A stretch of 44,685 bases of DNA from Clostridiaceae bacterium (GTDB taxonomy: Bacteria > Bacillota > Clostridia > Acetivibrionales > DTU013), in assembly GCA_012519745.1 (NCBI GenBank), contig JAAYPO010000032.1:1-44685 (forward strand), written 5' to 3'. The first letter of the stretch is position 1. Each line of letters starts with the position of its first letter. The translations under genes were made by a program, and so were the position numbers. The notes under the pieces are model-generated. The model did no database searches. It saw only the letters and a list, made by a program, of their open reading frames with translations, and was not told the DNA's origin. Shown one piece after another: positions 1 through 44,685 of this stretch.

Positions 1-35
1 ACAGCTGTATCTACTTTAATTATTTCTGTCTTCAA
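1..35 (-). CDS. 5' end of a probable threonylcarbamoyl-AMP synthase (partial)
   Basis: Only the first codons are inside the window. Read on the minus strand from a TTG at 35, they give (M)KTEIIKVDTA, running off the window edge. An AGGGAG ribosome site lies about eight bases upstream, which supports the TTG start. This N-terminus resembles clostridial TsaC/Sua5/YwlC, which makes threonylcarbamoyl-AMP for the t6A modification of tRNA, and that gene commonly lies near prfA in Firmicutes. Eleven residues are too few for certainty, so the name rests partly on the neighbourhood. Confidence 0.4.
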   Translation of the reverse strand, partial: MKTEIIKVDTA

Positions 36-130
36 AATATGTACTCCCTTACTTAAATGTCGTTAATTATAGCGTTGTAACACTACTGAGGTCAGGAAAT
101 TTTTCTGCCATCGAAAAATCTCTTTTGGAC

Positions 131-871
131 CTATGTGTTATAGACTGATACTATTATACCACATAATATTCCCCATACATTCGCCAAGGACGATAATCTT
201 CCCAAATACAGACGCTTTGACTCCGGGACCAGCTCGCCATATATTATGTACAACATGGCACCGCCTGCAAAGCCAAGACAGGCGGCGGTAAACCGGTTGG
301 AGATCGTGCCCAGCATAGCCCCGATAAGCGCTCCAAAACCCATAGGCACACCCGAAAGCAGTGTGTATCCGAAGGCCTTCAGCTTCGAGAAGCCGCCGGC
401 ACGCATCGGAACTGCCATGGCTATGCCCTCGGGTATATCGTGGATGATTATTACCGCAGTTATTGTATATCCAAGGCTTGATGAGGCTTCAAAGCCCGAG
501 CCGACAGCGAAGCCCTCGGGGAAATTGTGCATTGCTATGGCGATGGCCATAAGGATGCCGGCTTTGAGAAGACCGGTGTTTTCCCCTTTCCCGATGGATC
601 GGGATTTTTTTAGAAGGTTTTCTATCAGAACCACGATCAGGATACCTGCAATGATGCCTGTGAAGGTGTAAAGGGTGCCGCCAAGCTTGAATGCTTCCGG
701 CAGCAGTTCAAAGCATACTACGGCAGTCATCAGGCCGGCGGAGAATTCCAGTATCGAGCTCATTATCCGGTTGCTTGCTTTTGATATCAGGAATGCCGAC
801 AAACCGCCCAGACCTGTACCGGCAAGACCTGATATCAATCCTACAAGGGTTATTCGAAGCAGGTGTCCCAT
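131..871 (-). CDS. ZIP family metal transporter
   Basis: A 246-residue multi-spanning membrane protein of the ZIP (ZupT-like) family, which imports divalent cations such as zinc, iron or manganese. The two signature transmembrane motifs are present: HNFPEG in helix 4 and HDIPEG in helix 5, whose His and Glu residues form the binuclear metal site of the family. Hydrophobic segments fill nearly the whole length and there is a short polar loop (KKSRSIGKGENTG) before helix 4. An in-frame GTG lies four codons upstream at 883, but GGAGG at about 876-880 overlaps it and sits five bases before the ATG at 871, so 871 is preferred. It lies about 80 bases downstream of prfA on the same strand and could be co-transcribed. 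Metal specificity cannot be read from the sequence. Confidence 0.9.
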   Translation of the reverse strand: MGHLLRITLVGLISGLAGTGLGGLSAFLISKASNRIMSSILEFSAGLMTAVVCFELLPEAFKLGGTLYTFTGIIAGILIVVLIENLLKKSRSIGKGENTGLLKAGILMAIAIAMHNFPEGFAVGSGFEASSSLGYTITAVIIIHDIPEGIAMAVPMRAGGFSKLKAFGYTLLSGVPMGFGALIGAMLGTISNRFTAACLGFAGGAMLYIIYGELVPESKRLYLGRLSSLANVWGILCGIIVSVYNT

Positions 872-955
872 AAGACCCTCCACATGACAATATACATTAT
901 AAAAGCACTAACATGTATATTCGGGGAGAGCCTTTATTATTATCATTCCTTTTCC

Positions 956-2035
956 TCAATCCTCATCGTAAGCCGCACTGCCCAGTCTTTCCGACTGGTC
1001 TGCCGTGATCAGTGCATCCAGGATCTCATCGAGGTCGCCGTCCATTATGTCCTCTATCTTGTACAGTGTAAGTCCTATCCTGTGATCAGAAACCCTGCCC
1101 TGAGGAAAATTGTAGGTGCGGATGCGCTCGCTCCTGTCGCCTGTGCCCACCTGATTCCTGCGAGATGCCGCTATTTCGGAGGATTGCTGCTCCTGAGCCT
1201 TTTCATAAAGCTTGGAGCGAAGTATCTTCAACGCTTTGTCCTTGTTTTTATGCTGGGAGCGCTGGTCCTGACAGGTCACTACAATACCGGTGGGCAGATG
1301 GGTCATCCTGATGGCGGAGTCGGTTTTGTTGACGTGCTGACCTCCGGCACCGGACGCACGGTACGTGTCTATCTGCAGATCATTGGGGTTGATGTCCACA
1401 TCGACCTCGTCAACCTCCGGGAGAACTGCCACTGTAACGGTGGATGTGTGGATCCTGCCGCCGGACTCGGTGGAGGGGACACGCTGTACACGGTGCACAC
1501 CGCTTTCATACTTCAGTCTGCTATATGCGCCATGGGCTTCTATCGAAAAAACTACTTCCTTTATACCGCCTATTTCTGTTTCGTTGATATCAAGTATTTC
1601 AGACTTCCAGTGATGCCTTTCACCATATCTGGTATACATCCTGAACAGGTCAGCTGCGAACAAAGCAGCCTCCTCTCCGCCTGCACCGCCTCTGATCTCA
1701 ACGATGACACTTCTGTTGTCGTTGGGATCCTTTGGTATCAGCAGGACCTTCAGTTCACCCTCTATCACCTCCAGCTTTTCCCTTGACTGGTCGAACTCCA
1801 GCTGCACAAGATCACGGAAGTCCTTGTCGAGAGAGCTGTCAAGCAACTCGCGGGCCTCGGCTATATCTGATTTTACCTTTTTATATTCACGGTATTTTGT
1901 GACTATCTCTTCAAGCTCGGAGAATTCCTTCATGAGCCTGCGGTACTCATCCTGGTCGGAAATGACCTGGGGGTCGCTGAGCTTGAGGCTGATCTCTTCA
2001 TATTTATTATCCGTGGCTTCGAGTTTATCAAACAT
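956..2035 (-). CDS. prfA: peptide chain release factor 1
   Basis: Class I release factor that reads UAA and UAG and triggers peptidyl-tRNA hydrolysis on the ribosome. The protein has 359 residues, normal for RF1. The GGQ catalytic motif is at residues 231-233, preceded by GA and followed by [10 protein letters not shown]. The stop-codon-reading tripeptide is PST at 187-189, the PxT form that marks RF1 (RF2 has SPF). The N-terminal third is a helical domain. The start at 2035 (MFDKLEATD) follows GAGGTG by five bases; a longer frame starting four codons upstream would put the ribosome site inside the gene. Its usual partner prmC is not adjacent; a ZIP transporter gene follows instead. Confidence 0.97.
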
Positions 2036-2102
2036 ATAACACCTCATTACTAGAATTATCGGTGTTTAATTATAGCATACATCAAAATCATAATCCAGCA
2101 CG

Positions 2103-2149
2103 GAAAAAAACAGGCTGAGACAGCTTTTAACCTGTCTCAGCCCGTTTTT
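2103..2149 (-). terminator. rho-independent terminator of the DUF2089-DUF4097 unit
   Basis: A perfect 11-bp stem (GGCTGAGACAG, 2113-2123, with its complement at 2132-2142) encloses an eight-base loop. On the minus strand it is followed by a T run (2104-2110). There is also a T run on the plus side. It lies between the stop of the DUF4097 gene and the start of prfA, so it separates the two transcription units. Confidence 0.85.
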
Positions 2150-2201
2150 GGTGTATATAATCGTGATCAAAGTTTTATGGAGGGGATGTGTTCCATGAAT
2201 A

Positions 2202-3413
2202 TTATTTGATCACTTCGATATAACCGTTGGTGGTCTCTGCATTGACACTGACCTTCTGGGCTGCAGATTCGTAGTTGTCGGTCTCCGCCTCAGCCTGTCT
2301 GTTCATGCCCTCGTATCTTGGAGCATTGCGGTACAAGAGGTTGGGTATCAGCAGATTGATGCCGCCGTTGGAGGTCTTCGCCCTTACCTTGTAGCCCTTG
2401 TCCTCAGAGTCGTTCATGTTTGCCTTGATGTCTGCGTTCTTTGTCTTGAGGTTGAGTTCGACCTGGCTGGTTTCGTCATAGCCCTGAATATTGTCCAGCA
2501 GTATCTTTCCGTTCATAGTTTCGGCATTGAGCTTCTCAGCCTTAAGATTCTTGATGTCGATCACCGCGTTTGTAGTGCCGATATTGATATCCTTGCCTAT
2601 CATATAGTTGACAGCGACCTTGGCGTTCTTTGTCTCAACTGAGATCTTGCTGCTGTTGACGCCTGTCAGGTCGATGGCTGCGTTCTTTGTTACGCCGGCA
2701 AATTCTTCGGAAAGGGTGTCCTCTACATATATTTTGCTGTTCTTTGTCTCAAGAGCTATCTGGTTGAACTTCACTACCGGCACAAGCACCTCGTATGCAA
2801 CGCTGAGGTTGTAGGTATCAGGCTTTGCCAGCTTGACTGCAACAGTACCGTTGTCATTTGAGAAAACTATTGCGTTCTCAGCGTTGGCCTGGGGTGTACG
2901 GATCTTAGCTTTGATAAGTATTCTCTCGTCCTGGTGCTTTTTGATAACGATCTGTCCGTTTGTTGCCTGGAGATGAAGATTCATGCCCTCTGCTCCAACG
3001 GCTTCAAAATCCTTTTCGACTGTCACGCAGCTGCCAAAGATATTGAATGCCCCTGTGTCAACAATAGTTCCGACAAAATCCACTACCTTGTCGGCAACAC
3101 CGAAGGCTGCTGTGGCAACGTTCTTTCCGAACTTCTCCGCCTTAGCACTGAATTCGTCAACCATTTTGTCAAAGTCATTCTGGTTGTAATTCTTTGATAT
3201 TTCCTTTCTCCAATCGTTGATCCTTTCCCTGACCCTGGTGACCTCATCATAATAGTTGTGGGGCGGGGGCTTTGGGATATTGAAGCCCTTGAAGCCTGAT
3301 TGGGGAGCCTGCTTTGCATCCAATGCCTCGAGAAGCTTTGCTGCTTCGTCGCTGTTGATCCTGCCTTCCTGCAGCATCTTGAGTATCATCATTCTTTCTT
3401 CACTTATAGACAT
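2202..3413 (-). CDS. DUF4097 family protein with N-terminal SHOCT-like helix pair
   Basis: A 403-residue protein related to Bacillus YvlB. Residues 4-33 form a short two-helix motif (EERMMILKMLQEG...EAAKLLEAL) typical of this family. After a Pro/Asn-rich linker, residues 140-403 are repeating short beta-strands with alternating N, T, K and G (pattern xxxxTKNAxI), as in the DUF4097 right-handed beta-solenoid-like domain. There is no signal peptide and no clear membrane helix. The start is supported by AGGAGG seven bases upstream. It lies 42 bases after the DUF2089 regulator gene on the same strand, so the two are very likely one operon. Relatives occur in envelope-stress operons; the biochemical role is not known. 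Confidence 0.85.
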   Translation of the reverse strand: MSISEERMMILKMLQEGRINSDEAAKLLEALDAKQAPQSGFKGFNIPKPPPHNYYDEVTRVRERINDWRKEISKNYNQNDFDKMVDEFSAKAEKFGKNVATAAFGVADKVVDFVGTIVDTGAFNIFGSCVTVEKDFEAVGAEGMNLHLQATNGQIVIKKHQDERILIKAKIRTPQANAENAIVFSNDNGTVAVKLAKPDTYNLSVAYEVLVPVVKFNQIALETKNSKIYVEDTLSEEFAGVTKNAAIDLTGVNSSKISVETKNAKVAVNYMIGKDINIGTTNAVIDIKNLKAEKLNAETMNGKILLDNIQGYDETSQVELNLKTKNADIKANMNDSEDKGYKVRAKTSNGGINLLIPNLLYRNAPRYEGMNRQAEAETDNYESAAQKVSVNAETTNGYIEVIK

Positions 3414-3455
3414 GTTTAAAATCCTCCTGTTTAAAAGTTATTATATGATTTCGAT

Positions 3456-3830
3456 TTATGATTTCAGCAGATCTAATGCTTCCTCTACTGAAATCAAGCC
3501 GTTTTCCAATCTGTCGAGTATCTCGAGTCTTTTCTCGCTCTCCGGGCTGCCATAGCCCTGTGAGGCTGCGTATCCAAGAGCATTTGCGGCATCCTCGAGC
3601 CTGCTTTTTACCGTTGGGTAGGAAATGCCAAGTTCTCTTTCCACCTCCTTTATATTTCCTCTGCACTTAATGAATGTCTCAATGAAAGATTTCTGTTCTT
3701 CGGTGAGCCTGCAAAACCTGCAAAGTGCGAAATGGCCTTCGATCCTTGTTTCACAGCTGTTGCAGTATATGGTCGTGACTTCGGTGTCCTGTCCGCATAC
3801 CGGACATTTTCCCAATGCTTCTCTTGCCAT
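3456..3830 (-). CDS. DUF2089 family DNA-binding protein
   Basis: A 124-residue predicted transcription factor. The N-terminus holds a zinc-ribbon-like pair of CxxC motifs (CPVC at 9-12 and CNSC at 23-26), and further cysteines lie in CRFC. The middle holds a helix-turn-helix (GNIKEVERELGISYPTVKSR, about 59-78) with the sigma-like pattern seen in DUF2089 proteins. The C-terminal 25 residues (EKRLEILDRLENGLISVEEAL) copy the helix motif found at the N-terminus of the downstream DUF4097 protein. AAAGGAG lies six bases before the ATG. A promoter and an inverted repeat directly upstream fit autoregulation, which is inference. Confidence 0.88.
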   Translation of the reverse strand: MAREALGKCPVCGQDTEVTTIYCNSCETRIEGHFALCRFCRLTEEQKSFIETFIKCRGNIKEVERELGISYPTVKSRLEDAANALGYAASQGYGSPESEKRLEILDRLENGLISVEEALDLLKS

Positions 3831-3872
3831 AAAGAACTCCTTTTATATCAAAGTAATATTATGTTTCATATT

Positions 3873-3902
3873 AAAATAATTAATGTCCACATCAATTATT
3901 TT
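3873..3902. promoter_or_regulatory. inverted repeat between promoter and DUF2089 gene, possible operator
   Basis: AAAATAATT (3873-3881) and AATTATTTT (3894-3902) are perfect 9-bp arms around a 12-base centre containing AATGTCC. The repeat lies where the leader of the DUF2089 transcript should start. The sequence TTAATGTC inside it recurs at 3996-4003 and 4030-4037. This fits an operator for the adjacent regulator, but very AT-rich DNA makes chance dyads common. Confidence 0.4.
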
Positions 3903-3917
3903 AATTACTCATAATAT

Positions 3918-3946
3918 ATACTATTATTGTTCTATTCACTTGTCAA
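3918..3946 (-). promoter_or_regulatory. sigma-A type promoter for the DUF2089-DUF4097 operon
   Basis: On the minus strand, a consensus -35 box TTGACA (3946-3941) is separated by 17 bases from TAGTAT (3923-3918). Transcription would begin near 3911, about 80 bases before the DUF2089 start codon. The rest of the 305-base gap (3831-4135) is AT-rich and holds a weak AT hairpin at 3959-3997 and the recR terminator. Confidence 0.6.
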
Positions 3947-4049
3947 TATACATCGACGAAAAATATTAAAAAAGTTAATTCGGATATTAATATTTTTAAT
4001 GTCTCAATTAAATATACGCAGGAGTCGAATTAATGTCTTAAGTTTTTCA

Positions 4050-4095
4050 GATAAAAAATAAAAGACTGTAATGCGTTTGGCAATACAGTCTTTTG
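4050..4095 (-). terminator. rho-independent terminator after recR
   Basis: AAAAGACTGTA (4060-4070) pairs perfectly with TACAGTCTTTT (4084-4094) around a 13-base loop. On the minus strand the stem is followed by a T-rich stretch (4051-4059). It ends the dnaX-ybaB-recR unit. Confidence 0.8.
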
Positions 4096-4135
4096 ATGAT
4101 TATTCTATTTGTGTCTGAAGATTGACCAGCTATTG

Positions 4136-4738
4136 TTAAATTTCTCTTCGCCCTTCCAGTGCTTTGGCCAGTGTGACCTCATCCGCATACTCCAGATCGC
4201 CTCCTACCGGAATGCCGTGGGCGATCCTCGTAGTCCTGATGCCGACGGGCTTCAGGAGCTTTGATATATACATGGCTGTGGCCTCTCCCTCGACATCAGG
4301 ATCAGTTGCCAGTATAACCTCGCGTATGTCTCCCTCTCGTATCCTGTGAAGGAGCTCTTTTATCTTTATGTCCTCGGGGCCTATACCATCCATAGGGGAG
4401 ATGACTCCATGCAGTACATGATATATGCCGTTGAACTCACGTATCCTTTCCATGGCAACCACGTCTCTGGGGTCTTCGACAATACAGATGAGACCATGGT
4501 CCCGCTTTGCGCTGCTGCATATGTTGCAAGGATCCGATTCGGTAAGATTGCTGCATATGGAACAGTAACGTGTTTTAAGCTTTGCTTCTCTAATTGCGTT
4601 AGCCAGTGCTTCCGATTTTTCCGCAGGCAAATTGAGTACATGGAATGCCAGCCGCTGGGCGGTCTTGTGACCGATACCCGGAAGCTTTTCAAATTCTTCG
4701 ATGAGTCTTGCCACCGGCGGTGCGTAAAAGTAGCTCAT
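4136..4738 (-). CDS. recR: recombination mediator protein RecR
   Basis: RecR works with RecF and RecO to load RecA onto SSB-coated single-stranded DNA gaps. The protein has 200 residues, the usual length. It shows the N-terminal helix-hairpin-helix ([17 protein letters not shown], about 19-35), a four-cysteine zinc finger at C59, C62, C71 and C74, and a Toprim domain ([12 protein letters not shown] near 86-97 and [14 protein letters not shown] near 163). Its ATG lies one base after the ybaB stop codon, so translation is probably coupled. This is the third gene of the conserved dnaX-ybaB-recR order. Confidence 0.97.
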
Positions 4739-4739
4739 A

Positions 4740-5078
4740 TCAGAACAGCCCGCCGAGTCCGCCAGTTATTTTGGACATCTGGCTGTTGACCATTTCATCG
4801 GCCATACGGATAGCTTCGTTTACAGCAGCCAAAATCAAGTCCTGCAGCATTTCCACATCATCAGGGTCAACGACATCAGGGCTGATGGTTATTTCCTTTA
4901 TTTCCTTCTTGCCTGTGGCGATGACCTTTACTGCACCGCCTCCGGCAGTTGCCTCAACTTCCTTGTCCTGAAGCTCAGCCTGCATCTTTTCCATATCCTT
5001 TTGCATTTTCTGAGCCTGTCTCATAAGATTGTTCATGTTTCCGCCGCCGAAGCCGCCCGAAAATCCGCCTCTTGCCAT
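4740..5078 (-). CDS. YbaB/EbfC family nucleoid-associated protein
   Basis: A small DNA-binding protein of the YbaB/EbfC family, 112 residues. After a Gly-rich N-terminus ([16 protein letters not shown]) comes the amphipathic helix [18 protein letters not shown], then the family core with [12 protein letters not shown] and a conserved [12 protein letters not shown] segment. The ATG at 5078 is chosen because GGAGGTG lies about seven bases upstream; the open frame extends 21 codons further without a good ribosome site. It lies between dnaX (117-base gap) and recR (stop and start nearly touching), the usual position. Confidence 0.95.
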
Positions 5079-5195
5079 ATTGGCACCTCCGTAGTCATTG
5101 ATATCTTTTTTCATTATAATAAACTTGATTAAGTCATTCAAGGGTCATCGACCCATTATACAAATTATTAAGCAGGGGATAGTCCGGTACAGGTG

Positions 5196-6965
5196 CTATT
5201 CGTCGATGATCTCCAGAGGAAGCCCAGCCTTCTCAGCTATAAGACGGGCCCGCTTGAGCATATCGCTGTTTTCCCGAGGCTTCTCCGCCGAGACTGCCTT
5301 CCTGAGGACATCATCATCTATGCACTTTATTTTCATTTCCCGGCCGGTTGCTTTGTGAACCGCCTCTTCGATCATCTTTATATGCTCTAGCTTTGACACC
5401 ATCGTTCTGATGGAGGCATCTGATGATACAAGTCCGATGGTGCTCTCATCGATCAAGACAGCCTTGATATTTAGCAGTATGGTGTAAATGGCCATCCTGC
5501 CGAGACTTTTAAGGTGTGTCATAACGGCCGGCCATTTATTGTATTCAACAGCTTGCTTTATTGATGGATCACGAACGGCGGCCTTTTGCACAGCGGCTCC
5601 TTTTTTGCCGGCGTCTGCCGCGTTTGCCCCGCTGTCAGCAGTCATCAGTGTTGCTTCGGCCTTTATGTCATATTGCTCCGGCTTCTCCGACAGTTCAGAT
5701 GGTTTCGGCGGTGGAGGGATGCTATCATTTTCATGAGTCATTGCAGTCTGATGCCCTCCGGGCTGTAGGGCTGCAGAGAGATCGATATTTTTGAGTCTTC
5801 TTTCTATCGCAGCGAGCCTTGCTTCCAGGTCCGGACCTATGCTGCCGGTACCATTGCCGCCGCCGTGTTCAGTGCTATTGCTGCCGCAAACCTTTATCAG
5901 TGTGACTTCCAGCATTACTCTTGGATTTATGGCATACTTAAGACTGTTCTCCAATGCCGACAGTTCTTTTATATAACGCATTATTTCATCAAGAGATATG
6001 GTGCCGGCTTGCTTTTTCATCAAGGAAAGAACAGCGGATGGGACTTCTATCAGGTCATCACATTTCCCGCCGGTGGATTTGCATATCATAAGGTTTCTGA
6101 AATACATGACCAGGTCTGAAACGAAATGTACTGCGTCACGCCCGTCTGACACCAGACGGCTTATGTTCTGCAGCAGCCCAGCTACATTTTTGTCAAGCAT
6201 ATCGGCGATGAAGCCCGTCATGAATTCATCATTCACTATGCCTACGACAGAGAGCACATCATCATAGACGATGCTTTTTCTGCCCAGCGACATGCACTGG
6301 TCCAACAGGCTTATTGCATCCCTCAAGGCGCCGTCTGCCATCTGTGCTATCAGCTTTGCCGCGTCGGATTCCAGAGTTATGCCGTCAGCGGAGGCGATTT
6401 TGTTGAGACGCTCTACTATGCTGTCCTTGGATATGCGCCTGAAATCAAACCGCTGGCATCGGGAAAGTATCGTTGCGGGCAGCTTGTGAGGTTCAGTTGT
6501 CGCAAGTATGAACATGACATGCTCCGGTGGTTCCTCCAGCGTCTTGAGAAGAGCGTTGAAGGCTCCTGTGGACAACATATGGACCTCATCTATGATGTAG
6601 ACCTTGCGCTTTGCTTTTGTCGGTGCGTATATAACTTCATCCCTTATGGAGCGGACGTTGTCAACACTATTATTTGAGGCTGCGTCTATTTCCAGCACAT
6701 CGACACTGCTGCCGGAGAGTATCTCACGACAGATCTCACATTTGTTGCAGGGCTCGCCATCATGGGGATCCAGGCAGTTGACGGCTCTGGACAATAAGTG
6801 AGCCATTGTCGTCTTGCCAGTGCCCCTGGTGCCGCAAAAGAGATATGCATGGGCGATCCTGCCTGTGCTGACGCTGTAGCGGAGAGCTTTCACCACGTGC
6901 TCCTGCTCGACTACGTCTCCGAAACAGGACGGCCTCCATTCTCTGTATAAAGCAATGTAAGACAT
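5196..6965 (-). CDS. dnaX: DNA polymerase III subunit gamma/tau
   Basis: The clamp-loader ATPase subunit, 589 residues from the start MSYIALYREWRP. Walker A is GTRGTGKTT (45-53), Walker B is IIDEVH (124-129), and the SRC arginine-finger motif is at 168-170. A zinc module is formed by C64, C73, C76 and C79. Residues 1 to about 365 are the AAA+ and collar domains; a Pro/Ala-rich linker follows, then a tau-type C-terminal domain (KWPAVMTHLKSLGRMAIYTIL). The ATG at 6965 has AAAGG about ten bases upstream; the frame runs 16 codons further but without support. A run of six A at the codons for two lysines (plus-strand 5601-5606) could allow frameshifting to a shorter gamma form. Confidence 0.97.
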   Translation of the reverse strand: MSYIALYREWRPSCFGDVVEQEHVVKALRYSVSTGRIAHAYLFCGTRGTGKTTMAHLLSRAVNCLDPHDGEPCNKCEICREILSGSSVDVLEIDAASNNSVDNVRSIRDEVIYAPTKAKRKVYIIDEVHMLSTGAFNALLKTLEEPPEHVMFILATTEPHKLPATILSRCQRFDFRRISKDSIVERLNKIASADGITLESDAAKLIAQMADGALRDAISLLDQCMSLGRKSIVYDDVLSVVGIVNDEFMTGFIADMLDKNVAGLLQNISRLVSDGRDAVHFVSDLVMYFRNLMICKSTGGKCDDLIEVPSAVLSLMKKQAGTISLDEIMRYIKELSALENSLKYAINPRVMLEVTLIKVCGSNSTEHGGGNGTGSIGPDLEARLAAIERRLKNIDLSAALQPGGHQTAMTHENDSIPPPPKPSELSEKPEQYDIKAEATLMTADSGANAADAGKKGAAVQKAAVRDPSIKQAVEYNKWPAVMTHLKSLGRMAIYTILLNIKAVLIDESTIGLVSSDASIRTMVSKLEHIKMIEEAVHKATGREMKIKCIDDDVLRKAVSAEKPRENSDMLKRARLIAEKAGLPLEIIDE

Positions 6966-7003
6966 TATCAACAGCCTTTCTTTTGATCCGTATTTATGAA
7001 CAT

Positions 7004-7012
7004 AGTATATCA
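7004..7012 (-). promoter_or_regulatory. possible extended -10 promoter for dnaX
   Basis: Minus-strand TGATATACT (7012-7004) is an extended -10 element (TGn plus TATACT) about 40 bases upstream of the dnaX start and just after the SRP RNA terminator. The -35 region is only a T run. It would explain how dnaX is transcribed past the terminator. Confidence 0.35.
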
Positions 7013-7049
7013 AAACGAGTGCCTAAAAAAAAGACCCCGGGGTTGGCAG

Positions 7050-7084
7050 AGAAAATAAAAAAGGTGCGATATACGCACCTTTTT
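7050..7084 (-). terminator. rho-independent terminator of the SRP RNA
   Basis: AGGTGCG (7062-7068) and CGCACCT (7074-7080) form a 7-bp stem, extended by A/T pairs, around a five-base loop. On the minus strand it is followed by a T-rich tract (7050-7061). It lies about 15 bases beyond the 3' end of the SRP RNA. Confidence 0.8.
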
Positions 7085-7093
7085 ATAATTGAA

Positions 7094-7363
7094 GGCTGTG
7101 CACCTGTTGTCGACTTGCTTCTACAAGCGTTACCCATATAGTTAGCTCTAATCAGGCAACCCTGCGGCACACGCAAGTATCCGCTTACCGTTGCTTCCTT
7201 CCGGACCTGGCGGGGTTCACAGGCTTACGTTGCGCAAGACCCAATCGTCATCGCCACTTGCATGGGGCAGACCCTACAAAGGCAAAGCCTCGAACAGGGA
7301 TTCGACCCTGCTGCAGCGGATTGCAGGTTCAGGGCACCGCTACCTCCCCGTCTAGCACAGCCA
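7094..7363 (-). ncRNA. ffs: signal recognition particle RNA, large bacterial type
   Basis: On the minus strand this matches the long (about 270-nt) SRP RNA of Bacillus and clostridia. The universal Ffh-binding loop is present as CAGGTCCGGAAGGAAGCA (near 7187-7204). The 5' Alu domain, GGGGAGGTAGCGGTGCCCTG, and the 3' part, GTGCCGCAGGGTTGCCTG with GAGCTAACT, follow Bacillus scRNA closely. The RNA pairs with Ffh to target nascent membrane and secreted proteins. Ends are placed by comparison with Bacillus and may be off by several bases. Its position directly upstream of dnaX is the usual one in this phylum. Confidence 0.95.
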
Positions 7364-7402
7364 AAGTTTAAACAAGTGTAATGCTAAAAACGTCACCTAT
7401 CT

Positions 7403-7431
7403 ATTATACTCAATATGCTTTTTCTTATCAA
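7403..7431 (-). promoter_or_regulatory. strong promoter of the SRP RNA
   Basis: Minus-strand TTGATA (7431-7426), a 17-base spacer, and a perfect TATAAT (7408-7403). Transcription would start near 7396, about 30 bases before the mature 5' end of the SRP RNA, which implies 5' processing. Confidence 0.75.
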
Positions 7432-7593
7432 CATTTTTTGCTGTATGTCCTAAAAGTATATTATACCAGTATTTTATACTGCCTTTGGGCGCTTGCCGAA
7501 AAGGCATCAGTGAAGGAGTGCTCACGCTGACGGACATGATCTATGAAAGGGGGTCTGTATTATAGCGAAAAATACAACTGACCTCAAATGGGC

Positions 7594-7654
7594 AAAAAAA
7601 TAAAGCACTTGGTAAATATTTATAAATAATACCGAAATAATAATAAGTGCTTTA
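7594..7654 (-). terminator. candidate terminator for the RMD1 pair
   Basis: A perfect 10-bp inverted repeat, TAAAGCACTT (7601-7610) and AAGTGCTTTA (7645-7654), has a 34-base AT-rich loop. On the minus strand it is followed by a run of seven T (7594-7600). The long loop weakens the case, but the placement after the second RMD1 gene fits. The rest of the 7364-7753 gap holds the SRP promoter and a short broken reading frame; nothing else is seen. Confidence 0.45.
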
Positions 7655-7703
7655 ACAGATGAAATAAAATCAGCCATAGTCTATATTAAAAGGAGGAACA
7701 AAA

Positions 7704-7780
7704 ATGAAAAATTAGTATTATTGGCTGTGGCAATTATATTGTACCATGATTTGCTAATAATAAATATTAAATTTCTGTAA
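7704..7780 (+). other. broken signal-peptide-like mini-frame with a strong ribosome site
   Basis: AAAGGAGG lies eight bases before an ATG, but the frame stops after three codons (M K N stop). Adding one A to the A-run would give MKKLVLLAVAIILYHDLL and run to a stop at 7780. This looks like the start of a lipoprotein or secreted peptide inactivated by a one-base loss. It overlaps the tail of the opposite RMD1 gene by 27 bases, so it may equally be chance. Confidence 0.2.
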
Positions 7781-8647
7781 CAAATGTGGGAAAATCATGC
7801 GGACAAAGCTTTTTACGGCATGGTTCCCAATGATATATTCTATGATCCGAAACAAAGGGAAGAGCGCGAGCAGAAATATTTCAAAAACCAGCAGGCGGTT
7901 TTCCTGTCTCCTGTATTTGAGAGTAGAGTATGTACGCACGATTTTGCGGAGCTGTGCTGCCTTGCTTTCCAGGATCCCATACCTGTCTTCGAGTTCAAAG
8001 TATGCGGAAAGCTTGTCATAGGCCTCCCGCAGCTGAAGACTTCCGGCTGCTGTGGCAGGTCTGTCGAATATCCTGATCCCGGCGGTGCTTTGCTGCTCGA
8101 ATTTGATGATATGAGCCATAGTAGATGTATAGCGTCGTGTACCGCTGCTGAGGATCCCCTCCTGGAATCTGGAGATGTGACTGTCGGCTTCATCCAACAG
8201 CTTGCCGATATCCGACTCTTCCTTTGATAGTGCTGTAGCTTTTGCCAAAATCGCAGCGATGATATCCAGAAGATCATCGTTTACAGGATATGCCTCTGTA
8301 CTGTCCGGCCACAGGAACATGGTCTGCTGATCTGTTATCGTTATCGTATGGAGCTCCCTGAAAACAGCCAGCATCCTGTAATCGGGCTCACCGATGGTTT
8401 TACCGAGAGTTTCAAAGAAAATATCTGTTTCATCGATGTTGAAATCCTCAAAGACAATACATCCCATGCTGAATAGAAGGATCCTTTTGCGCTTCATATC
8501 ATACTTGAATATTTCAGCAAGCTGTTTGCCTCTGAGCACGATAAACCTGTCCCTGCTTTCGGGAGCCGGGAGGCCGAACAGTGAAGCGGTATTCCTCAGA
8601 TCGATCGAATCGTATGCCTTATAGCAAATAAAATGTTTTTTACCCAT
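7754..8647 (-). CDS. RMD1/DUF155 family membrane protein (second of a tandem pair)
   Basis: A 297-residue protein that looks like the RMD1/YagE (DUF155) family, whose best-known members are yeast Rmd1 and mitochondrial Rmd8/Mrx10-like proteins; the bacterial role is not known. The N-terminal half carries the family pattern of a basic strand followed by ILLFSMGCIVFEDF (about 54-67), and the middle is helical with acidic and basic stretches. A hydrophobic segment near the C-terminus (LVFEIFLLALFPLFRIIEYIIG, about 254-275) should anchor it in the membrane. The start follows GGGAGAG by about seven bases. It lies 42 bases after its paralogue, with shared motifs along the whole length, so the pair arose by duplication. 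Confidence 0.75.
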   Translation of the reverse strand: MGKKHFICYKAYDSIDLRNTASLFGLPAPESRDRFIVLRGKQLAEIFKYDMKRKRILLFSMGCIVFEDFNIDETDIFFETLGKTIGEPDYRMLAVFRELHTITITDQQTMFLWPDSTEAYPVNDDLLDIIAAILAKATALSKEESDIGKLLDEADSHISRFQEGILSSGTRRYTSTMAHIIKFEQQSTAGIRIFDRPATAAGSLQLREAYDKLSAYFELEDRYGILESKAAQLRKIVRTYSTLKYRRQENRLLVFEIFLLALFPLFRIIEYIIGNHAVKSFVRMIFPHLLQKFNIYY

Positions 8648-8689
8648 TGCAGATCTCTCCCGACCCCTCTAATGTGGCACAGAGCCATA

Positions 8690-9514
8690 CTAGAGAACAA
8701 GGTCCATAATCATAAGAATTACCTCAACGACGATCAAAAGAACGATTATCCATTCTACGAACAGCCCCCTGATAGAGTGGCTGATAGATGAAAATCCGCT
8801 TATGATATTGTTGAGGATATCGGCTTTTTTTGTCAGTATAGTGTATCTGTCATTTAACTCAAAGAAATCTGACATTTTTTCATAAAACAAAGAAGCGTCA
8901 CTGTTGCTCCAGGTGATATCGGGCTTGTCAAGTATCATTATATAGCTGACAGTATTGTATTGATGTCTCGTTACCCTGGCTGTGGTTCTTGCAAGCTCTC
9001 TGTTGCCCACATGAAGCTGGCCCTGTTCCAGCCGGTCGATCATAGTCTCCAGCTTGTCGAATATTTTGCCAAGCTCATATTCTGTTTTTTCCATGGCAAC
9101 GGATTTCGCAATGACTGTAGCAGCCAATTCGGTATAGAAGAATTCATACTTGGGGATAATGGCATGTGAGTCAGTGATCTCAAGGAAACCTTCGGGGTCT
9201 GAACGTATTTCGTACTCATCGCTGTACCTTTTCCAATTGTTCAGCTCGAGTTCCGGCTCGAACTCGCTGATATACCTCATGAGGTGGGGCATTTCGCTCT
9301 CAGGCACGTTGACAAGTACTATACAGCCGAAAGAAAATACGAATACTCTGCAGTTTTCATCATAATCCCTTCCAAGTATCTTTTGTAAAAGTCCTTTATG
9401 CAGTATGAGAGGTTCTTCCCAGGTGTATTTTTTTGGTATGCCGCAGCTGACAGCAATCTTGTTGAGATCTATCTCATTGAGCACTGCATAAGCCTTGAAT
9501 TCAAGATGCATCAT
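8690..9514 (-). CDS. RMD1/DUF155 family membrane protein (first of a tandem pair)
   Basis: Paralogue of the next gene downstream, 274 residues. It has the same layout: an N-terminal domain with the strand VFVFSFGCIVLVNV (compare ILLFSMGCIVFEDF in the partner), a helical middle containing ELGKIFDKLE...RLEQGQLHVGNRELA, and a C-terminal hydrophobic anchor (FVEWIIVLLIVVEVILMIMDLVL). GGAGG lies seven bases before the first of two adjacent ATG codons. Identity to the partner is low by eye, so the duplication is old. No partner gene in the window suggests a pathway. The 273 bases upstream (9515-9787) hold no gene; they contain a TATAAT at 9629-9624 on the minus strand without a clear -35 box. Confidence 0.75.
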   Translation of the reverse strand: MMHLEFKAYAVLNEIDLNKIAVSCGIPKKYTWEEPLILHKGLLQKILGRDYDENCRVFVFSFGCIVLVNVPESEMPHLMRYISEFEPELELNNWKRYSDEYEIRSDPEGFLEITDSHAIIPKYEFFYTELAATVIAKSVAMEKTEYELGKIFDKLETMIDRLEQGQLHVGNRELARTTARVTRHQYNTVSYIMILDKPDITWSNSDASLFYEKMSDFFELNDRYTILTKKADILNNIISGFSSISHSIRGLFVEWIIVLLIVVEVILMIMDLVL

Positions 9515-9787
9515 GTGTAACCTCCATCCATTTGACAGGGATCAGAACAAAGCCGATAGTCATCAGACTGCTTAGCCTGAATTTGTTTTCAATACAGCCG
9601 GTGTGATGTGCCATGAATTGTAAATATTATACCCGTAATTTGGTATGAATAAACGAACTGTATGTATCGGCATTGACGGATAACAAAATATATTTTGAAT
9701 TAATCAATACCGGGTAATAATAGTGTATAATAATGTAAATGAAACAGATCACATATTATTGGTTTTTATTACGATCGCGGGGGTGAG

Positions 9788-10663
9788 ATGAAGTTGAAAA
9801 TTCGCAAGGCCGTTATTCCTGCAGCCGGATTGGGCACCAGATTTCTGCCGGCCACCAAAGCTCAGCCTAAGGAAATGCTTCCTATAGTAGATAAGCCTAC
9901 CATCCAATACATTATCGAAGAAGCTGTCGCATCCGGCATCGAGGATATCCTGATAGTGACCGGACGCGGCAAGAGGGCCATCGAAGACCATTTCGACAAG
10001 TCCTACGAGCTGGAGGACATACTCAAAAGAAAAGGTGACGAAGAACTGCTTTCCCTTGTACAGGATGTATCAAATCTGGCCAATGTGAACTACATCAGAC
10101 AGAAGGAGCCCAAGGGTCTGGGACATGCAATATACTGCGCCCGTTCCTTCATAGACAACGAACCTTTTGCGGTACTGCTGGGAGACGATATCGTGGAGTC
10201 AGAGGTGCCGTGTCTCAAACAGATGATGAGTGTATATGAGCAATACAATACTACTATACTGGGGGTACAGCATGTCCCGGAAAGCGATGTTTCAAAGTAT
10301 GGTATAATCAAGGGCTCCGAGATAGGAGAGAGGATATTCAGGGTGGAGGATATGGTGGAGAAGCCTGAGCGTGATAAGGCCCCGTCCAATGTAGCCATAC
10401 TCGGCAGATATATAATCACACCTGAGATATTTACATTCCTTGAAAGGGCAACTCCGGGAAAAGGCGGGGAGATACAGCTGACGGATGCTCTGAAGGCACT
10501 GCTGTCATCCAGTTCGGTTTATGCATATGATTTCATTGGGAAGCGGTATGATGTGGGCAATAAGCAGGGCTTCCTGGAGGCGACGATAGAATTCGCCCTC
10601 AAGCGCAGCGAACTGAAGGATGAATTTACTGCATATCTGAAAAAAATAGTAAATACACTTTAA
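9788..10663 (+). CDS. galU: UTP-glucose-1-phosphate uridylyltransferase
   Basis: Makes UDP-glucose from UTP and glucose 1-phosphate, the precursor for glycans and glycolipids. The protein has 291 residues, typical for GalU. The nucleotide-binding signature [14 protein letters not shown] (about 11-24) followed by [11 protein letters not shown] is complete, as are GLGHAIYCA near 108 and the [12 protein letters not shown] segment. GGGGGTGAG lies just upstream of the ATG. It is a single-gene unit with a strong hairpin directly after it. UDP-glucose supply could serve the glycan island at 18-35 kb, but nothing in the sequence links them. Confidence 0.95.
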
Positions 10664-10707
10664 GATCCAAAATCATAATGAAATGAATAGCAGGACCGGT
10701 GTAATGC

Positions 10708-10744
10708 AAATAATACCTGTAAAAGAAATTACAGGTATTATTTT
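10708..10744 (+). terminator. strong hairpin terminator after galU
   Basis: A perfect 15-bp stem, AAATAATACCTGTAA (10708-10722) with its complement at 10729-10743, and a six-base loop. The T-rich 3' arm forms the tail. The hairpin ends one base before the ATG of the next open frame. Confidence 0.75.
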
Positions 10745-11209
10745 ATGCGAAAAGAAAAAGGCCGCAGCCTTCTGGTAATGCTGGCAATCATTTTCATAGT
10801 AATGTTCGTGGTGAATCTCACTGTATTGCGTATATGCTTTGACGTACGCTTATCCGACCTGCCGCCGCTTATTTTGGGGGACAGTCCTACCGAAGGGGAC
10901 AGTTCTACCGAAGGGGACAGTCCTGCCGGAGGGGACAGTCCTGCCGGAGGGGACAGTTCTGCCGAAGGGGCCAGTAGAATGCTCAATAAGATGAGCTTTG
11001 TTGATAAAGCACATCTGGGGATTATTCTTGCCAAGCTCAATAAAAGTGAATTGCAAAAGATCTACGATACTATAGATGATGGTGTCACTGATGAAGAAAT
11101 TCATGGCATTATGGAATATGTGGAAAATGTACTTGATAGGGCTGATATGGAGAAGCTCGAGGATATATTCAATAGAAACATACACTTGTACACAGCAATA
11201 AAGGAATGA
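10745..11209 (+). CDS. small membrane-anchored protein with six-residue repeats
   Basis: Not recognised. The 154-residue frame starts MRKEKGR, followed by one hydrophobic segment (about 9-30), so it is probably an N-terminally anchored protein with the rest outside the membrane. Residues 45-75 are five copies of a six-residue unit (GDSPTE, GDSSTE, GDSPAG, GDSPAG, GDSSAE) encoded by an 18-bp DNA repeat, which looks like a flexible spacer. The C-terminal 75 residues are charged and likely helical. No ribosome site is seen; the ATG abuts the galU terminator hairpin, so expression and start codon are unsure. Confidence 0.55.
   Translation: MRKEKGRSLLVMLAIIFIVMFVVNLTVLRICFDVRLSDLPPLILGDSPTEGDSSTEGDSPAGGDSPAGGDSSAEGASRMLNKMSFVDKAHLGIILAKLNKSELQKIYDTIDDGVTDEEIHGIMEYVENVLDRADMEKLEDIFNRNIHLYTAIKE
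10877..10975 (+). repeat. 18-bp tandem repeat inside the small membrane protein gene
   Basis: Five full copies of GGGGACAGTCCTACCGAA-like units (10877-10966) and a partial sixth. Copies differ at a few positions (C/T at base 10, A/G at base 13 and base 17). The unit is a multiple of three, so changes in copy number keep the frame. Confidence 0.9.
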
Positions 11210-11260
11210 AAAATCAACCATTGGTTGCAGCGGCAGTCTAACGATGTCCGATAATAAAGC

Positions 11261-11320
11261 AAAAGCGCAAATGGTATATACTTATTGAATTAGTAATAAG
11301 TATTATACGATTCGCGCCTT
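11261..11320. terminator. 60-bp imperfect palindrome between convergent genes
   Basis: AAAAGCGCAA (11261-11270) opens and TTCGCGCCTT (11311-11320) closes a long imperfect dyad whose inner arms are TACTTATT and AATAAGTA. It lies between the ends of the small repeat-protein gene and the phosphodiester glycosidase gene. On the minus strand it is followed by TTTTGCTTTATT, so it most likely terminates the glycosidase transcript and possibly both. Confidence 0.5.
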
Positions 11321-11346
11321 GTTCAAAGAAACTGCAAAAAGCCTGA

Positions 11347-14265
11347 TTAAGAATCTATGGGTTTGTAAACATACGTTACGGAGTTGCCCTTGACCGTTAC
11401 CAGCACATACTGTGCATTGCTGGTGTTCTTCGAGGTCAATCCCGACACTGCATAGCCCGCAGTTTCAAAGTACCTTACTCCATTTTCGACAGTACATTCA
11501 TTTGCACTTCCATTATAGAAGACGCATACGTTCCTCAGTGTGCTGTACCTGTAATCCTTAAGGGTCTTCTTGAACAGCTCAAGCTCAAGTTTGTCTGTGA
11601 AGGAGTCAAGTGAAGTATCCATAAAGATAAATACGTTTTTCCCCTTGAAGGATTCAAGATCTTTCAAAAGCTTGTCCCACTGGTCGGGGTCGCTGAGTCT
11701 GAGACCTTTTTTTCTTGTATCCAGCTTTATGAATCTGCTGTTGCTATAGTCAGTGACTGAGTATTTGTAATCAACAGCCTTTGTGCTCTTGAGATCCACT
11801 GTGTGTGTTGCCACCACAGGCTTCTTCTTGACCTGGCTGGTTATCGACTCGTGGGAGCCGCTGCCAACTACAGCGCCGACCTCCAGATATTTTGTAACCT
11901 TGTCCGCAAACAGCTTGACCAGCTTCTTTTCGATATCATTTGCCGGAGCGGCGGACTGTCCCATGACACCAAAGCGGAAGGAGTCGGAGGTTGCTTTCTT
12001 AAAGCTTACAGCAACATTCTGCTCATCCTTGAAGGGTGTATCCTCAGGGATCTCTATGCCATCCAATGTTGGATAACCGCTGACTGTCAGAGTCAGATCA
12101 TCGAGGTACAGGCAGCCTGCGTCCTGGTCGGGGTTCGTCTGGACGATGTATATCCTGGCTAATTGGGCAGGCATTTTTATATGCTCGACAGATGCATCCA
12201 CATATTTCCAACCGGTCCAATCCATCGGTTTTGCCAGATCTACCACCTGCTTTTTGCCGTCTGCATCCACAAGCTCAGCCCGAAGCCAGCTTGAATTCTC
12301 ATGATCGTTGTGGACCTGCAGGCCTATCCTGGAAATACCCTTTTCGATCTGAAGCCCTCCGTCAGGGAGCACATAATATGCGGCTCGTGTTACATCCGTA
12401 TTTGTACTGAAATTGTACTCCAGCTTGCCGGAGTTCATGCCTGATGTCTTTTGCTCGTTGGATATATTGTAATAGCCTTCAATGGTAATAGGGTATGACT
12501 GGAATGAACCCTTGAGCTCCTCGAAATCGTCAACTACCTTCGATATGTCGGAGGATATGGAGATACTGCAATAGGAATGGGCATCTCCAAAGTATGCATC
12601 TATATAGCCTGCTCCTCTTTTTTCAGCAGTAAATACACCGTCTTTAACGGTACCCAGCTCGTTTGTGACCACCCATTTCAAATCGTTTGGTTCAATTGAT
12701 GCCACATAGCCTCTTGGGTTTATGCCTGTGACTGTGAAGGCTTTTGATTTTCCAACGGGCAGTTTCAATTCCGAACTGCTTATCTGTATCGCTACAGGTC
12801 TTGACAGTACGCTGATGCTCTTTGTGGCGGTGATCTTGCCGATGCTGGCCTTTACCACACCTTCACCGTATGTACTTGGGCGGAACACATTGCCCTCAAA
12901 CTCTCCCTTTACTCCTGACACACTCCATTTAATTGCTGTGGGATCGACATCCACCGGATTGTTGAATTTGTCATAGCCCTTGACTGTGAACACCCGGGTG
13001 GCATTTGTAAACATATATCTGTCATTGGTTTCAATTATCAGACCAGCCAGTTCTGATTTCGGCGCTGATGTGAATACTCCCAGGCCGTTGATCACTGACC
13101 TGGTGACCCCGTCAGAGGGATTGTTCATAACCTTTACGCCGGTTTCTCCAACGGGTCTTGCAACCATTGTAGTTGAACCGCCGCCGTCCATGTTCACAGC
13201 ATTGTACGCTCCGATACTCTGCATGAACAGCGCCATGTCCTTCAAAGTCAGACCAATGCTCGCAGTTTGTCTGCCGTCTACTGTTACTAGAAAAAGCTTC
13301 TTGCCGTCCTTTGAGAAACCAAGAGCGGTTTTGGGACTCCTGACTACAATGTCAGAAGCAGCGAATGAAAACTTTTCCGGAATAATGCCGTTTTCAACCA
13401 GAATAGCGCTCCCCGATATGGACATTTTAATATCCTTCCAGTCGGGAGCTGAAACGATACTCATTGAAACCCTATCGCCCAGGGTAAAGGCGCTTTTTAG
13501 ATTGTTTGCCCTTGTACCCCTTGCCACGACTACAAAGCCGTTTTCAGGTATTGCCACAGCAGGAGCGCCGGTTATTTGATGGGTCACTATGCCGTTGTCC
13601 ACTACCATCTGGAAAAGGTCGGGCATTTCATCAGTCGCGCCCACAGATGTTTTTCCCCATTTGGCATCGTAAACATATATTTCGGTATATTTATTGCCGC
13701 TAGCTTTGTTGTAGTGCTGGAAAGGGACTGATGCACCGCCTTCGGAGACCAGAGTCATGTCTGCCTTCCAAAAGCCCAGCAGTAACTGGTTGTCGTTTGT
13801 GACGGACAGTGATGACATTGAGTTGCTGTATCTATTTATGTTATCGGAGGCGCACTGTATATCCGAGGATTGCACTATCACTCCCACAGGATAACCAACG
13901 CCTGTGCCTGCAGGAGTGAAGAAGCTTCCATTTACTGCAGCCACGGCTCCGCTTTGTTCAGCGAGCTTCTTGGTAGAAGCCCGCTTGGAGAAGGATTCGA
14001 TATTTGTTAACGTGTCAACGCTCAAGTATTTATTGGACAAATCCACAGTCAATATATGGAAATTGTACCAACCATCTTTTGTAAACCTGATGAGATTTTC
14101 AAGCGTGACACCCTGGGTAACTGTCTGAGTGTTCCTTTGCTCATGTATAACGTTTGCAGCGGTCGGGTCGGCTGCATATACATCAGAAGATATGACCGGC
14201 ATCAGCAGAATAGCTGCAGATAAGGCGACAGCCATATATTTGCTTTTTCCTTTGTTTTTAAACAT
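11347..14265 (-). CDS. secreted phosphodiester glycosidase-type multidomain protein
   Basis: A 972-residue exported protein. Residues 1-31 are a signal peptide ending in YAA. Residues 50-400 are a NAGPA-type phosphodiester glycosidase domain, the family of the uncovering enzyme that cleaves sugar phosphodiesters; its signatures VNGSFF (111-116) and NMDGGGST (358-365) are intact. Residues about 405-570 look like two bacterial Ig-like domains. Residues about 580-735 resemble a galactose-binding or carbohydrate-binding beta-sandwich. The last 220 residues read like a calcineurin-type phosphoesterase that has lost its metal ligands (FGVMGQS where a D-x-H is expected, FIFMDTS where an HTP is expected). 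GGAGGT precedes the ATG. It lies 75 bases after ttcA. No SLH or sortase signal is seen. A cell-surface role on phosphoglycans is inference. Confidence 0.82.
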   Translation of the reverse strand: MFKNKGKSKYMAVALSAAILLMPVISSDVYAADPTAANVIHEQRNTQTVTQGVTLENLIRFTKDGWYNFHILTVDLSNKYLSVDTLTNIESFSKRASTKKLAEQSGAVAAVNGSFFTPAGTGVGYPVGVIVQSSDIQCASDNINRYSNSMSSLSVTNDNQLLLGFWKADMTLVSEGGASVPFQHYNKASGNKYTEIYVYDAKWGKTSVGATDEMPDLFQMVVDNGIVTHQITGAPAVAIPENGFVVVARGTRANNLKSAFTLGDRVSMSIVSAPDWKDIKMSISGSAILVENGIIPEKFSFAASDIVVRSPKTALGFSKDGKKLFLVTVDGRQTASIGLTLKDMALFMQSIGAYNAVNMDGGGSTTMVARPVGETGVKVMNNPSDGVTRSVINGLGVFTSAPKSELAGLIIETNDRYMFTNATRVFTVKGYDKFNNPVDVDPTAIKWSVSGVKGEFEGNVFRPSTYGEGVVKASIGKITATKSISVLSRPVAIQISSSELKLPVGKSKAFTVTGINPRGYVASIEPNDLKWVVTNELGTVKDGVFTAEKRGAGYIDAYFGDAHSYCSISISSDISKVVDDFEELKGSFQSYPITIEGYYNISNEQKTSGMNSGKLEYNFSTNTDVTRAAYYVLPDGGLQIEKGISRIGLQVHNDHENSSWLRAELVDADGKKQVVDLAKPMDWTGWKYVDASVEHIKMPAQLARIYIVQTNPDQDAGCLYLDDLTLTVSGYPTLDGIEIPEDTPFKDEQNVAVSFKKATSDSFRFGVMGQSAAPANDIEKKLVKLFADKVTKYLEVGAVVGSGSHESITSQVKKKPVVATHTVDLKSTKAVDYKYSVTDYSNSRFIKLDTRKKGLRLSDPDQWDKLLKDLESFKGKNVFIFMDTSLDSFTDKLELELFKKTLKDYRYSTLRNVCVFYNGSANECTVENGVRYFETAGYAVSGLTSKNTSNAQYVLVTVKGNSVTYVYKPIDS

Positions 14266-14340
14266 TTTGACCTCCGTTACTCATGTCTGTTATTGGTACC
14301 GGTCATTCATGCCGGCAGTCAGCTTGCATTATTCCGGGCT

Positions 14341-15060
14341 TCATCCGTGCCAGCCATCCAGGCCGGAACGTTTTATGGCACCGAATATGTTGCTTTTTAT
14401 ATCCCTTTTATCTGAGGACAGTTCCGTAAGCAGTTCTTTTATGTATTGCCTTTTTGTATGTCCGTTAGCAGTACAGGGATTATGGACTATCTGTATGTTG
14501 TTTGTCTTTATGAAAGCCTTGATCTGCTTCTCCTCCACATATATCAGCGGCCTGATGACATATATGTCTTTCCTGTCCAGATATGTGACCGGAGAAAACG
14601 AGTGGATGCGGCCTTCATAAAAGGTGCTTAAAAGCAGCGTTTCAATGACATCATCGCGGTTATGGGCCAGTGCTACCTTGTTGCAGCCGTGCTTCAGCGC
14701 TGTGTTGTTCAGCGCGCCCCGCCTGAGATTTGCACAGAGAGAGCAGGGGTTTTGCTCCTGTCTTGCCTCAAAAACGACCTTTCCTATGTATGTATCTTCG
14801 ATTATGTGCTCAACACCGATTTCCCTGCATAGATCACTGACCGGTGAAAAGTCCGGCTCGCCGATCCCCATTGCCAGTGTTATCGCCTTGAGCTCGAATC
14901 GGACGGGGTAGAAGTCCATCAGCTTTCTCAAAGCGACCAGCAATGTCAGGGAATCCTTGCCGCCTGAAACTCCGACTGCTATTTGGTCGCCCTCCCGGAT
15001 CATGTCGTAATCCTGGATCGCCTTTCTTGTCTGCCCCAGTATTCTTTTATCATGTATCAC
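14341..15060 (-). CDS. TtcA-type tRNA 2-thiocytidine synthetase family protein
   Basis: An adenylating tRNA sulfurtransferase of the TtcA/TilS family, 239 residues. The PP-loop SGGKDS (about 30-35) binds ATP. A CxxC pair (CSLC, near 111-114) and a later Cys in NPCTANGHTKR match the Fe-S/persulfide cysteines of TtcA, which makes s2C32 in tRNA. The segment ALAHNRDDVIETLLL is the family's second signature. It is shorter than E. coli TtcA, as usual for the Firmicutes branch, so the exact tRNA target is not certain. It could share a transcript with the downstream glycosidase gene. Confidence 0.85.
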   Translation of the reverse strand: MIHDKRILGQTRKAIQDYDMIREGDQIAVGVSGGKDSLTLLVALRKLMDFYPVRFELKAITLAMGIGEPDFSPVSDLCREIGVEHIIEDTYIGKVVFEARQEQNPCSLCANLRRGALNNTALKHGCNKVALAHNRDDVIETLLLSTFYEGRIHSFSPVTYLDRKDIYVIRPLIYVEEKQIKAFIKTNNIQIVHNPCTANGHTKRQYIKELLTELSSDKRDIKSNIFGAIKRSGLDGWHG

Positions 15061-15174
15061 TGTTTACCTGCTCTGATCATATAAATTTTCTATTCTGTCT
15101 GTTTGAGATACCAATTTCTTGATACCGGGAAATATCCTAACTGTAAGAAATAAGTCTTCTTAACCTATAATTCA

Positions 15175-15203
15175 ATTATAAGGCACGCGGACAGGGGTAG
15201 CAA
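15175..15203 (-). promoter_or_regulatory. probable promoter of ttcA-like gene
   Basis: Minus-strand TTGCTA (15203-15198), a 17-base spacer and a perfect TATAAT (15180-15175), about 115 bases before the start codon. The -10 box is part of a short palindrome (TATAATT-C-AATTATA on the plus strand). Confidence 0.45.
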
Positions 15204-15283
15204 GTTATTATACTGTTACAAAAGTCTTTCAAAACGGTTAAAATGGTTGTCGATCTCATGTCGATTTTGGCAGCACATACCCA

Positions 15284-15312
15284 TTGATTAATTGCCGGGT
15301 ATGTAGTAGAAT
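15284..15312 (+). promoter_or_regulatory. promoter of tRNA-Pro
   Basis: TTGATT (15284-15289), a 17-base spacer and TAGAAT (15307-15312), placing the transcript start about 20 bases before the tRNA. Confidence 0.6.
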
Positions 15313-15339
15313 ATACTTTGCATCTGTAAAATCGAATAC

Positions 15340-15415
15340 CGGGGTGTAGCGCAGCTGGTAGCGCGCTTGGTTTGGGACCAAGATGCCGCAGGTTCGAATC
15401 CTGTCACTCCGACCA
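15340..15415 (+). tRNA. tRNA-Pro (anticodon UGG)
   Basis: The 76-base sequence folds as a cloverleaf. The acceptor stem CGGGGTG pairs with CACTCCG (one G-U). The anticodon stem is CTTGG/CCAAG with loop TTTGGGA, giving anticodon TGG. The T arm contains GGTTCGAATCC, and the 3' CCA is encoded. It is a lone tRNA followed by its own terminator. No integrase or repeated tRNA end is found nearby. Confidence 0.96.
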
Positions 15416-15449
15416 GGGGTTCCAAGTTATATCGGAACCCTTTTTTTAT
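15416..15449 (+). terminator. terminator of tRNA-Pro
   Basis: GGGTTCC and GGAACCC form a 7-bp stem, followed by seven T, directly after the tRNA CCA end. Confidence 0.85.
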
Positions 15450-15521
15450 ACTATTTATACCTTATACATGAATTGATAAAAAGGAGCCATTGCCGGCTTA
15501 AATTATCTGATATTGCCTGAT

Positions 15522-16298
15522 TCAATTGTCTTTAACCATCGCCTTTATACCACATCCCATAAGAATCTTTACCATTTTCCCTGTCAGACGCCTTACTGGA
15601 TGGCCATCGAAGTTAAAGAAGTAGAGCTCCCTTCGCTGATAATAGGCATAATCTGCCGGGCAATGCAACCGATAGGATTTAAAAGCAGTCATGATTTTAA
15701 AGGAGCTGAAATAAGCCCAGTCCGGTAAGCCGGGCAATCTTCGTGTTGATTTGTGCATTGCACGGCTGAAGGCCGCGGATACTCTCCTGAGCTGCTTTTC
15801 ATTACGTCTGTCAATGATCGGGATGGGAACCGGAGAGCAGGTGATCCCCAGTTTATGTACCGATTTGCAGCCTGCTGATAATATAGCCAGCTGATTCAGT
15901 GTCTCTTTCAGTCCCATCATGCCTCCCACTGTGGATACTGCCATGAAAGACTTGTCAAAAAAGCACGGTCTGTGAAGTGTATAGGCAAAACGATCGATGA
16001 AATTTTTCATGAGCGCCGGGACCCCCATTGCATATGTAGGTGCCGCAAGGATAATGCCGTCAGCTTCTGCCATTTTCCGTGCAATAAAAGTAAAATCGTC
16101 CTTCAGCGGACATGACTCCTCACCTCTGGCAAAGCATGAAAAGCAGCCTCTGCATATCTGCAGGTCCATATCCGCCAGACGCAGGATCTCAAAGTCCAGT
16201 TCCTTATCTGCTGCCAGCAGCTGCTCTCTGATCCTTTCTACCACTTGCATTGTGTTGCCTTTCTTTCTGGGGCTTCCAATAATGGCCAATACTTTCAT
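15522..16298 (-). CDS. NADPH-dependent FMN reductase / flavodoxin-fold protein
   Basis: A 258-residue flavoprotein of the NAD(P)H-dependent oxidoreductase (flavodoxin-like) group. The N-terminus MKVLAIIGSPRKKGNT is the FMN phosphate loop. A compact cysteine cluster follows (CRGCFSCFARGEESC, about 49-63), as in iron-sulfur flavoproteins and their relatives. PTYAMGVPALMKNFIDR is the second flavin-contact segment. The C-terminal 75 residues are basic and aromatic and are not part of the core fold. The start at 16298 is preferred over the one three codons upstream because AAAGGA is then about ten bases away. It is transcribed alone from a good promoter with an operator-like palindrome. Electron donor and substrate are unknown. 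Confidence 0.85.
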   Translation of the reverse strand: MKVLAIIGSPRKKGNTMQVVERIREQLLAADKELDFEILRLADMDLQICRGCFSCFARGEESCPLKDDFTFIARKMAEADGIILAAPTYAMGVPALMKNFIDRFAYTLHRPCFFDKSFMAVSTVGGMMGLKETLNQLAILSAGCKSVHKLGITCSPVPIPIIDRRNEKQLRRVSAAFSRAMHKSTRRLPGLPDWAYFSSFKIMTAFKSYRLHCPADYAYYQRRELYFFNFDGHPVRRLTGKMVKILMGCGIKAMVKDN

Positions 16299-16369
16299 AT
16301 GTGACATTTCCTTTACTTCTTAATAATTGATGTGCAAAGAAGGTGTTATGCTGTTAAATTGTGCTCAAA

Positions 16370-16387
16370 ATGTAAAAATGTTTACAT
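16370..16387. promoter_or_regulatory. 18-bp palindrome at the flavoprotein transcription start, Rex-like operator
   Basis: ATGTAAA (16370-16376) and TTTACAT (16381-16387) are perfect 7-bp arms with a 4-base spacer. The site overlaps the expected start point of the flavoprotein transcript. Arm and spacer lengths equal those of the redox-sensor Rex site (TTGTGAA-N4-TTCACAA), with five of seven arm bases matching. Control by Rex or another repressor is inference. Confidence 0.5.
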
Positions 16388-16391
16388 GGGC

Positions 16392-16420
16392 AGTATATTC
16401 TTCAGCCAGCGTACCGTCAA
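16392..16420 (-). promoter_or_regulatory. promoter of the flavoprotein gene
   Basis: Minus-strand TTGACG (16420-16415), a 17-base spacer, and TATACT (16397-16392). The start point falls near 16385, about 87 bases before the start codon. Apart from this promoter and palindrome, the 422-base gap 16299-16720 shows only a TATAAT near 16636 on the plus strand that could serve the next gene. Confidence 0.65.
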
Positions 16421-16720
16421 GAACTAAATAAACCGACCTAATCTACATTTACATCTTTTTTACACCTTGTGCATGAAACAATAAAAACGAGCCGTGTTAT
16501 AGACTAAATTTCAGCCCGCAGGTATAACAGGCGTAAAAGGATGGCTGCATTTTGGTTATCGTTCAGAAAGGATGCGCAGGGATGATATTAGTCTAAAAGT
16601 AAATACATTGTTATATTGTGCCAGGAAAAATACAGTATAATGGAATAGAGGATAGCACGATAATTGATTGAAGATCTGAAGTTTCGTCCTGAAGCTTTAC
16701 TGCAAAGGGGGATTTTGAGC

Positions 16721-18214
16721 ATGAATATGGTTGCTCGCCTGCTGATTGCGGTTTTCCTATGCCTGGGCCTGACAGGTTGCTCATCAGTTATAAATGTCAA
16801 AGAGCCATCTCATTCACCCAGTCCGACACTTACTCCTCAGGAAAGTACATATTCATTTGATGGACCGGAAGGAAATAGTATGGAAAACAGCCGGAATAAC
16901 GATGAGAAGAATAGCGGCGCAGAAGGAGAAAATGTTATTACGGTCTATTGCGATAGCGGAGAAGTAGTTAAGTTTATCAAAAAATTTCAGGAGCTTCATC
17001 CCGATTTTGAATATGAAATCGAAATATATACTGAATATGCGTTTGGTGATGAATACCCGGAACGTGTTCATGATTTGATTAACGGAAGATTGGGCGTTAT
17101 TCCCGACATATACAGTGTAATAACTGAAGATATCTGCAGGTTCACCAAGGGAAGCGATTATCATTATGCCGTACCTTTTGAAGAGCTGGGCATTGATGCT
17201 GAGAAACTCGTGAAAGAAGCTGAAATCCCCCAGTACATGATCGATGTATGCACCAACCCAGAGGGAAAGCTTGTGGCACTGGGATATCAAAACACCGCGG
17301 GAGCTTTCATCTATCGCCGCTCCATTGCCAAAAAAGTCTGGGGGACCGATGATCCTGAGGTTATCAGCGGTAAAATCGGACCCGGGTGGGACAAGTTCAT
17401 GAATGCGGCGGACAAGTTAAAAGCAAAGGGGTATGTTATCTGTTCCGGTATTTATGATTTATGGAAACCCTTTGAAATGAATGCAGAGCAGGGATGGTTC
17501 AAGGACGGCCTGGTAATCGATCCGACACGGGAAGAATTTCTGGATTACGCCCGGGAGATGGTTGAAAAAGGCTATACCAATAATACAATTTGGTGGACTA
17601 ATGAGTGGTACGCAGACATGAAGGGGGAAGGTGAGAGGGAGGTATTCGGATTTTTTGGCCCCTACTGGCTGGTGAGTTATGTCATTGCCGGTAACAGCGG
17701 TGGAGACAACCCAGGGGAAGGGACATATGGCGACTGGGCTGTGTGCGACCCACCGGCAGGTTTTTTCTGGGGAAACACGATGTTCCTGGCCCACAGGAAT
17801 ACCAGGCACAAGGAAGCGGTAGGTGAGATCATCCGCTGGCTGACTCTGGACACTTCTGAAACCGGGGCTCAGTATTTGTGGGCCACCGGGGAGATAAGCG
17901 GAAGCATGGAAATTCCCTCATCCGTAATGGTCTCAAAAAAACTTGAATACAAGTATGATTTTCTGGGGGGACAGGACATGCTTGAGGCCTATCTGCCCGC
18001 AACGCAATATGCGCATGGAGACAGCCAGTCGGAGTATGACAGCTGGATCGGCTATTTATGGCAAAATGAGGCTATGGAATATGCACAGGGGAATAAAACA
18101 CGTGAGCAGGCTATCACCGATTTTAAGGTGCGTGTGGATGAGCATTTAAAATATCTTGCCAAAATGGAAGCTTATTGGGATAAACCTGAGGAAACCGGCG
18201 GACCGAGTAATTGA
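16721..18214 (+). CDS. extracellular solute-binding lipoprotein (family 1), orphan
   Basis: A 497-residue substrate-binding protein of the ABC sugar-uptake type. The signal peptide ends in a lipobox LTGC, with Cys20 as the lipidation site, followed by a Ser/Pro/Thr-rich spacer (SHSPSPTLTPQ). The mature part has the family 1 binding-protein pattern, including ITVYCDSGEVVKFIKKFQELHPDFEYEI and a WGNTMFLAHRNTRHKEAVGEIIRWL stretch near the C-terminus. The ATG at 16721 follows AAAGGGGGAT; the open frame begins 19 codons earlier without a ribosome site. No permease or ATPase gene is adjacent, so it is an orphan in this window. Many aromatic residues suggest a carbohydrate ligand. Confidence 0.85.
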   Translation: MNMVARLLIAVFLCLGLTGCSSVINVKEPSHSPSPTLTPQESTYSFDGPEGNSMENSRNNDEKNSGAEGENVITVYCDSGEVVKFIKKFQELHPDFEYEIEIYTEYAFGDEYPERVHDLINGRLGVIPDIYSVITEDICRFTKGSDYHYAVPFEELGIDAEKLVKEAEIPQYMIDVCTNPEGKLVALGYQNTAGAFIYRRSIAKKVWGTDDPEVISGKIGPGWDKFMNAADKLKAKGYVICSGIYDLWKPFEMNAEQGWFKDGLVIDPTREEFLDYAREMVEKGYTNNTIWWTNEWYADMKGEGEREVFGFFGPYWLVSYVIAGNSGGDNPGEGTYGDWAVCDPPAGFFWGNTMFLAHRNTRHKEAVGEIIRWLTLDTSETGAQYLWATGEISGSMEIPSSVMVSKKLEYKYDFLGGQDMLEAYLPATQYAHGDSQSEYDSWIGYLWQNEAMEYAQGNKTREQAITDFKVRVDEHLKYLAKMEAYWDKPEETGGPSN

Positions 18215-18295
18215 ACGAAATGCAGAAACCTTTATTAACCCGGGCATGATCCATGCCGATAAACCATTTATAATGATATGGATGGGAGAGCCCTG

Positions 18296-19372
18296 ATGTG
18301 CCGTTTATCCTTAGCAATGATCGTAAAAAATGAAGAGAAGCACATAGCAAGATGTCTGGACAGCGTCAGAGGGATCGTTGATGAGATCATCGTGGTGGAC
18401 ACCGGTTCCACCGATAAAACAAAAGAGCTGGCGATGAGCTATGGCGCCAGTGTCTATGATTTTGAATGGATCGATGATTTTTCCGCTGCACGCAATTTTT
18501 CGATCGAAAAATCTACAGGGGACTGGAATCTTTTCCTTGATGCAGACGAATATATCACAAATGACTGCCGTGATATAATAAGGCGGTTTATAAATAATAA
18601 CCAGGCAATAGGAAAGATCGCCTGTACGAACTATTTTTACGATGGTGACGAACTGCATAAAAGGATATCGCATATTTCAAGGCTGGCCCCGAAATCGGTC
18701 TTTTTCGAAGGCAGGATCCATGAACAGTTATGCAGCGACCTGCCAAGGATAAATGTCGACGTTCAGGTATCTCATGATGGATACCTGAAGGAAGGAAAAA
18801 GTGACAGAAATCTCCCGATATTGTACTCCGAGCTTGAGTCCGATCCCAAGAATCCATATATATTATATCAGATAGCCAGTACCCTTTTCGCTTCAAAAAA
18901 ACATGCCGAAGCAGATCAGTACTTCAGGGCTTTTTATGAATGCGCGCCGATTCTGGCAAATTACAGATATACCGGTATCGTATCATATTTGTATAACATC
19001 ATTGCCCTGAAAAAATTCGAAGAAGGCCTTCAAATCATAGCCAATGAAAAAGACAGGCTGAGCGGATTTCCCGATTTTCACTTCGTTTGCGGCATTTTTT
19101 ATATGGAGCTGGTTTTGTCCGATGTGGGAAGATATATAAAGTATCTGCCCCTGATCGAGCAGGAATATCTCATGTGCCTGGAGATCGGCGAAACGGATGT
19201 ATTCGATAGTGTGGTCGGGACCGGCAGCTATTGTGCAGCTTATAATCTGGCAGCATATTATGAGGTTTCGGGAAACACTGCAAAGGCATTGCAATACTAT
19301 GAAATGTCGCACAAATGGGGATATGAAAAGGCCAGCCAAAGACTTGCCGTTCTGAAACCTACGATCCGCTGA
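18296..19372 (+). CDS. family 2 glycosyltransferase with TPR-like C-terminus
   Basis: A 358-residue inverting GT-A glycosyltransferase. The N-terminus carries SLAMIVKNEEKHIARCLDS and IIVVDTGSTDKT, and the acceptor/metal motif is LDADEY (about 82-87). The region beyond residue 190 is helical, with pairs resembling TPR units (YILYQIASTLFASKKHAEADQYF, YNLAAYYEVSGNTAKALQYYEMS). This layout is common in bacterial glycan loci. The start at 18296 is chosen because GGGAGAG lies seven bases upstream; the frame could begin six codons earlier. There is no membrane segment. It is the first gene of the island. Confidence 0.9.
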   Translation: MCRLSLAMIVKNEEKHIARCLDSVRGIVDEIIVVDTGSTDKTKELAMSYGASVYDFEWIDDFSAARNFSIEKSTGDWNLFLDADEYITNDCRDIIRRFINNNQAIGKIACTNYFYDGDELHKRISHISRLAPKSVFFEGRIHEQLCSDLPRINVDVQVSHDGYLKEGKSDRNLPILYSELESDPKNPYILYQIASTLFASKKHAEADQYFRAFYECAPILANYRYTGIVSYLYNIIALKKFEEGLQIIANEKDRLSGFPDFHFVCGIFYMELVLSDVGRYIKYLPLIEQEYLMCLEIGETDVFDSVVGTGSYCAAYNLAAYYEVSGNTAKALQYYEMSHKWGYEKASQRLAVLKPTIR

Positions 19373-19470
19373 AATACCTGCGGACCATTCTTATCATTAC
19401 CATTGGGGATGATAAAATAAAAACTAATAAATATTATATCTGTAAGAAACGGTAACTAAGGAGAAACGTC

Positions 19471-21999
19471 ATGAGGAAGTATATAAAAAAACGTCTTTTC
19501 TCTATAATGAGCACAATGAATGAAGCACATACGATAATATATGAACAGGTGAAGAAGAAAAATTTCGACATGGCGTATCAACTATTGGGAGATTGTCAGG
19601 CCTGTGCCATAGAGATTGGGACAACCATAGAACAAAACGAAGGAGAGGGGCATAGTGCCGTCCATATACTCGAGGATTATTGTGAAGCAGTATATCAGTT
19701 CAGCCAATCAATGGATCGTGAAGCAAATATAGATAAATCTCTGCAAGAGCTTCAAAAACTGTTAAATAAAGCATGGGACAGCTTGAAATACACCATTTGG
19801 GAAGATAAACTGGAAGTTGTTTTTCTTCCGGATAAAGCATCCGTTTGGGACAGCCTGGAAAGTGTATGGCTGGCTGCCAGGGATGATGCTGAATGTAATG
19901 TTCATGTCATTCCCATTCCATATTTTGATAAAAATCCTGACGGAACATTTAGCGAAATGCATTATGAGGGCAGCCAATTCCCTGATTACGTGCCAATAAC
20001 AGATTGGCAGGAATATAATCTGGAACAGCACCATCCTGATGTCATCTATTTTGTAAATCCATATGACGGTCACAATTTAGCTACTTCAGTGCATCCATAC
20101 TTTTATACAGAAAAACTGCGCAATTTTACAGACTGTTTAGTGTATATACCGTATTACTGCAGCGGTGGAACCCAGGCAGAGCAATTTTATGAGCAACCTG
20201 CCTATTACCGGGCAGATAAAATTATTGTGCAGTCACCGCGGCTAATCGAATATTTTACACCGAATGTTCATCCGAAGATTGCGGCATTGGGATCACCGAA
20301 ATTTGACAAGGTATTGAATTATAAGCAAGAGCAAAGCCAGGTATATGATGAATGGCGAAAAATTGCGGGAGGCAGGTCTGTAATAATGTATAATACCAGT
20401 ATTTCCAGTGTTCTGAGATATGATATGCAGGCGATCATTAAAATCAGATCAATATTCGATCTCGTGAAAAACATGAACGATGTGGTGCTGTTGTGGAGGC
20501 CGCATCCTTTGATCAAGTCGGTGATTAAATCGATGCGCCCGGAATTATTGAAAGAGTTCAATGAGCTTGAGCAGGAGTTTATAGACAGTAAGATCGGGAT
20601 CTATGATGATACTTCTGATATAACTGCGTCTGTAGCTTTTTGCAGTGCCTATATAGGGGAAGAAACATCATCGGTCGTGCATTTGTTTGGGGTCCTGGGA
20701 AAGCCTATCTTTCTTTTAAATATGAATATCATAGGGCAGACAGAGGATGAAAAACTACACTTGCATTTTTATGACGCAGCCGAAGTTAATGACGAATTAT
20801 GGTTCCCTTCAGGGAGAAACAATGTATTATACAGTATAAAAAAAGGCAGCAATGAAGTGATGCTGCAAAGCTTCGGACCAAATTATGTAAAGAAGAACAG
20901 GCTGTTCAATAAGATATTGTCTATGGGAGACAGTGTATTCCTGATCCCGTATAATCATAATGCGATTTGTGAATACAATACACACACTAAAGTATGGAGA
21001 AGCACAGCGATAAATAATGCCTTAAGTTATGCGAACTTTTCGAGCGGATGCATTTATAGGGACACTGTATATATGATTCCTGCAAAATATGATTGTATAG
21101 TTGAATATGATACCAAAAGCCGCCAATGCCGCTACTATGAAATGCGTTCCAAGCTAAAAGAATATGAAGATCTTCAAGTCGATCCGAAACTTGATAATGA
21201 CCCTTTGTTCTTTAACGGAGTCTGCCGGCAGGGCAATTTAATATTAATGGCATCAGCGAGAACGAATCGAGTATTAGAGTTCAATACAGACACCAAAGAG
21301 ATAAACTCATATGAAGTGGGGAAGGAAGGAAACAACTACTGGGGGATGGCATATGATGGCGAAAACTATTGGCTGATCTCAAACAGGGGTAAATATATAG
21401 TGAAATGGAACTATCATACAGGACATTTTGCTGAATATGATATGTTCCCTGACGGTTTTAACGGAGAGACGCAGTGCTTTTTGAATATTACATACAGTAA
21501 TGGGTATCTGTTTGTCTTCCCCAAATATTCAAACATGATTTTGAAGATCGACAAGTACAACGGAAATATGACTTTTGCGGATTTCGAGCTTCCTTTCAAA
21601 GAAGGGGAAAGGAAAAGCAGTAATTATACCTGGCCCAGCAACTACTATTTTTCTAAAGCTTTGCAGGATGATACCGTGATCGCGATGTCTGCTTATGATA
21701 ATTCGCTGCTTCTGATCGATACGAAAAATATGAAATGCAAACTTCAGCATTGCATGGTGAATGCAAACGATTGGCCGGCAGATATTGCCGGTAAATTTGG
21801 TAAATGCGGCAAAAATATCCCTTTTGCATGCAGAGAGGATAATAATACAACAATAGGTGAGTTCATTAAATATGTGAAAGATCCGGATGAAAAAATACGT
21901 GAAAACCAAATCCGTGCATATAATGAGGTCACTTCCAACATGGACGGAAGCTGCGGAATGAAAATACACCAAATGATATTGGATGAATTCAGGAGCTAA
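19471..21999 (+). CDS. TagB/TagF-like transferase fused to a beta-propeller
   Basis: An 842-residue protein with an unusual pairing. Residues 1-105 are helical. Residues about 110-440 follow the GT-B fold of CDP-glycerol glycerophosphotransferases: LLWRPHPL lies near the middle and GEETSSVVHLFGVLGKPIFLLN stands where the family has TDYSSVxxDxxLLxKPxxF, so an acidic Glu pair replaces the usual Thr-Asp. Residues about 445-760 are repeating strands of roughly 45-50 residues with aromatic and Asn/Asp turns (DSVFLIPYNHNAICEYN, DTVYMIPAKYDCIVEYD, NLILMASARTNRVLEFN, ENYWLISNRGKYIVKWN, GYLFVFPKYSNMILKID, DTVIAMSAYDNSLLLID), which I read as a six-bladed beta-propeller. AAGGAG precedes the ATG. No signal peptide is present. 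The gene after it starts three bases later. Transfer of a polyol-phosphate or sugar is inferred; the propeller may bind an acceptor glycan. Confidence 0.7.
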   Translation: MRKYIKKRLFSIMSTMNEAHTIIYEQVKKKNFDMAYQLLGDCQACAIEIGTTIEQNEGEGHSAVHILEDYCEAVYQFSQSMDREANIDKSLQELQKLLNKAWDSLKYTIWEDKLEVVFLPDKASVWDSLESVWLAARDDAECNVHVIPIPYFDKNPDGTFSEMHYEGSQFPDYVPITDWQEYNLEQHHPDVIYFVNPYDGHNLATSVHPYFYTEKLRNFTDCLVYIPYYCSGGTQAEQFYEQPAYYRADKIIVQSPRLIEYFTPNVHPKIAALGSPKFDKVLNYKQEQSQVYDEWRKIAGGRSVIMYNTSISSVLRYDMQAIIKIRSIFDLVKNMNDVVLLWRPHPLIKSVIKSMRPELLKEFNELEQEFIDSKIGIYDDTSDITASVAFCSAYIGEETSSVVHLFGVLGKPIFLLNMNIIGQTEDEKLHLHFYDAAEVNDELWFPSGRNNVLYSIKKGSNEVMLQSFGPNYVKKNRLFNKILSMGDSVFLIPYNHNAICEYNTHTKVWRSTAINNALSYANFSSGCIYRDTVYMIPAKYDCIVEYDTKSRQCRYYEMRSKLKEYEDLQVDPKLDNDPLFFNGVCRQGNLILMASARTNRVLEFNTDTKEINSYEVGKEGNNYWGMAYDGENYWLISNRGKYIVKWNYHTGHFAEYDMFPDGFNGETQCFLNITYSNGYLFVFPKYSNMILKIDKYNGNMTFADFELPFKEGERKSSNYTWPSNYYFSKALQDDTVIAMSAYDNSLLLIDTKNMKCKLQHCMVNANDWPADIAGKFGKCGKNIPFACREDNNTTIGEFIKYVKDPDEKIRENQIRAYNEVTSNMDGSCGMKIHQMILDEFRS

Positions 22000-22002
22000 G
22001 CC

Positions 22003-23634
22003 ATGCCGACAGTGAATATGAAATACTGTTCAAATGAGAAAAGTGAACTGACTGATTTTGATAAAAAGATCATCGACTATATCTTCGCTAACTCAGACGA
22101 AGATTATTCTGCTGTTCTGGAAAAGGATGGAGATCTGGAAGTCTTCCACCAACTTGCAAAAACAAGAGAGTCGATCCTTAATTGGTATGATTTCAAGGAA
22201 AATTCCAATGTGTTAGAGATTGGATCCGGATATGGAGCGATAACCGGCCTGTTATGTGACAAGTGTAAGTCCGTGACCTGTGTGGAATCCAAAACTTATA
22301 TAGCCGAAGCTTTGGCGAAGAGATGCAAAAACAGAACAAATCTTGAGGTCTATGCAGGCAATGTATTGGACATGCACTTTGATATTAAGTTTGATTATAT
22401 CGTAATGCTTGGAGTACTGGAATATCAGGGTAATGGCAGTAAAGGGAAGGACCCGTATATTGAGTTTATCAGAAGGATAAAAGAACTTTTAAATGATAAT
22501 GGTAAAATGTTGATTGCGGCAGAAAACCGTTATGGAATACGATATTTTTGCGGGGAAAGGGAACCATTCTCCAACATTCCCTTTTACGGGATCAACAGAT
22601 ATCCGAATGGCTGTGATGCTTATGCATTTGACAGGCGAGAGCTGGCAGACATAATTAAAGAAAGCGGACTGCAGTATAAATTTTATTATCCTGTGCCGGA
22701 CTACAAACACACGCAGATGATATTTTCCGATGAGTACCTTCCGAAGAGCAGCCTGAGGGAAAGGATCGTGCCTTATTATAGAGATAAATCGACACTGGTT
22801 GCATTGGAGAAGGATTTGTATGATGATCTGGTTGCGAACGATGTATTTACTTTTTTCTCAAACTCATTTCTTGTTGAGTGCGGATACGACAACAACTTCT
22901 GCGATGTACTTTCAGCAGCTCTATCTACGGATAGAGGTAATGAACATGGATTTGCTACAGTTATCAGGAAGCATAGCGTTGAGAAAAGGGCTTTGGACAA
23001 AAGCGGATTTCAAAGTTTGAAGACCATATATGATAATATGCTGGATATGGAGAAGCATGGGATCAATATCGTGAGGCAGAGCCTGGAACCGATGAAATTG
23101 ACTATGCCTTATATAGATAAAAATACACTCTCGGATGTGTTAAGAGAAGCTTTAAGAAATGATACGGATAAGTTCATAAAATTGCTCGACTTGCTGTATG
23201 AGGAGATTTTAAAATCGTCCGAGCATGTTGACGAGAGATATAATGCATTACGTAAGGGAGCGGATGATAATAGAAATTACGGAACTATTTTAAGTAAGGC
23301 ATATATCGACATGATCCCTATTAATTGCTTCTATGACGGGGGCAAGCTGATATTTTTCGATCAGGAATTCGTAAGAGAAAACTACCCCGCATCATATACT
23401 ATGTTTCGCGCATTGAAGTACACCTATTCCTTCATTACCTTTGCAAACGGCATCGTGCCTTTGCAGCAAATGAAGGAACGTTTCGAACTGATAGAATTGT
23501 GGGATGACTATGTTAAAGAGGAAAACGAGTTCGTCCGGGAAAACAGAGATTTCAGAACGTACGGGCATTTCTGGAAGAGGGCAGGCGTTAATAAAACAGA
23601 TATCATTGCCAATATAAAGCATTCAATAGTTTAA
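22003..23634 (+). CDS. SAM-dependent methyltransferase fused to a kinase-like domain
   Basis: A 543-residue two-domain protein. Residues 40-230 are a class I methyltransferase with the SAM motif VLEIGSGYGAITG (70-82), an acidic VTCVESK strand end (91-97) and a motif IV-like DYIVMLGVLEY (131-141). Residues about 265-520 look like a small-molecule-kinase fold: a beta3-like lysine in ATVIRK (K323), a hinge-like MPYID (368-372), a catalytic-loop-like YIDMIPIN with D436 and N441 five residues apart, and FFDQE (452-455) where DFG or DxE is expected. This order is that of WbdD, the E. coli O9a chain terminator that methylates and phosphorylates the glycan end. The functional parallel is inference. 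It sits between the propeller fusion and licD with short gaps. Confidence 0.72.
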   Translation: MPTVNMKYCSNEKSELTDFDKKIIDYIFANSDEDYSAVLEKDGDLEVFHQLAKTRESILNWYDFKENSNVLEIGSGYGAITGLLCDKCKSVTCVESKTYIAEALAKRCKNRTNLEVYAGNVLDMHFDIKFDYIVMLGVLEYQGNGSKGKDPYIEFIRRIKELLNDNGKMLIAAENRYGIRYFCGEREPFSNIPFYGINRYPNGCDAYAFDRRELADIIKESGLQYKFYYPVPDYKHTQMIFSDEYLPKSSLRERIVPYYRDKSTLVALEKDLYDDLVANDVFTFFSNSFLVECGYDNNFCDVLSAALSTDRGNEHGFATVIRKHSVEKRALDKSGFQSLKTIYDNMLDMEKHGINIVRQSLEPMKLTMPYIDKNTLSDVLREALRNDTDKFIKLLDLLYEEILKSSEHVDERYNALRKGADDNRNYGTILSKAYIDMIPINCFYDGGKLIFFDQEFVRENYPASYTMFRALKYTYSFITFANGIVPLQQMKERFELIELWDDYVKEENEFVRENRDFRTYGHFWKRAGVNKTDIIANIKHSIV

Positions 23635-23666
23635 GCATTTACGATTTTGCATACGAGGGGATTAGA

Positions 23667-24866
23667 ATGCAGGATAATTTGTCGGGGGATGAAGTCAGAT
23701 GCGGCTATACAGTCAGCTCTGAAATGAAAAAAATATGGTCGATCGAACTTGATCTGGCAAGAAAACTAAAAGAGGTATGCGAGAAATACCATCTGCGATT
23801 CTATATGCAGGCGGGTACTTTGCTTGGAGCAGTAAGGCATCAGGGGTTTATACCCTGGGATGATGATATGGATTTTGTAATGCCCAGGGAGGATTTTGAT
23901 ATTCTGGAAAGTATTGCACATAAGGAATTTGCTGAACCATACTTTCTTCAGACTATGAATAATTCAGAAGAAATATTCAATAATGGAAAAGCACTTCTTC
24001 GAAACAGTAGTACTACAGGGTTACAACTACACAGGGATTTGTTCAAAAAAGGGAATCATGGAATAGCGATTGATATTAACGCTTTGGATAATATCTATGA
24101 CTGCCCCCAAAAACGTAGAAGATATTGGGAAAAGGCGGACATGTTACTAAAGATAACGACACTGAAATATTATGGCACCAAAGTTAAGAAGACTGGCGAT
24201 TTGACCATATCATTCAGTGATAGGATGAGGTATTATACTAATTTTGACAATAAGCAAATGCTATGTAGGAAATTGCGGGATGTGTTCGTATCGTGCACTG
24301 ATAACAATTCCAAGTACCTTAATATAATTACGCAGGCAAACTACCGGCACAATATATATTACCGCGCAGATTTTGATAAATGTATCTTTCTAAAATTTGA
24401 AGATATGGAACTCCCTGCTCCAATAGGTTATGATCGGGTACTTAGAACAGATTTTGGCGACGATTATATGACGTTGCCGCCTCATAGTCAGAGACACCCT
24501 CACCATTACCCGGTGGTAAGGACGGATATATCGTATAGAGTGTATATGAAACATTTTCAGGACATTTTTACCAATACAGCCGGACGAAAAATAATAATAT
24601 TCGGTGCCGGTCAAATGCTGCTTCATTATCTTACCCATACTCATAAAAAATTTCATCCTGCTTTTGTTGTAGATAATAATAAGGATAAATGGGGTACGTT
24701 TGTTGAAGGATTTGAAGTCCGAGACCCGAATTGCATTTTGGATCTGGCTGATGATGAGCGGCATATCATTATTTGCAGCATCTATTATAAAGAGATAGAG
24801 ACCCAACTGATCGATATGGGGATCAATAATTATTATTTTTATGTGCAAAATCCCAAATGGCTATGA
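23667..24866 (+). CDS. LicD family phosphotransferase with C-terminal Rossmann-like module
   Basis: LicD proteins attach phosphocholine or other phospho-groups to cell-surface glycans from CDP-activated donors. The 399-residue protein has the complete LicD signature: GTLLGAVRH (50-58) and PWDDDMD (63-69), the Asp cluster being the metal site. Residues 306-399 form a separate module beginning IIIFGAG, with VVDNNKDKWG and HIIICSIYYKEI, which recurs in five other island proteins. GAGGGG precedes the ATG. The licD stop is 15 bases from the end of the opposing HAD gene. No choline-uptake genes are nearby, so the donor could be CDP-glycerol or CDP-pentitol rather than CDP-choline. Confidence 0.88.
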   Translation: MQDNLSGDEVRCGYTVSSEMKKIWSIELDLARKLKEVCEKYHLRFYMQAGTLLGAVRHQGFIPWDDDMDFVMPREDFDILESIAHKEFAEPYFLQTMNNSEEIFNNGKALLRNSSTTGLQLHRDLFKKGNHGIAIDINALDNIYDCPQKRRRYWEKADMLLKITTLKYYGTKVKKTGDLTISFSDRMRYYTNFDNKQMLCRKLRDVFVSCTDNNSKYLNIITQANYRHNIYYRADFDKCIFLKFEDMELPAPIGYDRVLRTDFGDDYMTLPPHSQRHPHHYPVVRTDISYRVYMKHFQDIFTNTAGRKIIIFGAGQMLLHYLTHTHKKFHPAFVVDNNKDKWGTFVEGFEVRDPNCILDLADDERHIIICSIYYKEIETQLIDMGINNYYFYVQNPKWL

Positions 24867-24881
24867 AGAGGATAACTTGTA

Positions 24882-27206
24882 TTAATTTTCCATGCTGATT
24901 ATTTTCACATCCTTGCCGTGAGTGTCCTTTAGTAGTTCTGATATTTCTTCAATAACTGTTTTATTTAATGCTGTGATAACAAAGCAATTGCTTTTAGTTT
25001 TAGTCGAAATTGGATACACTTTCTGACCACATACTTCAATATCTTGCAAGAATGGATTGCTGTCCATTACCATTTCTATTCTTTTAGTTTCATCCAGTAT
25101 ATTCAGGAAAGCGATAATATCATTCAAACGATCTCCTGCGCCAACCAGGACAAATGTTTTTTCTAATTTGCAAATCCTCTCGACAAACAATGCATACTTA
25201 TACTGTGTAGTATTCCTTTTTAAAAAACATATTTTTTTATAATTATCCAGCCCGTTTAGACAGGCATCCATACCCTGATACCATTCATCTTCCCTTGCCT
25301 TTTCCTGACATACGAATTCCGAATAACCCAGCTTTTTATACTCCTCCAATTTATGATCCGATATAATTGTCCAACTTTTATTTATTCCAAAATTCTGATC
25401 GTATTGCATTTCACCGATCATATTTGCTTCTTTCCTTGTTGGAACATTCATCATCCTTCCCACTAACATTAATAATTGCCCCGGATCTTGACGAATCTCT
25501 CCTCCCTTTAGTTTGCATAATTCATAGTATTTTTTTTGAAAATTCAGAATCCCTTTCTGCACACAACTCATCATTTCTAGTTGATATTTATCATAATGGA
25601 CAACTTCCAAAATCGGGATATATTCGCCCCCTCTTTGCTCATATCCGATAGTTGTCCCTTCATCGCACATTAAAAACATCTCAAAAATAGGTATAATTAT
25701 TTCATTTAGGTAGCTTTCGTTCTTTCCAAAGCTTCCGGTAAAACCACGTATTTCACAATTATCTTCCAAATTGTGTTCACTTATTAAAGATTTTATACCA
25801 TTGATCAGCAAATGGAGGCCTTTTACTTCAACACTATGTTTATTCATGATCCGTTGGATGGCATTTTGCGCATTTCCTCTCCATCCAACATCAAAAGTTA
25901 TATAGGGACCTTTATCCAGGCCCAATCCTTTGAGATATCCAAATAAACACTCGTCAGCATTTTGATTGTGATCTCTTATTTCCTTAATTACCTGTTCATC
26001 ATATAAACATGCTTTAATCTTGGAAAATACAGATCCGTCTTTATCCCATATCTTTTTTGTCTCTATTAAATTATAATTCCAATATTTACGAAAAGACTCC
26101 CCGTACTTCACTGCATCCAATAGCTCGAATAACTTGCCGACGGTCATTTTCTTCGTGGAAATAATATAATTTATGTCTTTAGGTTTAAGGACGCTTAATA
26201 GTGCCGGGTATAAGGCTCTGCGTGAAATATACATTGGTTGAATGATGCCATCCCAATTCCTTTGTTTCTTAGCTTGCTGCAGTAAATTCGCTAAAAACTT
26301 TCCCTCCCGCATCATCGGGTATATCCTTTTTATACCGTTTGCTTCCGCTGTATCTAGTACCCATTCTGCTGCATAAGTCAGGATAGGACCCATAATCATA
26401 CTTCCCAATTCGCGCCAGAACTTTTTATTCTCATCTTCTCTTTCATTCTCTATCTGGGATGCAATTAGCCTTAATGTATGAATCTCATCACAAATATATC
26501 CGTATTTTTCCACCTCATATCTCGTATATGGATACTTTGAAAAGGCTTCGGAAATTAATGGATAGAAATATGCTTTCATGCCCCTTTCCCTTGCCGCCTG
26601 ATAATCACTTTTTTTGCTATCACCTATGTGAATTATTTTGTCTGCTCCGCATCTCAGTTCTTCAATTACAAAGTCAAATAGCCTGCCGCTTCTTTTGGTA
26701 TATCCAATTTCAGAAGATATATATATTTGATGAACATACTTTAAATTTAACCCATTTTCTACCATTATTTTTTTTATATGATCTTTATGCAAATACATAT
26801 CAGAAACTAAAATAACTTTTTTCTTAAATTTATCGACAACAGAAAATAAAAATTCGGTAAGCTCTGTATTTAAATAGCTGTTTTTTGATTCACATTCTAT
26901 TTCCAGCCTTTTGATTTCTTCGCGACTTTCTATTATTTGCGGTAATTCATCATAAATATCATCAATGCTTATTTCAAAGCCTTTCTTTTTTTCACGTGCA
27001 AATTGCTCCGCTTTTGCACGGATTTCCCTCCATTCCCTTGCATCAATGTAAGCTGGGAAAAGGTAAGGAGCGGCCTCATATGTTTTATCAAAAATCCTTG
27101 CAGGATGCCTTACCATGCGAAATAATAACGTATCATAGATATCAAAGCTCACATAGGAAACATTATCTAATTCTTCGAGAATTCTTTCGATCACTTTGTC
27201 CCCCAT
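24882..27206 (-). CDS. HAD-like protein with C-terminal Rossmann-like module, opposite strand
   Basis: A 774-residue protein and the only island gene on the minus strand. Residues 15-220 are a HAD domain: motif I is FDIYDTL with nucleophile D22, a Tyr replacing the usual second Asp as in haloacid-dehalogenase-type members; motif II is LVSD (133-136); K171 lies in YTKRSG; the motif IV region is GDSKKSD (195-201). Residues 250-670 are an uncharacterised region found in large HAD proteins of polysaccharide loci. Residues 683-774 are the shared Rossmann module (VLVGAG, VMDSNP). The ATG at 27206 lacks a ribosome site; a GTG four codons later has GGGGGA before it and may be the true start. Base composition is clearly AT-rich. 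Substrate unknown. Confidence 0.78.
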   Translation of the reverse strand: MGDKVIERILEELDNVSYVSFDIYDTLLFRMVRHPARIFDKTYEAAPYLFPAYIDAREWREIRAKAEQFAREKKKGFEISIDDIYDELPQIIESREEIKRLEIECESKNSYLNTELTEFLFSVVDKFKKKVILVSDMYLHKDHIKKIMVENGLNLKYVHQIYISSEIGYTKRSGRLFDFVIEELRCGADKIIHIGDSKKSDYQAARERGMKAYFYPLISEAFSKYPYTRYEVEKYGYICDEIHTLRLIASQIENEREDENKKFWRELGSMIMGPILTYAAEWVLDTAEANGIKRIYPMMREGKFLANLLQQAKKQRNWDGIIQPMYISRRALYPALLSVLKPKDINYIISTKKMTVGKLFELLDAVKYGESFRKYWNYNLIETKKIWDKDGSVFSKIKACLYDEQVIKEIRDHNQNADECLFGYLKGLGLDKGPYITFDVGWRGNAQNAIQRIMNKHSVEVKGLHLLINGIKSLISEHNLEDNCEIRGFTGSFGKNESYLNEIIIPIFEMFLMCDEGTTIGYEQRGGEYIPILEVVHYDKYQLEMMSCVQKGILNFQKKYYELCKLKGGEIRQDPGQLLMLVGRMMNVPTRKEANMIGEMQYDQNFGINKSWTIISDHKLEEYKKLGYSEFVCQEKAREDEWYQGMDACLNGLDNYKKICFLKRNTTQYKYALFVERICKLEKTFVLVGAGDRLNDIIAFLNILDETKRIEMVMDSNPFLQDIEVCGQKVYPISTKTKSNCFVITALNKTVIEEISELLKDTHGKDVKIISMEN

Positions 27207-27422
27207 AACTATAAAGAGTTTTACTTGATTTTATCATACTTCCATGCGCCTATAAAGATATGCTAATATCTTATTCTAGAGGATGTATTAACATATATGG
27301 CTATACATTAGGAGTCCCTTTTAACTTGGAAACATTTATAACTGGACATAAAAAGCCGATAAATACAATAATGGTGTAAGAAAAGATGCAAGGGAATAAC
27401 AAACGAAAAGAGGGATGATTGC

Positions 27423-28070
27423 ATGTATGAGCTGTGTGCATCTATGATGTGTGCAAAGTTTGACAATTTATCGCGGGAAGTAAAAACATTAGAAGAAGCA
27501 GGAATTGACAGTTTTCATATTGACATTATGGATGGACAGTTCGTACCGAATTTCGGAATGGGGCTTCAGGATCTGGCATATATCAGAAAGGTAGCTAAGA
27601 AGCCGGTTGATATACATTTGATGATAAAAAAGCCTGACAGCTACCTGGATATTTTCATTAAAAATAAGGTCGATTGCATATACATACACCCGGAAGCAGA
27701 TTATCATCCGTCCACAACTCTGCAACATATTATTGAAGCAGGAATTGTGCCTGGTATAGCAATTAATCCGGGAACGTCAGTTGAAAGCATTCTCGAACTA
27801 CTGTATATCGTTGACCGGGTTCTGGTTATGGCGGTAAATCCGGGACAAGCAGGGCAGGTGTACCTGCCTTATGTCGGAAAAAAGGTTGAAAAGCTGCTGG
27901 CACTGAGAGAAGAATGTAAGTTTGATGTTTATTGGGATGGCGCCTGTACAGCGGACAAGATCAGAACATATGGACCAAAAGGAGTCAAGGGGTTTGTTCT
28001 GGGTACTGGATTACTGTTTGGACACAAGGAAACATATAAGGAACTAATTAAAAAAGTAAGAGAAATCTAG
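27423..28070 (+). CDS. ribulose-phosphate 3-epimerase family protein
   Basis: Interconverts D-ribulose 5-phosphate and D-xylulose 5-phosphate in the canonical family. The 215-residue TIM-barrel shows FHIDIMDGQFVPNFGMG (catalytic Asp and metal-binding His/Asp), VDIHLMIKKPD (metal His), VMAVNPGQAGQ (the VNPGFGGQ-type phosphate-binding loop) and DVYWDGACT in place of the usual DGGI, with the catalytic Asp kept. The ATG follows GAGGGATGATTGC. The next gene, a TarI-type cytidylyltransferase, begins 11 bases after its stop, so this copy is likely dedicated to making a CDP-pentitol precursor rather than to the pentose phosphate pathway. The divergent 216-base gap before it (27207-27422) holds no gene. 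Confidence 0.88.
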   Translation: MYELCASMMCAKFDNLSREVKTLEEAGIDSFHIDIMDGQFVPNFGMGLQDLAYIRKVAKKPVDIHLMIKKPDSYLDIFIKNKVDCIYIHPEADYHPSTTLQHIIEAGIVPGIAINPGTSVESILELLYIVDRVLVMAVNPGQAGQVYLPYVGKKVEKLLALREECKFDVYWDGACTADKIRTYGPKGVKGFVLGTGLLFGHKETYKELIKKVREI

Positions 28071-28081
28071 AGGTGTATAGC

Positions 28082-28807
28082 ATGAATGTTGCACTAATAT
28101 TCGCAGGCGGAGTAGGGACCAGAATGAAATCCTACGGAAAACCGAAACAGCTTTTGGAATTGGATGGGAAATCTATACTGATCCATACGATATTAAATTT
28201 TGAGAGACACAAAGATATTGATGCAATTGTTGTCGCATGTTTGAAAGAATATATTGATACTTTAAAGGGAGATATTGAAAAAAGTAATATCAAAAAAGTC
28301 AAATGGATCGTACCGGGTGGAGAAACAGGCCAGCAGTCTATCTATAATGGGTTAAAGAAAGTATATGATGAAGTGCATAACCCAGAAGATATAATCGTAC
28401 TGCTGCACGATGGATGCAGGCCGATTGTGTCGGCAGATGTAATATCCGATAATATTGAGTGCGTAAAGAAGTATGGTTCATCAGTTACAGTATGCCCTGT
28501 ATCTGAAACAATAGTTGAAGTAGATGACACAGGTTCAATTTACAATATTCCGATAAGGAAACGCTGCTACTTATCTAAAGCTCCTCAGGGATTTTATCTA
28601 TCAGAGCTTATGAAAGCACATAATAAAGCAATTGAAGAAAATAGATTTGATTGTACCAATTCAGCCGAATTAATGCACAGATATGGACATTCACTCCATG
28701 TAGTGTATGACACTGATGAAAACATAAAAATTACCACTCCCACGGATATGATTATCCTGGAAGGTCTTATGAAATATAGAAAAAGTGGAGAAGCAAATGA
28801 AGGATAA
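28082..28807 (+). CDS. IspD/TarI family cytidylyltransferase (CDP-pentitol type)
   Basis: A 241-residue cytidylyltransferase of the IspD/TarI group, which transfers CMP to a polyol phosphate. The signature FAGGVGTRM with KPKQLLEL (CTP-binding loop) lies in the first 25 residues, LLHDGCRP (family DAxRP motif) near the middle, and KITTPTDMIILE near the end. The context with glycerophosphotransferase-like genes favours a TarI-like role over isoprenoid synthesis. An upstream GTG at 28073 overlaps the GAGGTG ribosome site, so the ATG at 28082, six bases after that site, is chosen. The end overlaps the SDR gene by 11 bases. Confidence 0.85.
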   Translation: MNVALIFAGGVGTRMKSYGKPKQLLELDGKSILIHTILNFERHKDIDAIVVACLKEYIDTLKGDIEKSNIKKVKWIVPGGETGQQSIYNGLKKVYDEVHNPEDIIVLLHDGCRPIVSADVISDNIECVKKYGSSVTVCPVSETIVEVDDTGSIYNIPIRKRCYLSKAPQGFYLSELMKAHNKAIEENRFDCTNSAELMHRYGHSLHVVYDTDENIKITTPTDMIILEGLMKYRKSGEANEG

Positions 28808-29858
28808 AATACTGGAAGAAGATCTGGAATATATCATTGAAAATGAGCAGGGTATGCTGAGGTTTTTAAGAAATAAAAGGATACTGATAACCGGTGCGAC
28901 CGGGCTGATCGGATCACAAGTTGTTAAAACCCTGCTTATGTTTAATGATAAGTGCGATGCGGGAATTTACATAATCGGTGTTGCAAGAAATAAAGAAAAA
29001 GCAGATAGCGTTTTCAAAGACTGGATTAGCCGAAAAGACTTCAGGATGATTTTTACCGATATATGTAAAGAAATCAATATTGAAGATAATATTGACTTTA
29101 TTATACACGGTGCAAATACTACAATATCAAAAGAATATGTGGATAAGCCTGTTGAAACTGCACTAACGATAATAAATGGTACAGATAATATTCTGAAATT
29201 GGCGGTTAAACACAGTATCAAAAGTATGGTATACCTATCCTCAATGGAAATGTATGGTATACCGGATGAAAAGAACAGCTGTATGAAAGAAAATATGGCA
29301 GGATATATCGATCCACTGAACGTGAGAAGCAGCTACTCCGAAGGAAAAAGGATGGCTGAAAACTTATGTGCATGTTATTGTAAAGAATATGGCGTTCCGG
29401 TCAAGATTGCCAGACTGGCACAGGTTTTTGGAGCAGATGTGAGCATAAATGACAATAGAGTGTTTGTACAGTTCGCGATGAGTGTTATTAACCATAAAGA
29501 TATTGTTCTTCATACGAAAGGTGAGTCCTATGGGAATTATTGTTATACACGGGATGCAGTTTCCGCAATTTTGATGCTGTTGGAGAAGGGTAGAAATGGA
29601 GAAGCATATAATGTTGTGAACGAAGCAACGAATATTCAGATAAAGGCAATGGCAGAAATGGTTTCTGAAAGGATTGCAAACGGAGAAATTAAAGTGGTCT
29701 ATGATATACCCGACTCAATAATGAAGTATGGATATGCACCGGATGTAGCACTTAAACTTTCGTCGGAAAAAATGAACAAATTGGGATGGAAAAGTGAAGT
29801 GGGGCTGGAAGAAATGTATCGGCGGATGATACAGAGTTTTTTGTATAGGATGGAATGA
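28797..29858 (+). CDS. extended SDR (NAD-dependent epimerase/dehydratase family)
   Basis: A 353-residue extended short-chain dehydrogenase/reductase. The cofactor loop is GATGLIG (33-39), and the active-site region reads VYLSSMEMYG followed by a catalytic SYSEGK (YxxxK). In the order epimerase-cytidylyltransferase-SDR it could reduce the keto-pentose, as free phosphate or as CDP derivative, to a pentitol; a TarJ-type alcohol dehydrogenase is missing from the window, which supports this. Acting as a sugar-nucleotide epimerase is the alternative. The ATG at 28797 has GGAG six bases upstream and overlaps the preceding stop; an in-frame GTG at 28785 lies before that site and is not preferred. Confidence 0.85.
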   Translation: MKDKILEEDLEYIIENEQGMLRFLRNKRILITGATGLIGSQVVKTLLMFNDKCDAGIYIIGVARNKEKADSVFKDWISRKDFRMIFTDICKEINIEDNIDFIIHGANTTISKEYVDKPVETALTIINGTDNILKLAVKHSIKSMVYLSSMEMYGIPDEKNSCMKENMAGYIDPLNVRSSYSEGKRMAENLCACYCKEYGVPVKIARLAQVFGADVSINDNRVFVQFAMSVINHKDIVLHTKGESYGNYCYTRDAVSAILMLLEKGRNGEAYNVVNEATNIQIKAMAEMVSERIANGEIKVVYDIPDSIMKYGYAPDVALKLSSEKMNKLGWKSEVGLEEMYRRMIQSFLYRME

Positions 29859-29861
29859 AAT

Positions 29862-31400
29862 ATGAAATTTATGAAGCGTTCCGTACAACAGTTAAAAAAT
29901 ATGTGTCACAAAAAACAATGTATAATTTATGGCTTTAATGAGTGGTCTAAGTTGGTTTTGATCAAGACCGGTATTATCTCGGAAGTTGCTTATATTATCG
30001 ATGAAAATCCACACGTATGGGGAACTTCACAGCAAATTGGTGAAAGCACCTTCCGGATTGACTCTCCTGAACTACTGACCGGGATCAATGCTTTTGATTA
30101 TCATATTATAATCATATCTATGTACCAGGAATTGCTTTATGAAAAACTTCAAAAAATCATTGGAAAGGATAAAAACATAATTATATATTATTGTCCTTCG
30201 GATGACGATGTAAAACTTACTCGATTTAGACCGTTCCTAATGAAACTTAAGCTACAGAATAGAATTGTTTTCAGAAGCGGCCCTGAAAATGGCGGTGGAA
30301 ATTGGGATTATGCCGATAATGCAAGAGCTATGTTTGAGTATATGATACAGAATCGGTATAATGAAAAATATGAGCTTATTTGGGCTGTCGAAGATGTCAG
30401 CAAGTATCAACACTTAGAAAAAGAGAAGAATGTTAAAGTCATATCTTACAGGGATGCCGGATCAGGTAATCTGATTAAGGCATTTATATATCAATATTAT
30501 TTGTACACTGCAAAATATTTTTTGTTTACGGATACATGTATTTGGCTCAGATTCCATCGAAAAGACCAGGTATTGGTTAATCTTTGGCATGGATGTGGAT
30601 TTAAAAACAGGAAAAGTAAAACAGAACCAACCGGTCCGCACTATGACTATATGACTGTTACCAGTCAATTGTATGCAGATATTCATGCAGAAATTTTCGG
30701 CTGCAGAAAGGAACAGATGCTGATCACCGGATTGGCAAAAGAGGATTGGCTGTTCCATCCGGTTGATGGGCAGCTAGCTGATTTACTGGATTTGAAGCTT
30801 TGCAGAAAATATATATTCTGGCTTCCGACTTTTCGGAGAACAATCAGCGGCATGGAAAGACTATCCGAAGACTATGCCTTATCTGAAACTGGATTACCTG
30901 TCCTGGAAACGTTTGATTGCATACGGGAAATTGATTGGCGATTAAAGGATCATGACATTTTTTTATTCATAAAACTGCACCCAAACCAGTATTACAATCA
31001 GCAGAACCATCAATATAGCAACATTAAAGTAATGACACATGCTGAGTTCATGAAATACGATATTCCCATTAATCGATTACTGGCAATGACAGATGCGCTT
31101 ATAACCGATTATTCTTCGGTAGCAGTCGACTATATGTTGCTTGATAAACCGATTGCTTTTACTTTGGATGATATGGAAGCATATAAAGCTGGCAGGGGAT
31201 TTGTATTTGAGAATATTATTGATTTTTTACCTGGAAGGATGATCTATACTAAGGAAGAATTTGCTTCATTTCTTAATGAAATATCGGCAGGAATTGATAG
31301 TTCAAAAGACAAAAGGGATAAGCTGTTTAGTCTTATGCACGAATATCATGATGATAATAATTGTAAAAGGATTTTGGAAAAGGTGGGAATATCCAAGTAA
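29862..31400 (+). CDS. TagF-like CDP-polyol phosphotransferase with N-terminal Rossmann-like module (copy 1)
   Basis: A 512-residue two-domain protein. Residues 18-112 are the shared Rossmann-like module (CIIYGFNEW, YIIDENPHVWG, YHIIIISMYQE). Residues 130-505 are the CDP-glycerol:polyol-phosphate transferase domain of teichoic acid enzymes: NLWHGCGFKNR (WHG at 242-244, catalytic His region), FLFIKLHPNQ (KLHP) and ITDYSSVAVDYMLLDKPIAF (nucleotide-binding region) are intact. The family transfers glycerol- or ribitol-phosphate from CDP-donors. It begins four bases after the SDR stop. The next gene is a close paralogue of the same layout. No membrane-binding helix is visible. Confidence 0.88.
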   Translation: MKFMKRSVQQLKNMCHKKQCIIYGFNEWSKLVLIKTGIISEVAYIIDENPHVWGTSQQIGESTFRIDSPELLTGINAFDYHIIIISMYQELLYEKLQKIIGKDKNIIIYYCPSDDDVKLTRFRPFLMKLKLQNRIVFRSGPENGGGNWDYADNARAMFEYMIQNRYNEKYELIWAVEDVSKYQHLEKEKNVKVISYRDAGSGNLIKAFIYQYYLYTAKYFLFTDTCIWLRFHRKDQVLVNLWHGCGFKNRKSKTEPTGPHYDYMTVTSQLYADIHAEIFGCRKEQMLITGLAKEDWLFHPVDGQLADLLDLKLCRKYIFWLPTFRRTISGMERLSEDYALSETGLPVLETFDCIREIDWRLKDHDIFLFIKLHPNQYYNQQNHQYSNIKVMTHAEFMKYDIPINRLLAMTDALITDYSSVAVDYMLLDKPIAFTLDDMEAYKAGRGFVFENIIDFLPGRMIYTKEEFASFLNEISAGIDSSKDKRDKLFSLMHEYHDDNNCKRILEKVGISK

Positions 31401-31412
31401 GAGGTGAATACA

Positions 31413-32951
31413 GTGATATTCAAAATTGGATCGGAAGATCTCATAATAGAATTGGCCCAAAGCTATCGGTTTATTTGCTTTGGATATGGGGCCATGCTAA
31501 AAGCATTATGCCGGAACACAGGAATCGCAAAATCGATAGATGCAGTCGCGGATAATAATGAAGCCCTATGGAATACCTACGGTCATATTGACGATGTAAA
31601 ATTCAACATTATATGTCCTGATGAAATTGGCAAATACTTAACAGACAAGCATATATTGTTGATTACAACCACATATTATAAGCAGGTACAGGATCAGCTT
31701 TACCTTACTTTGACAACGTATACGGGGCCAGTTTATTATTTCCCGTCTGATAGAGATTTAAAGTATGAGGAATATGTGAAACTCCATAACGGCGAACCTC
31801 TAAAGGATATCATTGTCTTTAGAAGTGGCCTGGCAGAATATGTTGAGGGGTTTGATTTTTCTGATAACGCTAAAGCGCTTTTTGAGTATATGTTGGAGAA
31901 AGAGTATAATAAAAAATACAGTCTTGTGTGGATGGTGAAATGTCCGGATGATTACGATAAATATGCCGGCATTGAAAATGTGGAGTTTGTATCGTACGAA
32001 TGGGAAAACGAAGAAGACAAAGAATTATCCAATAAGTATTTTCATGCAATGTATTTTGCAAAGTATTTTTTCTTCACAGATACGCATTTTTGGCTTCGCA
32101 ACTGCAGAACAGGACAATTACGAGTTAATTTGTGGCATGGTTGTGGGTTTAAAGACCGTAAAAAGAAAAATGGCCCTTGCAGAAAGTGTTATGATTTTAT
32201 GACAGTCAACAGTGATGCTTATGCAGCAATCCATGCGGAAGAATATGGATGTGACGCAGAACAAATGCTTGTAACCGGACTTGCAAAGCAAGACTGGCTG
32301 TTTAAAGGTATTGATCTTCCAATACATGAATTGCTGGGCATACAGAAATCAGATAAGTATATTTTTTGGCTGCCGACATTCAGAATGGCTGCAAAAGGGT
32401 TGGAACGCTTGAATGAGTATATTCTTGACTCGGAAACCGGATTGCCTATAATTACGACCGATATGAAAATGAGAGAATTGGATGATGTTTTAAAATCTTT
32501 AGATATGACATTAATTATTAAACTGCATCCGGTTCAGGATAATTCATTGATTGTCCACAAGCGTTACAATAATATTGCAATAGTTGATAATAAAGTGCTG
32601 ACAGCAATGGACTTACATATAAATTCTCTATTATCGCAGGCAAATGCGATTATAAGTGACTATTCATCTGTCGCGGTTGATTTTCTTTTACTGGATAGGC
32701 CTGTTGGATTTACGTTGGATGATTTGCAAGAGTATGAAAACAGCAGGGGTTTCGTATTTAATCCGATTAAGGATTACCTTCCGGGAAAAGAAATATATAA
32801 TTTCGATCAATTTATTGATTTTATTAAAGAAGTTTCTCAGGGGCTGGATAGCTCGAGGACACGCAGGCATATGTTGCTAAGCATTTTTCATAAATTCAAT
32901 GATGGTCAAAATTGCGAGCGAATACTAAAAAGCGTAGGAATCAGTGTTTAG
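31413..32951 (+). CDS. TagF-like CDP-polyol phosphotransferase with N-terminal Rossmann-like module (copy 2)
   Basis: A 512-residue paralogue of the preceding gene, collinear along its full length. The Rossmann-like module at residues 1-105 shows FICFGYGAM and VADNNEALWN. The transferase domain has NLWHGCGFKDR, IIKLHPVQD and SDYSSVAVDFLLLDRPVGF, so the catalytic motifs are kept. The GTG at 31404 is part of the GAGGTG ribosome site, so the GTG at 31413, six bases after it, is chosen; the gene thus follows copy 1 by 12 bases. With two CDP-donor synthases in the island, the two copies may use different donors (glycerol versus pentitol), which is inference. Confidence 0.87.
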   Translation: MIFKIGSEDLIIELAQSYRFICFGYGAMLKALCRNTGIAKSIDAVADNNEALWNTYGHIDDVKFNIICPDEIGKYLTDKHILLITTTYYKQVQDQLYLTLTTYTGPVYYFPSDRDLKYEEYVKLHNGEPLKDIIVFRSGLAEYVEGFDFSDNAKALFEYMLEKEYNKKYSLVWMVKCPDDYDKYAGIENVEFVSYEWENEEDKELSNKYFHAMYFAKYFFFTDTHFWLRNCRTGQLRVNLWHGCGFKDRKKKNGPCRKCYDFMTVNSDAYAAIHAEEYGCDAEQMLVTGLAKQDWLFKGIDLPIHELLGIQKSDKYIFWLPTFRMAAKGLERLNEYILDSETGLPIITTDMKMRELDDVLKSLDMTLIIKLHPVQDNSLIVHKRYNNIAIVDNKVLTAMDLHINSLLSQANAIISDYSSVAVDFLLLDRPVGFTLDDLQEYENSRGFVFNPIKDYLPGKEIYNFDQFIDFIKEVSQGLDSSRTRRHMLLSIFHKFNDGQNCERILKSVGISV

Positions 32952-33032
32952 ATACTTTTGACGAAAATGGCGTTAAAGCTTGAACTGCAAATTATTGTAC
33001 AAGCTATTACTGTGATAAAGGAGATTGCGTGT

Positions 33033-33956
33033 ATGAGATACACAGGCCCCATGCATATTGATGAACTTAGAAAGGAATATAAATATATATTTGGCTGGAG
33101 CCCGGGAATTGAGTATCATAAACGATATAGTGCCAATAATTATAAATTGGATGGGTTGATTGATGGGAAGTCGGTTAATATTGGAGATGTCATATGCGGA
33201 AATAGAGTTTCTTCACCGAATATACTAACTGAGTTCAAAGATGAAAAATTATGCATCATTATTTATCATAATAATGAGGAAGAAATAATTCAGCAAATTA
33301 ATGACTTAAATATCGATGCAGACACTATCATATCACGGTTGGTAAGATATGACGGTTGTGAAATCACATATTCTTCAGATCGAGAAGATTTAATTATATT
33401 AGATGCATGCAATTACTTAAAAATCGAAGAGTGCAGTTATATTGATATCGGAGTCTGTCATCCCGTGGTAAGAAACAATACCTACTATTTTTATGAGAGA
33501 GGATATCATAACGGGGTCTTAGTTGAGCCCAATTTGCATATGTGTAATCTTGCGCGTTTGTACAGACCGGAGAATAAAATTGTTCAATACGGAGCAGGCT
33601 TTGGTGATGATAAATATATGGAATATTACAAAAGAGACGATATGCCCGGACATAACACATTTGTAGAAGCGATAGCTTTAAAAAAGGAGATGAGGGCTGC
33701 CGGTGACAGAATCATGGTAAAGAATATAAATCGTATCATTGATGAGAACTTCGAAAAATATCCAGCCATAATGGATATCGACACTGAGGGATTTGACTTT
33801 GACATCTTAAAAGCTCACAATACTGACTTATATCGTATAAAGATCATTTGCGCAGAATCATGTAGCAACAGGAAAAAGTTCCGCGATTTATTAATGACAA
33901 AAGGGTATGAACATTTTAAGTCAACAACAGAGAATGATATCTTTATTGCGAGGTAA
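33033..33956 (+). CDS. FkbM family methyltransferase with N-terminal Rossmann-like module
   Basis: A 307-residue protein. Residues 10-90 look like a divergent copy of the island's Rossmann-like module (YIFGWSPG, GLIDGKSVNIG, CIIIYHNNEEEI). Residues 130-307 match FkbM O-methyltransferases: YIDIGVCHPVVRNNT (SAM motif I region), VLVEPNLHMCNL, and the late IMDIDTEGFDFDIL. FkbM enzymes methylate sugar hydroxyls in many glycan loci. The ATG at 33033 follows AAAGGAG by about eight bases; the frame extends 25 codons upstream without support. The target is probably the glycan made by the island. Confidence 0.82.
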   Translation: MRYTGPMHIDELRKEYKYIFGWSPGIEYHKRYSANNYKLDGLIDGKSVNIGDVICGNRVSSPNILTEFKDEKLCIIIYHNNEEEIIQQINDLNIDADTIISRLVRYDGCEITYSSDREDLIILDACNYLKIEECSYIDIGVCHPVVRNNTYYFYERGYHNGVLVEPNLHMCNLARLYRPENKIVQYGAGFGDDKYMEYYKRDDMPGHNTFVEAIALKKEMRAAGDRIMVKNINRIIDENFEKYPAIMDIDTEGFDFDILKAHNTDLYRIKIICAESCSNRKKFRDLLMTKGYEHFKSTTENDIFIAR

Positions 33957-34013
33957 GCAGCAGGCCTGGTTTGAAAGCTATTAAACAAAGTTGTTACGAA
34001 AAGGGATGAGATT

Positions 34014-34703
34014 ATGAAAAAGTATAAAGTAGGTTACGTAGCAGGTGTCTTTGATTTATTTCATATCGGTCATCTTAACCTTCTGCGCAACGCCAAGGCA
34101 GAGTGTGAATACTTAATAGTAGGGGTTTTGACGGACGAACTTGCAGTATTTTTTAAAAAAAGCCCGCCGTTCATTCCGTTTGATGAAAGAAAAGAGATAG
34201 TAGATAATATAAAATTTGTGGATAAAACTGTTGCGGTAGATAAAACGAACATCAACAAAATGAAAGCCTGGGAATTATATCATTTTGATTGTCTTTTTTC
34301 CGGAAATGACTGGCAGTTTGAGAAAAGCTGGATAGAAGACAAAAAGAAACTTAATGAGGTCGGCTCTGATATTTTTTTCTTTCCATATACTAAGGGCACC
34401 AGTTCTACACAGATAAAAAAGCTAATCAGTAAAAGTGTTCCGTCAAATGATAAGATCATCATTTTCGGTGCGGGAGATAAAGGACGTGAGGCCCTCAGCT
34501 TTTATGGTGATGAAAGGGTTGCTTGTTTTGCGGATAATGACACAGCAAAGATAGGTCAGATCATTGATGGGCATCCGGTTATTTCATTTGACGAAGTGTT
34601 GAAATTGATGACTGAATATAAAATAGTGATTACAGTAAAGAAACATGAAGAAATAACAAAGCGATTACTAGAAAATGGAATCCGTGATTTTGAAGTGTAT
34701 TGA
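34014..34703 (+). CDS. TagD-like cytidylyltransferase with C-terminal Rossmann-like module
   Basis: A 229-residue fusion. Residues 5-140 are a nucleotidyltransferase of the TagD/glycerol-3-phosphate cytidylyltransferase type: the CTP-binding GVFDLFHIGH (HIGH at 17-20), the DERKEIV segment, and GTSSTQIKK as the ISTT-like signature. TagD makes CDP-glycerol from CTP and glycerol 3-phosphate; a phosphoethanolamine cytidylyltransferase is a possible alternative. Residues 147-229 are the shared Rossmann-like module (IIIFGAGDKG, CFADNDTAKIG). The ribosome site AAAAGGGA lies shortly before the ATG. It is the last island gene; base composition changes after it. Confidence 0.87.
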   Translation: MKKYKVGYVAGVFDLFHIGHLNLLRNAKAECEYLIVGVLTDELAVFFKKSPPFIPFDERKEIVDNIKFVDKTVAVDKTNINKMKAWELYHFDCLFSGNDWQFEKSWIEDKKKLNEVGSDIFFFPYTKGTSSTQIKKLISKSVPSNDKIIIFGAGDKGREALSFYGDERVACFADNDTAKIGQIIDGHPVISFDEVLKLMTEYKIVITVKKHEEITKRLLENGIRDFEVY

Positions 34704-34861
34704 GCAGAGCTGTGAGAATACATTACCACCTTAATACGGATATATATAACAGCCGTAAAGAGACACGATCAGCATGAACGAAGGAGCTATTAAATAAAAT
34801 GCTGTGAACAAGTGTCAAATAAACATAGAAATAGGGTGACGATCTCCTATAAAAACGAGCA

Positions 34862-34890
34862 TTGCTAAAAATTGTCAAACTATTTAAAAT
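34862..34890 (+). promoter_or_regulatory. promoter of the EFR1 ferredoxin gene
   Basis: TTGCTA (34862-34867), a 17-base spacer and TAAAAT (34885-34890). The start point near 34897 lies after the first in-frame start codon at 34872 and before the ATG at 34923, which supports the shorter protein. The rest of the gap 34704-34922 shows no gene. Confidence 0.6.
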
Positions 34891-34922
34891 GTAATCAGGT
34901 GGAAATGAAAGGGCGGTTGCTG

Positions 34923-35714
34923 ATGGCCAGGGCGTTGATTCTGTATTTTTCACAGGGCGGTCATACAAAAGGGCTTGCTGAAAGGCTCTCAGAGAAACTC
35001 AGGGAGAACGGGATAACCAGTGATATGATGGCTGTTCCATGGGAAAGGCCGGCAGATCTTTCGGATTACCGGCTCATCTTTATCGGGACCCCGCTCTATT
35101 ACGGGAGGGAGCCGCTGATCTGGAAGGATTATATAAGCAAGCTCCCGGATATGTCAGGAAAGCCGGGCTTCCTTTTTTCGACCTATGGGGCGGAAGGGAC
35201 AAAACGTCCTGACAGGTTCATGGCTGAAAACCTTAAGCAGTATTTCTGGGGTAAGGGACTAAAGCTTCTATCGAATCATGGGATCACCTGCGAGGATACC
35301 TGGCCTCCTCTGAAGAAGCTGGGATATGGGCAGGGCAGGCCTGATCGGGATGACCTGGACGGGTTCGACAAATATATCGGCAATGTTTTGAATGAGTGGA
35401 AAACCGGCAGGATCGACCGGGCTATGTATGACGTTTCTATAAGGCTGGAAGGAAGCAAAGTGATCAATTTCCTGCTTGGAATCTGGTTAAGGATAGTTCC
35501 GAAGCCTGCAATAGATGTGGATAAATGTATAAAATGCCAGGCCTGCATCAAATCCTGTCCTGCCGGAAATATCGAGGCCGGCAGTACGATGCGGATCGGG
35601 CCTAGGTGTATCAAATGCATGGAATGTGAACGGATATGTACCCATGGAGCGGTAAGGACCAACTGGGCTTTGATCGACAAAATGATGCATCTGTACGCCG
35701 GGAAAAAGAAATGA
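34923..35714 (+). CDS. EFR1-type flavodoxin/ferredoxin fusion protein
   Basis: A 263-residue electron-transfer protein. Residues 1-155 have a flavodoxin fold (LILYFSQGGHTKGLAERL phosphate loop; IGTPLYYGRE). Near the C-terminus are two [4Fe-4S] motifs: CIKCQACIKSCP and CIKCMECERIC. This layout is that of the EFR1 family of clostridial ferredoxins; the redox partner is not known. AAGGGCGG lies six bases before the ATG at 34923, which also agrees with the promoter position. It is 77 bases upstream of the LAL regulator on the same strand and may share its transcript. Confidence 0.9.
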   Translation: MARALILYFSQGGHTKGLAERLSEKLRENGITSDMMAVPWERPADLSDYRLIFIGTPLYYGREPLIWKDYISKLPDMSGKPGFLFSTYGAEGTKRPDRFMAENLKQYFWGKGLKLLSNHGITCEDTWPPLKKLGYGQGRPDRDDLDGFDKYIGNVLNEWKTGRIDRAMYDVSIRLEGSKVINFLLGIWLRIVPKPAIDVDKCIKCQACIKSCPAGNIEAGSTMRIGPRCIKCMECERICTHGAVRTNWALIDKMMHLYAGKKK

Positions 35715-35791
35715 AACGGGTAAAGCATATATGGAGCGGGCAATGAGGACCCGCAATCAGATCCAAAATGAATGATCGAGGTATGTCATCC

Positions 35792-38251
35792 ATGAAAAGG
35801 CAGAAAGTCCTGAGAAGAGCCCGTGTCAATCGCGCTCTGGAAAGCATTTTCGATTACCCTCTGACTGTTGTTGAAGCTCCGATGGGTTATGGCAAAACCA
35901 CGGCGCTGAGGGACTTTATCATGGATAAGGGCTGCCCGTTCATGTGGCTGACTTTCCTTTCACCCGAGGATACCCATATTTACTTCTGGGACATGCTCTC
36001 TGCCGAAATATGCAGATTTGACAATGAAACAGGGGCCAGCTTGAAAAGCCTGGGCTTTCCTGCTGATGCCTCACAGACGGCGCACATTATATCTCTCATG
36101 AGAAGCCTGGAATTGCCCCAGGACACTATCCTTATCATAGACGACTATCATCTTGTAAAAGACAAGCGGATCGGAAAGCTGCTGTCCCATTTTGTGGCGG
36201 CCGGGCTTGATGAGCTTCACATCACAGTTCTTACCCGTGATATATCCAACCTTGAGATCGACGAACTTTTAGTCAAGGGGCAATGCTGCCTCCTTGAGCA
36301 GCGGATCTTTGAGTTTACTGAGGAAGAAGTAGCGGATTACTGTGCGTTGATGGGATTCTCCTGTTCATCTGACGTGCTTTTGAAAGTCCGGCAATATACC
36401 GGGGGATGGATATCGATGATCTATCTGATCATGCTTGGCGTGCAAAAGGGTATTCCTGTGGGATTGAGCCATGCTATCGGGTCGCTTGTCGAGAAGATCC
36501 TGTACAATGCCTACGATGAACAAATAAAGCAGTTTCTGATGCGGCTCTCTGTCATGGACAGCTTCACGGAGGAACAGGCCCTGTTCGTCACCGAAGAGGA
36601 GAGATGCGGAGAATTCCTGAGAAAACTGCGCCGCGAAAATGCCTTCGTCATGTTTGACGAAGCGGCTGAAACCTATAAGATCCATCATGTCCTGCTGGAC
36701 TTTTTAAGGTCGAAGTTTAACGGAAATCCGCAACAGACGGCTTACATCCATCGCCTTGGAGAATGGCATCTGACACGGAATGAGAAAAAGAAGGCATATA
36801 AATATTTTTTCAAAGCAGGTGACGTTGAGCAGGTGCTGGCCCTTCTGGACAGTGAGGATGTCATAAGCCTCGATCCCAATGAGTTCGAGGAGATGCTGGA
36901 ACTGTTTCCTGCTCAGCCGCAGGAAGTGCTTATTAAATACCCAATTGCATACATGCAGTATATTGCATTTACTGTGCTCAGCGGTGACAGGACGCTTATG
37001 GATGAAGGCCTGATGCTCCTGGACAGGCTTCAGGAGGTTTATGAAAGCGAAGATGGAATTCCGGCATCCAGAAGAGACCGGATCCTTGGCGGGATCAGCA
37101 CGATACGCGTTTTCTCCGTATGGAACGACCAGAAAAAAATGATGGCGTATGTAAGGGAAGCGATAGATCATCTGGCGGGATACGTCGGGAAGATAATAAA
37201 ACAGGATGCGGAGTTTACTTTTGGCAGCCCGCATTTGATATATTCCTATTACAGGCGGCAGGACGACCTGAAGGAACTGGCAGACCGTATGGCAGCTGAC
37301 TTCCCGGATCTTCAGCTCCTTACGGGAGAGAGCAGCAGCGGCAGCGATTATCTTATCATGGCCGAATACGCTCTGGAGACCGGAGATTGGAATAAGGTAG
37401 AGATCAATGCCTATAAGGCGGCTTATAAAAATCAGACCTCTATCATGCTTTGTGCAGAATTCGCACTGATCCGGCTGTATATATACCAGGGAAAAACATC
37501 CGAGGCCATGGAGCATCTGTTTCGGCTCCGGGAGATCGTAACAGCGGAAAACAAGGCCATCCATAATACCACGCTGGAGATCATCGAGGGATATGTCCAT
37601 GCCTGCCTCGGCAGAGAAGAGGGGATCCCCGGCTGGCTCAGGACTGGTGACATGTCCCCGGTACGGTTTGTTTATCAGGGACATGCCTTCAATTATATCG
37701 TATATGGAAAGGCAACCCTTCTTAGAAAGAATTACATACTGCTTGAGTTAATTGCTGCGGAGTTCAGCCGATACTTATCTGAAGTCAACTATAAACTGGC
37801 TTTCCTGCACAGTAAGATTTTTGAGGCCATAGCGAAGTGCAGGCTTTATGGATTTGATGCAGGTTGCGCTGTATTGAAGGAGGCATTGGATGAGGCAAAG
37901 GGTGACCACATCATCCTGATTTTTGCCGAATATGCGCCTGACATCCTGGATATGGTACGACATCTTTCTATAACTTATACTTCCGACCAATATATAAAAG
38001 AGGTATACCGTGCCTGCGGGCAATATATGAAAGCGCTTCGGCAGGCAGAAGGCAGCGCCGGGCTCCTGTCGTCGAGGGAAACAGAGGTGCTGGCGCTGAT
38101 GGCGGAGGGACTGAAACGTCCTGAGATAGCTAAAAGGCTCGATATTATGCCAGGCACGGTGAAGATACATATTGAACATATATACTACAAGCTGGATGCA
38201 AAAAATAAACTGGATGCTGTAAATAAAGCTAGAAATTTAAAAATTATATAG
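35792..38251 (+). CDS. LuxR family regulator of the MalT/LAL type
   Basis: A large ATP-dependent transcription activator, 819 residues. Near the N-terminus lies a STAND-type NTPase: Walker A APMGYGKTT (about 29-37) and Walker B ILIIDDYHL near 120. A long helical, TPR-like sensor region follows. The C-terminal 65 residues are a LuxR DNA-binding domain (LSSRETEVLALMAEG, then EIAKRLDIMPGTVKIHIEHIYYKL). MalT-type proteins are activated by a small ligand. The ATG at 35792 is preferred because GAGGT lies nine bases upstream; the frame could start eight codons earlier. It is followed by a terminator and then by the two SLH protein genes, which are plausible targets, but no operator is identified. 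Confidence 0.9.
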   Translation: MKRQKVLRRARVNRALESIFDYPLTVVEAPMGYGKTTALRDFIMDKGCPFMWLTFLSPEDTHIYFWDMLSAEICRFDNETGASLKSLGFPADASQTAHIISLMRSLELPQDTILIIDDYHLVKDKRIGKLLSHFVAAGLDELHITVLTRDISNLEIDELLVKGQCCLLEQRIFEFTEEEVADYCALMGFSCSSDVLLKVRQYTGGWISMIYLIMLGVQKGIPVGLSHAIGSLVEKILYNAYDEQIKQFLMRLSVMDSFTEEQALFVTEEERCGEFLRKLRRENAFVMFDEAAETYKIHHVLLDFLRSKFNGNPQQTAYIHRLGEWHLTRNEKKKAYKYFFKAGDVEQVLALLDSEDVISLDPNEFEEMLELFPAQPQEVLIKYPIAYMQYIAFTVLSGDRTLMDEGLMLLDRLQEVYESEDGIPASRRDRILGGISTIRVFSVWNDQKKMMAYVREAIDHLAGYVGKIIKQDAEFTFGSPHLIYSYYRRQDDLKELADRMAADFPDLQLLTGESSSGSDYLIMAEYALETGDWNKVEINAYKAAYKNQTSIMLCAEFALIRLYIYQGKTSEAMEHLFRLREIVTAENKAIHNTTLEIIEGYVHACLGREEGIPGWLRTGDMSPVRFVYQGHAFNYIVYGKATLLRKNYILLELIAAEFSRYLSEVNYKLAFLHSKIFEAIAKCRLYGFDAGCAVLKEALDEAKGDHIILIFAEYAPDILDMVRHLSITYTSDQYIKEVYRACGQYMKALRQAEGSAGLLSSRETEVLALMAEGLKRPEIAKRLDIMPGTVKIHIEHIYYKLDAKNKLDAVNKARNLKII

Positions 38252-38301
38252 AAAATTATGTCATTATATGTCATATGGCATATATGCAATGAAATCGCTG
38301 T

Positions 38302-38340
38302 CCTCTATACTATTCTTAAGTATAGAGGTTTTTCTTTCTT
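38302..38340 (+). terminator. terminator after the LAL regulator
   Basis: CCTCTATACT (38302-38311) pairs perfectly with AGTATAGAGG (38319-38328) around a seven-base loop, followed by TTTTTCTTTCTT. The remaining bases up to 38528 show no gene and no riboswitch I recognise. Confidence 0.88.
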
Positions 38341-38528
38341 ATAGCTAACAGTATCGGTATTTGACGGAAAATATTTATTTCGCTGACCCTCCGTATGGGT
38401 TCATGTTTCTTCAGGCACATGGGACAGTGCATCCAACAGCATAGGGATCGATACGACAAAGGGATATACTCCATAAGATATCAGTTATTATCACACCAAT
38501 ATTCAGATTGTAAGGAGGAAGTCCGGTT

Positions 38529-40880
38529 ATGGGGTCAAAGCGTATTTTGGGGTTTTCTACCGCACTGATGCTTACCCAACCATGGCTGTCAGCAACTGCA
38601 GCCTCAGCGGAGTCTTCTGAGATACAGACTATCACCTACGTCCCAGACTACAAGACTATTTTTCCAAACCCGGAGCGGGGGTTCAGTCAATATGTTGACA
38701 TTATTGATCCGAAATTTTTCCCCCGGGAGGACGAACCGTATTTTTTCTATCGACCCTATCTTCCCGAAGGAGCGGCAGAAGCCTCGGCTTCGAGGATCAT
38801 TCACAGTTATATTCGTCTTGACTACTATGGCGACATACCCCAACTGCCCCGGGAGCTGCTGGATGATCTGGCCAAAGGTCTCACTGAAGTCCGCAGGGAG
38901 GGAATGAAGATCGTTCTTCGCTGTGCCTATTCTATGACCATGGACTGGCCGAGAGATATACCTATCGAAACTATTATGAGCCACATGAAGCAAATCAACA
39001 AAGTAATCTCAGCAAATGCTGATGTGGTTTTAGCCATTGAAGCCGGATACTTCGGCCCATGGAGCGAACGGCATGACAACATCTGCGTTACATGGCAAGA
39101 CAGGATCCGGACCGATAATCCTGTGGGTATAGGCGCACGGGCGATACTTTTGAAGGGATTGCTCGAGACCACACCCGATAATGTAAAAATTGCTATACGT
39201 TACCCTGATTACTTAAAAGAAATTATTGAAAGCGAAATGTTTACACAAGCAGAAAAGGATCGCTTTGGTTCTCATGATGATGGTATAGCTCAAGACAAAA
39301 AATATAACGTAGAATACACTGCGCATCTGAAAGCTGCCCTGCAATATATCAATGACCTTCCTACATCAGAAGGCTTTCACCGGTATTATGGAGGTGGAAC
39401 AGACCCATCGATGGACATCGAAGGATATATAGATGGGTATAAGATCCTGGACGAAGCATATGACAGTAATTTGACAGAGTACAATGGCTCATGGAGCATA
39501 CCTGATATCTGGTTTACTACAAAACTGCCTGCTACGGGGAACGACCCGGCGGAAACCACTTATCAGCGTTTTATGCGCAAAATCGGCTATCGACTGCGTC
39601 TGGTCAGTGCGTCCTTCAGAAAGTCGGCCAAACCAGGAGATACGTTTGATTTCTCCGCCGTCATCGACAATGACGGCTTTGCTGGACCCATCAATCCTCG
39701 CCCTGTTTTTCTTGTGTTCGACAATGGGACGACAAGACGCAATGTCCGGCTGAACGGCATAGAAGTCCGCTCCTGGCTCGGTGGTGACGACCACTCAGGA
39801 CCGTACAATATTGAAGCTAAGGACATCAAAGTACCCGCAGACTTGCCAGCGGGCAACTACACCCTTGCACTGTGGCTTCCCGACAGCTTCGAAAGCCTTC
39901 AGAGCCGCCCCGAGTATTCCATAAGGCTTGCAAACAAATACATGTGGGATGCTCAAAGGGGATATAACAAGCTGGGTGTCATTGTTATAGGCTCGACTGA
40001 AGCGGGCATGTCAGGCTGGGCAAAATATGGAGTTGAAAGCGCTGTCAACTTTGGTGTGGCGACACCTGAACTATGCAACAACTATAAGTCTGTCACAACG
40101 CGTGCGGAATTCTGCCGCGCTGTTGTCAATTTGCTGGAGCAGTATTACAACATGCCTGTTGCAGGTATCATACATAAACGGGATCTGCTCCTGCTGGAAC
40201 AGCCTTTTGGATATTGGCCAGGAGATACAGATGAGATCGTGATGACCAGAACACTCGGTCCGTACGATGATTACAGTGTTTGTTGGAACATTCCGGGAAA
40301 TGGAGTCGTAGCTATCGATAATATAACTATTACTGAAAAAGGTGTCAAAACTCCCTTAGCCTCTTTTAATTTCGAGATACCCCCGTTAAAACCGGAACCC
40401 AGTACCGGGAGCTACTCCCTGAGCGCTAAAGAGATGCAGGATATCCATACGAATCTTGGGTTACAGAGCATTTATAGAGATTTTCTTGAAAGAAGAAGGG
40501 CGATGCTTACGGTAATACCAAGCTTCACCGACACCTCCGACCCGGCCATCCGCGCCGCCGCAGCTTTGGGGATCACATCGGGGACAGGCAACGGGACTTT
40601 CAGCCCTGATGCTCCTCTGACCCGTGAGCAGGCTGCGACGATGCTGACAAATGTGCTGAAAATCATTGGAGAGAATACATCCTCCGCCCCTGCCGTGAAA
40701 TGGAGTGATGACAAGAGCATATCTTCCTGGGCTCAATCAGCTGCAGATGTGATGTACAGCTACAAGATCATGAGCGGCACGAGCGCCACCGATCTGGTCT
40801 TCTCGCCTAAATCGCCCTACACTCATGAGCAGAGCCTGCTGACACTGAACAACCTGTGGAAGTATCTAGAAAGTAAATAG
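38529..40880 (+). CDS. DUF4874/DUF4832 protein with SLH anchors (copy 1, internally deleted)
   Basis: A 783-residue exported, wall-anchored protein. Residues 1-27 are a signal peptide ending in ASA. Residues about 35-200 match DUF4874 (PDYKTIFPNPERGFSQY; YIRLDYYGD; KIVLRCAYS) and about 200-470 match DUF4832; together they probably form a glycoside-hydrolase-like barrel plus beta domain of unknown activity. A first SLH-like segment is at about 498-545 (WAKYGVESAVNFGV...TRAEFCRAVVNLL), and two more SLH repeats close the protein (SFTDTSDPAIRAAAALGITSGTGNGTF; SWAQSAADVMYSYKIM). Between them, a beta-sandwich module is cut short compared with copy 2. AAGGAGG lies about ten bases before the ATG. SLH repeats bind pyruvylated wall polymers. 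Confidence 0.85.
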   Translation: MGSKRILGFSTALMLTQPWLSATAASAESSEIQTITYVPDYKTIFPNPERGFSQYVDIIDPKFFPREDEPYFFYRPYLPEGAAEASASRIIHSYIRLDYYGDIPQLPRELLDDLAKGLTEVRREGMKIVLRCAYSMTMDWPRDIPIETIMSHMKQINKVISANADVVLAIEAGYFGPWSERHDNICVTWQDRIRTDNPVGIGARAILLKGLLETTPDNVKIAIRYPDYLKEIIESEMFTQAEKDRFGSHDDGIAQDKKYNVEYTAHLKAALQYINDLPTSEGFHRYYGGGTDPSMDIEGYIDGYKILDEAYDSNLTEYNGSWSIPDIWFTTKLPATGNDPAETTYQRFMRKIGYRLRLVSASFRKSAKPGDTFDFSAVIDNDGFAGPINPRPVFLVFDNGTTRRNVRLNGIEVRSWLGGDDHSGPYNIEAKDIKVPADLPAGNYTLALWLPDSFESLQSRPEYSIRLANKYMWDAQRGYNKLGVIVIGSTEAGMSGWAKYGVESAVNFGVATPELCNNYKSVTTRAEFCRAVVNLLEQYYNMPVAGIIHKRDLLLLEQPFGYWPGDTDEIVMTRTLGPYDDYSVCWNIPGNGVVAIDNITITEKGVKTPLASFNFEIPPLKPEPSTGSYSLSAKEMQDIHTNLGLQSIYRDFLERRRAMLTVIPSFTDTSDPAIRAAAALGITSGTGNGTFSPDAPLTREQAATMLTNVLKIIGENTSSAPAVKWSDDKSISSWAQSAADVMYSYKIMSGTSATDLVFSPKSPYTHEQSLLTLNNLWKYLESK

Positions 40881-40936
40881 GAGGCAGAACCCGTTAATTT
40901 CACATCGATATACATACCGTAAGGAGGATTTTGATC

Positions 40937-43558
40937 ATGAAGTCAAAGCGTGTTTTAGTACTTTTTATCGCACTGGTATTCACCCTGTCCTGCCTGCTTA
41001 CAACTACAGCTGCAGCAGAGTCTTCGACGATACAGACGGTCACCTATGTCCCAGACTACAAGACAATTTTTGCAAATCCGGAGAGAGGCTTTTGCTGGTA
41101 TATAAACATCCTTTTACCGGACTTTTTTTCCGGATGGAATTCATACTTGCCTTATTTCACTCACCGCCCTTATTTTTCCGATGGTTCGGCAGAGGCAACA
41201 ACTTCAAGGATCATGCACAGCTATATCTGCCTTGATGATTATGTCGACACACCGCAATTGCCAAAGGCCCTGCTGGATGATCTCGACAGCGGCCTTGCGG
41301 AAGTCCGCGGGGAAGGTATGAAGATCGTCCTTCGCTGCGCCTACTCTTTGAGCATGAAGCGATTGGTTGATGTTCCGCTCGACATTATCATGAGCCACAT
41401 GAAGCAGATCAACAAGGTCATCTCCGACAACGCAGATGTGGTTCTGGCCATTGAAGCCGGATACTTCGGCCCTTATGGGGAATGGCATGACAATATATAC
41501 ACTACATGGGATGACCGTACAGGAACCAACGATCCTGTGGCTAAAAGCGCCCGGGCAACCCTTGTAAAAGGAATTCTGGAAACCACGCCCGACAATATAA
41601 AGGTAGTCATACGCTACCCCGATTACTTAAAGGAACTGCTTGAAAACGATATTTTTACACAGGCGGAAAAAGACCGTCTTGGTTCACATGATGATGGTAT
41701 TGCGCAAGACAAAAAATATAATAATGAATCCACAGCGCATATTAAGGCTGCTTTGCAGTATGTCAATGACCTTCCTACATCAGACGGCTTTCACCGGTAT
41801 TATGGCGGCGAAACAGACCCATCAATGGACACTGACGGATACTTGGATGGGTATAAGGTTCTTGACGAAGCATATGACAGTAATCTAACTGAATATAACG
41901 GCTCCTGGGGCATCCACGAGAGCTGGTATAATACAAAACTGCCTGCATCGGGGAATGATCCGGCAGAAACTACCTTGCAGCGCTTTATGCGCAAAATCGG
42001 TTATCGTTTGCGTCTGGTCAGTGCGACCTTTAAAAAGTCGGCCGATCCGGGAGAAGCATTCGATTTCTCCGCGATCATAGACAATGACGGTTTTGCAGGG
42101 CCCATCAATCCACGCCCTGTTTATCTGGTGTTCGACAATGGAACAACAAGGCGCAATGTCCGGCTCAATGGCGTGGAAGTCCGCTCCTGGCTGGGTGGTG
42201 ACGATCACTCAGGACCGTATAATATTGAAGCGGATGGCATTAAGGTGCCTGCCGATCTGCCCGCGGGCGATTACACACTCGCCCTGTGGCTCCCCGACAG
42301 CTTCGAAAGCCTTCAGAGCCGCCCCGAGTATTCCATAAGGCTTGCAAACAAATACATGTGGGATACTCAGAAGGGATATAACAAGCTGGGTGTAGTGACC
42401 ATAGGCTCAGGGAAAGGTATGTCAAGCTGGGCAAAAGATGGCGTGACAAGTGCTGTCAGCCTTGGCACGGCAACCCCTGAATTATGCAATAATTATACGT
42501 CTGCCACTACACGTGCGGAATTCTGCCGCGCCGCCGTTAATCTGCTGGAGCAGTATTACAACATGCCTGCCGCCGGGATTATATATAAACAAGATCTTCT
42601 CATGTTTAATACCTTTGGATATCAGATGGGAGATACAGCAAAAAACAGCGGAGACCTAAATGAAAGGATCGAAGGAATGCGGTCAGTGGTAGGATGGAGC
42701 AACGGTTTGTTTGACTGGAATCCGATAATAATTACAAATCAGGAACAGATCCCCTTGAAAGCCGGGGGAACTTATGAGGTCCGATTCAGGTATAAGATTA
42801 TTGAGACAACGGACAAAGGATTTTACGTGACCTTCAGCTCCGCAAAGGGCGATGCCGCAAAAGAATGGCTCCCGGGAGCGGAAATACGGGGCAAAGCCGG
42901 AGACGCGGATGAGGTCGTAATGACCAGAACACTTGGCCCCTACGACGACTATTGTGTTTATTGGAACATCCCGGGAAAGGGAGCCGTAGCTATCGATGCT
43001 GTATCCATCACCGAAAAGGACTCCAATAAACTCATCGCCTTTTTTGATTTCGAGGCGCCTCCCCTGGAACCCGAACCCAGTACCGGGACCTACCCCGTAA
43101 GCGCTAAGGAACTACAGAAGATTGAAGCCTGGTATGGGGTGCAGGATAAAGATCCGAAAGGTGCTGAAAGAGTGAGAGCAAAGCTCTCCGTGATGCCAAG
43201 CTTCACCGACACCTCCGACCCGGCTATCCGAGCCGCGGCAGCTTTGGGGATCACATCGGGGACAGGCAGCGGGACTTTCAGCCCTGATGCTCCTCTGACC
43301 CGCGAGCAGGCTGCGACGATGCTGACAAATGTGCTGAGGATTATTGGAGAAAATACATCCTCTGCTCCTGCCGTGAAATGGAATGACGACAAGAGCATAT
43401 CTTCATGGGCTCAGACAGCTGCGGATGTGATGTACAGTTATAAGATCATGAGCGGCACGAGCGCCACCGATCTGGTCTTCTCACCTAAATCGCCATACAC
43501 TCATGAGCAAAGCCTGCTGACACTGAACAACCTGTGGAAGTATTTGGAGAACAAATAA
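40937..43558 (+). CDS. DUF4874/DUF4832 protein with SLH anchors (copy 2, full length)
   Basis: An 873-residue paralogue of the preceding gene, collinear and highly similar, with the C-terminal SLH part almost identical. It has a clearer signal peptide (VLVLFIALVFTLSCLLTTTAAA). The module between the first SLH-like segment and the last two SLH repeats is complete here: GTYEVRFRYKI...GFYVTFSSAKG...AIDAVSITE, a carbohydrate-binding-like beta-sandwich. AAGGAGG lies ten bases before the ATG at 40937; a TTG two codons earlier is not preferred. The 56-base gap to copy 1 has no terminator, so the two are probably co-transcribed. Enzymatic activity is not established for these domains. Confidence 0.86.
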   Translation: MKSKRVLVLFIALVFTLSCLLTTTAAAESSTIQTVTYVPDYKTIFANPERGFCWYINILLPDFFSGWNSYLPYFTHRPYFSDGSAEATTSRIMHSYICLDDYVDTPQLPKALLDDLDSGLAEVRGEGMKIVLRCAYSLSMKRLVDVPLDIIMSHMKQINKVISDNADVVLAIEAGYFGPYGEWHDNIYTTWDDRTGTNDPVAKSARATLVKGILETTPDNIKVVIRYPDYLKELLENDIFTQAEKDRLGSHDDGIAQDKKYNNESTAHIKAALQYVNDLPTSDGFHRYYGGETDPSMDTDGYLDGYKVLDEAYDSNLTEYNGSWGIHESWYNTKLPASGNDPAETTLQRFMRKIGYRLRLVSATFKKSADPGEAFDFSAIIDNDGFAGPINPRPVYLVFDNGTTRRNVRLNGVEVRSWLGGDDHSGPYNIEADGIKVPADLPAGDYTLALWLPDSFESLQSRPEYSIRLANKYMWDTQKGYNKLGVVTIGSGKGMSSWAKDGVTSAVSLGTATPELCNNYTSATTRAEFCRAAVNLLEQYYNMPAAGIIYKQDLLMFNTFGYQMGDTAKNSGDLNERIEGMRSVVGWSNGLFDWNPIIITNQEQIPLKAGGTYEVRFRYKIIETTDKGFYVTFSSAKGDAAKEWLPGAEIRGKAGDADEVVMTRTLGPYDDYCVYWNIPGKGAVAIDAVSITEKDSNKLIAFFDFEAPPLEPEPSTGTYPVSAKELQKIEAWYGVQDKDPKGAERVRAKLSVMPSFTDTSDPAIRAAAALGITSGTGSGTFSPDAPLTREQAATMLTNVLRIIGENTSSAPAVKWNDDKSISSWAQTAADVMYSYKIMSGTSATDLVFSPKSPYTHEQSLLTLNNLWKYLENK

Positions 43559-43578
43559 GGGTAATTATAAAAGCAAGA

Positions 43579-43612
43579 GAAAGGACATCTTTCGGGATGT
43601 CTTTTCTTTTGT
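43579..43612 (+). terminator. terminator after the SLH gene pair
   Basis: GGACATC and GATGTCT form a short stem with loop TTTCGG, extended by A/T pairs, followed by TTTTCTTTT. It lies between convergent genes and could serve both strands. Confidence 0.75.
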
Positions 43613-43646
43613 ATCCTGCCGCCCTTAAGCTGCAGTGTCATATGTG

Positions 43647-44681
43647 CTATAGCCCTCTTGTTTTCAGGTCCCCGACCAGGCTGACATAAAATTCTCTGAC
43701 ATCGAAACCGCTGATGTTTTCCCGGTTGAGGTCGATCACGTCGGCATGGGAGATACCGCGGCTTCCGTCAATAGATACCATCGTGAATTTTTCGCCCCAT
43801 TGTGCTGATGACACGGAAACCAGGCCGTCGTTCTCACCGTCGAAATGACGGACAAGGGGATATGCGATGTTCAGGGGGAATTTTCCGCTGCCGGCGCGGT
43901 TCATTTTTGAGCCGACGCTCTGATAATATACTCCCGGAGCGTCGGACATGATCTCATTCATTGCTTTGCAGTGTGAAGCTGTCAAATCCGTCACTGCAGC
44001 TATGAAATCAGGATTCGTATCTCCAAGCTTCCTGAGTGCATTATTATATTTGTCTGCGATGGAGCTTCGTATCTTTTCAGGTACTTTTTCAAGCAGATAA
44101 TCTGCAAAGATACAGCCCCGGTGCGGTGTATTTATAGTCATCAGTGATGCGACATATTTATCCATGTCAAGGCAGCTGATCGCGTAGCGGCTGTCAAGAC
44201 CGCCCTTTGAATGAGCGATGATATTCACTTTCTCACATCCGGTATCATTCACTATGCTTCTGATCCGCTCAGCCAGTTCTTCAGCGCTTGCTTTCACCGA
44301 AGCGGCGGACTGCTGCCGGCCGTAGAATATGACGGCGCCGTTTTTCTTCAACTCGCCGGGAATGCGTCCCCAATAGTTGAAAAAGAGGCTGTCCCTGAAA
44401 AACACGCCATGCACCAATAAAAGCGGATATCGTGTTTTACAGATATTTTTATCCTTTCTTGTCTTATTCAGTTCAAGCTTTTCGGTCTCAAACTCAACCT
44501 CTTTCATGACTATTCTTATTATCTTGATTAACGCGTAGAGGTTGAGGACCGGGATCCAGCCGCAGATGATCCCGGTTATGCGCCATTTGATCCCAAGCTG
44601 GACAGAGGTACAGTACACTCTGATGATCCCGTTCCAGAATAGAACCGATCCGGCCAGTATGACAATTACCAACGAAATCAT
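43647..44681 (-). CDS. membrane-anchored alpha/beta-hydrolase (lipase-like)
   Basis: A lipase-like hydrolase of at least 344 residues. Two hydrophobic segments lie at the N-terminus (about 1-16 and 34-57), so it should be membrane-bound. The hydrolase core shows LLLVHG (88-92, oxyanion strand), the nucleophile elbow AHSKGG (156-161, Ser158), an Asp in FDGENDGLV and a His in ISHADV, completing a Ser-Asp-His triad. The pattern TINTPHRG is typical of triacylglycerol lipases related to LipA and esterases. The start codon lies four bases from the window edge, so no ribosome site can be seen and the true start may lie outside. Substrate unknown. Confidence 0.82.
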   Translation of the reverse strand: MISLVIVILAGSVLFWNGIIRVYCTSVQLGIKWRITGIICGWIPVLNLYALIKIIRIVMKEVEFETEKLELNKTRKDKNICKTRYPLLLVHGVFFRDSLFFNYWGRIPGELKKNGAVIFYGRQQSAASVKASAEELAERIRSIVNDTGCEKVNIIAHSKGGLDSRYAISCLDMDKYVASLMTINTPHRGCIFADYLLEKVPEKIRSSIADKYNNALRKLGDTNPDFIAAVTDLTASHCKAMNEIMSDAPGVYYQSVGSKMNRAGSGKFPLNIAYPLVRHFDGENDGLVSVSSAQWGEKFTMVSIDGSRGISHADVIDLNRENISGFDVREFYVSLVGDLKTRGL

Positions 44682-44685
44682 AAAA

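Follow-up and report, generated by a model that had tools for sequence, protein, structure and literature searches.

The gene and its locus

The gene lies near the middle of the window, by which we mean the whole stretch of 44,685 nt of clostridial DNA that was analyzed, and encodes in a clean frame a protein in which a methyltransferase is joined to a kinase-like domain. The features of the locus and of the protein are:

19471..21999, + strand: upstream partner, 842 aa, with a weak Glyphos_transf (TagF-like) core and a C-terminal propeller-like region (Pfam)
22003..23634, + strand: methyltransferase-kinase, assigned by sequence to the Klebsiella pneumoniae O7 ORF6-N type, 543 aa, clean frame
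22003..22872, + strand: methyltransferase domain, residues 1-290 (Pfam; residue comparison)
22216-22236, + strand: motif I of the methyltransferase domain, E72-x-G74-x-G76-x-G78
22900..23631, + strand: APH-like kinase domain, residues ~300-543 (family conservation; profile comparison)
22984..22986, + strand: K328, the N-lobe lysine (95 of 97 aligned domains)
23308..23367, + strand: catalytic block D436-x4-N441 ... D453-Q-E455 (YIDMIPIN ... FFDQE; conservation in 102 domains)
23667..24866, + strand: LicD-family phosphotransferase with a C-terminal Rossmann domain (Pfam LicD, 5.6e-38; same position in L017)
24882..27206, - strand: HAD-domain protein, 774 aa (relatives adjoin the methyltransferase-kinase in L017, L082 and L083)
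27423..28070, + strand: ribulose-phosphate 3-epimerase family (Pfam, 6.4e-50)
28073..28807, + strand: IspD/TarI-type cytidylyltransferase (its best solved relatives are ribitol-5-phosphate cytidylyltransferases)
28785..29858, + strand: SDR reductase/epimerase (Pfam Epimerase, 3.7e-35)
29862..32951, + strand: two TagF/TarL-type polyol-phosphate transferases (29862-31400 and 31404-32951; Pfam)
34014..34703, + strand: TagD-type cytidylyltransferase with a Rossmann domain (among its best solved relatives are ethanolamine-phosphate and glycerol-3-phosphate cytidylyltransferases)

An FkbM methyltransferase is also part of the locus. The three genes with Glyphos_transf matches (19471-21999, 29862-31400 and 31404-32951) are the only ones in the genome. 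A TagF-like gene upstream of the methyltransferase-kinase is also found in two related loci, L017 (from a Lachnospiraceae metagenome-assembled genome) and L074. The proteins concerned, of about 840 aa and with the same weak-TagF and propeller-like make-up, recur beside methyltransferase-kinases of the same clade (window 19471-21999; L017:7471-9975; L074:13867-16416; L155:12229-14898); neither a PDB relative nor a clear Pfam match was found for them.

L017 shares both order and content with the window from the TagF-like gene to IspD, the methyltransferase-kinases being 44% identical. The GC content is 35-40% across the genes from 18278 to 34703, compared with 43-51% in the flanks, and no match to the methyltransferase-kinase was found in four genomes of the same genus; it is therefore probable, as judged from composition and occurrence, that this polysaccharide island (window 18200-34750) was acquired horizontally. 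Neither the locus nor the rest of the genome encodes a Wzt glycan-binding domain (Wzt_C), and four Wzx-type flippases lie on other contigs. Adjoining the island, at 38529-43558, are two tandem SLH-domain proteins with DUF4832 and DUF4874, i.e., surface proteins of the S-layer type. The product of 11347-14265 on the - strand, 972 aa long, contains a phosphodiester glycosidase (NAGPA) domain.

The methyltransferase and kinase halves

The original claim of a SAM methyltransferase in the first half is borne out by three Pfam models, all above their cut-offs (Methyltransf_12, 1.8e-8; Methyltransf_23, 6e-8; Methyltransf_11, 1.8e-7), and by an intact motif I. Residue comparison identifies E95 and Y141 as the counterparts of E112 and Y158 in the O7 terminator of K. 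pneumoniae. At the positions of Y28 and Y66 in that enzyme, both retained by nearly all Wzt-linked members of the family, the window protein has S14 and H49.

The second half is not matched by any Pfam or PDB sequence model, since such searches see the methyltransferase half only, and its assignment comes from conservation within the family and from comparison of profiles. Of 102 homologous kinase domains, 101 keep D436 and all keep N441, D453 and E455, so that most of the kinase marks first noted in this half stand; the lysine does not, K323 being without conservation and K328 being the conserved one, and the His of the HxD motif is missing, the sequence there being Y434-I435-D436. The segment MPYID, earlier called hinge-like, does sit within a family block (F-x-Y-x-x-G-x-x-L) at the position expected for the APH hinge. 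In profile-profile comparison the whole-family kinase profile matches a set of 22 APH-family kinases at the catalytic loop, with Prob 78 and P 1.8e-5. As controls, nine decoy families reach Prob 39 at most, and WbdD, whose kinase has been solved, scores 67 with these 22 kinases. The profile of the window's clade alone is too weak for this comparison (Prob 4.3), and AlphaFold2, given two-sequence alignments of the window protein and L017, returned a pLDDT of 42 for the whole protein and 41.5 for the kinase only, values too low for a usable model. On the evidence of its conserved residues and of the family profile, we classify the second half as kinase-like and APH-like. At the level of sequence both active sites are retained, the one through motif I, E95 and Y141 and the other through the kinase residues. 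This also gives a label to a kinase family unrecognized by Pfam.

Kinship with O7-type terminators and the two parts of the family

The fusion had first been likened to WbdD, the chain terminator of O-antigen synthesis. The comparison holds for the domain layout and for the proposed class of function, methyl-phosphate capping, but not for the family. Against the WbdD reference sequence, taken from E. coli HS, the kinase halves are unmatched (no BLASTP hit, and hhalign Prob of 0.1-0.3), and what the two proteins share is the generic SAM-methyltransferase core. The WbdD motifs DFG and HxDxxxxN are not present in the window protein, which has FDQE and YIDMIPIN instead, and a scan for coiled coils and tails did not find the C-terminal coiled coil and membrane-proximal tail of the WbdD type. 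We also considered an SxSWKxT tail as a WbdD trait common to the whole family; since the 11 kinase-bearing proteins that have it all lie outside the window's clade, we did not use it to define the family.

The real relative is ORF6-N of K. pneumoniae O7, a methyltransferase-kinase terminator described in 2024, set apart from WbdD by its authors and with orthologues in Proteobacteria and cyanobacteria (PMC11231755). There an unannotated 223-aa domain, which was shown to be a kinase, comes after the methyltransferase, and the protein continues with an Ig-like CBM, a coiled-coil segment and two GT modules; the substitution D441A abolishes the kinase activity, an AmiN-like model was given for this domain, and the product, a 3-methylphosphate on the terminal Rha, was proven biochemically (PMC11231755). 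The published residues of the methyltransferase are Y28, Y66, G91, G93, E112 and Y158 (PMC11231755).

The link to O7 runs through these printed residue positions and through two homologues, found by searching plasmids by tblastn with family members: a protein of 1457 aa from Pseudomonas asturiensis and one of 649 aa from Citrobacter braakii, each encoded directly behind Wzm-Wzt with Wzt_C. In the Pseudomonas protein each of the six residues has the very position number published for O7, and the kinase Asp is residue 443; the kinase domain of this protein matches the family with E 2e-7 (for a database size of 200,000), the best of 200 shuffles reaching 5e3. By profile, the family kinase matches the gammaproteobacterial O7-type kinase with Prob 97 and E 7.5e-11 over 212 columns, and the kinases of the window's clade match those of the other clade with Prob 100 and E 2.7e-39. 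Because the Pseudomonas protein has the six O7 residues and a kinase that matches the family, we place the window protein, by sequence homology, in the O7 ORF6-N family. Its lack of Y28 and Y66 does not disqualify it, because the homology is independent of those two residues. It is nevertheless a variant and not a typical member, judging from its architecture, since it ends at residue 543, right after the kinase, and has neither the Ig-like CBM nor the coiled coil. As a side observation, a conjugative plasmid of C. braakii (L203; NZ_CP136728.1, plasmid pF217-3) carries a dTDP-rhamnose/Wzm-Wzt/methyltransferase-kinase/glycosyltransferase cluster that resembles a mobile O-antigen-type locus.

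Homologues were gathered from L017 and from 750 Clostridia genomes. Matches occur in 23 of the 391 genomes of a class-wide Clostridia sample and in 106 of 299 genera of one large family (f42, probably Lachnospiraceae); among viral contigs no relatives were found. Our search of the literature for the O7-type family in Lachnospiraceae or other Gram-positives turned up nothing apart from the O7 paper and a second, related one. In O7 and O9a systems Wzt reads the capped chain end as the signal for export. Outside the window's clade, Wzt (counted if longer than 330 aa; samples were confirmed with Pfam, and the sampled Wzts carry Wzt_C) lies no more than six genes away from 76 of 87 members, 63 of which are directly downstream of it. 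Where the two activities are split, the separate kinase gene comes right after the methyltransferase-only gene in 31 of 34 cases. Among the proteins linked to Wzt, 42 of the 47 fused and 28 of the 29 split ones have an intact motif I. Read from gene order, the arrangement is the O9a/O7 O-antigen layout. The O7-type terminator is thus common in the sampled Clostridia, mostly in a full Wzm-Wzt-terminator arrangement. From this we would expect gut bacteria of Gram-positive lineage to make glycans of controlled length with methyl-phosphate caps.

The window's clade, a sister to these members, is arranged differently, with a Wzt neighbor in none of its 15 loci, a count that includes the less certainly placed L073. 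Its loci, which resemble those for teichoic acids and come from gut bacteria, contain LicD, TagF-like and CDP-polyol genes. The window protein and L017 group with 12 proteins to which a TagD-type cytidylyltransferase is fused (SH-aLRT 93 in the methyltransferase tree and 96 in the kinase tree), and the kinase tree also puts a degenerate standalone protein, L152, inside the clade. The 12 fused proteins (L074, L075, L081-L084, L087, L101, L153, L155, L156 and L167) combine a degenerate methyltransferase with an intact kinase: motif I is lost in 11 of them, so methylation is not a common function of the clade, while the kinase residues are intact. We found no description of such a fusion in the literature searched. 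The genes that follow the fused ones are mostly xylose-isomerase-like TIM barrels. In L073, two tandem paralogues (8194-9978 and 10074-11285) beside a TagF-like gene have C and S at the position of K328 and are possibly an inactive pair.

Proposed capping, its alternatives and known systems

Our preferred reading, which we consider an even call, is that the window protein is a methyl-phosphate capping enzyme for a polyol-phosphate surface glycan. The kinase would first add phosphate to a non-reducing-end hydroxyl of the growing chain, and this terminal phosphate would then be methylated by the methyltransferase, a sequence of steps that we infer for this protein; the capped chain could no longer be lengthened by TagF-like or LicD-like transferases. 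Because the genome has no Wzt glycan-binding domain, any length control would have to come from termination alone, with export by a route other than Wzt. For the same reason, and because the WbdD coiled coil and tail are missing, control of polymer length in the window locus is something we infer at most. The O7-type homology, the Wzt linkage of the relatives, the two retained active sites and the gene order conserved in L017 argue for capping. Against it, the window's clade has lost the link to Wzt and mostly gained a cytidylyltransferase, 11 of its 12 fused proteins are without motif I, and the window protein itself has neither Y28, Y66, CBM nor coiled coil, in a genome without Wzt_C.

The decay of the methyltransferase together with fusion to a cytidylyltransferase in most of the close kin hints at a change of chemistry, which is why a second reading has to be taken seriously, although we rate it as rather unlikely. 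Here the kinase would make a phosphorylated polyol, sugar or amino-alcohol, which the TagD-type cytidylyltransferase would activate to a CDP-donor for LicD or TagF, the methyltransferase being secondary or methylating the building block. Kinase and cytidylyltransferase share one chain in 12 of the 15 loci of the clade; the window has the TagD-type activity as a separate gene and LicD next door; the solved relatives of the TagD-type protein, with ethanolamine-phosphate and glycerol-3-phosphate among their substrates, fit such a donor; and the D-x-E-W/F of the kinase recalls D-W-E-Y, the motif of one LicA-like kinase from the APH set. However, the window protein has a complete SAM motif and no fused cytidylyltransferase, and the nearest homologue tested biochemically works on glycan ends.

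It is improbable that the protein adds phosphate or methyl-phosphate to residues within the chain or on side chains and leaves the chains unended. The adjoining LicD does suggest side-group chemistry and the genome has no Wzt to read a cap, but the characterized homologue modifies chain ends exclusively, and most family members have Wzt as a neighbor. We give still less credence to a terminator turned chain activator, in which the kinase of this clade would phosphorylate a glycan or polyol end, the often fused cytidylyltransferase would convert it to a CDP-activated end, and the CDP-glycan would serve as donor for TagF/LicD-type joining of blocks through phosphodiester bonds. A true WbdD orthologue, for which the identical order of domains speaks, can be set aside given kinases unmatched by sequence or profile, DFG in place of D-x-E, and the separate, strong homology to the O7 type. 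With its kinase kept, its methyltransferase decaying and a cytidylyltransferase fused, the window's clade is a natural experiment, and the purpose of the phosphate is therefore directly testable.

Among known systems, the LicA-LicC-LicD phosphocholine pathway follows the logic of kinase, cytidylyltransferase and LicD, with LicA acting on free choline. Like the window locus it brings an APH-type kinase, a cytidylyltransferase and LicD together; unlike the window protein, its kinase is not fused to a methyltransferase. WsaE of the Geobacillus stearothermophilus S-layer glycan is likewise a methyltransferase that terminates chains, in a Gram-positive Wzm-Wzt pathway, but it adds a 2-O-methyl cap, has no kinase and is fused to rhamnosyltransferases (PMC2943079). 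WbdD of E. coli O9a and K. pneumoniae O3 has the same order of methyltransferase and kinase and a proposed methyl-phosphate cap, but its kinase belongs to a subfamily unrelated by sequence and it carries a coiled-coil ruler (PMC3482155). The closest parallel is the K. pneumoniae O7 terminator, with homologous halves in the same order, equivalent SAM residues and the catalytic Asp (D436 here, D441 in O7). That protein is longer, with the CBM, the coiled coil and the two GT modules after the kinase, and acts on an O-antigen of the rhamnose/ribofuranose type (PMC11231755), and its close homologues sit behind Wzm-Wzt, whereas the window protein consists of the two domains alone and belongs to a TagF/LicD/CDP-polyol locus without Wzt.
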